DNA of 64,000 nucleotides from Synchiropus splendidus (Eukaryota; Chordata; Actinopteri; Syngnathiformes; Callionymidae), in contig NC_071348.1 in NCBI RefSeq assembly GCF_027744825.2, positions 19,625,563-19,689,562 of the forward strand. The letters run 5' to 3'. The position numbers and the translations under genes are program-made. How positions within the stretch are numbered: position 1 is the first letter of the stretch; each line of letters opens with the position of its first letter. Under the pieces are notes generated by a model. The model was given only the letters and a program-made list of their open reading frames with translations, had not been told where the DNA came from and ran no database searches. Of the stretch, positions 1 to 64,000 are shown in pieces.

Positions 1-741
1 TTCAGCCTGAGATAAGGTCGATTCTGGAACGCCAAACATAAAAATGTTGATAACTTTGGAAAAACACTTCAGACGGCTTAGATTTGATGTGCAACTACTA
101 GAAAGACCCTTTCTGTTATAGTGGGAGGAGAACATTTCATGTTCTGAAGCTTCCCTGAGAAGTTATGGCACAATGCACAAAACGCGTTTTCAGCCTGAGA
201 TAAGGTCGATTCTGGAACGCCAAACATAAAAATGTTGATAACTTTGGAAAAACACTTCAGACAGCTTAGATTTGATGTGCAACTACTAGAAAGACCCTTT
301 CTGCTATTGTGGGAGGTCAAAATTTCATGTTCTGATGTTTCCCTGCAAAGTTATGGGACAATGCAGAAAACGCATTTTCATGCTGAGATTAGGTCGATTC
401 CGGAACACCAAACATAAAAATGTTGATAACTTTGGAAAAACACTTCAGACGGCTTAGATTTGATGAGCAACTACTAGAGAGACCCTTTCTGGTATAGAGG
501 GAGGTGAAAATTTCATGTTCGGAAACTTCCCTGAGAAGTTATGGCACAATGCAGAAAACGCGTTTTCAGCCTGAGATAAGGTGGGTTCCGGAACGCCAAA
601 CGTAAAAATGTTGATAACTTTGGAAAAACACTTCAGACAGCTTAGATTTGATGTACAACGACTAGAAAGAACCTTTCTGCTATAGTGGGAGGTGAAAATT
701 TCATGTTCTGAAGCTTTCCTGCAAAGTTATGGCACAATGCA

Positions 742-755
742 GAAAACGCGTTTTC
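742..755. other. Monomer palindrome, representative copy
   Basis: GAAAACGCGTTTTC is a perfect 14-bp palindrome and is present, intact or with one or two changes, in most monomers. It lies about 30-40 bp before the TTCCGGAA palindrome. A third dyad, AACAT-AAAA-ATGTT (for example 975-988), follows TTCCGGAA. No sequence matching the CENP-B box consensus was seen in the monomer. Confidence 0.8.
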
Positions 756-3700
756 AGCCCGAGATAAGGTCGTTTCCGGAACGCCAAACATAAAAATGTT
801 GATAGCTTTCGAAAAACACTTCAGACAACTTAGATTTGATCTGCAACTACTAGAAAGACCCTGTCTGTTACAGTGGGATTTGTAAATTTCATGTTCTGAA
901 ACTTCCCTGCAAAGTTAAGGAACAATGAGGAAAACGCGTTTTCAGCCTGAGATAAGGCTGATTCCGGAACGCCAAACATAAAAATGTTGATAACTTTGGA
1001 AAAACACTTCAGACAGCTTAGATTTGATGTGCAACTACTAGAAAGACCCTTTCTGCTATAGTGGGAGGTGAAAATTTCATGTTCTAAAGGTTTCCTGCAA
1101 AGTTATGGCACAATGCATAAAACGCGTTTTCAGCCTGAGATAAGGTCGATTCCGGAACGCCATACATAAAAATGTTGATAACTTTGGAAAAACACATCAT
1201 ACAGCTTAGATTTGATGTGCAACTACTAGGAAGACCCTTTCTGCTATAGTGGGAGGTTAAAATTTCATGTTCGGAAGCTTCCATGCAAAGTTATGGCACA
1301 ATGCAGACAACGCGTTTTCAGCCTGAGATAAGGTGGGTCCCGGAACGCCAAACATGAAAATGTTGATAACTTTGGAAAAACACTTCAGACAGCTTATATT
1401 TGATGTGCAACTACTAGAAAGAACCTTTCTGCTACAGTGGGAGGTTAAAATTTCATGTTCTGAAGCTTCCCTGCAAAGTTATGGCACAATGCAGAAAACG
1501 CGTTTTCAACCTGAGATAAGGTGGGTTCCGGAACGCCAAACATAAAAATGTTTATAACTTTGGAAAAACACTTCAGACAGCTTAGATTTGTTGTGTAACT
1601 ACTAGAAAGACCCTTTCTGCCATAGTGGGAGGTGAAACTTTCATGTTCTGAAGCTTTCCTTCAAAGTTATGGCACAACGCAGAAAACGCGATTTCAGCCT
1701 GAGACAAGGTGGGTTCCGGAACGCCAAACATAAAAATGTTGATAACTTTCGAAAAACACTTCAGACAGCTTAGATTTGATATGCAACTACTCCAAAGACC
1801 CTGTCTGTTATAGTGGGAGTTGAAATTTTCATGTTCTGAAGCATCCCTGCAAAGTTAAGGAACAATGCAGAAAACGCGTTTTCAGCCTGACATAAGGTGG
1901 GTTCCGGAACTTCAAACATAAAAATGTTGATAACTTTGGAAAAACACTTCAGACAGCTTAGATTTGATGTGCAACTACTAGAAAGACCCTTTCTGCTACA
2001 ATGGGAGGTTACAATTTCATGTTCTGAAGCGTCCCTGCAAAGTTATGGCACAATGCAGAAAACGCGTTTTCAGCCTGAGATAAGGTGGGTTCCGGAACGC
2101 CAAACATAAAAATGTTGATAACTTTTGAAAAACACTTCAGACAGCTTAGATTTGATGTGCAACTACTAGAAAGACAATTTCTGCTATAGTGGTAGGTGAA
2201 ACTTTCATGTTCTGAAGCTTTCCTTCAAAGTTATGGCACAATGCAGAAAACGTGTTTTCAGCCTGAGACAAGGTGGGTTCCGGAACGCCAAACATAAAAA
2301 TGTTGATAACTTTGGAAAAACACTTCAGACAGCTTAGATTTGATGTGCAACTACTAGAAAGACCCTTTCTGTTATAGTGGGAGGAGAACATTTCATGTTC
2401 TGAAGCTTCCCTGAGAAGTTATGGCACAATGCACAAAACGCGTTTTCAGCCTCAGATAAGGTGGGTTCCGGAACGCCAAACGTAAAAATGTTGATAACTT
2501 TGGAACAACACTTCAGACAGCTTAGATTTGATGTGCAACTACTAGAAAGACCCTTTCTGCAATAGTGGGAGGTGAAAATTTCATGTTCTGAAGCTTCCCT
2601 CCAAAGTTATGGCACAATGCGTAAAACGCGTTTTCAGACTGAGATAAGGTCGTTTCCGGAACGCCAAACATAAAAGTGTTGACAACTTTGGAAAAACACT
2701 TCAGACAGCTTAGATTTGATGTGCAACTACGAGAACGACCCTTTCTGCTATAGTGGGAGGTCAAAATTTCATGTTCTGAAGCTTCCCTGAGAAGTTATGG
2801 CACAATGCAGAAAACGCGTTTTCAGCCTGAGATAAGGTGGGTTCCGGAACGCCAAACGTAAAAATGTTGATAACTTTGGAAAAACACTTCAGACAGCTTA
2901 GATTTGATGTACAACGACTAGAAAGAACCTTTCTGCTATAGTGGGAGGTGAAAATTTCATGTTCTGAAGCTTCCCTGCAAAGTTATGGCACAATGCAGAA
3001 AACGCGTATTCAGCCTGAGATAAGGTGGGTTCCGGAACGCCAAACATAAAAATGTTGATAACTTTGGAAAAACACTTCAGACGGCTTAGATTTGATGTGC
3101 AACTACTAGAAAGACCCTTTCTGCTATAGTGGGAGGTGAACATTTCATGTTCTGAAGCTTCCCTGATAAGTTATGGCACAATGCACAAAACGCGTTTTCA
3201 GCCTGAGATAAGGTCGATTCTGGAACGCCAAACATAAAAATGTTGATAACTTTCGAAAAACACTTCAGACAGCTTAGATTTGATGTGCAACTACTGGAAA
3301 GACCCTTTCTGCTATATTGGGAGGTGAAAATTTCATGTTCTGAAGCTTTCCTGCAAAGTTATGGCACAATGCAGAAAACGCGTTTTCAGCCCGAGATAAG
3401 GTCGTTTCCGGAACGCCAAACATAAAAATGTTGATAGCTTTCGAAAAACACTTCAGACAACTTAGATTTGATATGCAACTACTAGAAAGACCCTGTCTTT
3501 TACAGTGGGATTTGAAAATTTCATGTTCTGAAGCTTCCCTGCAAAGTTATGGCACAATGCAGAAAACGCGTTTTCAGCTTGAGATAAGGTGGGTTCCGGA
3601 ACGCCAAACATAAAAATGTTGATAACTTTCGAAAAACACTTCAGACAGCTTAGATTTGATGTGCAACTACTAGAAAGACCCTTTCTGCTATAGTGGGAGG

Positions 3701-4724
3701 TGAAAATTTCATTTTCTGAAGCTTCCCTGCAAAGTTATGGCACAATGCGTAAAACGCGTTTTCAGCCTGAGATAAGGTCGATTCCGGAACGCCAGACATA
3801 AAAATGTTGATAACTATGGAAAAACACTTCAGACAGCTTAGATTTGTTGTGCAACTACTAGAAAGACCATTTCTGCTATAGTGGGAGGTGAACATTTCAT
3901 GTTCTCAAGCTTCCCTGAGAAGTTATGGCACAATGCAGAAAACGCATTTTCAGCCTGATATGAGGTGGTTTCCGAAACGCCAAACATGAAAATGTTGATA
4001 ACTTTCGAAAAACACTTCAGACAGCTTAGATTTGATGTGCAACTACTAGAAAGACACTTTCTGCTATAGTGGGATATGAAAATGTCATGTTCTGAAGCTT
4101 CCCTGCAAAGTTATGGCAGAATGCGTAAATCGTGTTTTCAGGCTGAGATAAGGTCGATTCCGGAACGCCAAACATAAAAGTGTTGATAACTTAGTATAAA
4201 CTCTTCAAACAGCTTCGATTTGATGTGCAACCACTAGAAAGACCATTTCTGCTATAGTGGGAAGTGAAAATTTCATGTTCTGGAGCTTACCAACAAAGAT
4301 TTGCCACAATGCAGAAAACGCGTTTTCGTCCTCAGATAAGGTCGATTCCGGAACGCAAAACATCAAAATGTAGATAACTTTGGAAAAACACTTCAGACAG
4401 CTTAGATTTGATGTGCAACTACTAGAAAGACCCTTTCTGCAATAGTGGTAGGTGAAACTTTCATGTTCTGAAGCTTTCCTTCAAAGTTATGGCACAATGC
4501 AGAAAACGCGTTTTCAGCCAGAGATAAGGTGGGTTCCGGAACGGCAAACATAAAAATGTTGATAACTTTGGAAAAACACTTCAGACAGCTTAGATTTGAT
4601 GTGCAACTACTTCAAAGACCCTGTCTGTTATAGTGGGAGTTGAAAATTTCATGTTCTGAAGCTTCCCTGCAAAGTGAAGGAACAATGCAGAAAACGCGTT
4701 TTCAGCCTGTCATAAGATGGGTTC

Positions 4725-7394
4725 CGGAATGCCAAACATAAAAATATTGATAACTTTGGAAAAACACTTCAGACAGGTGAGATTTGATTTGCAACTACTA
4801 GAAAGACAATTTCTGCTACAGTGGGAGGTTAAAATTTCATGTTCTGAAGCTTCCCTGCAAAGTTATGGCACTATGCAGAAAACGCGTTTTCAGCCAGAGA
4901 TAAGGTGGGTTCCGGAACGCCAAACATAAAATTCTTGATAACTTTGGAAAAAACATTTCAGACAGCTTAGATTTGATGTGCAACTACTAGAAAAACCCTT
5001 TCTGCTATAGTGGGAGGTGAAAATTTCATGTTCTGAAGCTTCCCTGCAAAGTTATGGCACAATGCAGAAAACGCGTTTTCAACCTGAGATAAGGTGGGTT
5101 CCGGAACGCCAAACATAAAAATGTTGATAACTTTGGAATAACACTTCAGACAGCTTAGATTTGATGTGTAACTACTAGAAAGACCCTTTCTGCTGTAGTG
5201 GGAGGTGAAAATTGCAATTTCTGAACCTTTATGCAAAGTTATGGCACAATGTGTAAAATGCGTTTTCAGCCTGAGATAAGGTCGATTCCGGAACGCCAAA
5301 CATAAAAATGTTGATAACTTTGGAAAAACACTTCAGACAGCTTAGATTTGATGTGCAACTACTAGAAAGACCCTTTCTGCTATAGTGGGAGGTGAAAATT
5401 TCATGTTCTGAATCTTCCCTGCAAAGTTATGGCACAATGCGTAAAACGCGTTTTCAGCCTGAGATAAGGTCGATTCCGCAACGCCAAACATAAAAATGTT
5501 GATAACTTTGGAAAAACACTTCAGACAGCTTAGATTTGATGTGCAACTACTAGAAAGACCCTTTCTGCTATATTGGGAGGTCAACATTTCAGGTTCTGAA
5601 GCTTCGCTGCAAAGTTATGGGACAATGCAGAAAACGATTTTTCATCCTGAGATAAGGTCGATTCCGGAACGCCAAACATAAAAATGTTGATAACTTTTGA
5701 AAAACACTTCAGACAGCTTAGATTTGATGTGCAACTACTAGAAAGACCCTTTCTGCTATAGTGGGAGGTGAAAATTTCATTTTCTGAAGCTTCCCTGCAA
5801 AGTTATGGCACAATGCAGAACACGCGTTTTCAGCCCGAGATAAGGTGGGTTCCGGAAAGCCAAACATAAAAATGTTGATAACTTTGGAAAACCATTTCAG
5901 ACAGCTTAGATTTGATGTGCAACTACTACAAAGAACCTTTGTGCTACAGTGGGAGGTTAAAATTTAATGTTCAGAAGCTTCCCTGCAAAGTTATGGCACA
6001 ATGCAGAAAACGCATTTTGAGACTCAGATAAGGTCGATTCCGGAACGCCATACATAAAAGTGTTGATAACTTTGGAAAAACACTTCAGACAGCTTAGATT
6101 TGACGTGCAACTACCAGAAAGTCTCTTTCTGCTGTAGTGGGATGTGAAAATTTCATGTTCGGAAGCTTCCCTGCAAAGTGATGGCACAACGCAGAAAACA
6201 CGTTTCCAGCCTGAGATAAGGTGGGTTCCAGAACGCCAAACATAAAAATGTTGATAAATTTGGAAAAACACTTCAGACAGGTGAGATTTGATTTGCAACT
6301 ACTAGAAAGACAATTTCTGCTACAGTGGGAGGTTAAAATTTCATGTTCAGAAGCTTCCCTGCAAAGTTATGGCACTATGCAGAAAACGCGTTTTCAGCCA
6401 GAGATAAAGTGGGTTCCGGAACGCCAAACATAAAATTCTTGATAACTTTGGAAAAAACATTTCAGACAGCTTAGATTTGATGTGCAACTACTAGAAAAAC
6501 CCTTTCTGCTATAGTGGGAGGTTAAAATTTCATGTTCTGAAGCTTCCCTGCAAAGTTATGGCACAATGCAGAAAACGCGTTTTCAACCTGAGATAAGGTG
6601 GGTTCCGGAACGCCAAACATAAAAATGTTGATAACTTTGGAATAACACTTCAGACAGCTTAGATTTCATGTGTAACTACTAGAAAGACCCTTTCTGCTGT
6701 AGTGGGAGGTGAAAATTGCATGTTCTGAACCTTTATGCAAAGTTATGGCACAATGTGTAAAATGCGTTTTCAGCCTGAGATAAGGTCGATTCCGGAACGC
6801 CAAACATAAAAATGTTGATAACTTTGGAAAAACACTTCAGACGGCTTAGATTTGATGTGCAACTACTAGAAAGACCCTTTCTGCTATAGTGGGAGGTGAA
6901 AATTTCATGTTCTGAATCTTCCCTGCAAAGTTATGGCACAATGCGTAAAACGCGTTTTCAGCCTGAGATAAGGTCGATTCCGCAACGCCAAACATAAAAA
7001 TGTTGATAACTTTGGAAAAACACTTCAGACAGCTTAGATTTGATGTGCAACTACTAGAAAGACCCTTTCTGCTATATTGGGAGGTCAACATTTCAGGTTC
7101 TGAAGCTTCGCTGCAAAGTTATGGGACAATGCAGAAAACGATTTTTCATCCTGAGATAAGGTCGATTCCGGAACGCCAAACATAAAAATGTTGATAACTT
7201 TTGAAAAACACTTCAGACAGCTTAGATTTGATGTGCAACTACTAGAAAGACCCTTTGTGCTATAGTGGGAGGTGAAAATTTCATTTTCTGAAGCTTCCCT
7301 GCAAAGTTATGGCACAATGCAGAACACGCGTTTTCAGCCTGAGATAAGGTGGGTTCCGGAAAGCCAAACATAAAAATGTTGATAACTTTGGAAA
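4725..7394 (+). repeat. Higher-order duplication, 1504 bp (8 monomers), two tandem copies
   Basis: Variant monomers recur with a shift of exactly 1504 bp. An unusual variant (CAGGTGAGATTTGATTTGC) is at about 4775 and 6279. A variant with GATTCCGCAACGCC is at about 5470 and 6974. Similarity weakens after about 5890/7394, where single differences accumulate, so the second unit is only partly matched. Confidence 0.75.
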
Positions 7395-9964
7395 AACATT
7401 TCAGACAGCTTAGATTTGATGTGCAACTACTACAAAGACCCTTTCTGCTATAGGGGGAGGTTAAAATTTCATGTTCTGAAGCTTCCCTGCAAAGTTATGG
7501 CACAATGCAGAAAACGCGTTTTCAGCCCGAGATAAGGTCGTTTCCGAAACGCCAACCTAAAAAATGTTGATAGCTTTCGAAAAACACTTCAGACAGCCTA
7601 GATTTGATGTGCAACTACTAGAAAGACCCTTTCTGCTATAGTGGGAAGTGAAAATTTCATGTTCTGAAGCTTCCCTGCAAAGTTGTGGGACAATGCAGAA
7701 AACACGTTTTCAGCCTGAGATAAGGTGGGTTCCAGAACGCCAATCATAAAAATTGTGATAACTTTGGAAAAAACATTTCAGACAGCTTAGATTTGATCTG
7801 CAACTACTAGAAAGACCCTTTCTGCTATAGTGGGAAGTGAAAATTTCATGTTCTGAAACTTCCCTGCAAAGTTTCGGCACAATGCAGAAAACGCGTTTTC
7901 AGCCTGAGATAAGGTGGGTCCCGGAACGCCAAACATGAAAATGTTGATAACTTTGGAAAAACACACAGACAGTTTAGATTTGATGTGCAACTACTAGAAA
8001 GACCCTTTCTGCTATAGTGGGAGGTTAAAATTTCATGTTCTGAAGCTTCCCTGAAAAGTTGTGGCACAATGCATAAAAACGCTTTTCAGCCTGAGATAAG
8101 GTGGGTTTCGGAACGCCAAACATAAAAGTGTTGATAACTTTTGAAAAACACTTCAGACAGCTTAGATTTGATGTGCAACTACAAGAAAGACCCTTTCTGC
8201 TATAGTGGGAGGTGAAACTTTCATGTTCTGAAGCTTTCCTGCAAAGTTTTGGCACAATGCAGAAAACGCGTTTTCAGCCTGAGATAATGTGGGTTCCGGA
8301 GCGGCAAACGTAAAAATGTTGATAACTTTGGAAAAACACTTCAGACAGCTTAGATTTGATGTGCAACGACTAGAAAGACCCTTTCTGCCATATTGGGACG
8401 TGAAAATTTCATGTTCTGAAGCTTCCCTGCAAAGTTATGGCACAATGCAGAAAACGCATTTTGAGACTGAGAAAAGGTCGATTCCGGAACGCCATACATA
8501 AAAGTGTTGATAACTTTGGAAAAACACTTCAGACAGCTTAGATTTGATGTGCAACTACTAGAAAGACCATTTCTGCTATAGTGGGAGGTTAAAATTTCAT
8601 GTTCTGAAGCTTCCCTGCAAAGTTATGGCACAATGCCGAAAACGCGTTTTCAGCCTAAGATAAGGTGGGTTCCGGAACGCCAAACATAAAAATGTTGATA
8701 ACTTTGGAAAAACACTTCAGACAGCTTAGATTTGATGTGCAACTACTACAAAGACCCTTTGTGCTATAGTGGGAGGTTAAAATTTAATGTTCAGAAGGTT
8801 CCCTGCAAAGTTATGGCACATTGCAGAAAACGCATTTTGAGACTGAGATAAGGTCGATTCCGGAACGCCATACATAAAAGTGTTGATAACTTTAGAAAAA
8901 CACTTCAGACAGCTTAGATTTGATGTGCAACTACTAGAAAGACCATTTCCGCTATAGTGGGATGTTAAAATTTCATGTTCTGAAGCTTCCATGCAAAGTT
9001 ATGGCACAATGCAGAAAACGCGTTTTCGGCCTGAGATAAGGTGGGTTCCAGAACGCTAAACATAAAAATGTTGATAACTTTGGAAAAAAAAACTTCAGAC
9101 AGCTTATATTTGATGTGCAACAGCGAGAAAGACAATTTCTGCTATAGTGGGGGGTGAAACTTTCATGTTCTGAAGCTTCCCTGCAAAGTTATGGCACAAT
9201 GCAGAAAACGCGTTTTCAGCCAGAGATAAGGTGGGTTCCGGAACGGCAAACATAAAAATGTTGATAACTTTCGAAAAACACTTCAGACAGCTTAGATTTG
9301 ATGTGCAACTACTACAAAGACCCTGTCTGTTATAGTGGGAGGTGAAAATGTCATGTTCTGAAGCTTCCCTGCAAAGTTATGGCACAATGCAGAAAACGCG
9401 TTTTCAGCCTGAGATAAGGTGGGTTCCGGAACGCCAAACATAAAAATGTTGATAACTTTGGAAAAACACTTCAGACAGCTTATATTTGATGTGCAACTCC
9501 TAGAAAGACAATTTCTGCTATAGTGGTAGGTGAAACTTTCAAGTTCTGAAGCTTTCCTTCAAAGTTATGGCACAATGCAGAAAACGCGTTTTCAGCCTGA
9601 GATAAGGTGGGTTCCGGAACGCCAAACATAAAAATGTTGATAACTTTGGAAAAACACTTCAGGCAGCTTAGATTTGATGTGCAACTACTAGAAAGACCCT
9701 TTCTGCTACAGTGTGAGGTTAAAATTTCATGTTCTGAAGCTTCCCTACAAAGTTATGGCACAATGCAGAAAACGCGTTTTCAACCTGAGATAAGGTGAGT
9801 TCCGGAACGCCAAACAAAAAGTTGTTGCTAACTTTGGAAAAAACGTTTCAGACAGCTTAGATTTGATGTGTAACTACTAGAAAGACCCTTTCTGCTATAG
9901 TGGGAAGTGAAAATTTCATGTTCTGAAGCTTCCCTGCAAAGTTATGGCACAATGCAGAAAACGC

Positions 9965-12222
9965 GTTTTCAGCCTGAGATAAAGTGGATTCTGGAACGCC
10001 AAACATAAAAATGTTGATAACTTTGGAAAACCACTTCAAACAGCTTAGATTTGATGTGCAACTACTAGAAAGACCCTTTCCGCTACAGTGGGAGGTAAAA
10101 ATTTCATGTTCTGAAGCTTCCCTGCAAAGTTAAGGAACAATGCAGAAAACGTGTTTTCAGCCTGACATAAGGTGGGTTCTGGAACGCCAAACACAAAAAT
10201 GTTTATAACTTTGGAAAAACACTTCAGACAGCTTAGATTTGATGTGCAACTACTAGAAAGACAATTTCTGCTATAGTGGTAGGTGAAACTTTCATGTACT
10301 GAAGCTTTCCTTCAAAGTTATGGCACAATGCAGAAAACGCGTTTTCAGCCTGAGATAAGGTGGGTTCCGGAACGCTAAACATAAAAATGTTGATAACTTT
10401 GGAAAAACACTTCATGCAGCTTAGATTTGGTGTGCAACTACTAGAAAGAACCTTTCTGCTACAGTGGGAGGTTAAAATTTCACGTTCTGAAGCTTCCCTG
10501 CAAAGTTATGGCACAATGCAGAAAACGCGTTTTCAACCTGAGATAAGGTGGGTTCCGGAACGCCAAACATAAAAATGTTGATAACTTTGGAAAAACACTT
10601 CAGACAGCTTAGATTAGATGTGTAACTACTAGAAAGACCCTTTCTGCTGTAGTGGGAGGTGAAACTTTCATGTTCTGAAGCTTTCCTTAAATGTTATGGC
10701 ACAATGCAGAAAACGCGTTTTCAGCCTGAGATAAGGTGGGTCCCGGAACGCCAAACACAAAAATGTTTATAACTTTGGAAAAACACTTCAGACAGCTTAG
10801 ATTTGTTGTGTAACTACTAGAAAGACACTTTCTGCCATAGTGGGAGGTGAAACTTTCATGTTCTGAAGCTTTCCTTCAAAGTTATGGCACAATGCAGAAA
10901 ACGCGTTTTCAGCCTGAGACAAGGTGGGTTCCGGAACGCCAAACATAAAAATGTTGATAACTTTCGAAAAACACTTCAGACAGCTTAGATTTGATATGCA
11001 ACTACTCCAAAGACCCTGTCTGTTATAGAGGGAGTTGAAAATTTCATGTTCTGAAGCTTCCCTGCAAAGTTAAGGAACAATGCAGAAGACGCGTTTTCAG
11101 CCTGAGATAAAGTGGATTCTGGAACGCCAAACATAAAAATGTTGATAACTTTGGAAAACCACTTCAAACAGCTTAGATTTGATGTGCAACTACTAGAAAG
11201 ACCCTTTCCGCTACAGTGGGAGGTAAAAATTTCATGTTCTGAAGCTTCCCTGCAAAGTTAAGGAACAATGCAGAAAACGTGTTTTCAGCCTGTCATAAGG
11301 TGGGTTCTGGAACGCCAAACACAAAAATGTTTATAACTTTGGAAAAACACTTCAGACAGCTTAGATTTGATGTGCAACTACTAGAAAGACAATTTCTGCT
11401 ATAGTGGTAGGTGAAACTTTCATGTACTGAAGCTTTCCTTCAAAGTTATGGCACAATGCAGAAAACGCGTTTTCAGCCTGAGATAAGGTGGGTTCCGGAA
11501 CGCTAAACATAAAAATGTTGATAACTTTGGAAAAACACTTCATGCAGCTTAGATTTGGTGTGCAACTACTAGAAAGAACCTTTCTGCTACAGTGGGAGGT
11601 TAAAATTTCACGTTCTGAAGCTTCCCTGCAAAGTTATGGCACAATGCAGAAAACGCGTTTTCAACCTGAGATAAGGTGGGTTCCGGAACGCCAAACATAA
11701 AAATGTTGATAACTTTGGAAAAACACTTCAGACAGCTTAGATTAGATGTGTAACTACTAGAAAGACCCTTTCTGCTGTAGTGGGAGGTGAAACTTTCATG
11801 TTCTGAAGCTTTCCTTAAATGTTATGGCACAATGCAGAAAACGCGTTTTCAGCCTGAGATAAGGTGGGTCCCGGAACGCCAAACACAAAAATGTTTATAA
11901 CTTTGGAAAAACACTTCAGACAGCTTAGATTTGTTGTGTAACTACTAGAAAGACACTTTCTGCCATAGTGGGAGGTGAAACTTTCATGTTCTGAAGCTTT
12001 CCTTCAAAGTTATGGCACAATGCAGAAAACGCGTTTTCAGCCTGAGACAAGGTGGGTTCCGGAACGCCAAACATAAAAATGTTGATAACTTTCGAAAAAC
12101 ACTTCAGACAGCTTAGATTTGATATGCAACTACTCCAAAGACCCTGTCTGTTATAGAGGGAGTTGAAAATTTCATGTTCTGAAGCTTCCCTGCAAAGTTA
12201 AGGAACAATGCAGAAGACGCGT
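9965..12222 (+). repeat. Higher-order duplication, 1128 bp (6 monomers), two tandem copies
   Basis: The block from about 9965 to 11092 repeats from about 11093 to 12220. Diagnostic variants shared at a 1128-bp shift include AAAGTGGATTCTGG (9981, 11109), TTCATGTACTGAAGC, and an ACTTCATGCAGC variant (10411, 11539). I found only a few single-base differences, so the duplication is recent. Confidence 0.85.
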
Positions 12223-12479
12223 TTTCAGCCTGACATAAGGTGGGTTCCGGAACTTCAAACATAAAAATGTTGATAACTTTGGAAAAACACTTCAGACAGC
12301 TTAGATTTGATGTGCAACTACTAGAAAGACCCTTTCTGCTACAATGGGAGGTTAAAATTTCATGTTCTGAAGCGTCCCTGCAAAGTTATGGCACAATGCA
12401 GAAAACGCGTTTTCAGCCTGAGATAAGGTGGGTTCCGGAACGCCAAACATAAAAATGTAGATAACTTTGGAAAAACACT

Positions 12480-15400
12480 TCAGACAGCTTAGTTTTGACG
12501 CGCAACGACTAGAAAGACCCTTTCTGCTATAGTGGGAGGTGAATATTTCGTGTTCTCAAGCTTCCCTGCAAATTTATGGCACAATGCAGAAAACGCGTTT
12601 TCAGCCCGAGATAAGGTCGTTTCTGGAACGCCAACCTAAAAAATGTTGATAGCTTTCGAAAAACACTTCAGACAACTTAGATTTGATGTGCAACTACTAG
12701 AAATACCCTTTCTGCTACAGTGGGAGGTGAAAATTTCATGTTCTAAAGCTTCCCTGCAAAGTTGAGGATCAATGCAGAAAACGCGTTTTCAGCCTGAGGT
12801 AAGGTGGGTTCCGGAAGGCCAAACATAAAAATGTTGATGACTTTGGAAAAACACTTCAGACAGCTTAGATTTGATGAGCAACTACTAGAAATACCCTTTC
12901 TGCTATAGTGGGAGGTCAAAATTTCATGTTCTGATGTTTCCCTGCAAAGTTATGGGACAATGCAGAAAACGCATTTTCATGCTGAGATTAGGTCGATTCC
13001 GGAACACCAAACATAAAAATGTTGATAACTTTGGAAAAACACTTCAGACGGCTTAGATTTGATGAGCAACTACTAGAAATACCCTTTCTGGTATAGAGGG
13101 AGGTGAAAATTTCATGTTCGGAAACTTCCCTGAGAAGTTATGGCACAATGCAGAAAACGCGTTTTCAGCCTGAGATAAGGTGGGTTCCGGAACGCCAAAC
13201 GTAAAAATGTTGATAACTTTGGAAAAACACTTCAGACAGCTTAGATTTGATGTGCAACTACTAGAAAGACCCTTTCTGCTATAGTGGGAGGTGAAAATTT
13301 CATGTTCTGAAGCTTTCCTGCAAAGTTATGGCACAATGCAGAAAACGCGTTTTCAGCCCGAGATAAGGTCGTTTCCGGAACGCCAAACATAAAAATGCTG
13401 ATAACTTTCGAAAAACACTTCAGACAGCTTAGATTTGATGTGCAACTACTAGAAAGACCCTGTCTGTTACAGTGGGAATTGTAAATTTCATGTTCTGAAA
13501 CTTCCCTGCAAAGTTATGGCACAATGCGTAAAACGTGTTTTCAGCCTGAGATAAGGTCGATTCCGGGACACCAGACATGAAAATGTTGATAACTATGGAA
13601 AAACACTTCAGACAGCTTAGATTTGATGTGCAACTACTAGAAAGACCATTTCTGCTATAGTGGGAGGTGAACATTTCATGTTCTCAAGCTTCCCTGAGAA
13701 GTTATGGCACAGTGCAGAAAACGCATTTTCAGCCTGATATGAGGTGGTTTCCGAAACGCCAAACGTGAAAATGTTGATAACTTTGGAACAACACTTCAGA
13801 CAGCTTAGATTTGATGTGCAACTACTAGAAAGACCCTTTCTGCTATAGTGGGAGGTGAAACTTTCATGTTCTAAAGGTTCCCTGCAAAGTTATGGCACAA
13901 TGCAGAAAACGCGATTTCAGCCTGAGATAAGGTGGGTTCCGGAACGCCAAACGTAAAAATGTTGATAACTTTCGAAAAACACTTCAGACAGCTTAGATTT
14001 GATGTGCAACTACTAGAAAGACCCTTTCTGCTATAGTGGGAGGTCAAAATTTCATGTTCTGAAGCTTCCCTGGAAAGTTATGGGACAATGCAGAAAACGA
14101 TTTTTCATCGTGAGATAAGGTCGATTCCGGAACGCCAAACATAAAAATGTTGATAACTTTGGAAAAACACTTCAGACAGCTTATATTTGATGTGCAACTA
14201 CTAGAAAGACATTTTCTGCTATAGTGGTAGGTGAAACTTACATGTTCTGAAGCTTTCCTTCAAAGTTATGGCACAATGCGTAAAACGCGTTTTCAGCCTG
14301 AGATAAGGTCGATTCTGGAACGCCAAACATAAAAATGTTGATAACTTTGGAAAAACACTTCAGACAGCTTAGATTTGATGTGCAACTACGAGAACGACCC
14401 TTTCTGCTATAGTGGGAGGTCAAAATTTCATGTTCTGATGTTTCCCTGCAAAGTTATGGGACAATGCAGAAAACGCATTTTCATGCTGAGATTAGGTCGA
14501 TTCCGGAACACCAAACATAAAAATGTTGATAACTTTGGAAAAACACTTCAGACGGCTTAGATTTGATGAGCAACTACTAGAAAGACCCTTTCTGGTATAG
14601 AGGGAGGTGAAAATTTCATGTTTGGAAACTTCCCTGAGAAGTTATGGCACAATGCAGAAAACGCGTTTTCAGCCTGAGATAAGGTGGGTTCCGGAACGCC
14701 AAACGTAAAAATGTTGATAACTTTGGAAAAACACTTCAGACAGCTTAGATTTGATGTACAACGACTAGAAAGAACCTTTCTGCTATAGTGGGAGGTGAAA
14801 ATTTCATGTTCTGATGCTTTCCTGCAAAGTTATGGCACAATGCAGAAAACGCGTTTTCAGCCCGAGATAAGGTCGTTTCCGGAACGCCAAACATAAAAAT
14901 GTTGATAGCTTTCGAAAAACACTTCAGACAACTTAGATTTGATCTGCAACTACTAGAAAGACCCTGTCTGTTACAGTGGGATTTGTAAATTTCATTTTCT
15001 GAAGCTTCCCTGCAAAGTTATGGCACAATGCGTATAATGCGTTTTCAGCCTGAGATGAGGTCGATTCCGGAACGCCAAACATAAAAATGTTGATAACTTT
15101 GGAAAAACACTTCAGACAGCTTAGATTTGATGTGCAACTACTAGAAAGACCCTTTCTGCTAAAGTGGGTGGTTAAAATTTCATGTTCGGAAGCTTCCATG
15201 CAAAGTTATGGCACAATGCAGACAACGCGTTTTCAGCCTGAGATAAGGTGGGTTCCGGAACGCCAAACATAAAAATGTTGATAACTTTGGAACAACACTT
15301 CAGACAGCTGAGATTTGATGTGCAACTACTAGAAAGACCCTTTCTGCTATAGTGGGAGGTGAATATTTCGTGTTCTCAAGCTTCCCTGCAAATTTATGGC

Positions 15401-16810
15401 ACAATGCATAAAACGCGTTTTCAGCCCGAGATAAGGTCGTTTCTGGAACGCCAACCTAAAAAATGTTGATAGCTTTCGAAAAACACTTCAGACAACTTAG
15501 ATTTGATGTGCAACTACTAGAAATACCCTTTCTGCTACAGTGGGAGGTGAAAATTTCATGTTCTAAAGCTTCCCTGCAAAGTTGAGGATCAATGCAGAAA
15601 ACGCGTTTTCAGCCTGAGGTAAGGTGGGTTCCGGAAGGCCAAACATAAAAATGTTGATGACTTTGGAAAAACACTTCAGACAGCTTAGATTTGATGAGCA
15701 ACTACTAGAAATACCCTTTCTGCTATAGTGGGAGGTCAAAATTTCATGTTCTGATGTTTCCCTGCAAAGTTATGGGACAATGCAGAAAACGCATTTTCAT
15801 GCTGAGATTAGGTCGATTCCGGAACACCAAACATAAAAATGTTGATAACTTTGGAAAAACACTTCAGACGGCTTAGATTTGATGAGCAACTACTAGAAAT
15901 ACCCTTTCTGGTATAGAGGGAGGTGAAAATTTCATGTTCGGAAACTTCCCTGAGAAGTTATGGCACAATGCAGAAAACGCGTTTTCAGCCTGAGATAAGG
16001 TGGGTTCCGGAACGCCAAACGTAAAAATGTTGATAACTTTGGAAAAACACTTCAGACAGCTTAGATTTGATGTACAACGACTAGAAAGAACCTTTCTGCT
16101 ATAGTGGGAGGTGAAAATTTCATGTTCTGAAGCTTCCCTGCAAAGTTATGGCACAATGCAGAAAACGCGTATTCAGCCTGAGATAAGGTCGATTCTGGAA
16201 CGCCAAACATAAAAATGTTGATAACTTTCGAAAAACACTTCAGACAGCTTAGATTTGATGTGCAACTACTAGAAAGACCCTTTCTGCTATAGTGGGAGGT
16301 GAAAATTTCATGTTCTGAAGCTTTCCTGCAAAGTTATGGCACAATGCAGAAAACGCGTTTTCAGCCCGAGATAAGGTCGTTTCCGGAACGCCAAACATAA
16401 AAATGTTGATAACTTTCGAAAAACACTTCAGACAGCTTAGATTTGATGTGCAACTACTAGAAAGACCCTGTCTGTTACAGTGGGAATTGTAAATTTCATG
16501 TTCTGAAACTTCCCTGCAAAGTTATGGCACAATGCGTAAAACGTGTTTTCAGCCTGAGATAAGGTCGATTCCGGGACGCCAGACATGAAAATGTTGATAA
16601 CTATGGAAAAACACTTCAGACAGCTTAGATTTGATGTGCAACTACTAGAAAGACCATTTCTGCTATAGTGGGAGGTGAACATTTCATGTTCTCAAGCTTC
16701 CCTGAGAAGTTATGGCACAGTGCAGAAAACGCATTTTCAGCCTGATATGAGGTGGTTTCCGAAACGCCAAACGTGAAAATGTTGATAACTTTGGAACAAC
16801 ACTTCAGACA
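12480..16810 (+). repeat. Higher-order duplication, 15-16 monomer shift
   Basis: A rare variant, GAATATTTCGTGTTCTC, occurs at 12541 and 15361 (shift 2820 = 15 x 188), and the flanking monomers match up to about 13190/16010. Downstream the same series matches at a shift of 3008 (16 x 188; 13429 against 16437). One copy therefore gained or lost one monomer, as expected from unequal exchange. Confidence 0.75.
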
Positions 16811-17511
16811 GCTTAGATTTGATGTGCAACTACTAGAAAGACCCTTTCTGCAATAGTGGGACGTCAAAATTTCATGTTCTGAAGCTTCCCTGGAAAGTTA
16901 CGGGACAATGCAGAAAACGATTTTTCATCCTGAGATAAGGTCGATTCCGGAACGCCAAACATAAAAATGTTGATAACTTTGGAAAAACACTTCAGACAGC
17001 TTAGATTTGATGTGCCACTACTAGAAAGACCCTTTCTCCTATAGTGGGAGGTGAAAATTTCATGTTCTGAAGCTTCCCTGCAAAGTTATGGCACAATGCA
17101 GAAAACGCGTTTTCAGCCTGAGATAAGGTGGGTTCCGGAACGCCAAACATAAAAATGTTGATAACTTTGGAAAAACACTTCAGACAGCTTAGATTTGATG
17201 TGCAACTACTAGAAAGACCCTTTCTGCTATAGTGGGAGGTTAAAATTTCATGTTCGGAAGCTTCCATGCAAAGGTATGGCACAATGCAGACAACGCGTTT
17301 TCAGCCTGAGATACAGTCGATTCTGGAACGCCAAACATAAAAATGTTGATAACTTTCGAAAAACACTTCAGACAGCTTAGATTTGATGTGCAACTACTAG
17401 AAAGACCCTTTCTGCTATAGTGGGAGGTCAAAATTTCATGTTCTGAAGCTTCCATGGAAAGTTATGGGACAATGCAGAAAATGCATTTTCATCCTGAGAT
17501 TAGGTCGATTC

Positions 17512-18372
17512 TGTCACGGGAACGAAGGGACGAGGGAGCTAAAGCCACGTAGGAGGACGTGGTGTAGGACCCAAGTGCAAATGGTTGTAGGCACAGGAGG
17601 CAGGAGGGAATTATAAATAATATTTAATAATTAAACAAACTAAAATACAACAGAAAGCGTCACCGAACCGGGAAGAAACAGAGCAAACGCAGAGTGTAAA
17701 AACAGTAATGAAGCTAACAGAAGTGCACAAAAATTAGTAAAAAGTCAAAACAGAAAGCGTCACCGAACCGGGAAGAAACAGAGCAAACGCAGAGTGTAAA
17801 AACAGTAATGAAGCTAACAGAAGTGCACAAAAATTAGTAAAAAGTCAAAACAGAAAGCGTCACCGAACCGAATGAACTTAAATCACAAATGAAACCGAGA
17901 ATAAACTACAAAAGAAAACCAAGGAACACACGGCAAACAGCAAGAAACCAAAAACACTAACTCAGGATAGCAGGGTTAAACAATGTAACAAAAGAACTAG
18001 CAAGCGCACAGAAGTAAAAGCCGAACACAGGGAGAGAGACACAAGAACCGCAGAAGCCGAACACAGGGAGAGACACGAGAACCGCAGAAGCCGAACATAG
18101 GGAGAGACACGAGAACCGCAGAAGTTACCACGGGGGAACGAGAGGAGTCCAGAAGCACAGGAACCAGAGGAAACATCACAGAGGACGTGGAAAACACACA
18201 GGGCCTTGGAGAACTGGCAGGAAACAATGACACAACGATCTGGCACACGTTGCTGGAGCCCAGGTGTTTTTGAAGACAGTAATCAGGGTGTAATGGGCTC
18301 CAGCCGTGTGCCAAAGGAGCAGAGGGAGAGAAGCAAAACCAGGACTCTGAGTCTGGAACCGGAGCCATGACA
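17512..18372 (-). repeat. 3' LTR of the non-autonomous element
   Basis: 861 bp, a direct repeat of 20622-21482. I noted two differences: TAAAATACAA against TAAAATAGAA near 17647, and GAGTCTGG against GAGCCTGG near 18352. It contains a 100-bp tandem duplication (units starting CAGAAAGCGT at 17651 and 17751, with a partial third at 17851). It also has three ~35-bp repeats (GCCGAACACAGGGAGAGA type) around 18020-18125. Confidence 0.93.
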
Positions 18373-18407
18373 GTACCCCCCCCTTAAAGAACACCTCTTG
18401 GTGTTCT
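18373..18407 (-). other. Polypurine tract and conserved hairpin
   Basis: In element orientation a purine run (AAGGGGGGGGTAC) abuts the TGTCATGG start of the 3' LTR, the expected position of the plus-strand primer. Just upstream, AGAACACC and GGTGTTCT (18388-18395 and 18400-18407) form a perfect 8-bp stem with a 4-nt loop. This overlaps the TAG stop of the coding frame. The same stem-loop is kept in the diverged copy at 25067-25086. Confidence 0.8.
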
Positions 18408-20601
18408 ACCAGTCCTGGATGGACGGTCGTCGTAGACGAGGGGAGGAGGAGGCCCATTGGAGCGACTGGAAGAGCCGGGCTGCAGCGACCCGGAAGACAA
18501 GCTGGGGTACTGGGGAGGTGGCGGGTGGGAAGTTGCGGCTGGGGTCTTCGGGAGGACGCGGCGGCGACTTGGGAGCCACGCTGGAGACGTCGGGAGGCCG
18601 CGGCGGCGGCGACTTGGGAGCCACCCTGGAGACGTCGGCAGGCCGCGGCGGCGGCGACTTGGGAGCCACGCTGGAGACGTCGGGAGGCGGCGGCGGCGAC
18701 TTGGGAGCCACGCTGGAGACGTCGGGAGGCCGCGGCGGCGGCGGCGACTTGGGAGCCACGCTGGAGACGTCGGGAGGCCGCGGCGGCGGCGGCGACTTGG
18801 GAGCCACGCTGGAGACGTCGGGAGGCCGCGGCGGCGGCGGCTTGGAGGTCACGCTGGAGACGTCGGGAGGGCGCGGCGGCGGCGGCTTGGGAGCCACGCT
18901 GGAGACGTCGGGAGGTGGCGGCGGCTTGGGAGCCCCGCTGGAGTCGTCGGGAGGCGGCGGCGGTGGCTTGGGAGCCCCGCTGGAGTCGTCGGGAGGCGGC
19001 GGCGGTGGCTTGGGAGCCCCGCTGGTGTCGTCGGGAGGCGGCGGCGGTGGCTTGGGAGCCCCGCTGGTGTCGTCAGGAGGCGGCGGCGGCGGCTTGGGAG
19101 CCCCGCTGGTGTCGTTGGGAGGCGGCGGCAGCTTGAGAGCCGTGCAGGAACGTTTGCGAGGCGGCAGCTTCAGAGCGGCGCAGAAGTCCTCGGGAGGCGG
19201 CCGCTTGAGAATCGTGCAGGAGTCTTTGGGCGGCGGCTGCTTGGGAGCCCCGCTGGAGTCGTCGGGCGGCGGCGGCTTGGGAGCCCCGCTGGAATCGTCA
19301 GGAGACGGCGGCCTGGGAGCCGCACAGGAGGGTTCGGGAGACGGCGGCTTGGGAGCCGCGCAGGAGTCGTCGGGAGGCGGCGGCGGCGGCTTGGGAGCCC
19401 CGCTGGAGTCGTCGGGAGGCGGCGGCGGCGGCTTGGGAGCCCCGCTGGAGTCGTCGGGAGGCGGCGGCGGCGGCTTGGGAGCCCCGCTGGAGTCGTCGGG
19501 AGGCGGCGGCGGTGGCTTGGGAGCCCCGCTGGTGTCATCGGGAGACGGCGGCTTGGGAGCCGCGCAGGAAGGTTCGGGAGACGGCGGCCTGGGAGCCGCG
19601 CAGGAGGGTTCGGGAGACGGCGGCTTGGGAGCCGCACAGGAGGGTTCGGGAGACGGCGGCTTGGGAGCCGCGTAGGGGCCCTCGGGAGGAGACGGCCTGG
19701 GAACCGCGTAGGGGCCCTCGGGAGGAGACGGCCTGGGAGCCGTGCAGGAAGGTTCGGGAGGCGACGGCTTGGGAACCGCGCCGGAGTTTTTGGGAGGCAG
19801 CGGCCTGACCAGGGGAGGCGCCGGCTGGAGAACCGCGCCAGAGACCAGGGAAGGCGCCGGCTGGAGAGCTGCGCCAGAGACCAGGGAAGGCGCCGGCTGG
19901 AGAGCCGCGCCGGAGAACACGGGAGGCGCCGGCTGGAGAGCCGCGCCGGAGACCAGGGAAGACGCCGGCTGGAGAGCCGCGCCGGAGACCAGGGAAGACG
20001 CCGGCTGGAGAGCCGCGCCGGAGAACACGGGAGGCGCCGGCTTGAGAGCCGCGCCGGAGAACATGGGAGGCGCCGGCTTGAGAGCCGCGCCGGAGAACAC
20101 GGGAGGCGCCGGCTGGCGAGGCGCCGGCTGGAGAGCCGCTGGCTGGAGAGCAGCGCCGGAGAACACGGGAGGCGCCGGCTTGAGATCCGCGCCGGAGAAC
20201 ATGGGAGGCGCCGGCTGGCGAGGCGCCGGCTGGAGAGCCGCTGGCTGGAGAGCAGCGCCGGAGACCATGGGAGGCGCCGTCTGGAGAGCAGCGCCGGAGA
20301 CCACGGGAGGCGCCGGCTTGAGAGCAGCGCCGGTGTCCACGGGAGGCGAAGACAGGGAAACACAAGAGTCACGAAGAAAAAAAAAATCACGGGCGGGAAC
20401 CGACAGAATTGGCTCCGACGGAAGAGCAGAAGAAGCAAGCGGAACACCGGACAGAGCAGAGCGGGAGGAATGCCGTGCAACCGCCTCAGACATGGAGTCC
20501 AACATCTCAGAAATAGACAGAGTCATCCTCTCAATATGACTCAACCTGGTGGCCTGAGTGTCTAGTTGCTCCTGCCAGCCTTTCACCACTGCTGGGTCCA
20601 T
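18406..20601 (-). CDS. Gag-like protein with long proline-rich repeats
   Basis: This is the only frame with the right placement, from just after the primer-binding site to just before the polypurine tract. The ATG at 20601 is preferred over an upstream in-frame ATG at 20658, which lies inside the LTR. The predicted protein is 731 residues. It starts MDPAVVKGWQEQLDTQATRL and continues as a likely helical segment to about residue 55. This resembles the N-termini of vertebrate Ty3/gypsy-type Gag proteins. The rest is low complexity. First come ~12-residue units of the type PPVFSGAALQPA, then PSPEPSCAAPKP-type units, then PPPPPDDSSGAPKP-type units, then PPPRPPDVSSVAPKS-type units. There is no capsid core, zinc knuckle or enzyme motif. 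Long frames on the opposite strand are shadows of the same GC-rich periodicity. Whether the protein is made, and what the repeats do, is unknown. Confidence 0.7.
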   Translation of the reverse strand: MDPAVVKGWQEQLDTQATRLSHIERMTLSISEMLDSMSEAVARHSSRSALSGVPLASSALPSEPILSVPARDFFFLRDSCVSLSSPPVDTGAALKPAPPVVSGAALQTAPPMVSGAALQPAALQPAPRQPAPPMFSGADLKPAPPVFSGAALQPAALQPAPRQPAPPVFSGAALKPAPPMFSGAALKPAPPVFSGAALQPASSLVSGAALQPASSLVSGAALQPAPPVFSGAALQPAPSLVSGAALQPAPSLVSGAVLQPAPPLVRPLPPKNSGAVPKPSPPEPSCTAPRPSPPEGPYAVPRPSPPEGPYAAPKPPSPEPSCAAPKPPSPEPSCAAPRPPSPEPSCAAPKPPSPDDTSGAPKPPPPPPDDSSGAPKPPPPPPDDSSGAPKPPPPPPDDSSGAPKPPPPPPDDSCAAPKPPSPEPSCAAPRPPSPDDSSGAPKPPPPDDSSGAPKQPPPKDSCTILKRPPPEDFCAALKLPPRKRSCTALKLPPPPNDTSGAPKPPPPPPDDTSGAPKPPPPPPDDTSGAPKPPPPPPDDSSGAPKPPPPPPDDSSGAPKPPPPPDVSSVAPKPPPPRPPDVSSVTSKPPPPRPPDVSSVAPKSPPPPRPPDVSSVAPKSPPPPRPPDVSSVAPKSPPPPPDVSSVAPKSPPPRPADVSRVAPKSPPPRPPDVSSVAPKSPPRPPEDPSRNFPPATSPVPQLVFRVAAARLFQSLQWASSSPRLRRPSIQDW

Positions 20602-20606
20602 GTTAA

Positions 20607-20619
20607 GTGCCAGATCGTT
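20607..20619 (-). other. Self-complementary primer-binding site
   Basis: In element orientation the 13 nt AACGATCTGGCAC begins 2 nt after the 5' LTR end. It is not a recognisable tRNA 3'-end complement. It is the exact reverse complement of GTGCCAGATCGTT, which lies inside the LTR (minus strand, 21356-21344). In Tf1/sushi elements the first nucleotides of the transcript anneal to such a site and self-prime. The match therefore also suggests that R begins near 21356. Confidence 0.75.
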
Positions 20620-20621
20620 TC

Positions 20622-21482
20622 TGTCACGGGAACGAAGGGACGAGGGAGCTAAAGCCACGTAGGAGGACGTGGTGTAGGACCCAAGTGCAAATGGTTGTAG
20701 GCACAGGAGGCAGGAGGGAATTATAAATAATATTTAATAATTAAACAAACTAAAATAGAACAGAAAGCGTCACCGAACCGGGAAGAAACAGAGCAAACGC
20801 AGAGTGTAAAAACAGTAATGAAGCTAACAGAAGTGCACAAAAATTAGTAAAAAGTCAAAACAGAAAGCGTCACCGAACCGGGAAGAAACAGAGCAAACGC
20901 AGAGTGTAAAAACAGTAATGAAGCTAACAGAAGTGCACAAAAATTAGTAAAAAGTCAAAACAGAAAGCGTCACCGAACCGAATGAACTTAAATCACAAAT
21001 GAAACCGAGAATAAACTACAAAAGAAAACCAAGGAACACACGGCAAACAGCAAGAAACCAAAAACACTAACTCAGGATAGCAGGGTTAAACAATGTAACA
21101 AAAGAACTAGCAAGCGCACAGAAGTAAAAGCCGAACACAGGGAGAGAGACACAAGAACCGCAGAAGCCGAACACAGGGAGAGACACGAGAACCGCAGAAG
21201 CCGAACATAGGGAGAGACACGAGAACCGCAGAAGTTACCACGGGGGAACGAGAGGAGTCCAGAAGCACAGGAACCAGAGGAAACATCACAGAGGACGTGG
21301 AAAACACACAGGGCCTTGGAGAACTGGCAGGAAACAATGACACAACGATCTGGCACACGTTGCTGGAGCCCAGGTGTTTTTGAAGACAGTAATCAGGGTG
21401 TAATGGGCTCCAGCCGTGTGCCAAAGGAGCAGAGGGAGAGAAGCAAAACCAGGACTCTGAGCCTGGAACCGGAGCCATGACA
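20622..21482 (-). repeat. 5' LTR of the non-autonomous element
   Basis: 861 bp, identical to the other LTR except for about two positions. If transcription starts where the self-primer match begins (about 21356), U3 is only about 126 bp and R-U5 about 735 bp. I did not find a convincing TATA box in that short U3. It carries the same 100-bp and ~35-bp internal tandem repeats as the 3' LTR. Confidence 0.92.
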
Positions 21483-24400
21483 GATTCCGGAACGCCAAAC
21501 ATAAAACTGTTGATAACTTTGGAAAAACACTTCAGACAGCTTAGATTTGATGTGCACCTACTAGAAAGACCTTTTCTGCTATAGTGGGAGGTGAAAATTT
21601 CATGTTCTGAAGCTTCCTTGCAAAGTTATGGCACAATGCAGAAAATGCGTTTTCAGCCTGAGATAAGGTTGATTCCGGAACGCCAAACATAAAAATGTTG
21701 ATAACTTTGGAAAAACACTTCAGACAGCTTAGATTTGATGTGCAACTACTAGAAAGAACCTTTCTGCTATAGTGGGAGGTGAACATTTCATGTTCTGAAG
21801 CTTCCCTGAGAAGTTATGGCACAATGCAGAAAACGCGTTTTCAGCCTGAGATAAGGTGGGTTCCCAAACGCCATACGTAAAAATGTTGATAACTTTGGAA
21901 AAAACACTTCAGACAGCTTAGATTTAATGTGCAACTACTAGAAAGACCCTTTCTGCTATAGTGGGAGGTGAAAATTTCATGTTCTCAAGCTTCCTTGCAA
22001 AGTTATGGCACAATGCAGAAAATGCGTTTTCAGCCTGAGATAAGGTTGATTCCGGAACGCCAAACATAAAAATGTTGATAACTTTGGAAAAACACTTCAG
22101 ACAGCTTAGATTTGATGTGCAACTACCAGAAAGAACCTTTCTGCTATAGTGGGAGGTGAACATTTCATGTTCTGAAGCTTCCCTGAGAAGTTATGGCACA
22201 ATGCAGAAAACGCGTTTTCAGCCTGAGATAAGGTGGGTTCCCAAACGCCATACGTAAAAATGTTGATAACTTTCGAAAAACACTTCAGACAGCTTAGATT
22301 TGATGCGCAACTACCAGAAAGACCTTTTCTGCTTTAGTGGAAGTTCAAAATTTCTTGTTCTGAAGCTTCCTTGCAAAGTTATGGCACAATGCGGAAAACA
22401 CGTTTTCAGCCTGAGATAAAGTTGATTCCGGAACGCCAAACATAAAAATGTTGATAACTTTGGAAAAACACTTCAGACACCTTAGATTTCACGTGAAACT
22501 ACTAGAAAGACCCTTTCTGCTAAAGTGGGAAGTGAAAATTTCATGTTCTGAAGCTTCCCTGCAAGGTTATGGCACAATGCGTAAAACGCGTTTTCAGCCT
22601 GACATAAGGTCGATTCCGGAACGCGAAACATAAAAAAGTTAATAACTTTTGAAATACACTTCAGACAGCTTAGATTTGATGTGCAACTACTAGAAAGACC
22701 CTTTCTGCTATTGTGGGAGGTGAAAATTTTATGTTCTGAAGCTTCCCTGCAAAGTTATGGCACAATGCAGAAAATGCGTTTTCATCCTGAGATAAGGTTG
22801 ATTCCGGAACGCCAAACATAAAAATGTTGATAACTTTGGAAAAACACTTCAGACAGCTTAGATTTGATGTGCAACTACTAGAAAGACCCTTTCTGCTATA
22901 GTGGGAGGTCAAAATTTCATGTTCTGAAGCTTCCCTGGAAAGTTATGGGACAATGCAGAAAATGCATTTTCATCCTGAGATTAGGTCGATTCCGGAACGC
23001 CAAACATAAAACTGTTGATAACTTTGGAAAAACACTTCAGAGAGCTTAGATTTGATGTGCAACTACTAGAAAGACCCTTTCTGCTATAGTGGGAGGTTAA
23101 AATTTCATGTTCGGAAGCTTCCATGCAAAGTTATGGCACAATGCAGACAACGCGTTTTCAGCCTGAGATACAGTCGATTCTGGAACGCCAAACATAAAAA
23201 TGTTGATAACTTTCGAAAAACACTTCAGACAGCTTAGATTTGATGTGCAACTACTAGAAAGACCCTTTCTATTATAGCGGCAGGTGAAAATTTCATGTTC
23301 TGAAGCTTTATGCAAAGTTATGGCACAAAGCAGAAAACGCGTTTTCAGCCTGATTTGAGGTGGGTTCCGAAACGCCAAACATAAAAATGTTGATAACTTT
23401 GGAAAAACACTTCAGACAACTTAGATTTGATGTGCAACTAATAGAAAGACCCTTTCTGCTATAGTGGGAGTTGAAAATTTCATGTTCTGTAGCTTCTCTG
23501 CAAAGTTATGGCACAATGTGTAAAACGCGTTTTCAGCCTGAGATAAGGTCGATTCCGGAACAACAAACATAAAAATGTTGATAACTTTGGAAAAACACTT
23601 CAGACAGCTTAGATATGATGTGCAAATACTAGAAAGACCCTTTCTACTATACTGGGAGGTGAAAATATCATGTTCTGAGGGTTTCCTGCAAAGTTATGGC
23701 ACAATGCAGAAAACACGTTTTCAGCCTGAGACAAGGTGGGTTCTGGTACGCCAAACATAAAAATGTTGATTACTCTGGAAAAACATTTCAGTCAGCATAG
23801 ATTTGATCTGCAACTACTAGAAAAACCCTTTCTGCTATAGTGGGAGGTGAAAATTTCATGTTCTGAAGCTTCCCTGCAAAGTTATGGCACAATGCGTAAA
23901 ACGCATTTTCAGCCTGAGATAAGGTCGATTCCCGAACACCAAACATAAAAATGCTGATAACTTTGGAAAAACACTTCAGAAAGCTTAGATTTGATGTGCA
24001 ACTACTAGAAAGACCCTTTCTACTATGGTGGGATGTGAAAATTTCATGTTCTGAGGCTTCCCTCCAAAGTTATGGCACAATGCAGAAAACGCGTTTTCAG
24101 CCTGAGAAAAGGTGGGTTCCGGAACGCCAAACAAAAAAATGTTGATAACTTTCGAAAAACATTTCAGAAAGCATAGATTTGATCTGCAACTACTAGAAAA
24201 ACCCTTTCTGCTATAGTGGGAGGTGAAAATTTCACGTACTGAAGCTATATGCAAAATTATGGCACATTGCGTAAAGCGCGTTTTCAGCCTGAGATAAGGT
24301 CGATTTCGGACGCCAAACATAAAAATGTTGATAACTTTGGAAAAACACTTCAGACAGCTTAGATTTGATGTGCAACTACTACAAAGACCTTTTCTGCTAT

Positions 24401-24795
24401 AGTGGGAGTTGAAAATTCCATGTTCTGAAGCTTCCCTGCAAAGTTATGGCACAATGCAGAAAACGCGTTTTCAGCCGGGGATAAGGTGGGTTCCGGAACG
24501 CCAAACATAAAAATGTTGATAACTTTGGAAAAACACTTCAGACAGCTTAGATTTGATGTGCAACTACTAGAAAGACCCTTTCTGCTATCGTGGGATGTGA
24601 AAATGTAATGTTCTGAAGCTTCCCTGCAAAGATATAGCTCAAAGTAGAAAACACGTTTTCAGCCTGAGATAAGGTGGGTTCCGGAACGTCAAACATAAAA
24701 ATGTTGATAACTTTGGAAAAACACTTCAGACAGCTTAAATTTGATGTGCATCTACTCGAAAGACCCTTTCTGCTATATTGGGAGGCAAAAATTTC
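21483..24795 (+). repeat. 188-bp satellite array, tract 2 (~17.6 monomers)
   Basis: Same monomer and orientation as tract 1, resuming in phase after the GATTC target duplication. Near-identical two-monomer blocks occur at about 21541-21900 and 21920-22280. The series from about 22490 to 23740 is duplicated downstream at about 27052-28302. The tract stops in the middle of a monomer (after GGGAGG, AAAATTTCA region), where a truncated LTR element begins. Confidence 0.96.
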
Positions 24796-24798
24796 AAG

Positions 24799-25065
24799 CG
24801 GCCTCCGCGTCCTCCCGATGGCTCCAGCGTGGCTCCCAAGCCGCCGCCGCGGCCTCCCGAAGATCCCAGCGTGGCTACCAAGCTGCCGCCGCGGCCTTCT
24901 GAAGATCCCAGCAGCCGCGGCTTCCCAAAGACCACAGCGCGGCTTCCCACCCACCGCCTCCCCAGGACCCCAGCGTGTCTTCCGGCTCGCTGCAGTCCGG
25001 CTCGTCAAGTGCTCCAATGGGCCTCCTCCTCCCCTCGTCTACGACGACCGTGCTTCCATAACTGG
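24799..25065 (+). pseudogene. Remnant of the proline-rich Gag C-terminus
   Basis: Translation gives PPRPPDGSSVAPKPPPRPPE, matching the PPRPPDVSSVAPK-type repeats at the end of the intact gene. The frame then drifts, and two frames are each open for part of the segment. The TAG that ends the young copy's frame beside the hairpin reads CAG here. It keeps the ASSSPRLRRP-type C-terminal segment before the hairpin. A decayed fragment. Confidence 0.7.
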
Positions 25066-25365
25066 CAGAACACCAAGAGGTGTTCTTTACGGGAGGGGTA
25101 CTGTCATGGCTCCGCTTCCAGGCTCCGAATTCTGGTTTTGCTTTTTTCCCCTCTGTTCCTTTGGCACACAGCTGGAGCCGATTAACCTCTGATGACTTGT
25201 GTACAAGAACACCTGGGCTCCAGCAACGTGTGCCAGACCGTTATATATTTATTCCCATGATTTGTTCCCAGTGTTGTTCTTCGTTTCCATATTCCCTGTG
25301 ATGTGTCCACTCGCTCCTGTGTTTTTTGGACTTCTCGTTCCCCTTGGTAACTCCTGGTTCTCGTG

Positions 25366-25845
25366 TCTCTCCCTCTCTGTTCAGCTTCTTGTTTTGTGTG
25401 CTAGCTAGCTCATTTAACTCCTGGTTCTCATTGTTCCGGTCTCTCATGCTAGCTAGCTGGTTCTCATGTCTCTCCCTCTCTGTTCAGCTTCTTGTTTTTT
25501 GTGCTAGCTAGCTCATTTAACTCCTGGTTCTCATTGTGTCAGTCTCTCATGCTAGCTAGATGGTTCTCGTGTCTCTCCCTCTCTGTTCAGCTTCTTGTTT
25601 TGTGTGCTAGCTAGCTCATTTAACTCCTGGTTCTCATTGTTCCGGTCTCTCATGCTAGCTAGCTGGTTCTCATGTCTCTCCCTCTCTGTTCAGCTTCTTG
25701 TTTTTTGTGCTAGCTAGCTAATTTAACTCCTGGTTCTCATTGTTTCAGTCTCTCATGCTAGCCAGCTCATTTACCTCCCGGATGTCATTGTTTCGGTCTC
25801 TTATGCTAGCTAGCTCATTTAACTCCCGGTTCGGTGACGCTTTCA
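25366..25845 (+). repeat. 103-bp tandem repeat inside the LTR fragment (~4.5 copies)
   Basis: TCTCTCCCTCTCTGTTCAGC recurs at 25366, 25469, 25572 and 25675, always 103 bp apart, with a degenerate further copy. Each unit contains GCTAGCTAGC and ATTTAACTCC segments. The corresponding part of the young LTR has only three ~35-bp repeats, so this copy expanded separately. Confidence 0.85.
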
Positions 25846-25916
25846 GTTGTTTTCTTGTTTGTTTAATTGTTAAATATTATTTCCAATTTGCTCCTAGCCA
25901 GCTTATTTAACTCCCT

Positions 25917-28900
25917 AGATTTGATGTGCAACTACTCGAAAGACCCTTTCTGCTATAGTGGGTGGTGATAATTTCATGTTCGGAAGCTTCCCTGCAAAGT
26001 TATGGCACAATGCGTAAAACACGTTTTCAGGCTGAGATAAGGTCGATTCGGGAACGCCAAACATAAAAATGTTGATAACTTTGGAAAAACACTTCAGACA
26101 GCTTAGATTTGATGTGCAACTACCAGAAAGAACCTTTCTGCTATAGTGGGAGGTGAACATTTCATGTTCTGAAGCTTCCCTGAGAAGTTATGGCACAATG
26201 CAGAAAACGCGTTTTCAGCCTGAGATAAGGTGGGTTCCCAAACGCCATACGTAAAAATGTTGATAACTTTGGAAAAAACACTTCAGACAGCTTAGATTTG
26301 ATGTGCAACTACTAGAAAGACCCTTTCTGCTATAGTGGGAGGTGAAAATTTCATGTTCTCAAGCTTCCTTGCAAAGTTATGGCACAATGCAGAAAATGCG
26401 TTTTCAGCCTGAGATAAGGTTGATTCCGGAACGCCAAACATAAAAATGTTGATAACTTTGGAAAAACACTTCAGACAGCTTAGATTTGATGTGCAACTAC
26501 CAGAAAGAACCTTTCTGCTATAGTGGGAGGTGAACATTTCATGTTCTGAAGCTTCCCTGAGAAGTTATGGCACTATGCAGAAAACGCGTTTTCAGCCTGA
26601 GATAAGGTGGGTTCCCAAACGCCATACGTAAAAATGTTGATAACTTTCGAAAAACACTTCAGACAGCTTACATTTGATGCGCAACTACCAGAAAGACCTT
26701 TTCTGCTTTAGTGGAAGTTCAAAATTTCATGTTCTGAAGCTTCCTTGCAAAGTTATGGCACAATGCGGAAAACACGTTTTCAGCCTGAGATAAAGTTGAT
26801 TCCGGAACGCCAAACATAAAAATGTTGATAACTTTGGAAAAACACTTCAGACACCTTAGATTTCACGTGAAACTACTAGAAAGACCCTTTCTGCTATGGT
26901 GGGAGGTGAAAATTTCATGTTCTGAGGCATCCCTGCAAAGTTAATGCACAATGCAGAAAACAAGTTTTCAGCCTGAGATACGATGGGTTCCGGAACGCCA
27001 AACATAAAAATGTTGATAAGTTTGGAAAAACACTTCAGACAGCTTAGCTTTGATGTGCAACTACTAGAAAGACCCTTTCTGCTAAAGTGGGATGTGAAAA
27101 TTTCATGTTCTGAAGCTTCCGTGCAAGGTTATGGCACAATGCGTAAAACGCGTTTTCAGCCTGACATAAGGTCGATTCCGGAACGCGAAACATAAAAAAG
27201 TTAATAACTTTTGAAATACACTTCAGACAGCTTAGATTTGATGTGCAACTACTAGAAAGACCCTTTCTGCTATTGTGGGAGGTGAAAATTTTATGTTCTG
27301 AAGCTTCCCTGCAAAGTTATGGCACAATGCAGAAAATGCGTTTTCATCCTGAGATAAGGTTGATTCCGGAACGCCAAACATAAAAATGTTGATAACTTTG
27401 GAAAAACACTTCAGACAGCTTAGATTTGATGTGCAACTACTAGAAAGACCCTTTCTGCTATAGTGGGAGGTCAAAATTTCATGTTCTGAAGCTTCCCTGG
27501 AAAGTTATGGGACAATGCAGAAAATGCATTTTCATCCTGAGATTAGGTCGATTCCGGAACGCCAAACATAAAACTGTTGATAACTTTGGAAAAACACTTC
27601 AGAGAGCTTAGATTTGATGTGCAACTACTAGAAAGACCCTTTCTGCTATAGTGGGAGGTTAAAATTTCATGTTCGGAAGCTTCCATGCAAAGTTATGGCA
27701 CAATGCAGACAACGCGTTTTCAGCCTGAGATACAGTCGATTCTGGAACGCCAAACATAAAAATGTTGATAACTTTCGAAAAACACTTCAGACAGCTTAGA
27801 TTTGATGTGCAACTACTAGAAAGACCCTTTCTATTATAGCGGCAGGTGAAAAATTCATGTTCTGAAGCTTTATGCAAAGTTATGGCACAAAGCAGAAAAC
27901 GCGTTTTCAGCCTGATATGAGGTGGGTTCCGAAACGCCAAACATAAAAATGTTGATAACTTTGGAAAAACACTTCAGACAGCTTAGATTTGATGTGCAAC
28001 TAATAGAAAGACCCTTTCTGCTATAGTGGGAGTTGAAAATTTCATGTTCTGTAGCTTCTCTGCAAAGTTATGGCACAATGTGTAAAACGCGTTTTCAGCC
28101 TGAGATAAGGTCGATTCCGGAACAACAAACATAAAAATGTTGATAACTTTGGAAAAACACTTCAGACAGCTTAGATATGATGTGCAAATACTAGAAAGAC
28201 CCTTTCTACTATACTGGGAGGTGAAAATATCATGTTCTGAGGGTTTCCTGCAAAGTTATGGCACAATGCAGAAAACATGTTTTCAGCCTGAGATAAGGTC
28301 GATTGGAAAACGCCAAACATAAGAATCTTGATAACTTTGAAAAAACACTTCAGACAGCTTAGATTTGATGTGCAACTACTAGAAAGAACCTTTCTGCTAT
28401 AGTGGGAGGTGAAAATTTCATGTTCTCAAGCTTCCTTGCAAAGTTATGGCACAATGCAGAAAATGCGTTTTCAGCCTGAGATAAGGTTGATTCCGGAATG
28501 CCAAACATAAAAATGTTGATAACTTTGGAAAAACACTTCAGACAGCTTAGATTTGATGTGCAACTACCAGAAAGAACCTTTCTGCTATAGTGGGAGGTGA
28601 ACATTTCATGTTCTGAAGCTTCCCTGAGAAGTTATGGCACAATGCAGAAAACGCGTTTTCAGCCTGAGATAAGGTGGGTTCCCAAACGCCATACGTAAAA
28701 ATGTTGATAACTTTGGAAAAAACACTTCAGACAGCTTAGATTTGATGTGCAACTACTAGAAAGACCCTTTCTGCTATAGTGGGAGGTGAAAATTTCATGT
28801 TCTCAAGCTTCCTTGCAAAGTTATGGCACAATGCAGAAAATGCGTTTTCAGCCTGAGATAAGGTTGATTCCGGAACGCCAAACATAAAAATGTTGATAAC

Positions 28901-31900
28901 TTTGGAAAAACACTTCAGACAGCTTAGATTTGATGTGCAACTACCAGAAAGAACCTTTCTGCTATAGTGGGAGGTGAACATTTCATGTTCTGAAGCTTCC
29001 CTGAGAAGTTATGGCACTATGCAGAAAACGCGTTTTCAGCCTGAGATAAGGTGGGTTCCCAAACGCCATACGTAAAAATGTTGATAACTTTCGAAAAACA
29101 CTTCAGACAGCTTACATTTGATGCGCAACTACCAGAAAGACCTTTTCTGCTTTAGTGGAAGTTCAAAATTTCATGTTCTGAAGCTTCCTTGCAAAGTTAT
29201 GGCACAATGCGGAAAACACGTTTTCAGCCTGAGATAAAGTTGATTCCGGAACGCCAAACATAAAAATGTTGATAACTTTGGAAAAACACTTCAGACACCT
29301 TAGATTTCACGTGAAACTACTAGAAAGACCCTTTCTGCTATGGTGGGAGGTGAAAATTTCATGTTCTGAGGCATCCCTGCAAAGTTAATGCACAATGCAG
29401 AAAACAAGTTTTCAGCCTGAGATACGATGGGTTCCGGAACGCCAAACATAAAAATGTTGATAAGTTTGGAAAAACACTTCAGACAGCTTAGCTTTGATGT
29501 GCAACTACTAGAAAGACCCTTTCTGCTAAAGTGGGATGTGAAAATTTCATGTTCTGAAGCTTCCGTGCAAGGTTATGGCACAATGCGTAAAACGCGTTTT
29601 CAGCCTGACATAAGGTCGATTCCGGAACGCGAAACATAAAAAAGTTAATAACTTTTGAAATACACTTCAGACAGCTTAGATTTGATGTGCAACTACTAGA
29701 AAGACCCTTTCTGCTATTGTGGGAGGTGAAAATTTTATGTTCTGAAGCTTCCCTGCAAAGTTATGGCACAATGCAGAAAATGCGTTTTCATCCTGAGATA
29801 AGGTTGATTCCGGAACGCCAAACATAAAAATGTTGATAACTTTGGAAAAACACTTCAGACAGCTTAGATTTGATGTGCAACTACTAGAAAGACCCTTTCT
29901 GCTATAGTGGGAGGTTAAAATTTCATGTTCTGAAGCTTCCATGCAAAGTTATGGCACAATGCAGACAACGCGTTTTCAGCCTGAGATACAGTCGATTCTG
30001 GAACGCCAAACATAAAAATGTTGATAACTTTCGAAAAACACTTCAGACAGCTTAGATTTGATGTGCAACTACTAGAAAGACCCTTTCTATTATAGCGGCA
30101 GGTGAAAAATTCATGTTCTGAAGCTTTATGCAAAGTTATGGCACAAAGCAGAAAACGCGTTTTCAGCCTGATATGAGGTGGGTTCCGAAACGCCAAACAT
30201 AAAAATGTTGATAACTTTGGAAAAACACTTCAGACAGCTTAGATTTGATGTGCAACTAATAGAAAGACCCTTTCTGCTATAGTGGGAGTTGAAAATTTCA
30301 TGTTCTGTAGCTTCTCTGCAAAGTTATGGCACAATGTGTAAAACGCGTTTTCAGCCTGAGATAAGGTCGATTCCGGAACAACAAACATAAAAATGTTGAT
30401 AACTTTGGAAAAACACTTCAGACAGCTTAGATATGATGTGCAAATACTAGAAAGACCCTTTCTACTATACTGGGAGGTGAAAATATCATGTTCTGAGGGT
30501 TTCCTGCAAAGTTATGGCACAATGCAGAAAACATGTTTTCAGCCTGAGACAAGGTGGGTTCTGGTACGCCAAACATAAAAATGTTGATTACTCTGGAAAA
30601 ACATTTCAGTCAGCATAGATTTGATCTGCAACTACTAGAAAAACCCTTTCTGCTATTGTGGGAGGTGAAAATTTCATGTTCTGAAGCTTCCCTGCAAAGT
30701 TATGGCACAATGCGTAAAACGCATTTTCAGCCTGAGATGAGGTCGATTCCCGAACACCAAACATAAAAATGCTGATAACTTTGGAAAAACACTTCAGAAA
30801 GCTTAGATTTGATGTGCAACTACTAGAAAGACCCTTTCTACTATGGTGGGATGTGAAAATTTCATGTTCTGAGGCTTCCCTCCAAAGTTATGGCACAATG
30901 CAGAAAACGCGTTTTCAGCCTGAGATAAGGTGGGTTCCGGAACGCCAAACAAAAAAATGTTGATAACTTTCGAAAAACATTTCAGAAAGCATAGATTTGA
31001 TCTGCAACTACTAGAAAAACCCTTTCTGCTATAGTGGGAGGTGAAAATTTCACGTACTGAAGCTATATGCAAAATTATGGCACATTGCGTAAAGCGCGTT
31101 TTCAGCCTGAGATAAGGTCGATTTCGGACGCCAAACATAAAAATGTTGATAACTTTGGAAAAACACTTCAGACAGCTTAGATTTGATGTGCAACTACTAC
31201 AAAGACCTTTTCTGCTATAGTGGGAGTTGAAAATTCCATGTTCTGAAGCTTCCCTGCAAAGTTATGGCACAATGCAGAAAAGGCGTTTTCAGCATGAGAT
31301 AAGGTCGATTCCGGACGCCAAACATAAAAATGTTGATAACTTTGGAAAAACACTTTCGACAGCTTAGATTTGATCTGCAACTACTAGAAAGACCCTTTCT
31401 GCTATAGTGGGTGGTGATAATTTCATGTTCCGAAGCTTCCTTGCAAAATTATGGCACAATGCGTAAAACGCATTTTCAGCCTGATTTGAGGTAAGTTCCG
31501 GAACGCCAAACATAAAAATTTTGATAACTTTGGAAAAACACTTCAGACAACTTAGATGTGAAGTGCAACTACTAGAAATACCGTTTCTGTTATTGTGGGA
31601 CGTGAAAATTTCATGTTCTGAAGCTTCCCTGCAAAGTTATGGCACAATGCAGAAAACGCGTTTTCAGCCTGAGATAAGGTCGATTGCAAAACGCCAAACA
31701 TAAAAATCTTGATAACTTTGAAAAAACACTTCAGACAGCTTAGATTTGATGTGCAACTACTAGAAAGAACCTTTCTGCTAAAGCGGGACGTGAAAATTTC
31801 ATGTTCTGAAGCTTCTCTGCAAAGTTATGGCACAATGCAGAAAACACATTTCCAGCCTGAGATGAGGTGGGTTCCGGAACGCCAACCATAAAAATGTTGA

Positions 31901-34900
31901 TAACTTTGGAAAAACACTTCAGACAGCTTAGATTAAATGTACAACTACGAGAAAGACCCTTTCTGCTATAGTGGGATGTGAAATTTTCATGTTCTGAACC
32001 TTCCCTGAAAAGTTATGGCACAATGCAGAAAACGCGTTTTCAGCGTGAGATAAGGTCGATTGCACAACGCCAAACATAAAAATGTTGATAACGTTGGAAA
32101 AAAATTCAGACAGCTTAGATTTGATATGCAACTACTAGAAAGACCCTTTCTACTTTAGTAGGAGGTGAAAATATCATGTTCTGAAGCTACATGCAAAGTT
32201 ATGGCACTATGCGTATAACGCGTTTTCAGCCTGAGATAAGGTCGATTCCTGACGCCAAACATAAAAACGTTGATAAATTTGAAAAACACTTCAGACAGCT
32301 TATATTTGATGTGCAACTACTAGAAAGACCCTTTCTGCTATAGTGGGAGGTGAAAATTTCATGTTCTGAATCTTCCCTGCAAAGTTATGGCACAATGGAG
32401 GAAATGCGTTTTCAGACTGAGATAAGGTGGGTTCAGGAACGCCAAACATAAAAATGTTGATAACTTTGGAAAAACACTTCAGACAGCTCAGATATGATGT
32501 GCAAATACTAAAAAGACCCTTTCTACTATAGTGGGAGGTGAAAATATCATTTTTTGAGGGTTTCCTGCAAAGTCATGGCACAATGCAGAAAACACGTTTT
32601 CAGCCTGAGATAAGGTGGGTTCCGGTACGCCAAACATAAAAATGTTGATTACTCTGTAAAAACATTTCAGTCAGCATAGATTCGATCTGCAACTACTAGA
32701 AAGACCCTTTCTGCTATAATGGGAGGTGAAAATTTAATGTTCTGAAGCTATATGCAAAGTTATGGCACATTGCGTAAAGCGCGTTTTCAGCCTGAGATTA
32801 GGTCGATTCCGGACGCCAAACATAAAAATGTTGATAACTTTGGAAAAACACTTCAGACAGCTTAGATTTGATGTGCAACTACTAGAAAGAACCTTTCTGC
32901 TATAGTGGGTGGTGATAATTTCAAGTTCTGAAGCTTCCCTGCAAAGTTATGGCACAATGCGTAAAACACGTTTTCTGCCTGAGATAAGGTCGATTGCAAA
33001 ACGCCAAACATAAAAATCTTGATAACTTTGGAAAAACACTTCAGACAGCTTAGATTTGATGTGCAACTACTAGAAAGAACCTTTCTGCTAAAGCGGGAGT
33101 TGAAAATTTCATGTTCTGAAGCTTCCCTGCAAAGTTATGGCACAATGCAGAAAACGCGTTTTCAGCCTGAGATAAGGTCGATTGCAAAACGCCAAACATA
33201 AAAATCTTGATAACTTTGGAAAAACACTTCAGACTAAAGCTTAGATTTGATGTGCAACTACTAGAAAGAACCTTTCTGCTAAAGCGGGAGTTGAAAATTT
33301 CATGTTCTGAAGCTTCTCTGCAAAGTTATGGCACAATGCAGAAAACGCATTTTCAGCCTGAGATGAGGTGGGTTCCGGAACGCCAACCATAAAAATGTTG
33401 ATAACTTTGGAAAAACACTTCAGACAGCTTAGATTAAATGTGCAACTACTAGAAAGACCCTTTCTGCTATAGTGGGATGTGAAATTTTCATGTTCTGAAC
33501 CTTCGCTGAAAAGTTATGGCACAATGCAGCAAACGTGTTTTCAGCCTGAGATAAGGTCGATTGCAGAACGCCAAACATAAAAATGTTGATAACTTTGGAA
33601 AAACACTTCAGGCAGCTTAGATTTGATGTGCAACTACTAGAAAGACCGTTTCTGCTATAGTGGGAGGTGAAAATTTCAAGTTCTGAAGCTTCTCTGCAAA
33701 GTTATGGCAGAATGCAGAAAACGCATTTTCAGACTGAGATAAGGTCGATTCCGGAACGCCAAACATAAAAATGTTGATAACTTTGGAAAAACTCTTCCGA
33801 GAGCTTAGATTTGATGTGCAACTACCAGAAAGACCCTTTCTGCTATAGTGGGATGTGAAAATTTCATGTTCTGAAGCTTCCCTGCAAAGTAATGGCACAC
33901 AGCAGAAAACGCGTTTTCAGCCTGAGATAAGGTGGGTTCCAGAACGCCAAACATAAAAATGTTGATAACTTCGGAAAAACACTTCAGACAGCTTAGATTT
34001 GATCTGCAACTACTAGAAAGACCCTTTCTGCTATAATGGGAGGTGAAAATTTAATGTTCTGAAGCTATATGCAAAGTTATGGCACATTGCGTAAAGCGCG
34101 TTTTCAGCCTGAGATTAGGTCGATTCCGGACGAGAAAAACATAAAAATGTTGATAACTTTGGAAAAACACTTAAGACAGGTTAGATTTGATGTGCAACTA
34201 CTAGAAAGACCCTTTCTGCTATAGTGGGTGGTGATAATTTCATGTTCTGAAGCTTCCCTGCAAAGTTATGGCACAATGCGTAAAACACGTTTTCTGCCTG
34301 AGATAAGGTCGATTCCGGAACGCCAAACATAAAAATGTTGATAACTTTGGAAAAACACTTCAGACACCTTAGATGTGAAGTGCAACTACTAGAAATACCG
34401 TTTCTGCTATTGTGGGACGTGAAAATTTCATGTTCTGAAGCTTCCCTGCAAAGTTATGGCACAATGCAGAAAACGCGTTTTCAGCCTGAAATAAGGTCGA
34501 TTGCAAAACGCCAAACATAAAAATCTTGATAACTTTGGAAAAACACTTCAGACAGCTTAGATTTGATGTGCAACTACTAGAAAGAACCTTTCTGCTAAAG
34601 CGGGAGTTGAAAATTTCATGTTTTGAAGCTTCTCTGCAAAGTTACGGCACAATGCAGAAAACGCATTTTCAGCCTGAGATGAGGTGGGTTCCGGAACGCC
34701 AACCATAAAAATGTTGATAACTTTGGAAAAACACTTCAGACAGCTTAGATTAAATGTGCAACTACTAGAAAGACCCTTTCTGCTATAGTGGGATGTGAAA
34801 TTTTCATGTTCTGAACCTTCCCTGAAAAGTTATGGCACAATGCAGCAAACGTGTTTTCAGCCTGAGATAAGGTCGATTGCAGAACGCCAAACATAAAAAT

Positions 34901-37900
34901 GTTGATAACTTTGGAAAAACACTTCAGACAGCTTAGATTTTATGTCCAACTACTAGAAAGACCGTTTCTGCTAAAGCGGGATGTGAAATTTTCATGTTCT
35001 GAAGCTTCCCTGAAAAGTTATGGCACAATGCAGAAAAGGCGTTTTCAGCCTAAGATAACATGGGTTCCGGAACGCCAAACATAAAAATGTTGATAACTTC
35101 GGAAAAACACTTCAGACAGCTTAGATTTGATCTGCAACTACTAGAAAGACCCTTTCTGCTATAGTGGGAAGTGAAATTTTCATGTTCTGAAGCTTCAATG
35201 CAAAGTTATGGCACAAAGCAGAAAACGCGTTTTCATCCTGATATGAGGTGGGTTCCGGAACGCCAAACATAAAAATGTTGATAACTTTGGAAAAACACTT
35301 CAAACAGCTTAGATTTGATGTGCAACTATTAGAAAGACCCTTTCTGCTATAGTGGGAGGTGAAAATTTCATGTTCTGTAGCTTCTCTGCAAAGTTATGGC
35401 ACAATCCAGAAAATGCATTTTCAGCCAGAGATAAGGTGGGATCCGGAACGCCAACCATAAAAATGTTGATAACGTTGGAAAAAAATTCAGACAGCTTAGA
35501 TTTTATGTGCAACTACTAGAAAGACCCTTTCTACTTTAGTGGGAGGTGAAAATATCATGTTCTGAAGCTTCTCTGCAAAGTTATGGCACAATGCGTAAAA
35601 CGCGTTTTGAGCCTGAGATAAGGTCGTTTCCGGAATGCCAAACATAAAAATGTTGAAACCTTTTGAAAAACTCTTCAGACAGCTTAGATTTGATGTGCAA
35701 CTACTAGAAAGACCCTTTCTGCTATAGTGGGAGGTGAAAATTTCATGTTCTGAAGCTTTCCTGCAAATTTACGACACAATGCGTAAAACGCATTTTCAGC
35801 CTGAGATAAGGTCGATTCTGGAACACCAAACATAAAAATGTTGATGACTTTGGAAAAATACTTCAGACAGCTTAGATTTGATGTGCAACTACTAGAAAGA
35901 CCCTTTCTACTATAGTGGGAGGAGAAAATATCATGTTCTGAGGCTTCCCTGCAAAGTAATGGCACAATGTAGAAAACGCGTTTTCAGCGTGAGATAAGGT
36001 CGATTCCGGAAGGCCAAACATAAAAATGTTGATAACTTTGGAAAAACACTTCAAACAGCTTAGATTTGACGTGCAACTACTAGAAAGACCCTTTCTGCTA
36101 TAGTGGGAGCTGAAAATTTAATGTTCTGAAGCTTCCCTGAAAAGTTATGGCACAATGCAGAAAACGCGTTTTCAGCCGGAGATAAGGTGGGTTCCGGAAC
36201 GCCAAACATAAAAATGTTGATAACTTTGGAAAAACACTTCAGACAGCTTAGATTTGATCTGCAACTACTAGAAAGACCCTTTCTGCTATAGTGGGATGTG
36301 AAAATGTAATGTTCTGAAGCTTCCCAGCAAAGTTTTGGCACTATGCAGAAAACACATTTTCAGCCTGAGATAAGTTCGATTCCGGAACGCCAAACATAAA
36401 AATGTTGATAACATTTGGAAAAACACTTCAGACAGATTAGATCTGATGTGCAACTACTAGAAAGACCCTTTCTGCTATAGTGGCAGGTGAAAATTTGATG
36501 TTCTGAAGCTTTATGCAAAGTTATGGCACAATGCGTAAAACGCGTTTTCAGCCTGAGATAAGGTCAATTCCGGAAAGCCAATCAAAAAAATGTTGATAAC
36601 TTTGGAAAAACATTCCAGACAGCTTAGATTTGATCTGCACCTACTAGAAAGACCCTTTCTGCTATAGTAGGAGGTGAAAATTTCATGTTCTGAAGCTTTG
36701 TGCAAAGTTATGGCACAATGCAGAAAACGCGTTTTCAGCCTGAGATAAGGTGGGTTCCGGAACGCCAAAAATACAAATGTTGACAACTTTGGAAAAACAC
36801 TTCAGACAGCTTAGATTTGATGTGCAACTACAAGACAGACGTTTTCTGCAATAGTGGGAGGTTAAAATGTCATATTCTGAAGCTTCCCTGCAAAGTAATG
36901 GCACAATGCAGAAAACGCGTTTTCAGCCTGATATAAGGTGGGTACCGGAACGCCACACATAAAAATGTTGATAACTTTGGAAAAACACTTCAGACAGCTT
37001 AGATATGATGTGCAACTACTAGAAAGACCCTTTATGCCATAGTGGGAGGTTAAAATTTCATGTTCTGAAGCTTCCCAGCAAAGTTATTGCTCAATGCAGA
37101 AAACACATTTTCAGCCTGAGATAAGATCGATTCCGGAACGCCAAACACAAAAATGATGATAACTTTGGAAAAACACTTCAGACTGCTTAGATTCGATGTG
37201 CAACTACTAGAAAGACCCTTTCTGCTATGGTCGAAGTTGAAAATTTCATGTTCTGAAGCTTCCCTGCAAAGTTATGGCACTATGCAGAAAACTCATTTTC
37301 AGCCTGAGATAAGTTCGATTCCAGAACGCCAAACATAAAAATGTTGTAACTTTGAAAAAACACTTCTGACAGCTTAGATTTGATGTGCAACTACAAAAAG
37401 ACCCTTTATTCTCTAGTGGGAGGTTAAAATTTCGTGTTGTGAAGCTTCCCTGCAAAGTTATGGCACAAAGCAGAAAGCGCGTTTTCAGCCTGAGATAAGG
37501 TCGATTGCGCAACGCCAAAAATAAAAAAGTTGATGACTTTTTAAATACACTTCAGACAGATTAGAATTGATGTGCAACTACTAGAAAGACCATTTCTACT
37601 ATAGTGGGAGGTGAAAATTTGATGTTCTGAAGCTTCCGTGCAAAGTTATGCCACAATGCGTAAAAGCCGTATTCAGCCTGAGATAAGGTTGATTCCGGAA
37701 CGCCAAACATAAAAATGTTGATAACTTTGGAAAAACACTTCAGACAGCTTAGATTTGATGAGCAACTACGAGAAAGACCCTTTCTGCTATAGTGGGTGGT
37801 GAAAATTCGATGTTCTGAAGCTTCCCTGCAAAGTTATGGAACAATGCGTTATACGCGTTTTCAGCCAGAGATAAGGTCGATTCAGGAACGCCAAATATAA

Positions 37901-38631
37901 AAAAGTTGATAACTTTTGAAATACACTTCAGACAGCATAGATTTGACGTGCAACAACGAGAAAGACCATTTCTGCTATAGTGGCATGTGAAAATTTCATG
38001 CTCTGAAGCTTCCCTGCAAAGTTATGGCACAATGCAGAAAACGCGTTTTCAGCCTGAGATAAGGTGGGTTCCGGAACGCCAAACATAAAAATGTTGATAA
38101 CTTTGGAAAAACACTTCAGACAACTTAGATATGATGTGCAACTACTAGAAAGATCCTTTCTGGTATAGCGGGAGGTGAAAATTTCATGTTCTGAACCTTC
38201 CCTGCAAAGTTATGCCACAAAGCAGGAAACGCGTTTTCAAACTGACATAAGGTGGGTTCCGGAATGCCAAACATAAAAATGTTGATAACTTTCGAAAAAC
38301 AGTTCAGACAGCTTAGATTTTATGTGCAACTACTAGAAAGACCATTTCTACTATAGTGGGAGGTGAAAATTTGATGTTCTGAAGCTTCCGTGCAAAGTTA
38401 TGCCACAATGCGTAAAAGGCGTTTTCAGCCTGAGATAAGGTCGATTCCGGAACGCCAAACATAAAAATGTTGATAACTTTTGAAATACACTTCACACAGC
38501 TTATATTTGACGTGCAACTACTAGAAAGACCATTTCTGCAATAGTGGCATGTGAAAATTTCATGTTCTGAAGCTTCCCTGCAAAGTTATGGCACAATGCA
38601 GAAAACGCGATTTCAGCATGAGATAAGGTGG
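25917..38631 (+). repeat. 188-bp satellite array, tract 3 (~68 monomers)
   Basis: The array resumes in mid-monomer at TAGATTTGATGTGCAAC and runs to the solo LTR insertion. Monomers between 31500 and 38600 are more diverged than those before 31200, with variants such as AAAGCGGGA, TCGATTGCAAAACGCC and small indels. No gene or other element was found in this stretch. Confidence 0.95.
26270..31140 (+). repeat. Higher-order duplications, 2444 bp (13 monomers) and 2256 bp (12 monomers)
   Basis: The series at about 26270-27480 repeats at 28714-29924 (shift 2444). Downstream the same blocks match at a shift of 2256, meaning one monomer was lost in the later copy. The same monomer series also occurs before the LTR fragment: 22670 matches 27232, and 23951 matches 30769. 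The block was therefore amplified around the LTR remnant without copying it. Confidence 0.78.
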
Positions 38632-40702
38632 TGTAGTGAAAGTGACGGATGGTCTAGTCACGGACGCCTCCGTCTGTGACGTGGATATTATGAAAAATAA
38701 TATCACCTCGAAAGTTTGGGGCACCACCTGAAATATAGTTTCCAGGAGACTATTAAGCTCTCTTGATTAACACTTAATTAATTAATTAACGGTGGTAACT
38801 TAATTAATTACTAGTGTACTCAATCTATTTATCTGAAGTCACTACTCGTGATGTAATGTCCTTTGCTGATCAGAGGCTCTTAGATTGATTATAATACACT
38901 CCAAAGTAACGTGATCTAGACCAACGTAATTTTATAGATTTATTTAAGAATAAAAGAACAGAAAGAAACAGGAAAGATGCAAAGTGGAGTGAGATGATCC
39001 CGACAATATCGCGATGGAAGCGTAAACCTGTTATGAAGCAATATCAATACAGCATCAGACGCGTATGTAACTGATGGGAAAGTTGAGACGTTCTAGTCTA
39101 ACTGTCAACCTCAGGCAAGTAATGATATTACTAAACCCAACACACCAATCTGCGCAGAGATGACACACAGCGGCTTACTTTGACGATGAGTGGAGGGATG
39201 AATGGGATGGATGGATGGATGGATGAGAGGATGATGAGTAGATGCAGAAAGTCGGTCAGGAGATGAGGGAGGAGGCAGGCGGCTTTGGAGGGAGGCGTCC
39301 TGGTTCTCAGCGTGGTGACTCGAAGGTGATGAGGACCCGCGGCTTCAGGCGTGGATGGCACTCTCGGATCGTCTTCCGGACCGTCGTGGATCTTTCGGCG
39401 CAGACGGAGTGATCGTCGCTGGCAGAGAACGGCGTAGGACCGGAAGCGTATCTTTGTCTCGTGCCAGGTGATTCACCGGTCTGAACAACCTTCTAGAGTG
39501 GTCGCCTTAATGACACACTCCAGATAGCAGAAGGTTGTTGAAAGTTGGACTCGCGTGCTCGTCACGGCTGCCGGCTGTGATCACGTGGTGTGACTGGGCC
39601 GTTCCTGAAGGAAGCTCTGGCTTGGCAGACCGCTGGAGGACGAGGGCGACGTGCAACTTTGGAGAAGTTCCTCAATCACTCTCACACTTGGATGGGCAGC
39701 GAGTGGAACGCTGGCACGGCTTCAAGGGTGGAGGAGAAGCAAGAGTCTTTGCAGGAACTTGAGCAGGAACCGTCGGAGAAGTTGGTTGTAGTTGGTTGTA
39801 GGAGGCGAAGGAGCCAGAGGACTCGGCAGAAGGAGGGGAAAGAGCGCAACCGAGGGCAACAGAGGGACAGAGGGGAAAAGAGCAACGGGGTAAGAGAGGA
39901 GCACAGAGGGCTGAACAGAGAGCTGAACAGAGCGATGAACCTCTGTAAACTGGGTCTTTTAAACTCTCATGAAGAGTCTCCTTGTCCAGTCTTGATTGGT
40001 TGAAGGAGTTCCATCACCTATTGCTGATTGGACGAGGATTTCCAAGCCTGGCCTTCCTCCTCCTCCTCCAACGGGGTCGTAAATTCCAGTCTTGAGATGG
40101 GAGATTTTGATCCCCCCAGTACCAGAGTTTTATTTGACAATAAAACATTACCTGAGTTGTAAAGTTGCTCACAATCTGTCAAAACTTTCCCATCTCAATT
40201 CAAGCATTCAAACGACACCAAACATGACCATTCTAGCACATTGTCTTCTTATAATGATCAACATAACAATCAACCATTCATGTCAAGTTTAACATCACAT
40301 GTTCAGGGCATCTGGTTTGCTGGAACATCCTGTGGAAATCATGGGTTAAGTGGGAAACAAAAGTCCTTTTTCAGAAATACACATTAAGACACATTCACAT
40401 ATAAGTCTGTCTTTATTCATCTGGAACCTGGAAAAGGGGGAGCTGTGTGTGTCCCCCACCAAACAGGGTTCACGAGTTGTTCAGGGTTTTTTCCTCTTAC
40501 GGCACAGCATCCTGGACTGTTGCTCTAGTCTCTCCCCCCTTTGACCATTCCAATGATTTATGGTCCTTATCGGAGGGTTCAGAAACCTCTGAGCTGCCAA
40601 AGGCATGGTGGGAACTCAAGGAGATGTCTCCGAGTTGAAGTTACACATTCCAGAAACGTTCACCAGGTCCATGCTTGAATCTCTGGAGAAGGAATCACTA
40701 CA
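38632..40702. mobile_element. Probable solo LTR of an endogenous retrovirus (2071 bp)
   Basis: Non-satellite insert with ends TGTAGTGA and TCACTACA, 8-bp inverted and of the TG...CA form. It is flanked by the 4-bp duplication GTGG (38628-38631 and 40703-40706), and removing it restores a normal monomer (AAGGTGGGTTCC). No internal direct repeats or retroviral genes were seen, so a solo LTR is the simplest reading. It contains near-perfect hairpins at 38657-38680 and 38684-38704 (GATATTAT/ATAATATC), a TTAATTAA-rich dyad near 38775-38815, a GGAT-type microsatellite near 39207-39230, an AATAAA at 40139, and two reversed CCAAT boxes near 40000-40030. Strand is undecided. It could instead be a non-autonomous DNA element with short terminal repeats. 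Confidence 0.65.
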
Positions 40703-41238
40703 GTGGGTTCCGGAACGCCAAACATAAAAATGTTGATAACTTTGGAAAAACACTTCAGACAGCTTAGATGTGATGTGCAACTACTAGAAAGACCCTTTCT
40801 GCCATTGTGGGAGGTGAAAATTTCATGTTCTGAAGCTTCCCTGCAAAATTATGGCACAATGGAGAAAACGCAATTTTAGCCTGAGATAAGGTGGGTTCCG
40901 GAACGCCAAACATAAAAATATTGATAACTTTGGAAAAACACTTCAGACAGCTTAGATATGATGTGCAACTTCTAGAAAGACCCTTTCTGCTATAGTGGGA
41001 TGTGAAAATTTCATGTTCTGAAGCTTTCCTGCAAAGTTATGGCACAATGCAGAAAACGCGTTTTCAGCCAGAGATAAGGTCGATTCCGGAACGCCAAACA
41101 GAAAAAAGTTGATAACTTTTGAAATACACTTCAGACAGCTTAGATTTGATGTGCAACTACTAGAAAGACCATTTCTGCTATAGTGGGATGTGAAAATTTC
41201 ATGTTCTGAAGCTTTATGCAAAGTTATGGCACAATGCG
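40703..41238 (+). repeat. 188-bp satellite array, tract 4 (~2.9 monomers)
   Basis: A short satellite remnant between the solo LTR and the retrovirus, in the same orientation and phase as the rest. It ends with ...CACAATGCG, of which ATGCG is the target duplication of the retrovirus. Confidence 0.95.
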
Positions 41239-42390
41239 TGTCGTCGGGTTTAGGTTTTCAAGGTCTTGTGTACAAGGCGATTGGCTATAACATAAGCCGT
41301 CCCTAGTTCCGAGCACACTACCTCCCTTTGCCTCTCTGGTAAAGGGCCCCTCGGTTGGTCAACTCAGTCAGCCTCTTGTTGCGGACACGGTTCTAAGACT
41401 ATAACAAGCGTATCAACTATACCTTATTATATTAGTGAGTAGTGTCGGCGCTTCACTGAGCGGGTTATTTAATTAGCCCGACCTGTTTAGAAACAGGTTC
41501 TTGACCTTACAATGCTACACCTTACCGTAGTCTCTTTACTTAACTTCGTTTAGGGACTCATGATCGGATCCTAAATCCATTCCTTTCAAATAACATTTTC
41601 CCCATAAATGCCTAAAACTACCACCTAATCATTGACACAATAATTCAGGATGGAATAATGCTACCATGTGAGACACTCATTACATGTGCAACAGGAGGAA
41701 ATCAAACAGTAACTCACCTATAACCCAATTGATGGTAGTAGGTAGGAGCCAGTTGATTCTTTAGTAGTCAGGGATCAACGCCGTTGTGCCTTTTCAGTAC
41801 TTAATTCGTACTCAATTTTATTATGTTTTTTGTCACAAAAATGTTTCTTCAAAAAATTAATAAAAGAATAGTAAAAACAGCAAAGTCAACCAAAAATAAT
41901 AAAATCCATAAACTCAAGGGTATCGCCAGACGCTGATACCCAACAATATCAAAAGTACCGCCAGACGCTGGTACTAGTACATATACTTCAAAAACCATAT
42001 AATCAAAAATACTTCAAAGACCGTATAATCAAAAAATACTTCAAAATCATATAATCAAAATTACTGCAATAAAAAGGATTAATTCAAAAATAGTAAGAGA
42101 GAAATAAAAGATGAGTTAAAATCAAATGGTCCGAGAGCAAACAGCAAGAGCACCGTCCCAAGATAAGATATAAAACCTTACAGCGGACAGACGCGGGCGA
42201 AGATCCAAAAAGAGCAAGAACCCAGGGTCACATCTCCGAGCGCTTATATAGCCACACACAGCTTTGAAGACACACCGACGTCCGTTAAATATTATTTAGC
42301 AGGTCCATTAATGATAAAAACAGAAACAATACCAAATATTATTTAGCAGGTTTTGATTATAATATTTTCGAACTTCCAGTATATACAACA
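41239..42390 (-). repeat. 3' LTR, with a U3 deletion
   Basis: 1152 bp, matching the right LTR except for a few substitutions, a 2-bp indel (TACACCTTACC against TACACCTCTTACC) and one large gap. The right LTR has 376 extra bp (53684-54059) between CCGACGTCCGTT and AAATATTATTTAGC. The missing block lies upstream of the TATA box in element orientation, so it removes much of U3. Confidence 0.92.
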
Positions 42391-42400
42391 TCCCCCTCCG
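42391..42400 (-). other. 3' polypurine tract
   Basis: In element orientation CGGAGGGGGA directly precedes the TGTTG start of the 3' LTR, the expected plus-strand primer position. It lies 13 bp after the stop codon of the last gene. Confidence 0.8.
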
Positions 42401-42413
42401 AAAATATCTTCCT

Positions 42414-43922
42414 TCACCATTTGTCCAATTCGTCAAAGTCCAGTGGTCCGATTCCTTCGTCGTCATCATTTCGTTGTCTCAGCAGTGACTCGAGATCATC
42501 CAATTCTCTCATCATGTTCACGTAGTAGCAGATCCACATCAGCGCCGATGCCGATCTTGGCACACCAGGCGACGTAGGGCTGGACGTCAAAGGGGCAGTG
42601 TAGTCATTAGGTTCTCCACCACAATCCTCAGACGCTGCGGGACCTGGAACCTCATCTTGGGGAGTACTGGGTGAATATTCATTTCGTGGGGCTGGAGTCG
42701 AGTGGCTTGCAGATTGAGAAGATGTGGGGCACAGATCACTGGAGTCTTCAGTTTGAGGAGAAGGTGTCTGGCGTCTTGGTGATGCCGGGGGTACAGGGTT
42801 TAGCATGCTTCCGGGGTTCATCTCCACAGGGCCATCTGTCCCCGTGTGAGAGTCATTAACGGGGCCTGCTACGAACTGTCCAACATCAGGGAAGACAAAG
42901 CTGATGTCCCTCATGTTTAACCCACACAGGTGGCAACTTCCCAAGATATGGCCATCGTGCTTACAAAGGAGTGGATCTTTAAGGGCTACTAATTCTCCCT
43001 TACAATAAGCACAATTTGCTGCGCTGGCATCTCCTTGGTGATCTGGCTGTTCTTCCTGGCTGTCCTCAACTGCACTACTTTCTGAAGGTGGTGGGGCATT
43101 CGGCAGTGGTTCGGGAGAGGACCGCGCTGGCTCAGGGTACATCGGTACAGACACGGAGGCCCTCCGACACTTGGGTGCCCTTGGGGCTGGAGTAGCTACC
43201 GACTCCGAGCTGGCAGGTGTCTCGTCATTGGACGGGAGATTGCTTCTCCCTCCAGAGGCCACCTCTGTGCTACTGGATGTCGCGGCTCTCCTTGCCCAAC
43301 GTCTCGCCGGGTTTGCTCTCCGGGGGGCGGGCCTCCCGAGTTGCCGTTTGTACTGTTGGAGCATGGCAGGGCGCCTCCAGTCGCGATTTCCCTTCAACAC
43401 CGGCATTGCTTCCTCCTTAGCTCCACTCATCACCAGTCGGGCGAATTTTTCCCAAGTGACTGGTCCTTGCATATGCCAACCAAGTGCCGTGGGCACCACT
43501 GATCTGTCTTTCAACAACCTTTCGATCCACTCATAGTAACCACTAGGACAATATCCTCCTTGGTAATGTTGTGTACCAAGCCCCCCATGCCACAATTCAT
43601 CATGCTCCCTGATGACGCACTCCTCCCAGTCCTCATACACACTCACGACGTCTTTCTGCCATTGAGTCACCATCAGTAAGTTTGGGTCATAGAGGTAAAT
43701 CTGATTCTCGGGAGGTTGGTAGCCTGGCTGAATGTGTCCTGGCCCCCAAGGTCTGGCCGGGCTAACATTTCCCAAGTCTTCGTTGTATATTTCTCCCACC
43801 TGTTCGGTTCTCAGCACCATTCCCTCCATCATATACGGAGGATGGAATGCTCCGCGTTCAATCCAGGATGTCTGCCCAGGTCCTATTTTACAATGGTACG
43901 CCCTAATGGCGCGCGTGGTCAA
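42414..43922 (-). CDS. Transactivator-like accessory protein, 3'-most gene
   Basis: Open for 502 codons. The frame has no ATG at its start (the first codon is TTG, shortly after an upstream TAA) and the first ATG is at 43832, so the 5' end may come from splicing or be damaged. Visible features: an N-terminal half rich in Trp and Tyr (residues 1-170); an arginine-rich stretch at about 191-213 that could be a nuclear localisation signal; a Ser/Pro-rich linker; a Cys/His cluster at 304-333 (CxxC, then C, H, H, then CxxC) that looks like a zinc site; another Ser/Pro-rich region; and an acidic, hydrophobic C-terminus (about 472-502, with DDLESLL and DFDEL). A basic region plus an acidic C-terminus, in the last gene before the LTR, is the layout of foamy virus Tas/Bel1 transactivators. 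This is inference from layout only; I see no clear sequence match. Confidence 0.7.
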   Translation of the reverse strand: MTTRAIRAYHCKIGPGQTSWIERGAFHPPYMMEGMVLRTEQVGEIYNEDLGNVSPARPWGPGHIQPGYQPPENQIYLYDPNLLMVTQWQKDVVSVYEDWEECVIREHDELWHGGLGTQHYQGGYCPSGYYEWIERLLKDRSVVPTALGWHMQGPVTWEKFARLVMSGAKEEAMPVLKGNRDWRRPAMLQQYKRQLGRPAPRRANPARRWARRAATSSSTEVASGGRSNLPSNDETPASSESVATPAPRAPKCRRASVSVPMYPEPARSSPEPLPNAPPPSESSAVEDSQEEQPDHQGDASAANCAYCKGELVALKDPLLCKHDGHILGSCHLCGLNMRDISFVFPDVGQFVAGPVNDSHTGTDGPVEMNPGSMLNPVPPASPRRQTPSPQTEDSSDLCPTSSQSASHSTPAPRNEYSPSTPQDEVPGPAASEDCGGEPNDYTAPLTSSPTSPGVPRSASALMWICYYVNMMRELDDLESLLRQRNDDDEGIGPLDFDELDKW

Positions 43923-44404
43923 CGGGGCAGCTTATCATCCCCGGGGAACGTAAACTCCCAGAGTTCAGCACAAACAACTGGGAGCCAATGGTTCAATGGC
44001 TCGTTCTCCTGGCACATTACCACAAAGCATGGCCATGCCTGGAGAATGAACGGGGTCTCCTTTTCGAATGACCACACAACCCGATCCCTCGCTTTGATTT
44101 CATGCGGTATTCACAATTTTTGGACCTTCTTTTTATGATCTTGGGTAAGTACACCGCGTGACACCTTTGCTGTAAATCTCATGCAGGGCTCGCCCCTCCA
44201 ATATTCAACCATTTTGGTGGAGGGTCCCCAACTAAAAATCCTATGTTTTCCTTTGTCTACAGGGCGGACTTTGGTTCCGGGATCAAGGGGCTCCATGATC
44301 ACATCTAGGGCTAACAGGACTCTCGTTTTTTGTGTGTGCCATGGATCCCATTGATCTGCTTTGTCGTTCCCGTCCGTAATCACAATTGGGCCCTGCAGAA
44401 ACAT
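43919..44404 (-). pseudogene. Accessory ORF interrupted by an in-frame TGA
   Basis: An ATG at 44404 opens 97 codons to a TGA at 44113-44111. The same frame then stays open for 63 more codons (starting IPHEIKARDRVVWSF) to a TGA at 43921-43919. The second half looks like genuine coding sequence (Trp-rich, few rare residues), so the first TGA is probably a later mutation; CGA to TGA by CpG decay would do it. The final TGA overlaps the start of the 502-codon frame, which lies in another phase. The two could therefore be exons or halves of one former gene. Function unknown. Confidence 0.5.
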
Positions 44405-44413
44405 TACAAAATG

Positions 44414-45064
44414 TCAATTTTGAGAAGGTCTACGAACAGTAGACGCCATTCCAAACAGCCTTATGCTGTTCGAAGTTTTCCATATCTTTATGGGGTAACA
44501 AGTCCCCATCAGATAACCTATATAAAACACAGAGACATACAAAGAAGTTCCTCCAGCTAACTTTTTGAACAGAATCCATATCATCAGAATCATCCATTGC
44601 GCAGTAAGATTAAGTGCTGCTTTTTTATACCTCCCCAGGGTTGACCAAATTAATGTCAGCAATGAGCCTATGAGTATGAAGTATATCGCCGTTCCTGCTA
44701 TAATGCAATAGGTACACTGAGAACTTATGCAAAACAAAAGGGCCAATTCGGTGTACAGACTGTCCAGTACGTACACTATGGCGACCGCGGTCGGCCAAAG
44801 CCATGGTCTCTGAGGGCTTAAATTTAAACCCACGCCTCCAATGAGGCCGAACGAGGCATGTAAAGGGGATGCTTTTCTAACGAAAAAGCGAATGCACCCT
44901 ACTATTAATCCGAGGATGCATCCCAGACAAGTTTTTTGCTTATGTAATGGAGGAACAAATATTACTTGCAAAATGGACAGCATTGCAAAATCAATAAAAT
45001 CTGCCCCTACCTGGGGAGGACTCTCGGGGTGACACCCGGTGGTGTTCGTCTGGTTGCTTGCCAT
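44414..45064 (-). CDS. Small polytopic membrane protein of the retrovirus
   Basis: 216 codons from a proper ATG at 45064. The N-terminus has two potential N-glycosylation sites (NQT, NTT at residues 4-9). Hydrophobic segments lie at about 21-39, 46-62, 69-82 (weak), 88-113, 117-140, 150-166 and 173-190, giving five to seven likely membrane spans. Positive residues lie in short loops (HKQK, RK, RYKK). The C-terminal ~25 residues are hydrophilic. I do not recognise the family. It sits between env and the transactivator-like gene on the env strand, so it would be expressed from a spliced transcript or an internal promoter. A multi-span membrane protein is not a standard retroviral gene; a captured host gene or a viral ion-channel-like protein are both possible. 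The frame is fully open with no obvious damage. Confidence 0.65.
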   Translation of the reverse strand: MASNQTNTTGCHPESPPQVGADFIDFAMLSILQVIFVPPLHKQKTCLGCILGLIVGCIRFFVRKASPLHASFGLIGGVGLNLSPQRPWLWPTAVAIVYVLDSLYTELALLFCISSQCTYCIIAGTAIYFILIGSLLTLIWSTLGRYKKAALNLTAQWMILMIWILFKKLAGGTSLYVSVFYIGYLMGTCYPIKIWKTSNSIRLFGMASTVRRPSQN

Positions 45065-45710
45065 GTTCAGTGCGACTAAACGTGAGATACTTGCTGCGCT
45101 GCTCTTTACAGGTGCTTGCGGATGGAGGCGTTACCTTGAGTCCCCTGTTGATGTAGGCGGAGCGTCAGTGCATCTGCTCCAGTACACGCCCATGTCATCC
45201 AGAAGAGAGTCCAAACTATTGTCTGGTTCCGTGCTGTGTTTAAACACTTTATGGGTATTTTAATGTAATCGTGGGTAAAAGCTATGGAGCGTATTACATT
45301 GCTCTGCAAAGTTGTATCATTTAGTTCTCATTTTAATCAATCCTGAATTGATATCGTAAACTAATACTTTGGTACTGATTAAGATGTATTTTTCTGTTAT
45401 TACAGTGGTAACTTTTGATCTCTCACTCTCTTTCTCTCTCTCTCTCCACCCTCTGAGAGTTTTAAGAGAACTCTAAGTAACTATGATTTTACACGGTGTA
45501 TTGTCCGTCCTTCAACACCAGTCCTCTCTTTAGGAGAACTGGGTAACTTTGAAGTTAAGTAATATTAATATTATTAAAATGATGCCTAACACTCAGGTTA
45601 AAATTATGATTTTCATCCTAAGATTTTCCTTATTTACTTCCCCCTCAGGTACTTTCGTGGCCAGTACCTTAATCCTTAATACATAAGTGGGATGCCTAAC
45701 CCAAACCTAG
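45065..45710 (-). other. Non-coding spacer after env
   Basis: No convincing gene. In element orientation it contains a purine run GAGGGGGAAG (plus strand 45637-45646) close to the sequence of the 3' polypurine tract, and a long GA-rich stretch (CT-repeat on the plus strand, about 45419-45450). A short open frame (45309-45106) starts at TTG. It includes a hydrophobic stretch (TIVWTLFWMTWACTGADA) and runs into CAAG/GTAACG, which resembles a splice donor. This could be a signal-peptide exon or an internal promoter region; neither is proven. Confidence 0.4.
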
Positions 45711-48700
45711 CTATACCCCCTGTCCATTGACTTTTTTCCACTTTTCTTGCTTCTTTTTCTTTATTTCTTCTTTGACATCTCGAAGAGCCTTTCTCAAGAA
45801 CTCTTTCTCTTGTCTTCCTTTTCGTCTTTGGACTGCACGGCACGGATAGCAGCATATACTATTAAGGCACCGACATAAAGTGACTACTTTAGAGATTACG
45901 GCGAGAGCTACGAGGATCGCTAATACAAGCAATATCCATTTTAGGTACCACCATATAAATTCGATAATTTCCCACACAGCTGCCGCTGTATCTACAACTC
46001 CCTGTCCTATTCCATACATCATAGCTTCCGACATCATTCCAAAAAACCCTAGCCATCCTGCCGTCGGTACTTTCTTCCGAAAGTCACGTACAACATGCCA
46101 ATAATCGTTTAATTTCTCACAGGCATATGGGTCCTTGGTTATATTGATCTCAGGGGCACTATATTCCTCATATACGCAGCTTCTCTCTCCTTTTGGAATG
46201 TACCAGGGAGATGAATTACTGTATGTCATCTTTGATAGGATTATATCATCCAATTCAAAAACATGTGTCTGTGATTTTGCATACACTCTGTCTTTGTTAC
46301 ATAGTTGATCTCGATATGTTTCATATTGATTATACATGAGGAACCCTGGATTTATACTTTCTAAAAGCCCAATCGGAGCAGCCACTTTCGGCCAGTGTGG
46401 TATGGCTACATGTATTCCAAGCCGTCCACACATTTTTTCTCTATTATTCAACAATATACCGTGTGTTCCCCACCTAGTAGTAAAATAGGATTCATGCTCT
46501 CTTTTTAGTTGCTTGGCTACTTGGGACCCATTAAAACATCCAGAACTATTACACGGGATATAACCCCACTGATGTGGGTCACATGGATTAGAGTCGTGAC
46601 TATAAACTGCCTTAGGCTTCAGGTTAGGTGCTCGGAAACACCCTTGGTATCCTGTAACGTTTAAACTAAAATGCTCGGGGTCTTGGGGTTGCCATCTAAG
46701 TTGTGGATATTGAACACTACTTATAATGGGGAACCAAGTCTTCTTAAATTCAGTTTTATCAAACACCTGACTCTGTGTTTGTCTTGTATTATTGACCTGA
46801 AAGAGGTCTAGCCCTGCTATCAGAAATCTTTCCGTAGTCATTAGAGTAGTATGGACAAACGGGAATGATGACTGAATTGTTCTTACGTGGCGCCATTCCG
46901 GGTGTTGTTTAAAATATTGTTTGACTGTCTTCAGATGATCGGGCAACAGAAACGTAGCTGTGTACCTTGTAGATATATCTTCAACTTTTCCCTTTTTCTG
47001 TCCACTATCTTTTGGCGAGGCCTCTACGAAAAGTGGTTCCATTGCGAGATGAGGCCAGGCTCGTATAGATACTTCCCCATTGGAGTCATTCCAGGAGACT
47101 TCTTTCCTTTTCAAGAAATTTTGATAATTAGCTAATTGATCCTGAAGGGCCATTCCCGGGGTTCTTTTACCTCCTTTTATTTGAGTAATGTCGCCCCATA
47201 ATTGACTTGGGTTAAACAATAACGTTGCTTCTTTAAGAGCGGCGTACCACGTTTTTTGGCCATCATTTTGGAGTCCCTCCGTAGATGGTTTATTCCATTC
47301 AGTAATATTCTCCTGGTATACTGAATCATATCCCCATTCTCCTTGCTCAGTCTGTACTTTTACTTCATAGTTTCTAACCTTTCCTCTTAATGTGTTGAGT
47401 GGATTCACGGAATCTGGCAATCCTGGGTTTACAAGGAACCTATGTATCACAGTGGTATTTTTTCCTCCATCGCTAGGAGTTTGTAATTCATCGTACGATA
47501 CTAGGTGTGGCCATATCAACATTTCTAAACTTTCTGTGTCAAACGAATTCCATCCTAATCCTTGTCCCAAAATGAGACCAGCTAACTGTGACCATTCCCA
47601 TGCCTTAAAGAAAACCGTCGGATAATTTTTAGCTTTATCGTTCAGACATGTGGGAAGAATAATGTGTTTATGACTATTCAGTTGTTGACCTGTTGGTTGG
47701 CCGCTTGGGCAGGATAAATTAACTGGTAGGTCCAATGTACAATACTCCATCGCCTCTGCCCAGTCTTTTCCTCTCATAGGATAAAATATCCTATTCTCTG
47801 TATTGTTAGGCTTCTCATTAATGAGCTGATATGCGTATTTGACATGATTTATGTTTATACCAAGCTTTTGAGATAAACATCTCTTAGCTTCAGCCCACCA
47901 AACTGACTGATTATTTCTGACCCAGTTTTTCCAAGGTTGCTGCGTCATCATAGGGATCGCGAGGCCTATTTGGTCCCTTCGGCACTCACATGCTTCTTTG
48001 TGACAGTCATTTCCTTCTTCCATTCCTTTACCATTAAACTGTTTATTATGGCATAATATACCATCTTCTTGCAATGCTCTTAATCTGTACCACATGACTC
48101 TTCTCTGTACCACAGGGTATTTCAGCCAAGCTTTCCAGAATTTACTATCTGGATGCTGATCTGCAATGTACTCTCCTCCCGATCCATTAATCTTGTTCCT
48201 ATTTTGTTCGCTCATAGTGGTCAACAGATGCCACCTCCAATAAACATTGCGTAAGCCAGTGTCTCGTGGGCTAGTGTCGTACTCATCACTCTTGGGCCCT
48301 TTGTTTCTGCAATCTTTCCCTGGTTGACACCTAGGATAAACCTCCTCTTCCCCGAAATGGGTGTCCGGGGAAGACTTGCCGTCTGACCATGGTTTAGAAC
48401 CATTTGTCATCAAATAAAGACAATTGTCGAATTGTGTCTCTTCTGGTATGGAGAGAAAAAACGTAACTTGTTGTTCCTTCTCTCCTTCACTTTTAGCTGG
48501 ATTTGCTGCGGTTACAGTGTTAAGAATGGATTCAAGTAACACCAGCATGGTTTTTGTCTCTACCTTTTGGAACATTTCTTTAGAACATGTGTACTCCAGC
48601 TCTCTTCTAACTCTTCTAGAAACAGGGTCAGCCGAATCAGTGTTTAACACGTCGGGATCAGAGTTAGCTGAAAAAGGTAGGGGGGCTATATCTAACAGGA

Positions 48701-50195
48701 GTTGTCCTATTTGATTACTTTTATCCCATTCTTCATTTCCATATGCTTCTGTGGTTGTCCACAGTTCTTCTTCCCATGTTCTATTATTATAGATAGATTG
48801 TTCAACCCTTCTAATAAGCGGGGCATTCCACACATGGGTGGTATTGATTTTCTGGCATGTTTTCATCATATAATATCTATCCTCTCCTGTCGACCAGCCC
48901 CGTCTCGTTTGTTGGGCAAAAACTTTATAATAACAGGTTTTATCAGAGTTGATATTGAAGGACCATCCAGAAAGTCTCATCTCTTCATGATTGATTAACT
49001 TTACTTTTACTGTTACAAATTCCTTGGAGGTAGGTCCATAATGAGTCACTATATCTTTCCAGGTGTCGTATTCACATAGGGTTTGATTCTTCCGTTTACA
49101 CTGGGCCTTATATTCACACAGCCTCTCATACGCTGCCTGAGATGCCTGGAGAAGCCAGTCCATGAGTCCTTCATCACAATTTAACACGTTAACACTTTTA
49201 AATGGGATATCACATTCTCCCATGCTTTCCTTGTGAGGATCTGCGGGCTCTGATGTGAACATTGGGGCCATCGTATTTACGTCAACTGTTTTGCCGTCAG
49301 ATGTTGAGATTATATTAGTCTCCATTTGATCAGGGGCCATTGTTGGGGTATACATGATTATGGAATCTATAGGAGATGTGGCCATGACTGTCTTCTTTTC
49401 AGTCATTGCTGCACCGAGATTCCCTTCATTGTCTTTGGCAGATAAAGTAGTCTGAGTATCTATTCCTGTCGTGCCATTATTCCTGGTATCTTTTCCAGGT
49501 TCAGGTGTAGTCATGCTACGGGCCATACGGCTTTCGATCACGTCAATATTTCCTATTTGATTGATCGGACTGGGGGTAATTGGCATAGCAGCAGCTGTCC
49601 AAGTAGAAAGTGCGGCAGTTTTGTCCACAGGGTTTTCCACGCTTCGGCGACGTCTCCGTTTAAGTGTCTTGACGGTCACCTGACTCTTCACTTCCTGACT
49701 ATCAAGTTTTGGTTTCTCATACTCACAAGTGCCACTTATAGCTCCATGGATATTTAGGTAGACAATTGCTTGTTTTATCCATAGAGCTTGATCAAATTGA
49801 GTGCCATTTTTATCTGTTGCAATTGGCAAGGATATTTCTTTCGTATCCGGGGTTAAGACAGTGCAGTTTCTACAACGTACTGTTTTCGATTTCCAACGTC
49901 GGGTGACACTGCTGGTATAGGTCATATGTTCATAGACTATATTTGACCATGAGGCTATTACTAATATTAATATAAATAGTAGCATTCCAATTATGAAAAG
50001 TCTCAAGGGAGACATCCTAGTGGTTTTCTCCCATTCCTTGATCATTTTATCGCGTTTCATTTGTTTCCTGGAAATTTTAGCTGGTGTCTGGTGCTGTATA
50101 TCCTTGGCCTGATCTTTATATGCCAATTGTTGTCTCGCCTTAAACTGCCACCAGCGCCTAGCTCTCCAATACCAGAATTTATCCCATAAATTCAT
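45711..50195 (-). CDS. env: Envelope glycoprotein (Env), foamy-like layout, 1494 residues
   Basis: A full-length open frame from an ATG at 50195. The N-terminal cytoplasmic segment is tryptophan-rich (MNLWDKFWYWRARRWW), comparable to the W-containing leader that binds Gag in spumaviruses. A hydrophobic anchor lies at about 64-83. Furin-type sites are KRRRRRS at about 179-185 and SRRVRR at about 526-531, suggesting leader and surface-subunit cleavage. The ectodomain is rich in cysteine and N-glycosylation sequons. Near the C-terminus are a glycine-rich hydrophobic stretch, a membrane anchor at about 1413-1437 and a ~57-residue basic tail ending in a lysine cluster (IKKKKQEKWKK). Such lysines recall the ER-retrieval signal of foamy Envs. 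At 1494 residues it is about half as long again as typical foamy Envs (about 1000). A canonical hydrophobic fusion peptide right after the second furin site is not evident. Its start overlaps the upstream gene by 17 nt. Confidence 0.88.
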   Translation of the reverse strand: MNLWDKFWYWRARRWWQFKARQQLAYKDQAKDIQHQTPAKISRKQMKRDKMIKEWEKTTRMSPLRLFIIGMLLFILILVIASWSNIVYEHMTYTSSVTRRWKSKTVRCRNCTVLTPDTKEISLPIATDKNGTQFDQALWIKQAIVYLNIHGAISGTCEYEKPKLDSQEVKSQVTVKTLKRRRRRSVENPVDKTAALSTWTAAAMPITPSPINQIGNIDVIESRMARSMTTPEPGKDTRNNGTTGIDTQTTLSAKDNEGNLGAAMTEKKTVMATSPIDSIIMYTPTMAPDQMETNIISTSDGKTVDVNTMAPMFTSEPADPHKESMGECDIPFKSVNVLNCDEGLMDWLLQASQAAYERLCEYKAQCKRKNQTLCEYDTWKDIVTHYGPTSKEFVTVKVKLINHEEMRLSGWSFNINSDKTCYYKVFAQQTRRGWSTGEDRYYMMKTCQKINTTHVWNAPLIRRVEQSIYNNRTWEEELWTTTEAYGNEEWDKSNQIGQLLLDIAPLPFSANSDPDVLNTDSADPVSRRVRRELEYTCSKEMFQKVETKTMLVLLESILNTVTAANPAKSEGEKEQQVTFFLSIPEETQFDNCLYLMTNGSKPWSDGKSSPDTHFGEEEVYPRCQPGKDCRNKGPKSDEYDTSPRDTGLRNVYWRWHLLTTMSEQNRNKINGSGGEYIADQHPDSKFWKAWLKYPVVQRRVMWYRLRALQEDGILCHNKQFNGKGMEEGNDCHKEACECRRDQIGLAIPMMTQQPWKNWVRNNQSVWWAEAKRCLSQKLGININHVKYAYQLINEKPNNTENRIFYPMRGKDWAEAMEYCTLDLPVNLSCPSGQPTGQQLNSHKHIILPTCLNDKAKNYPTVFFKAWEWSQLAGLILGQGLGWNSFDTESLEMLIWPHLVSYDELQTPSDGGKNTTVIHRFLVNPGLPDSVNPLNTLRGKVRNYEVKVQTEQGEWGYDSVYQENITEWNKPSTEGLQNDGQKTWYAALKEATLLFNPSQLWGDITQIKGGKRTPGMALQDQLANYQNFLKRKEVSWNDSNGEVSIRAWPHLAMEPLFVEASPKDSGQKKGKVEDISTRYTATFLLPDHLKTVKQYFKQHPEWRHVRTIQSSFPFVHTTLMTTERFLIAGLDLFQVNNTRQTQSQVFDKTEFKKTWFPIISSVQYPQLRWQPQDPEHFSLNVTGYQGCFRAPNLKPKAVYSHDSNPCDPHQWGYIPCNSSGCFNGSQVAKQLKREHESYFTTRWGTHGILLNNREKMCGRLGIHVAIPHWPKVAAPIGLLESINPGFLMYNQYETYRDQLCNKDRVYAKSQTHVFELDDIILSKMTYSNSSPWYIPKGERSCVYEEYSAPEINITKDPYACEKLNDYWHVVRDFRKKVPTAGWLGFFGMMSEAMMYGIGQGVVDTAAAVWEIIEFIWWYLKWILLVLAILVALAVISKVVTLCRCLNSICCYPCRAVQRRKGRQEKEFLRKALRDVKEEIKKKKQEKWKKVNGQGV

Positions 50196-51423
50196 TATTC
50201 TTCTTTCCCTTTCTTCTTTTGAGAAGGAGGGCTATTCGCGATTGCTTACCACTAGCTGGTCGCTTGCCTTTATCGCGTACTTTAGGCACCTCCTCGTCTT
50301 CTGACCCAGGACTATCAAGATCCTGTGGGTGAGAAGAGGGTGGTGGCATTAGTTCTTGCAACGCCGTCTTTTTGATCTCTCCTGATTGGTTCATAATAGC
50401 TGAACTGTTCTTGGGATTATTCCTCTCCCCCTCTGGACCAATCGCACCTCCCAGGCATGGTTCTAGGTGCTGCTGGAAAAACGTGCTGCCTGGCATCTCA
50501 TGATCCAAGACAGCTTCAGTAAATCCAGTACGGCTGAGCTTAGCTCTCCTCTTCAGCCAAGCTGACCACCATCCAGTCACCTTTGTCCTTGCTACAGGTC
50601 TAACCGGGATCGAGACATTAGTCAGTATCATCAAGTCCTTTGTGTCAACTTCTATGAAGACCCCCAACGGGCACCATATGAAGCCAGTGAACGAGATAAG
50701 GACATGGGCGGTCCCAGACACTACACGTGGGCCGCATTCAGTAACAAGAATAAGGTTACGTTCAATAGTGGAGACCCTAGCTTCCTGTACCTCCTTAGCA
50801 TGCCTGGGCAAGGTTCCAGAAGTTGTAAAAATCCTCTTATTGTTGGTTAAATGCGGGTAGTTGTACACGTCTGGGCAGAATATATTCCCCTTAGCCACTC
50901 TATCTTGGGGCCATATTTGCTCGGTCCACCACCTTCCCATGGAGGTGGATTCCCAATCTCTCTGGCTATAGCCTGGCAAGGATAGGCTTCCATCTCCAGA
51001 CAAACGCAAGCCATCCTCCCACTTCCAAGGGAGAAAGTCTTCCCACTTCATGGTGGTATCCCTGGGGATGACTGAGAGTTTCTTTTCCTGTTTTGATGAC
51101 AATTTGTCATAGCCAATCGTCATCACGGTCTGGTATATCAGAATGGGGCAGTTCCAAGAATCTATGACACTGGCCCGTAAAGCAAACGGTGACTGAGGAA
51201 GGTGATCGTTTGAGTGGAAACGATACCGCAGCGCCAAGAACTGTGCTGGGTTTATCTGCCAGGGGGTGCCAGTATCGCACACATTCCAAACCCCGTTACG
51301 TCGGCCACAGGTGCATGGCCCGCAATGCGTGTCTTTGCGTAGTATTTGATATCGACATCCCCACGAGTCCCAGCAGCACTTGCAAAACGTGAAGGGGCAG
51401 ACCCCATTAATTCGATCCCGCAC
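50179..51423 (-). CDS. Pol-env intergenic gene, main (3') part
   Basis: 414 open codons with a non-ATG first codon (GTG), entered just after an in-frame TGA. It is therefore probably the continuation of the frame that starts at 51788 after a one-base shift. It opens with a cysteine-rich stretch (nine Cys between residues 9 and 49, including CKCC and CGPCTC). It then has a Trp-rich central region (WEDFLPWKWED, GRWW, TGWWSAW at about 293) and ends with an acidic patch (SEDEEVP) followed by a strongly basic tail (about residues 386-410, with KRRKGKK) that could be a nuclear or nucleolar signal. No known family recognised. It overlaps env by 17 nt. Foamy viruses have no separate gene here; lentiviruses have vif/vpr-type genes in this position, but I see no sequence resemblance to them. 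Confidence 0.6.
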   Translation of the reverse strand: MRDRINGVCPFTFCKCCWDSWGCRYQILRKDTHCGPCTCGRRNGVWNVCDTGTPWQINPAQFLALRYRFHSNDHLPQSPFALRASVIDSWNCPILIYQTVMTIGYDKLSSKQEKKLSVIPRDTTMKWEDFLPWKWEDGLRLSGDGSLSLPGYSQRDWESTSMGRWWTEQIWPQDRVAKGNIFCPDVYNYPHLTNNKRIFTTSGTLPRHAKEVQEARVSTIERNLILVTECGPRVVSGTAHVLISFTGFIWCPLGVFIEVDTKDLMILTNVSIPVRPVARTKVTGWWSAWLKRRAKLSRTGFTEAVLDHEMPGSTFFQQHLEPCLGGAIGPEGERNNPKNSSAIMNQSGEIKKTALQELMPPPSSHPQDLDSPGSEDEEVPKVRDKGKRPASGKQSRIALLLKRRKGKKNNEFMG

Positions 51424-51788
51424 ATCAAATGTTCAGCGCCCACCTCCGCTCGCTTAGGACGGTGCTCATGCTTGTACTTTGCATCTCCAGACCAAATTAG
51501 GGCAAAATCAGGCGCAGCACAAAGGACACAGTCACCAGGCTCATAGTTAGACCAACTAACACTGGTGGTGGGGTGAGTATAGGGCATAACAATCCCTTTT
51601 TTCCAGAAGTGATTAACACCATCCCAGGCCATGACCAAAAGGCCATTATTTGGGAAGACTCGGTCGGGGAGCATCTTCACATAGTCCTCCCCAACCCCCT
51701 GAACCCAACCTGGCACATGGTCTCGGTCAGCTTCCATCCTGATTTTTATACTTAAGTCGTAGTTGCTTGGGGTGGTACCTGTGGCCAT
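51252..51788 (-). CDS. Pol-env intergenic gene, 5' part
   Basis: An ATG at 51788 lies inside the 3' end of the integrase frame (62-nt overlap, different phase), a typical way for retroviral accessory genes to start. The first ~120 codons look like real protein (Trp/Tyr-rich, PYTHPTTSVSWSNYEPGD). After about 51425 this frame becomes Ala/Gly-rich and unlikely, while the overlapping frame encoding the Cys-rich segment takes over. The simplest reading is one gene of about 1.6 kb (51788-50179) disrupted by a single-base change or needing a -1 shift near 51425. I see no typical slippery heptamer or strong stem at that point. Confidence 0.5.
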   Translation of the reverse strand: MATGTTPSNYDLSIKIRMEADRDHVPGWVQGVGEDYVKMLPDRVFPNNGLLVMAWDGVNHFWKKGIVMPYTHPTTSVSWSNYEPGDCVLCAAPDFALIWSGDAKYKHEHRPKRAEVGAEHLMCGIELMGSAPSRFASAAGTRGDVDIKYYAKTRIAGHAPVADVTGFGMCAILAPPGR

Positions 51789-52164
51789 CTTTACCCGTAA
51801 GTACGTTCCCTTCGACTTTAACTATAGTGGTAGATTTTCCGGTGGCGAGTATCCACACCTCACTTCCCATCTGTAACGATACAGAGGGCTCGTGAGAGTG
51901 GGCAGGGGTAGAACCCCGTAACTTGGGGAGACTGAGTTGTTGGTTAATGGCAAAGAGGTTTTCAGGTAAGTGCCATTTGTGCTTATACAGTAGTATTCGT
52001 GATTTTGCCGCGCGTACTGCACGTTCCGTGACTCCGTTAGTGTTGGATTGATGCGGGATGGATAAGACATGTCGTATCCCTTCCTGCTCCAACCATGAAC
52101 GAAAGTGCTTGGAAGTGCACATGGCGGCATTATCTCTTAAGAGCTCCACCACTTTTTGGCACAA
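51727..52164 (-). pseudogene. pol: C-terminal part of retroviral integrase (pol remnant)
   Basis: The frame is open from just after a TGA near 52173 to a stop at 51727; the listed start is a TTG, not a real initiator. It encodes the second half of the integrase catalytic core. DNAAMCTSKHF contains the second catalytic Asp (residue 11), and SNTNGVTERAVRAAK contains the catalytic Glu (residue 47), with 35 residues between them, the canonical D-x35-E spacing. A C-terminal SH3-like segment follows (GSEVWI ... VLTGKDGHRYHPKQLRLK). The first catalytic Asp, the zinc-binding N-terminus, RNase H, reverse transcriptase and protease are all missing, so this is a deletion product. Confidence 0.85.
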
Positions 52165-52615
52165 CCTCCTTGCTCATTTCCATTTTTCAATCTCAGTCAA
52201 ATTATTTTTAAGGAATTCACTTTACCGGCTATGAACAGTTTCCCGAACTATGCCGCTGCTTCCTGCTGCAGTTCCCCAGTTGTCCTTAGCGGACTCCTTA
52301 CCATGGGGTGCCCGTTATAAGACCTCACGGGACTTTTTGCTGTACTTCTGTATTCCAGCTATATTATATAGTTGTGCTACAATTACCTTAATACTTTAAC
52401 TATCCTGCTCGGGGTGATCAGTCCCAAGGGACAGTCTCTTGGTAAGTTGTAGAATCAACACAATCGTACGTTGTCGAGTGATAGAGCCTGAATCTATTTC
52501 TTTGATTCAAAACTCAGAGATTGTAGGATCCATCTATTTACTACCGAACTTTTCCGGCCAGAATTTTAATCTGTGGTCCAGTTACTCACAAATAGATTGT
52601 ACGTTTTTCAATCAT
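52165..52615 (-). other. Retroviral leader and deletion junction
   Basis: No gene. Between the primer-binding site and the integrase fragment lie about 450 bp of leader. In element orientation it contains CATGGTAAGG (GGTAAG at 52302-52297), a good candidate for the major splice donor. It also has an ATG in the context AAAAATGGAAATGAGC just before the integrase fragment, which may be the old gag start. The gag-pol deletion junction is probably near 52165-52180. Confidence 0.45.
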
Positions 52616-52633
52616 GTCCCTGTTCGGGCGCCA
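52616..52633 (-). other. Primer-binding site matching tRNA-Lys3
   Basis: In element orientation TGGCGCCCGAACAGGGAC follows the 5' LTR directly. This is the 18-nt complement of the 3' end of tRNA-Lys(UUU), the primer of lentiviruses and some betaretroviruses. Foamy viruses normally use the tRNA-Lys1,2 site instead. Confidence 0.9.
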
Positions 52634-54163
52634 TGTCGTCGGGTTTAGGTTTTCAAGGTCTTGTGTACAAGGCGATTGGCTATAACATAAGCCGTCCCTA
52701 GTTCCGAGCACACTACCTCCCTTTGCCTCTCTGGTAAAGGGCCCCTCGGTTGGTCAACTCAGTCAGCCTCTTGTTGCGGACACGGTTCTAAGACTATAAC
52801 AAGCGTATCAACTATACCTTATTATATTAGTGAGTAGTGTCGGCGCTTCACTGAGCGGGTTATTTAATTAGCCCGACCTGTTTAGAAACAGGTTCTTGAC
52901 CTTACAATGCTACACCTCTTACCGTAGTCTCTTTACTTAACTTCGTTTAGGGACTCATGATCGGATCCTAAATCCATTCCTTTCAAATAACATTTTCCCC
53001 ATAAATGCCTAAAACTACCACCTAATCATTGACACAATAATTCAGGATGGAATAATGCTACCATGTGAGACACTCATTACATGTGCAACAGGAGGAAATC
53101 AAACAGTAACTCACCTATAACCCAATTGATGGTAGTAGGTAGGAGCCAGTTGATTCTTTAGTAGTCAGGGATCAACGCCGTTGTGCCTTTTCAGTACTTA
53201 ATTCGTACTCAATTTTATTATGTTTTTTGTCACAAAAATGTTTCTTCAAAAAATTAATAAAAGAATAGTAAAAACAGCAAAGTCAACCAAAAATAATAAA
53301 ATCCATAAACTCAAGGGTAACGCCAGACGCTGATACCCAACAATATCAAAAGTACCGCCAGACGCTGGTACTAGTACATATACTTCAAAAACCATATAAT
53401 CAAAAATACTTCAAAGACCGTATAATCAAAAAATACTTCAAAATCATATAATCAAAATTACTGCAATAAAAAGGATTAATTCAAAAATAGTAAGAGAGAA
53501 ATAAAAGATGAGTTAAAATCAAATGGTCCGAGAGCAAACAGCAAGAGCACCGTCCCAAGATAAGATATAAAACCTTACAGCGGACAGACGCGGGCGAAGA
53601 TCCAAAAAGAGCAAGATCCCAGGGTCACATCTCCGAGCGCTTATATAGCCACACACGGCTTTGAAGACACACCGACGTCCGTTTTCTAACGCTAACTTAT
53701 CTTGTTTTTCTCCAGGTGGCCTTTTGAAATCCTTCCCTCAAAAGGATACATGTTTGGTGATGGATCATATTAGTGTCAATTGCGTCAGCTCTTGCATCAT
53801 TTTTTTTTTACGTCACTGATGCCCGGTTTACCATATTAGGTCAGTACATCTAATCCATTTTGCCAGCACGTGCGCACAAGTTCAAACTAAGTTCAAGATG
53901 GCCACTTTCTCATGACTTCAAACGAGCGCGCCTACAAGGTCATTCTCAGATCCAAGCACACAGCTGTTCGTGAGTTCAAACGCGCACGATCAAAAGCATA
54001 CAGGTTCACTAAAGTTCGAAACATTAAACAATTAATGATAAAAAATCAGAAACAATATCAAATATTATTTAGCAGGTCCATTAATGATAAAAACAGAAAC
54101 AATACCAAATATTATTTAGCAGGTTTTGATTATAATATTTTCGAACTTCCAGTATATACAACA
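52634..54163 (-). repeat. 5' LTR, full length (1530 bp)
   Basis: TGTTGTATATAC...GACGACA in element orientation. It keeps the 376-bp U3 block absent from the other LTR. That block includes ACGTCA and CACGTG motifs (53800-53875) of the kind bound by bZIP and bHLH factors. Next to it, a ~50-bp unit containing ATTAATGATAAAAA and AAATATTATTTAGCAGG is present twice (about 54031-54125). A poly(A)-signal-like AATAAA (minus strand) lies at 53219-53214. Confidence 0.92.
53641..53647 (-). promoter_or_regulatory. LTR TATA box
   Basis: TATATAA on the minus strand, in the context GGCTATATAAGCGCTC. The matching site in the 3' LTR is 42244-42250. Transcription would be expected to start about 25-30 bp further along, near 53612. 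The sequence is intact in both LTRs. Confidence 0.6.
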
Positions 54164-54399
54164 ATGCGTAAAACCCGTTTTCAGCCTGAGATAAGGTCGA
54201 TTCCGGAATGCCAAACATAAAAATGCTGATAACTTTGGAAAAACACTTCAGACAGCTTAGATTTGACGAGCAACTACAAGACAGACCCTTTCTGCAATAG
54301 TGGGAGGTGAAAATATCATATTCTGAAGCTTCCCTGCAAAGTCATGGCACAATGCAGAAAACGCGTTTTCAGCCTGAGATAAAGTCGATTCCAGAACGC

Positions 54400-57300
54400 C
54401 AAACATAAAAATGTTGCTAACTTTGGAAAAACACTTCAGACAGCTTAGATTTGATCTGCAACTACTAGAAAAACCCTTTCTGCCATCGTGGGAGGTGAAA
54501 ATTTCATGTTCTGAAGCTTCCCTGCAAAGTTAAGGAACAATGCGTGAAACGTGTTTTCAGCCTGAGATAATGTGGGTTCCGGAACGCCATACATAAAAAT
54601 GTTGACAACTTTGGAAAAACACTTCAGACAGCATAGATTTGATGTGCAACTACGAGAAAGACCCTTTCTGCTATAGTGGGATGTGAAAATTGCATGTTCT
54701 GAACCTTTATGCAAAGTTATGGCACAATGTGTAAAATGCGTTTTCAGCCTGAGATAAGGTCGATTCCGGAACGCCAAACATAAAAATGTTGATAACTTTG
54801 GAAAAACACTTCAGACAGCTTAGATTTGATGTGCAACTACTAGAAAGACCCTTTCTGATATAGTGGGTGGTGATAATTCGATGTTCTGAAGCTTCCCTGC
54901 CAAGTTATGGCACAATTCCGAAAACGCGTTTTCAGCCTGAGACAAGGTCGATTCCAGAACGCCAAAAATAAAAATGTTGATAACTTTGGAAAAACACTTC
55001 AGACAGCTTAGATTTGATGTGCATCTACAAGAAAGACCCTTTCTGCCATTGTGGGAGGTGAAAATTTTATGTTCTGAAGCTTCCCTGCAAATTTATGGAA
55101 CAATGCGTAAAACGCGTTTTCAGCCTGAGATAAGGTCGATTCAGGAACGCCAAACATAAAAATGTTGATAACTTTGGAAAAACACTTCAGACATCTTAGA
55201 TTTGATGTGCAACTACTAGAAAGACCTTTTCTGCTATAGTGGAAGTTTAAAATGTCATGTTCTGAAGCTCCCCTGAAAAGTTATGGCACAATGCAGAAAA
55301 CGCGTTTTCAGCCTGAGATAAAGTCGATTCCGGAACGCCAAACATAAAAATGTTGCTACCTTTGGAAAAACACTTCAGACAGCTTCGATTTCACATGAAA
55401 CTACTAGAAAGACCATTTCTGCTATAGTGGGATGTGAAAATTTCATGTTCAGAAGCTTTATGCAAAGTTATGGCACAATGCAGAAAACGCGTGTTCAGCC
55501 TGCGATAAGGTCGATTCCGTAACGCCAAACATAAAAATGTTGATAACTTTGATAAAAACACTGCAGACAGCTTAGATTTGATGTGCAACTACTAGAAAGT
55601 CCCTTTATGCTATTGTGGGAGGTGAAAATTTCATGTTCTGATGTATCCCTGCAAAGTTGTGGCACAATGCAGAAAAAGTGTTTTCAGACTGAGATAATGT
55701 GGGTTCCAGAACGCCAAACAAAAAAATGTTGATAACTTTGGAAAAACATTCCAGACAGCTTAGATTTGATATGCAACTACTAGAAAGACCCTTTTTGCTA
55801 TAGTGGGAGGTGAAAATTTCATGTTCTGAAGCTTTATGCAAAGTTATGGCACAATCCGTATAACGCGTTTTCAGCCTGAGATAAGGTGGGTTCCCGAACG
55901 CCAAACATAAAAATGTTGAAAACTTTGGAAAAACACTTCAGACAGCTTAGATTTGATGTGCAAGACCTTTTCTGCTATAGTGGAAGTTTAAAATTTCATG
56001 TTCTGAAGCTTCCCTGCAAAGTTATGGCACAATGCAAAAAACACGTTTTCAGCCTGAGATAAAGTCGATTCCGGTACGCCAAACATAAAAATGTTGCTAA
56101 CTTTGGAAAAACACTTCAGACAGCTTAGATTTGATCTGCAACTACTAGAAAAACCCTTTCTGCCATCGTGGGAGGTGAAAATTTCATGTTCTGAAGCTTC
56201 CCTGCAAAGTTAAGGAACAATGCGTGAAACGTGTTTTCAGCCTGAGATAATGTGGGTTCCGGAACGCCATACATAAAAATGTTGACAACTTTGGAAAAAC
56301 ACTTCAGACAGCATAGATTTGATGTGCAACTACGAGAAAGACCCTTTCTGCTATAGTGGGATGTGAAAATTGCATGTTCTGAACCTTTATGCAAAGTTAT
56401 GGCACAATGTGTAAAATGCGTTTTCAGCCTGAGATAAGGTCGATTCCGGAACGCCAAACATAAAAATGTTGATAACTTTGGAAAAACACTTCAGACAGCT
56501 TAGATTTGATGTGCAACTACTAGAAAGACCCTTTCTGATATAGTGGGTGGTGATAATTCGATGTTCTGAAGCTTCCCTGCCAAGTTATGGCACAATTCCG
56601 AAAACGCGTTTTCAGCCTGAGACAAGGTCGATTCCAGAACGCCAAAAATAAAAATGTTGATAACTTTGGAAAAACACTTCAGACAGCTTAGATTTGATGT
56701 GCATCTACAAGAAAGACCCTTTCTGCCATTGTGGGAGGTGAAAATTTTATGTTCTGAAGCTTCCCTGCAAATTTATGGAACAATGCGTAAAACGCGTTTT
56801 CAGCCTGAGATAAGGTCGATTCAGGAACGCCAAACATAAAAATGTTGATAACTTTGGAAAAACACTTCAGACATCTTAGATTTGATGTGCAACTACTAGA
56901 AAGACCTTTTCTGCTATAGTGGAAGTTTAAAATGTCATGTTCTGAAGCTCCCCTGAAAAGTTATGGCACAATGCAGAAAACGCGTTTTCAGCCTGAGATA
57001 AAGTCGATTCCGGAACGCCAAACATAAAAATGTTGCTACCTTTGGAAAAACACTTCAGACAGCTTCGATTTCACATGAAACTACTAGAAAGACCATTTCT
57101 GCTATAGTGGGATGTGAAAATTTCATGTTCAGAAGCTTTATGCAAAGTTATGGCACAATGCAGAAAACGCGTGTTCAGCCTGCGATAAGGTCGATTCCGT
57201 AACGCCAAACATAAAAATGTTGATAACTTTGATAAAAACACTGCAGACAGCTTAGATTTGATGTGCAACTACTAGAAAGTCCCTTTATGCTATTGTGGGA

Positions 57301-59160
57301 GGTGAAAATTTCATGTTCTGATGTATCCCTGCAAAGTTGTGGCACAATGCAGAAAAAGTGTTTTCAGACTGAGATAATGTGGGTTCCAGAACGCCAAACA
57401 AAAAAATGTTGATAACTTTGGAAAAACATTCCAGACAGCTTAGATTTGATATGCAACTACTAGAAAGACCCTTTTTGCTATAGTGGGAGGTGAAAATTTC
57501 ATGTTCTGAAGCTTTATGCAAAGTTATGGCACAATCCGTATAACGCGTTTTCAGCCTGAGATAAAGTCGATTCCGGTACGCCAAACATAAAAATGTTGCT
57601 AACTTTGGAAAAACACTTCAGACAGCTTAGATTTGATCTGCAACTACTAGAAAAACCCTTTCTGCCATCGTGGGAGGTGAAAATTTCATGTTCTGAAGCT
57701 TCCCTGCAAAGTTAAGGAACAATGCGTGAAACGTGTTTTCAGCCTGAGATAATGTGGGTTCCGGAACGCCATACATAAAAATGTTGACAACTTTGGAAAA
57801 ACACTTCAGACAGCATAGATTTGATGTGCAACTACGAGAAAGACCCTTTCTGCTATAGTGGGATGTGAAAATTGCATGTTCTGAACCTTTATGCAAAGTT
57901 ATGGCACAATGTGTAAAATGCGTTTTCAGCCTGAGATAAGGTCGATTCCGGAACGCCAAACATAAAAATGTTGATAACTTTGGAAAAACACTTCAGACAG
58001 CTTAGATTTGATGTGCAACTACTAGAAAGACCCTTTCTGATATAGTGGGTGGTGATAATTCGATGTTCTGAAGCTTCCCTGCCAAGTTATGGCACAATTC
58101 CGAAAACGCGTTTTCAGCCTGAGACAAGGTCGATTCCAGAACGCCAAAAATAAAAATGTTGATAACTTTGGAAAAACACTTCAGACAGCTTAGATTTGAT
58201 GTGCATCTACAAGAAAGACCCTTTCTGCCATTGTGGGAGGTGAAAATTTTATGTTCTGAAGCTTCCCTGCAAATTTATGGAACAATGCGTAAAACGCGTT
58301 TTCAGCCTGAGATAAGGTCGATTCAGGAACGCCAAACATAAAAATGTTGATAACTTTGGAAAAACACTTCAGACATCTTAGATTTGATGTGCAACTACTA
58401 GAAAGACCTTTTCTGCTATAGTGGAAGTTTAAAATGTCATGTTCTGAAGCTCCCCTGAAAAGTTATGGCACAATGCAGAAAACGCGTTTTCAGCCTGAGA
58501 TAAAGTCGATTCCGGAACGCCAAACATAAAAATGTTGCTACCTTTGGAAAAACACTTCAGACAGCTTCGATTTCACATGAAACTACTAGAAAGACCATTT
58601 CTGCTATAGTGGGATGTGAAAATTTCATGTTCAGAAGCTTTATGCAAAGTTATGGCACAATGCAGAAAACGCGTGTTCAGCCTGCGATAAGGTCGATTCC
58701 GTAACGCCAAACATAAAAATGTTGATAACTTTGATAAAAACACTGCAGACAGCTTAGATTTGATGTGCAACTACTAGAAAGTCCCTTTATGCTATTGTGG
58801 GAGGTGAAAATTTCATGTTCTGATGTATCCCTGCAAAGTTGTGGCACAATGCAGAAAAAGTGTTTTCAGACTGAGATAATGTGGGTTCCAGAACGCCAAA
58901 CAAAAAAATGTTGATAACTTTGGAAAAACATTCCAGACAGCTTAGATTTGATATGCAACTACTAGAAAGACCCTTTTTGCTATAGTGGGAGGTGAAAATT
59001 TCATGTTCTGAAGCTTTATGCAAAGTTATGGCACAATCCGTATAACGCGTTTTCAGCCTGAGATAAGGTGGGTTCCCGAACGCCAAACATAAAAATGTTG
59101 AAAACTTTGGAAAAACACTTCAGACAGCTTAGATTTGATGTGCAAGACCTTTTCTGCTAT
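54400..59160 (+). repeat. Higher-order repeat, three copies (9 + 8 + 9 monomers)
   Basis: An eight-to-nine monomer series is present three times: it matches at shifts of 1680 bp (54445 to 56125) and 1502 bp (56125 to 57627). The 178-bp difference between the shifts is one short monomer (the variant with the 10-bp deletion), absent from the middle copy. Long stretches appear base-for-base identical. Confidence 0.88.
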
Positions 59161-60249
59161 AGTGGAAGTTTAAAATTTCATGTTCAGGCACAATGCAGAA
59201 AACACGTTTTCAGTCTGAGATAAAGTCGTTTCCGGAACGCCAAACATAAAAATGTTGATAACTATGGAAAAACACTTCAGACAGCTTAGATTTCAAGTGA
59301 AACTACTAGAAAGACCTTTTCTGCTATAGTGGGAGGTGAAAATTCCATGTTCTGAAGCGTCCCTGCAATATTATGGCACAATGCAGAAAACGCGTTTTCA
59401 GCCTGAGATAAGGTGGGTTCCGGAACGCCAAACTTAAACATTTTGACAACTTTGGAAAAACAATTCAGACAGCTTAGATTTGTTGTGCAACTACGATAAA
59501 GACCCTTTCTGCTATAGTGGGATGTGAAAATTTCATGTCCTGAAGCTTTATGCAAAGTTATGGCACAATGCGTAAAACGCGTTTTCTGCTTGAGATAAGG
59601 TCGATTCCGGAACACCAAACATAAAAATGTTGATAACTATGGAAAAACACTTCAGACAGCTTAGATTTCACGTGAAACTACTAGAAAGACCTTTTCTGCT
59701 ATCGTGGAAGTTTAAAATTGCATGTTCTGAAGCTTCCCTGAAAAGTTATGGCAGAATGCAGAAAACACGTTTTCAGCCTGAGATAAAGTCGATTCCGGAA
59801 CGCCAAACATAAAAATGTTGCTAACTTTGGAAAAACACTTCAGACAGCTTAGATTTCACGTGAAACTACAAGAAAGACCGTTTCTGCTATAGTGAGAGGT
59901 GAAAATTTCATGTTCTGAAGCGTCCCAGCAAAGATATGGCACAATGCAGAAAACGCGTTTTCAGCCTGAGATAAGGTGGGTTCCGGAACGCCAAACATAA
60001 AAATGTTGATAACTTTGGAAAAACACTTCAGACAGCTTAGATTTGATCTGCAACTACTAGAAAAACCCTTTCTGCTAAAGTGGGAGGTGAAAATTTCATG
60101 TTCTGAAGCTTCCCTGCAAAGTTATGGCACAATGCAGAAAACACGTTTTCAGCCTGAGATAAAGTCGATTCTGGAACGCCAAACATAAAAATGTTGATAA
60201 CTTTGGAAAAACACTTCAGACAGCTTAGATTTGATGTGCAACTACGAGA

Positions 60250-63060
60250 AAGACAATTTCTGCTATAGTGAGAGGTGAAAATTTCATGTTCTGAAGCGTC
60301 CCAGGAAAGATATGGCACAATGCGTAAAACGCGTTTTCAGCCTGAGATAAGGTCGATTCCGGAACGCCAAACATAAAAATGTTGATAACTTTGGAAAAAC
60401 ACTTCTGACAGCTTAGATTTGATGTGCAACTACGAGAAAGACCCTTTCTGCTGTAGTGGGTGGTGAAAATTCAATGTTCTGAAGCTTCACTGCAAATTTA
60501 TGGCACAATGCGGAAAACGCGTTGTCAGCCTGAGATAAGGTCGATTCCCGTACGCCAAACATAAAAATGTTGATAACTTTGGAAAAACACTTCTGACAGC
60601 TTAGATTTGATGTGCAACTACTAGAAAGACCCTTTCTGCCATCGTGGGAGGTGAAAATTTCATGTTCTGAAGCGTCCCAGCAAAGATATGGCACAATGCA
60701 GAAAACACGTTTTCAGACTGAGATAAGGTGGGTTCCAGAACGCCAAACATAAAAATGTTGATAACTTTGGAAAAACACTTCAGACAGCTTAGATTTGATG
60801 TGCAACTACTAGAAAGACCCTTTCTGCAAAAGTGGGCGGTGAAAATTTCATGTTCTGAAGCTTCCCTGCAAAGTTATGGCACAATGCAGAAAACGCGTTT
60901 TCAGCCTGACATAAGGTGGTTTCAGGAACGAGAAACATTAAAATGTTGATTACTTTGGAAAAATACCAGACAGCTTAGATATGATGTGCAACTACTAGAA
61001 AGACCCTTTCTGCTATAGTGGGATGTGAAAATTTCATGTCCTGAAGCTTCCCTGAGAAGTTATGGCACAATGCAGAAAACGCGTTTTCAGCCTGAGATAA
61101 GGTCGATTCCCTAACGCCAAACATAAAAATGTTGATAACTTTGAAAAAAACACTGCAGACAGCTTAGATTTGATGTGCAACTACTAGAAAGACCCTTTAT
61201 GCTATTGTGGGAGGTGAAAATTTCATGTTCTGATGTATCCCTGCAAAGTTGTGGCAATATGCAGAAAAAGTGTTTTCAGACTGAGATAATGTGGGTTCCA
61301 GTGCGCCAAACAAAAAAATTTTGATAACATTGGAAAAACATTCCAGACATCTTAGATTTGATGTGCAACTACAAGAAAGACCCTTTCTGCCATTGTGGGA
61401 GGTGAAAATTTTATGTTCTGAAGCTTCCCTGCAAAGTTATGGAACAATGCGTAAAATGTGTTTTCAGCCTGAGATAAGGTCGATTCAGTAACGCCAAACA
61501 TAAAAATGTTGATAACTTTGGAAAAACACTTCTGACAGCTTAGATTTGATGTGCAACTACTAGAAAGACCCTTTCTGCCATCGTGGGAGGTGAAAATTCC
61601 ATGTTCTGAAGCGTCCCTGCAATATTATGGCACAATGCAGACAACGCGTTTTCAGCCTGAGATAAGGTGGGTTCCCGAAAGCCCAACATAAAAATGTTGA
61701 AAACTTTGGAAAAACACTTCAGACAGCTTAGATTTAATGTGCAACTACTACAAAGACTTTTTCTGCTATCGTGGAAATTTAAAATTTCATATTCTGAAGC
61801 TTCCCTGCAAAGTTATGGCACAATGCAGAAAACACGTTTTCAGCCTGAGATAAAGTCGATTCTGGAACGCCAAACATAAAAATGTTGCTAACTTTGGAAA
61901 AACACTTCAGACAGCTTACATTTCACGTGAAACTACTAGAAAGACAATTTCTGCTATAGTGAGAGGTGAAAATTTCATGTTCTGAAGCGTCCCAGGAAAG
62001 ATATGGCACAATGCGTAAAACGCGTTTTCAGCCTGAGATAAGGTCGATTCCGGAACGCCAAACATAAAAATGTTGATAACTTTGGAAAAACACTTCTGAC
62101 AGCTTAGATTTGATGTGCAACTACGAGAAAGACCCTTTCTGCTGTAGTGGGTGGTGAAAATTCAATGTTCTGAAGCTTCACTGCAAATTTATGGCACAAT
62201 GCGGAAAACGCGTTGTCAGCCTGAGATAAGGTCGATTCCCGTACGCCAAACATAAAAATGTTGATAACTTTGGAAAAACACTTCTGACAGCTTAGATTTG
62301 ATGTGCAACTACTAGAAAGACCCTTTCTGCCATCGTGGGAGGTGAAAATTTCATGTTCTGAAGCGTCCCAGCAAAGATATGGCACAATGCAGAAAACACG
62401 TTTTCAGACTGAGATAAGGTGGGTTCCAGAACGCCAAACATAAAAATGTTGATAACTTTGGAAAAACACTTCAGACAGCTTAGATTTGATGTGCAACTAC
62501 TAGAAAGACCCTTTCTGCAAAAGTGGGCGGTGAAAATTTCATGTTCTGAAGCTTCCCTGCAAAGTTATGGCACAATGCAGAAAACGCGTTTTCAGCCTGA
62601 CATAAGGTGGTTTCAGGAACGAGAAACATTAAAATGTTGATTACTTTGGAAAAATACCAGACAGCTTAGATATGATGTGCAACTACTAGAAAGACCCTTT
62701 CTGCTATAGTGGGATGTGAAAATTTCATGTCCTGAAGCTTCCCTGAGAAGTTATGGCACAATGCAGAAAACGCGTTTTCAGCCTGAGATAAGGTCGATTC
62801 CCTAACGCCAAACATAAAAATGTTGATAACTTTGAAAAAAACACTGCAGACAGCTTAGATTTGATGTGCAACTACTAGAAAGACCCTTTATGCTATTGTG
62901 GGAGGTGAAAATTTCATGTTCTGATGTATCCCTGCAAAGTTGTGGCAATATGCAGAAAAAGTGTTTTCAGACTGAGATAATGTGGGTTCCAGTGCGCCAA
63001 ACAAAAAAATTTTGATAACATTGGAAAAACATTCCAGACATCTTAGATTTGATGTGCAAC
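60250..63060 (+). repeat. Higher-order duplication, 1691 bp (9 monomers), two copies
   Basis: The series from about 60250 to 61370 repeats from about 61941 to 63060 with a 1691-bp shift. Diagnostic variants are GTGAGAGGTGAAAATTTC, GCGTTGTCAGCCTG and AAATACCAGACAGC. Part of the series appears again near 63800-64000. Confidence 0.85.
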
Positions 63061-64000
63061 TACTAGAAAGACCCTTTCTGCTATAATGGGAGGTGAAAAT
63101 TTCATGTTCTGAAGCTTTATGCAAGGATATGGCACAATGCGTAAAACGCGTTTTCAGCCTGAGATAAATTCGATTCCCGAACGCCAAACATAAAAATGTT
63201 GAAAACTTTGGAAAAACACTTCAGACAGCTTAGATTTGATGTGCAAGACCTTTTCTGCTATAGTGGAAGTTTAAAATTTCATGTTCAGAAGCTTCCCTGC
63301 AAAGTTAAGGCACAATGCAGAAAACACGTTTTCAGCCTGAGATAAAGTCGATTCCGGAACGCCAAACATAAAAATGTTGATAACTTTGGAAAAACACTTC
63401 AGACTGCTTAGATTTGATGTGCAACTACTGGAAAGACCTTTTCTGCTATAGTGGAAGTTTAAAATGTCATGTTCTGAAGCTCCCCTGAAAAGTTATGGCA
63501 CAATGCAGAAAACGCGTTTTCAGCCTGAGATAAGGTGGGTTCCCGAACGCCAAACATAAAAATGTTGAAAACTTTGGAAAAACACTTCAGACAGCTTAGA
63601 TTTGATGTGCAACTACTAGAAAGACCTTTTCTGCTATCATGGAAGTTTAAAATTTCATGTTCTGAAGCTTCCCTGCAAAGTTATGGCACAATGCAGAAAA
63701 CACGTTTTCAGCCTGAGATAAAGTCGATTCCGGAACGCCATACATAAAAATGTTGACAACTTTGGAAAAACACTTCAGACAGCTTCGATTTGATGTGCAA
63801 CTACTAGAAAGACCCTTTATGCTATTGTGGGAGGTGAAAATTTCATGTTCTGATGTATCCCTGCAAAGTTGTGGCAATATGCAGAAAAAGTGTTTTCAGA
63901 CTGAGATAATGTGGGTTCCAGTGCGCCAAACAAAAAAATTTTGATAACATTGGAAAAACATTCCAGACATCTTAGATTTGATGTGCAACTACTAGAAAGA

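What the first reader, a model, noticed from the sequence alone, without database searches (positions are those of the whole stretch)
41239..54163. A very large endogenous retrovirus with a gene content unlike known retroviral genera
After loss of gag and most of pol, the provirus still spans 12.9 kb: LTRs of 1.15-1.53 kb, a 1494-residue Env, a ~1.6-kb gene between pol and env, and three reading frames after env. Adding gag and the missing pol at usual sizes would give roughly 17-18 kb, well above typical retroviruses. Foamy-like Env layout, tRNA-Lys3 priming, a 5-bp target duplication and accessory genes on both sides of env form a combination I cannot assign to a known genus.
Basis: partly seen in the sequence, partly recalled or inferred. 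Interest (0 to 1): 0.88.

Follow-up and report, generated by a model that had tools for sequence, protein, structure and literature searches.

The report
Gutted copy of giant fish retrovirus
The sequence is a recent, gag- and pol-less copy of a foamy-like endogenous retrovirus of what looks like a known fish lineage; longer relatives in the same genome, one of them about 20 kb, carry a macro domain in Gag and appear to have mobilised families of gutted copies.

Summary
A minus-strand provirus lies at 41239-54163, with LTRs of 1530 and 1152 bp, a 5-bp target duplication and an intact 1494-residue Env. The lineage can be assigned: longer copies have foamy-type protease-RT-RNase H-integrase and the gene order of described ray-finned-fish FLERVs (17.4-17.5 kb; PMC5512871). 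One longer copy spans 19,873 bp. "A gene content unlike known genera" is thus only partly right.

Not reported in what I could read: (1) Gag carries a macro domain, kept down to 63-67% identity; (2) a slippery heptamer plus 9-bp hairpin predicts Gag-Pol by -1 frameshifting, unlike exogenous foamy viruses (recalled); (3) one gag-pol deletion junction recurs at 7 of 7 different flanks and the window's at 3 of 3, so deleted elements were probably mobilised in trans. Five of eight deleted copies also lost env but keep 3' genes.

The window copy is one insertion in a 188-bp satellite, copied with it to four contigs. Its "extra frames" are two genes broken by frameshifts. No named FLERV sequence was at hand, so the requested tree was not made.

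The parts
41239..42390 (-). 3' LTR, 1152 bp
   Evidence: TG..CA ends; aligned to the 5' LTR with 3 mismatches; lacks a 376-bp stretch
42391..42399 (-). polypurine tract GGAGGGGGA
   Evidence: abuts the 3' LTR
42414..43922 (-). 502-aa frame: larger part of the 3'-most accessory gene; acidic C-terminus
   Evidence: in relatives continuous with the 97-aa frame; C-terminal end open and acidic in 5 of 5 relatives read
44111..44404 (-). 97-aa frame: front part of the same 3'-most gene, in another frame in this copy
44414..45064 (-). 216-aa protein with several hydrophobic segments, intact
   Evidence: full length in 6 of 6 deleted relatives whose locus reaches it, one of them with a stop
45711..50195 (-). 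env, 1494 aa, intact: N-terminal Trp-rich tail, hydrophobic segment 64-82, furin-type sites near 180 and 528, C-terminal hydrophobic segment 1421-1439
   Evidence: 30 of 31 copies found in the genome have no stop
50179..51423 (-). 414-aa frame: larger part of the gene between pol and env (acc3 position)
51252..51788 (-). 178-aa frame: front part of the same pol-env gene; frameshifted against the 414-aa frame in this copy
51727..52134 (-). integrase remnant, from just before the second catalytic Asp to the C-terminus
52135..52183 (-). first 49 nt of gag, joined by a deletion to the integrase remnant
52184..52615 (-). untranslated leader
   Evidence: The 484-bp stretch 52150-52633 is 97.3% identical to a longer copy
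52616..52633 (-). primer-binding site, read as tRNA-Lys type (tRNA identity recalled)
52634..54163 (-). 5' LTR, 1530 bp
41234..41238 (.). target-site duplication ATGCG
54164..54168 (.). target-site duplication ATGCG
54161..64000 (.). 188-bp satellite array into which the provirus inserted (also directly left, 40703-41237)

Best explanation
The feature is an endogenous provirus of the ray-finned-fish foamy-like retrovirus (FLERV) lineage that has lost nearly all of gag and pol. How it most likely works, step by step. Shown: longer relatives in the same genome have open gag and pol frames, and three of four tested show no LTR difference over the parts compared, so the family was active very recently. 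Shown: gag-pol-deleted forms with the same junction occur at several different insertion sites. Inferred: their RNAs were packaged, reverse transcribed and integrated by Gag and Pol supplied in trans by longer relatives, and the window copy arose this way. Inferred: the env and 3' genes of deleted copies are expressed from the LTR or an internal promoter, and the acidic-tailed 3' protein is the transactivator, as Tas is in foamy viruses (recalled). Shown: this copy inserted once into a 188-bp satellite and copies with the same flanks now lie on contigs C8, C15, C17 and C24 (C24 is a contig of only 0.98 Mb); that they spread with the satellite is inferred from the shared flanks.
For: Anatomy. 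Foamy-type Pol: best solved matches over PR-RT-RNase H are chains 7ksf, 7kse, 7o24 and 7o0g (5.1e-62 to 4e-60), printed as protease or 'Peptidase A9'/RT/RNase H or 'Pr125Pol' and recalled as simian foamy viruses; then Ty3 (1.8e-30), an 'enzymatic polyprotein' (3.7e-24), p80 RT recalled as MLV (1.7e-23) and HIV (about 1e-15). RT alone: foamy 1e-38, Ty3 2e-30. Integrase of L021: eight chains up to E 0.01, four named PFV integrase, the other four 'integrase' and recalled as PFV. Spumavirus protease model, weak: 17.2 bits, cut-off 21. Same gene order and tRNA-Lys primer site as AciFLERV/AliFLERV. Copies: 31 env matches, 30 without a stop. Combining I assign 14 of 31 to gag-pol-deleted forms, 15 to forms with a longer pol frame, 2 undetermined. 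Trans-mobilisation: where both junction and 5' flank were read, one junction type occurs at 7 of 7 different flanks (three of them not satellite), and the window's type at 3 of 3. By frame-length class, six 157-aa copies have at least five different flanks (two agree when shifted by a few bases) and ten 153-aa copies have nine. One insertion for the window type: the same 5' flank in 7 of 7 other copies (99-100%) and the same 3' flank in 6 of 6 fetched (99-100%). Recency: LTR pairs differ at 5/1751, 0/1621, 0/1600 and 0/1709 in four longer copies and 3/1152 in the window (three of the longer pairs are partly cut by the fetched stretch).
Against: The window's own integrase tail matches Rous sarcoma virus integrase best (E 1.4e-4) and foamy integrase only at E 0.46; the foamy assignment rests on longer copies. 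Pfam has no match to any foamy Env, Gag or Bel model at E up to 1 (seven window frames) or up to 10 (gag front 963 aa and two pol pieces), so Env and accessory membership rests on layout and gene order. No named FLERV sequence could be compared. Single-sequence models of the 502- and 414-aa frames were useless (mean pLDDT 38.4 and 32.5), so the transactivator role is inference from an acidic tail. Env of the window type against two relatives gives dN/dS 0.23 and 0.26, which reflects viral history and does not show that deleted copies are selected. Five copies of three frame-length classes share one satellite position, and two others agree with a shift, so some copies may be old shared sites or duplicates rather than new insertions.
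Confidence: 0.88

Rival explanations
1. An unassignable new retroviral genus.
For: Very large size; gene between pol and env; Env without a Pfam match; the window's own integrase tail is closest to Rous sarcoma virus.
Against: Protease-RT-RNase H, RT alone and integrase of longer copies all place it with foamy viruses; the same gene order is published for fish FLERVs.
Confidence: 0.05
2. The deleted classes were never mobile. Full-length insertions lost gag and pol afterwards by recombination and spread only by satellite duplication.
For: The eight window-type copies are duplicates of one insertion; two deleted copies on C18 and C3 share a site; L053 and L054 share a flank with a small shift.
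Against: The same junction, read directly, occurs at 7 of 7 different flanks, three of them outside the satellite, and the window's junction at 3 of 3. Repeated deletion at exactly the same two points after integration is unlikely.
Confidence: 0.12
3. The deletion is a reverse-transcribed spliced RNA, like the Tas-less foamy provirus (recalled).
For: The same integrase end point in two junction types.
Against: No GT-AG pattern at the join: in the longer copy the two bases after the gag end are not GT and the bases before the integrase end are not AG, and the gag end varies by about 14 bases between the two types.
Confidence: 0.04
4. The satellite enrichment means targeted integration into satellite chromatin rather than survival there.
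For: 14 of 20 proviral flanks are satellite against 3 of 20 random samples (Fisher p 0.001; 10 of 16 after collapsing five copies at one position, p 0.005; 9 of 15 after collapsing two more, p 0.011). Several sites fall near one position of the repeat unit. Prototype foamy virus integration moves to centromeres when Gag's nucleosome anchor is lost (PMC12125541, passages).
Against: Copies were chosen by hand from search hits; insertions in genes are lost by selection; satellite duplication multiplies copies.
Confidence: 0.35

Closest known systems
[quoted passage not shown] sections 6 and 7 read, passages elsewhere)
   Same: Gene order gag, pol, acc3, env, accessory genes; tRNA-Lys primer site; extraordinary size (17,409 and 17,490 nt); very young LTR pairs; the authors raised complementation in trans.
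   Different: One longer copy here spans 19,873 bp with 1.75-kb LTRs. Gag has a macro domain; the phrase 'macro domain' occurs nowhere in that paper's main text (supplements could not be opened). I saw no separate acc4 frame. Sequence relation to their acc genes untested.
Exogenous foamy viruses (Spumaretrovirinae)
   Same: Protease-RT-RNase H and integrase of longer copies are closest to theirs among solved structures. Env has a long N-terminal leader with a hydrophobic segment and two furin-type sites. Gag lacks a CCHC knuckle.
   Different: A much larger genome (typical mammalian ones given as about 10 kb in PMC5512871; 19,873 bp in the one longer copy measured here); Env 1494 aa; a gene between pol and env; a predicted -1 frameshift signal where foamy viruses make Pol from its own spliced RNA (recalled); no Pfam foamy Env, Gag or Bel match.
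Fish retroviruses with captured macro-domain genes (Basta et al. 2009, as cited in PMC4977317; one passage read, original not held)
   Same: A macro domain in a fish retroviral genome.
   Different: The review describes epsilon-like sequences with additional reading frames; here the domain is inside the Gag frame of a foamy-like element.

Membership tests
Ray-finned-fish FLERV (acc3-bearing clade) | Pol closest to foamy viruses | tested here: met
   Searches (L020; L021), two longer copies; the window itself keeps only an integrase tail, which alone is closest to Rous sarcoma virus
Ray-finned-fish FLERV (acc3-bearing clade) | Accessory gene between pol and env (acc3 position) | tested here: met
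   By position; one open frame in L018 and L106. Homology to published acc3 not testable
Ray-finned-fish FLERV (acc3-bearing clade) | Accessory genes after env | tested here: met
   Two genes
Ray-finned-fish FLERV (acc3-bearing clade) | tRNA-Lys primer site | tested here: inconclusive
   Site seen; the tRNA it matches is recalled
Ray-finned-fish FLERV (acc3-bearing clade) | Genome above 17 kb | tested here: met
   19,873 bp between outer LTR ends of the one longer copy measured
Ray-finned-fish FLERV (acc3-bearing clade) | Place in a Pol tree with named FLERVs | not testable with these tools
   No named FLERV sequences were found in the tools tried; protein database switched off
Ray-finned-fish FLERV (acc3-bearing clade) | Host is a ray-finned fish | tested here: inconclusive
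   Haemoglobin-beta exon best matches 1xq5, 6hit, 1la6; that these are fish proteins is recalled
Spumaretrovirinae (foamy viruses proper) | Foamy Env protein family | tested here: inconclusive
   Layout fits; no Pfam match to a foamy Env model at E up to 1 and no foamy chain among solved structures at E up to 1
Spumaretrovirinae (foamy viruses proper) | Gag without CCHC zinc knuckle | tested here: met
   Front 963 aa and tail of one gag; no Gly-Arg-rich boxes either
Spumaretrovirinae (foamy viruses proper) | Pol made apart from Gag, from a spliced RNA | tested here: inconclusive
   Sequence points the other way: pol is -1 to gag, with a slippery heptamer and hairpin in two subfamilies; no expression data
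Spumaretrovirinae (foamy viruses proper) | Tas/Bel transactivator at the 3' end | tested here: inconclusive
   Acidic C-terminus in two diverged types; no family match; model useless

The most novel reading that the evidence does not exclude
A roughly 20-kb foamy-like retrovirus lineage whose Gag begins with a macro domain that would let incoming or assembling capsids bind or remove ADP-ribose marks laid by host PARPs. It makes Gag-Pol by -1 frameshifting, unlike foamy viruses. It feeds a layered swarm of trans-mobilised elements: first gag-pol-deleted with env kept, then env-deleted, keeping the same two 3' genes, one of which is the transactivator that lets them transcribe themselves.
Probability: 0.4. 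Interest if true: 0.78.

Novelty: new variant of a known kind. Interest (0 to 1): 0.6.

Why it matters
FLERVs are described as basal to mammalian foamy viruses (PMC5512871, passage), and the accessory proteins of their giant fish forms had no recognised domain. A macro domain in Gag would put a known antiviral battleground, ADP-ribosylation, inside a retroviral capsid protein and would be directly testable in vitro. A frameshift signal in a foamy-like virus would bear on when foamy viruses changed the way they express Pol. The recent family of deleted elements gives a natural experiment in which genes a retrovirus must keep in cis and which it can borrow.

Tried and rejected
Spliced-RNA origin of the deletion: tested at the junction and rejected. 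Similarity between the 414- and 502-aa frames (BLAST E 0.07): not above shuffles. The 376-bp LTR difference as inserted satellite (its length is twice 188): rejected, its score is below the best of 50 shuffles. Since the longer copy's LTR contains that region and a 27-bp repeat lies at its edge, the 3' LTR most likely lost it. Selection acting on deleted copies: the 216-aa frame has dN/dS 0.15-0.38 in six pairs among four deleted copies, but integrase remnants of the same pairs have only 1 to 13 differences and, in five of six pairs, lower synonymous divergence, so the parts have different histories (recombination) and the test cannot say when selection acted. Relatives in viral contigs: none for Env or integrase. 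Structure models of the 502- and 414-aa frames: too poor to search with. Genome-wide count of the 216-aa gene: not completed. A 100-nt fold around the frameshift site is not unusual as a whole (z -0.77). One flank row (C2 near 3.67 Mb) was cut inside the LTR and is not used.
Full report
WHAT IS THERE. The window is C15:19625563-19689562 of an unnamed 582.7-Mb genome in 96 contigs. A haemoglobin-beta exon from it matches best chains 1xq5, 6hit and 1la6, which I recall as ray-finned-fish haemoglobins. The provirus lies on the minus strand at 41239-54163. Its LTRs begin TG and end CA, and ATGCG flanks both ends. A primer site directly follows the 5' LTR and a purine tract directly precedes the 3' LTR. 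It sits in a 188-bp tandem satellite, and the joined flanks restore a normal satellite unit with one 5-bp duplication. The LTRs differ at 3 of 1152 aligned bases plus a 2-bp gap, and a 376-bp stretch is missing from the 3' LTR. With the fish rate quoted in PMC5512871 (1.46e-8 per site per year), that is about 0.09 Myr.

GENES IN THE WINDOW. In provirus order: leader; 49 nt of gag; a deletion; the integrase tail from just before the second catalytic Asp; a gene of about 530 aa between pol and env, present here as two overlapping frames of 178 and 414 aa; Env of 1494 aa; a 216-aa protein with several hydrophobic segments; and a last gene, present here as frames of 97 and 502 aa. None of the seven frames reaches a Pfam cut-off. 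Env has a Trp-rich N-terminus, a hydrophobic segment at 64-82, basic furin-type sites near 180 and 528, 20 N-glycosylation sequons and a C-terminal hydrophobic segment at 1421-1439. That is the leader/SU/TM plan of foamy Env (plan recalled), with a much longer last part.

BROKEN GENES. In L018 the pol-env gene is open through the 499 codons fetched, and in L106 through 509 codons. In 4 of 5 deleted relatives that reach both, the 97- and 502-aa homologues lie in one frame open to the end of the locus; the fifth, L120, has a stop. So the window copy has frameshifts in two genes. Env and the 216-aa gene are intact.

COPIES IN THE GENOME. Env finds 31 copies, 30 without a stop: 8 at 99-100% identity and 23 at about 97% (31 of 310 first-look candidates were scored, so this is a lower bound). 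The integrase piece finds 150 matches (150 of 412 candidates scored), many in pol frames of 1157 aa. Frames of 147-157 aa mark gag-pol-deleted classes; frames of 162 and 179 aa have another structure upstream. Combining, I assign 14 of the 31 env copies to gag-pol-deleted forms and 15 to forms with longer pol frames; 2 remain undetermined.

THE LONGER RELATIVES. I read one copy on C15 near 17.7 Mb in separate stretches. It spans 17705811-17725683, 19,873 bp, with LTRs of 1751 and 1753 bp and a 5-bp duplication readable at its ends. Its leader is 97.3% identical to the window's. Its gag frame is 1218 aa without a CCHC knuckle, and pol is in the -1 frame. Its PR-RT-RNase H is closest to foamy viruses: 5.1e-62, against Ty3 1.8e-30, MLV 1.7e-23 and HIV about 1e-15 (the chains' organisms are partly recalled). 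For RT alone foamy viruses give 1e-38 and Ty3 2e-30. The integrase of another subfamily (L021) matches eight integrase chains up to E 0.01, four named PFV, and has an HHCC motif. Against this, the window's own integrase tail is closest to Rous sarcoma virus (1.4e-4; foamy 0.46). The LTR pairs of four longer copies differ at 5/1751, 0/1621, 0/1600 and 0/1709 bases; three of these pairs were partly cut by the fetched stretch.

MACRO DOMAIN. The Gag front part carries a Pfam Macro domain (35.3 bits, cut-off 22, E 1.3e-8). Its best solved match is a MacroD-type macrodomain (E 0.0019). 132 matches to this part occur in the genome (148 of 206 candidates scored); 26 lie in frames of 1218 aa, one of these with a stop, and a 67%-identical class has frames of 1187-1189 aa among others. 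The second ligand loop (loop role recalled), of GTGVFNYP type, is kept in 8 of 9 aligned sequences (Tyr or Phe at one position); L103 changes one residue. dN/dS is 0.24-0.39 in four comparisons. So the domain has been under purifying selection in the virus. Whether it binds or hydrolyses ADP-ribose is not shown.

FRAMESHIFT SIGNAL. Near the start of the gag-pol overlap stands AAAAAAC, in phase as A AAA AAC with gag. After a short spacer follows a 9-bp hairpin (-14.9 kcal/mol; of 1159 windows of that size along the locus, a fraction of 0.0009, that is one, is as stable). The same heptamer and stem occur in the subfamily of L021, with a changed loop. A 100-nt fold of the region as a whole is not unusual (z -0.77). 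I read this as a probable -1 frameshift signal. Foamy viruses make Pol from a spliced RNA (recalled).

DELETED CLASSES AND MOBILITY. Eighteen junction regions were read (window, L022, L025-L032, L128-L135). Three have the window's junction and nine a second junction with the same integrase end and a gag end about 14 bases further on. Two more (L132, L135) show only three bases of the second type, one (L134) has a variant that my probe missed, and three (L028, L029, L031) have neither. No GT-AG pattern fits. The 5' flanks of 20 copies (19 deleted by frame length, 1 longer) were all located. Where both junction and flank were read, the second junction stands at 7 of 7 different flanks, three of them outside the satellite, and the window's at 3 of 3. 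By frame-length class alone, six 157-aa copies have at least five different flanks and ten 153-aa copies nine. The same deletion at different sites means that the deleted element itself moved, which needs Gag and Pol in trans. Of eight deleted copies read further downstream, five have also lost most of the pol-env gene and all but 42 nt of env, with the same alignment end points; L122, L124 and L127 have partial or no env. The 216-aa gene is full length in the six that reach it (one with a stop), and the last gene's end is open in 5 of 5 stretches.

THE WINDOW TYPE IS ONE INSERTION. The other seven copies of the window type on contigs C8, C15, C17 and C24 share its flank at the 5' side (7 of 7, 99-100% identity) and at the 3' side (6 of 6 fetched; five had been cut one base off, which gave 0.25; after the shift they are 99-100% identical). 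On three contigs a pair of copies lies 317-325 kb apart. The satellite apparently carried the provirus along.

SATELLITE. 14 of 20 flanks are satellite (a BLAST screen counts a fifteenth, partial and 76% identical) against 3 of 20 random 500-bp samples from 16 contigs, one of them only partly. Fisher p is 0.001; 0.005 after collapsing five copies at one position; 0.011 after collapsing two more. Several insertions fall near one position of the unit. The copies were hand-picked from search hits, and survival in satellite would give the same picture. Prototype foamy virus integration moves to centromeres when Gag loses its nucleosome anchor (PMC12125541, passages), so the matter is testable.

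LITERATURE. AciFLERV and AliFLERV (17,409 and 17,490 nt) have gag, pol, acc3, (acc4), env and accessory genes with a tRNA-Lys primer site (PMC5512871, sections 6 and 7). They are the closest described relatives that I found. Macro-domain genes have been noted in epsilon-like fish retroviruses (PMC4977317, passage; original not held). Searches for macro domain or macrodomain with foamy, gag or retrovirus terms and for FLERV showed no report of a macro domain in a foamy-like Gag. From the hits I read passages of six papers and only listings of the rest. The library lacks most subscription journals, including a teleost FLERV paper that I recall, so this is weak evidence of absence.

VERDICT. New here, as far as I could read, are the macro-domain Gag, the frameshift signal and the trans-mobilised deleted classes.

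Noticed in passing
G000 C1:39.85-40.05 Mb: Integrase matches of another subfamily lie in a cluster, many about 13 kb apart, several with Gag frames of 1187-1189 aa: probably a tandem array of proviral segments.
   Followed up: no
77% subfamily, for example C13:23511087 and C13:23514049: A second, partial copy of the Gag front part (residues 189-256) lies 2-3 kb downstream of the first, mostly in frames of 336 aa.
   Followed up: no
L057, L063, L066, L070, L071: Five deleted copies of three frame-length classes sit at the same position of the 188-bp satellite unit, near a TTCCGGAA palindrome; hotspot or old shared site.
   Followed up: partly
window 17649-21234: A GC-rich tandem-repeat block (about 70% GC at 18-20 kb) between satellite arrays, bordered on both sides by 100-bp and 34-bp tandem repeats with the same consensus, 3.1 kb apart.
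   Followed up: no
L136-L140: The last gene occurs in two types only 32-40% identical over their C-terminal part, yet both end in an acidic stretch with the same last residues.
   Followed up: partly
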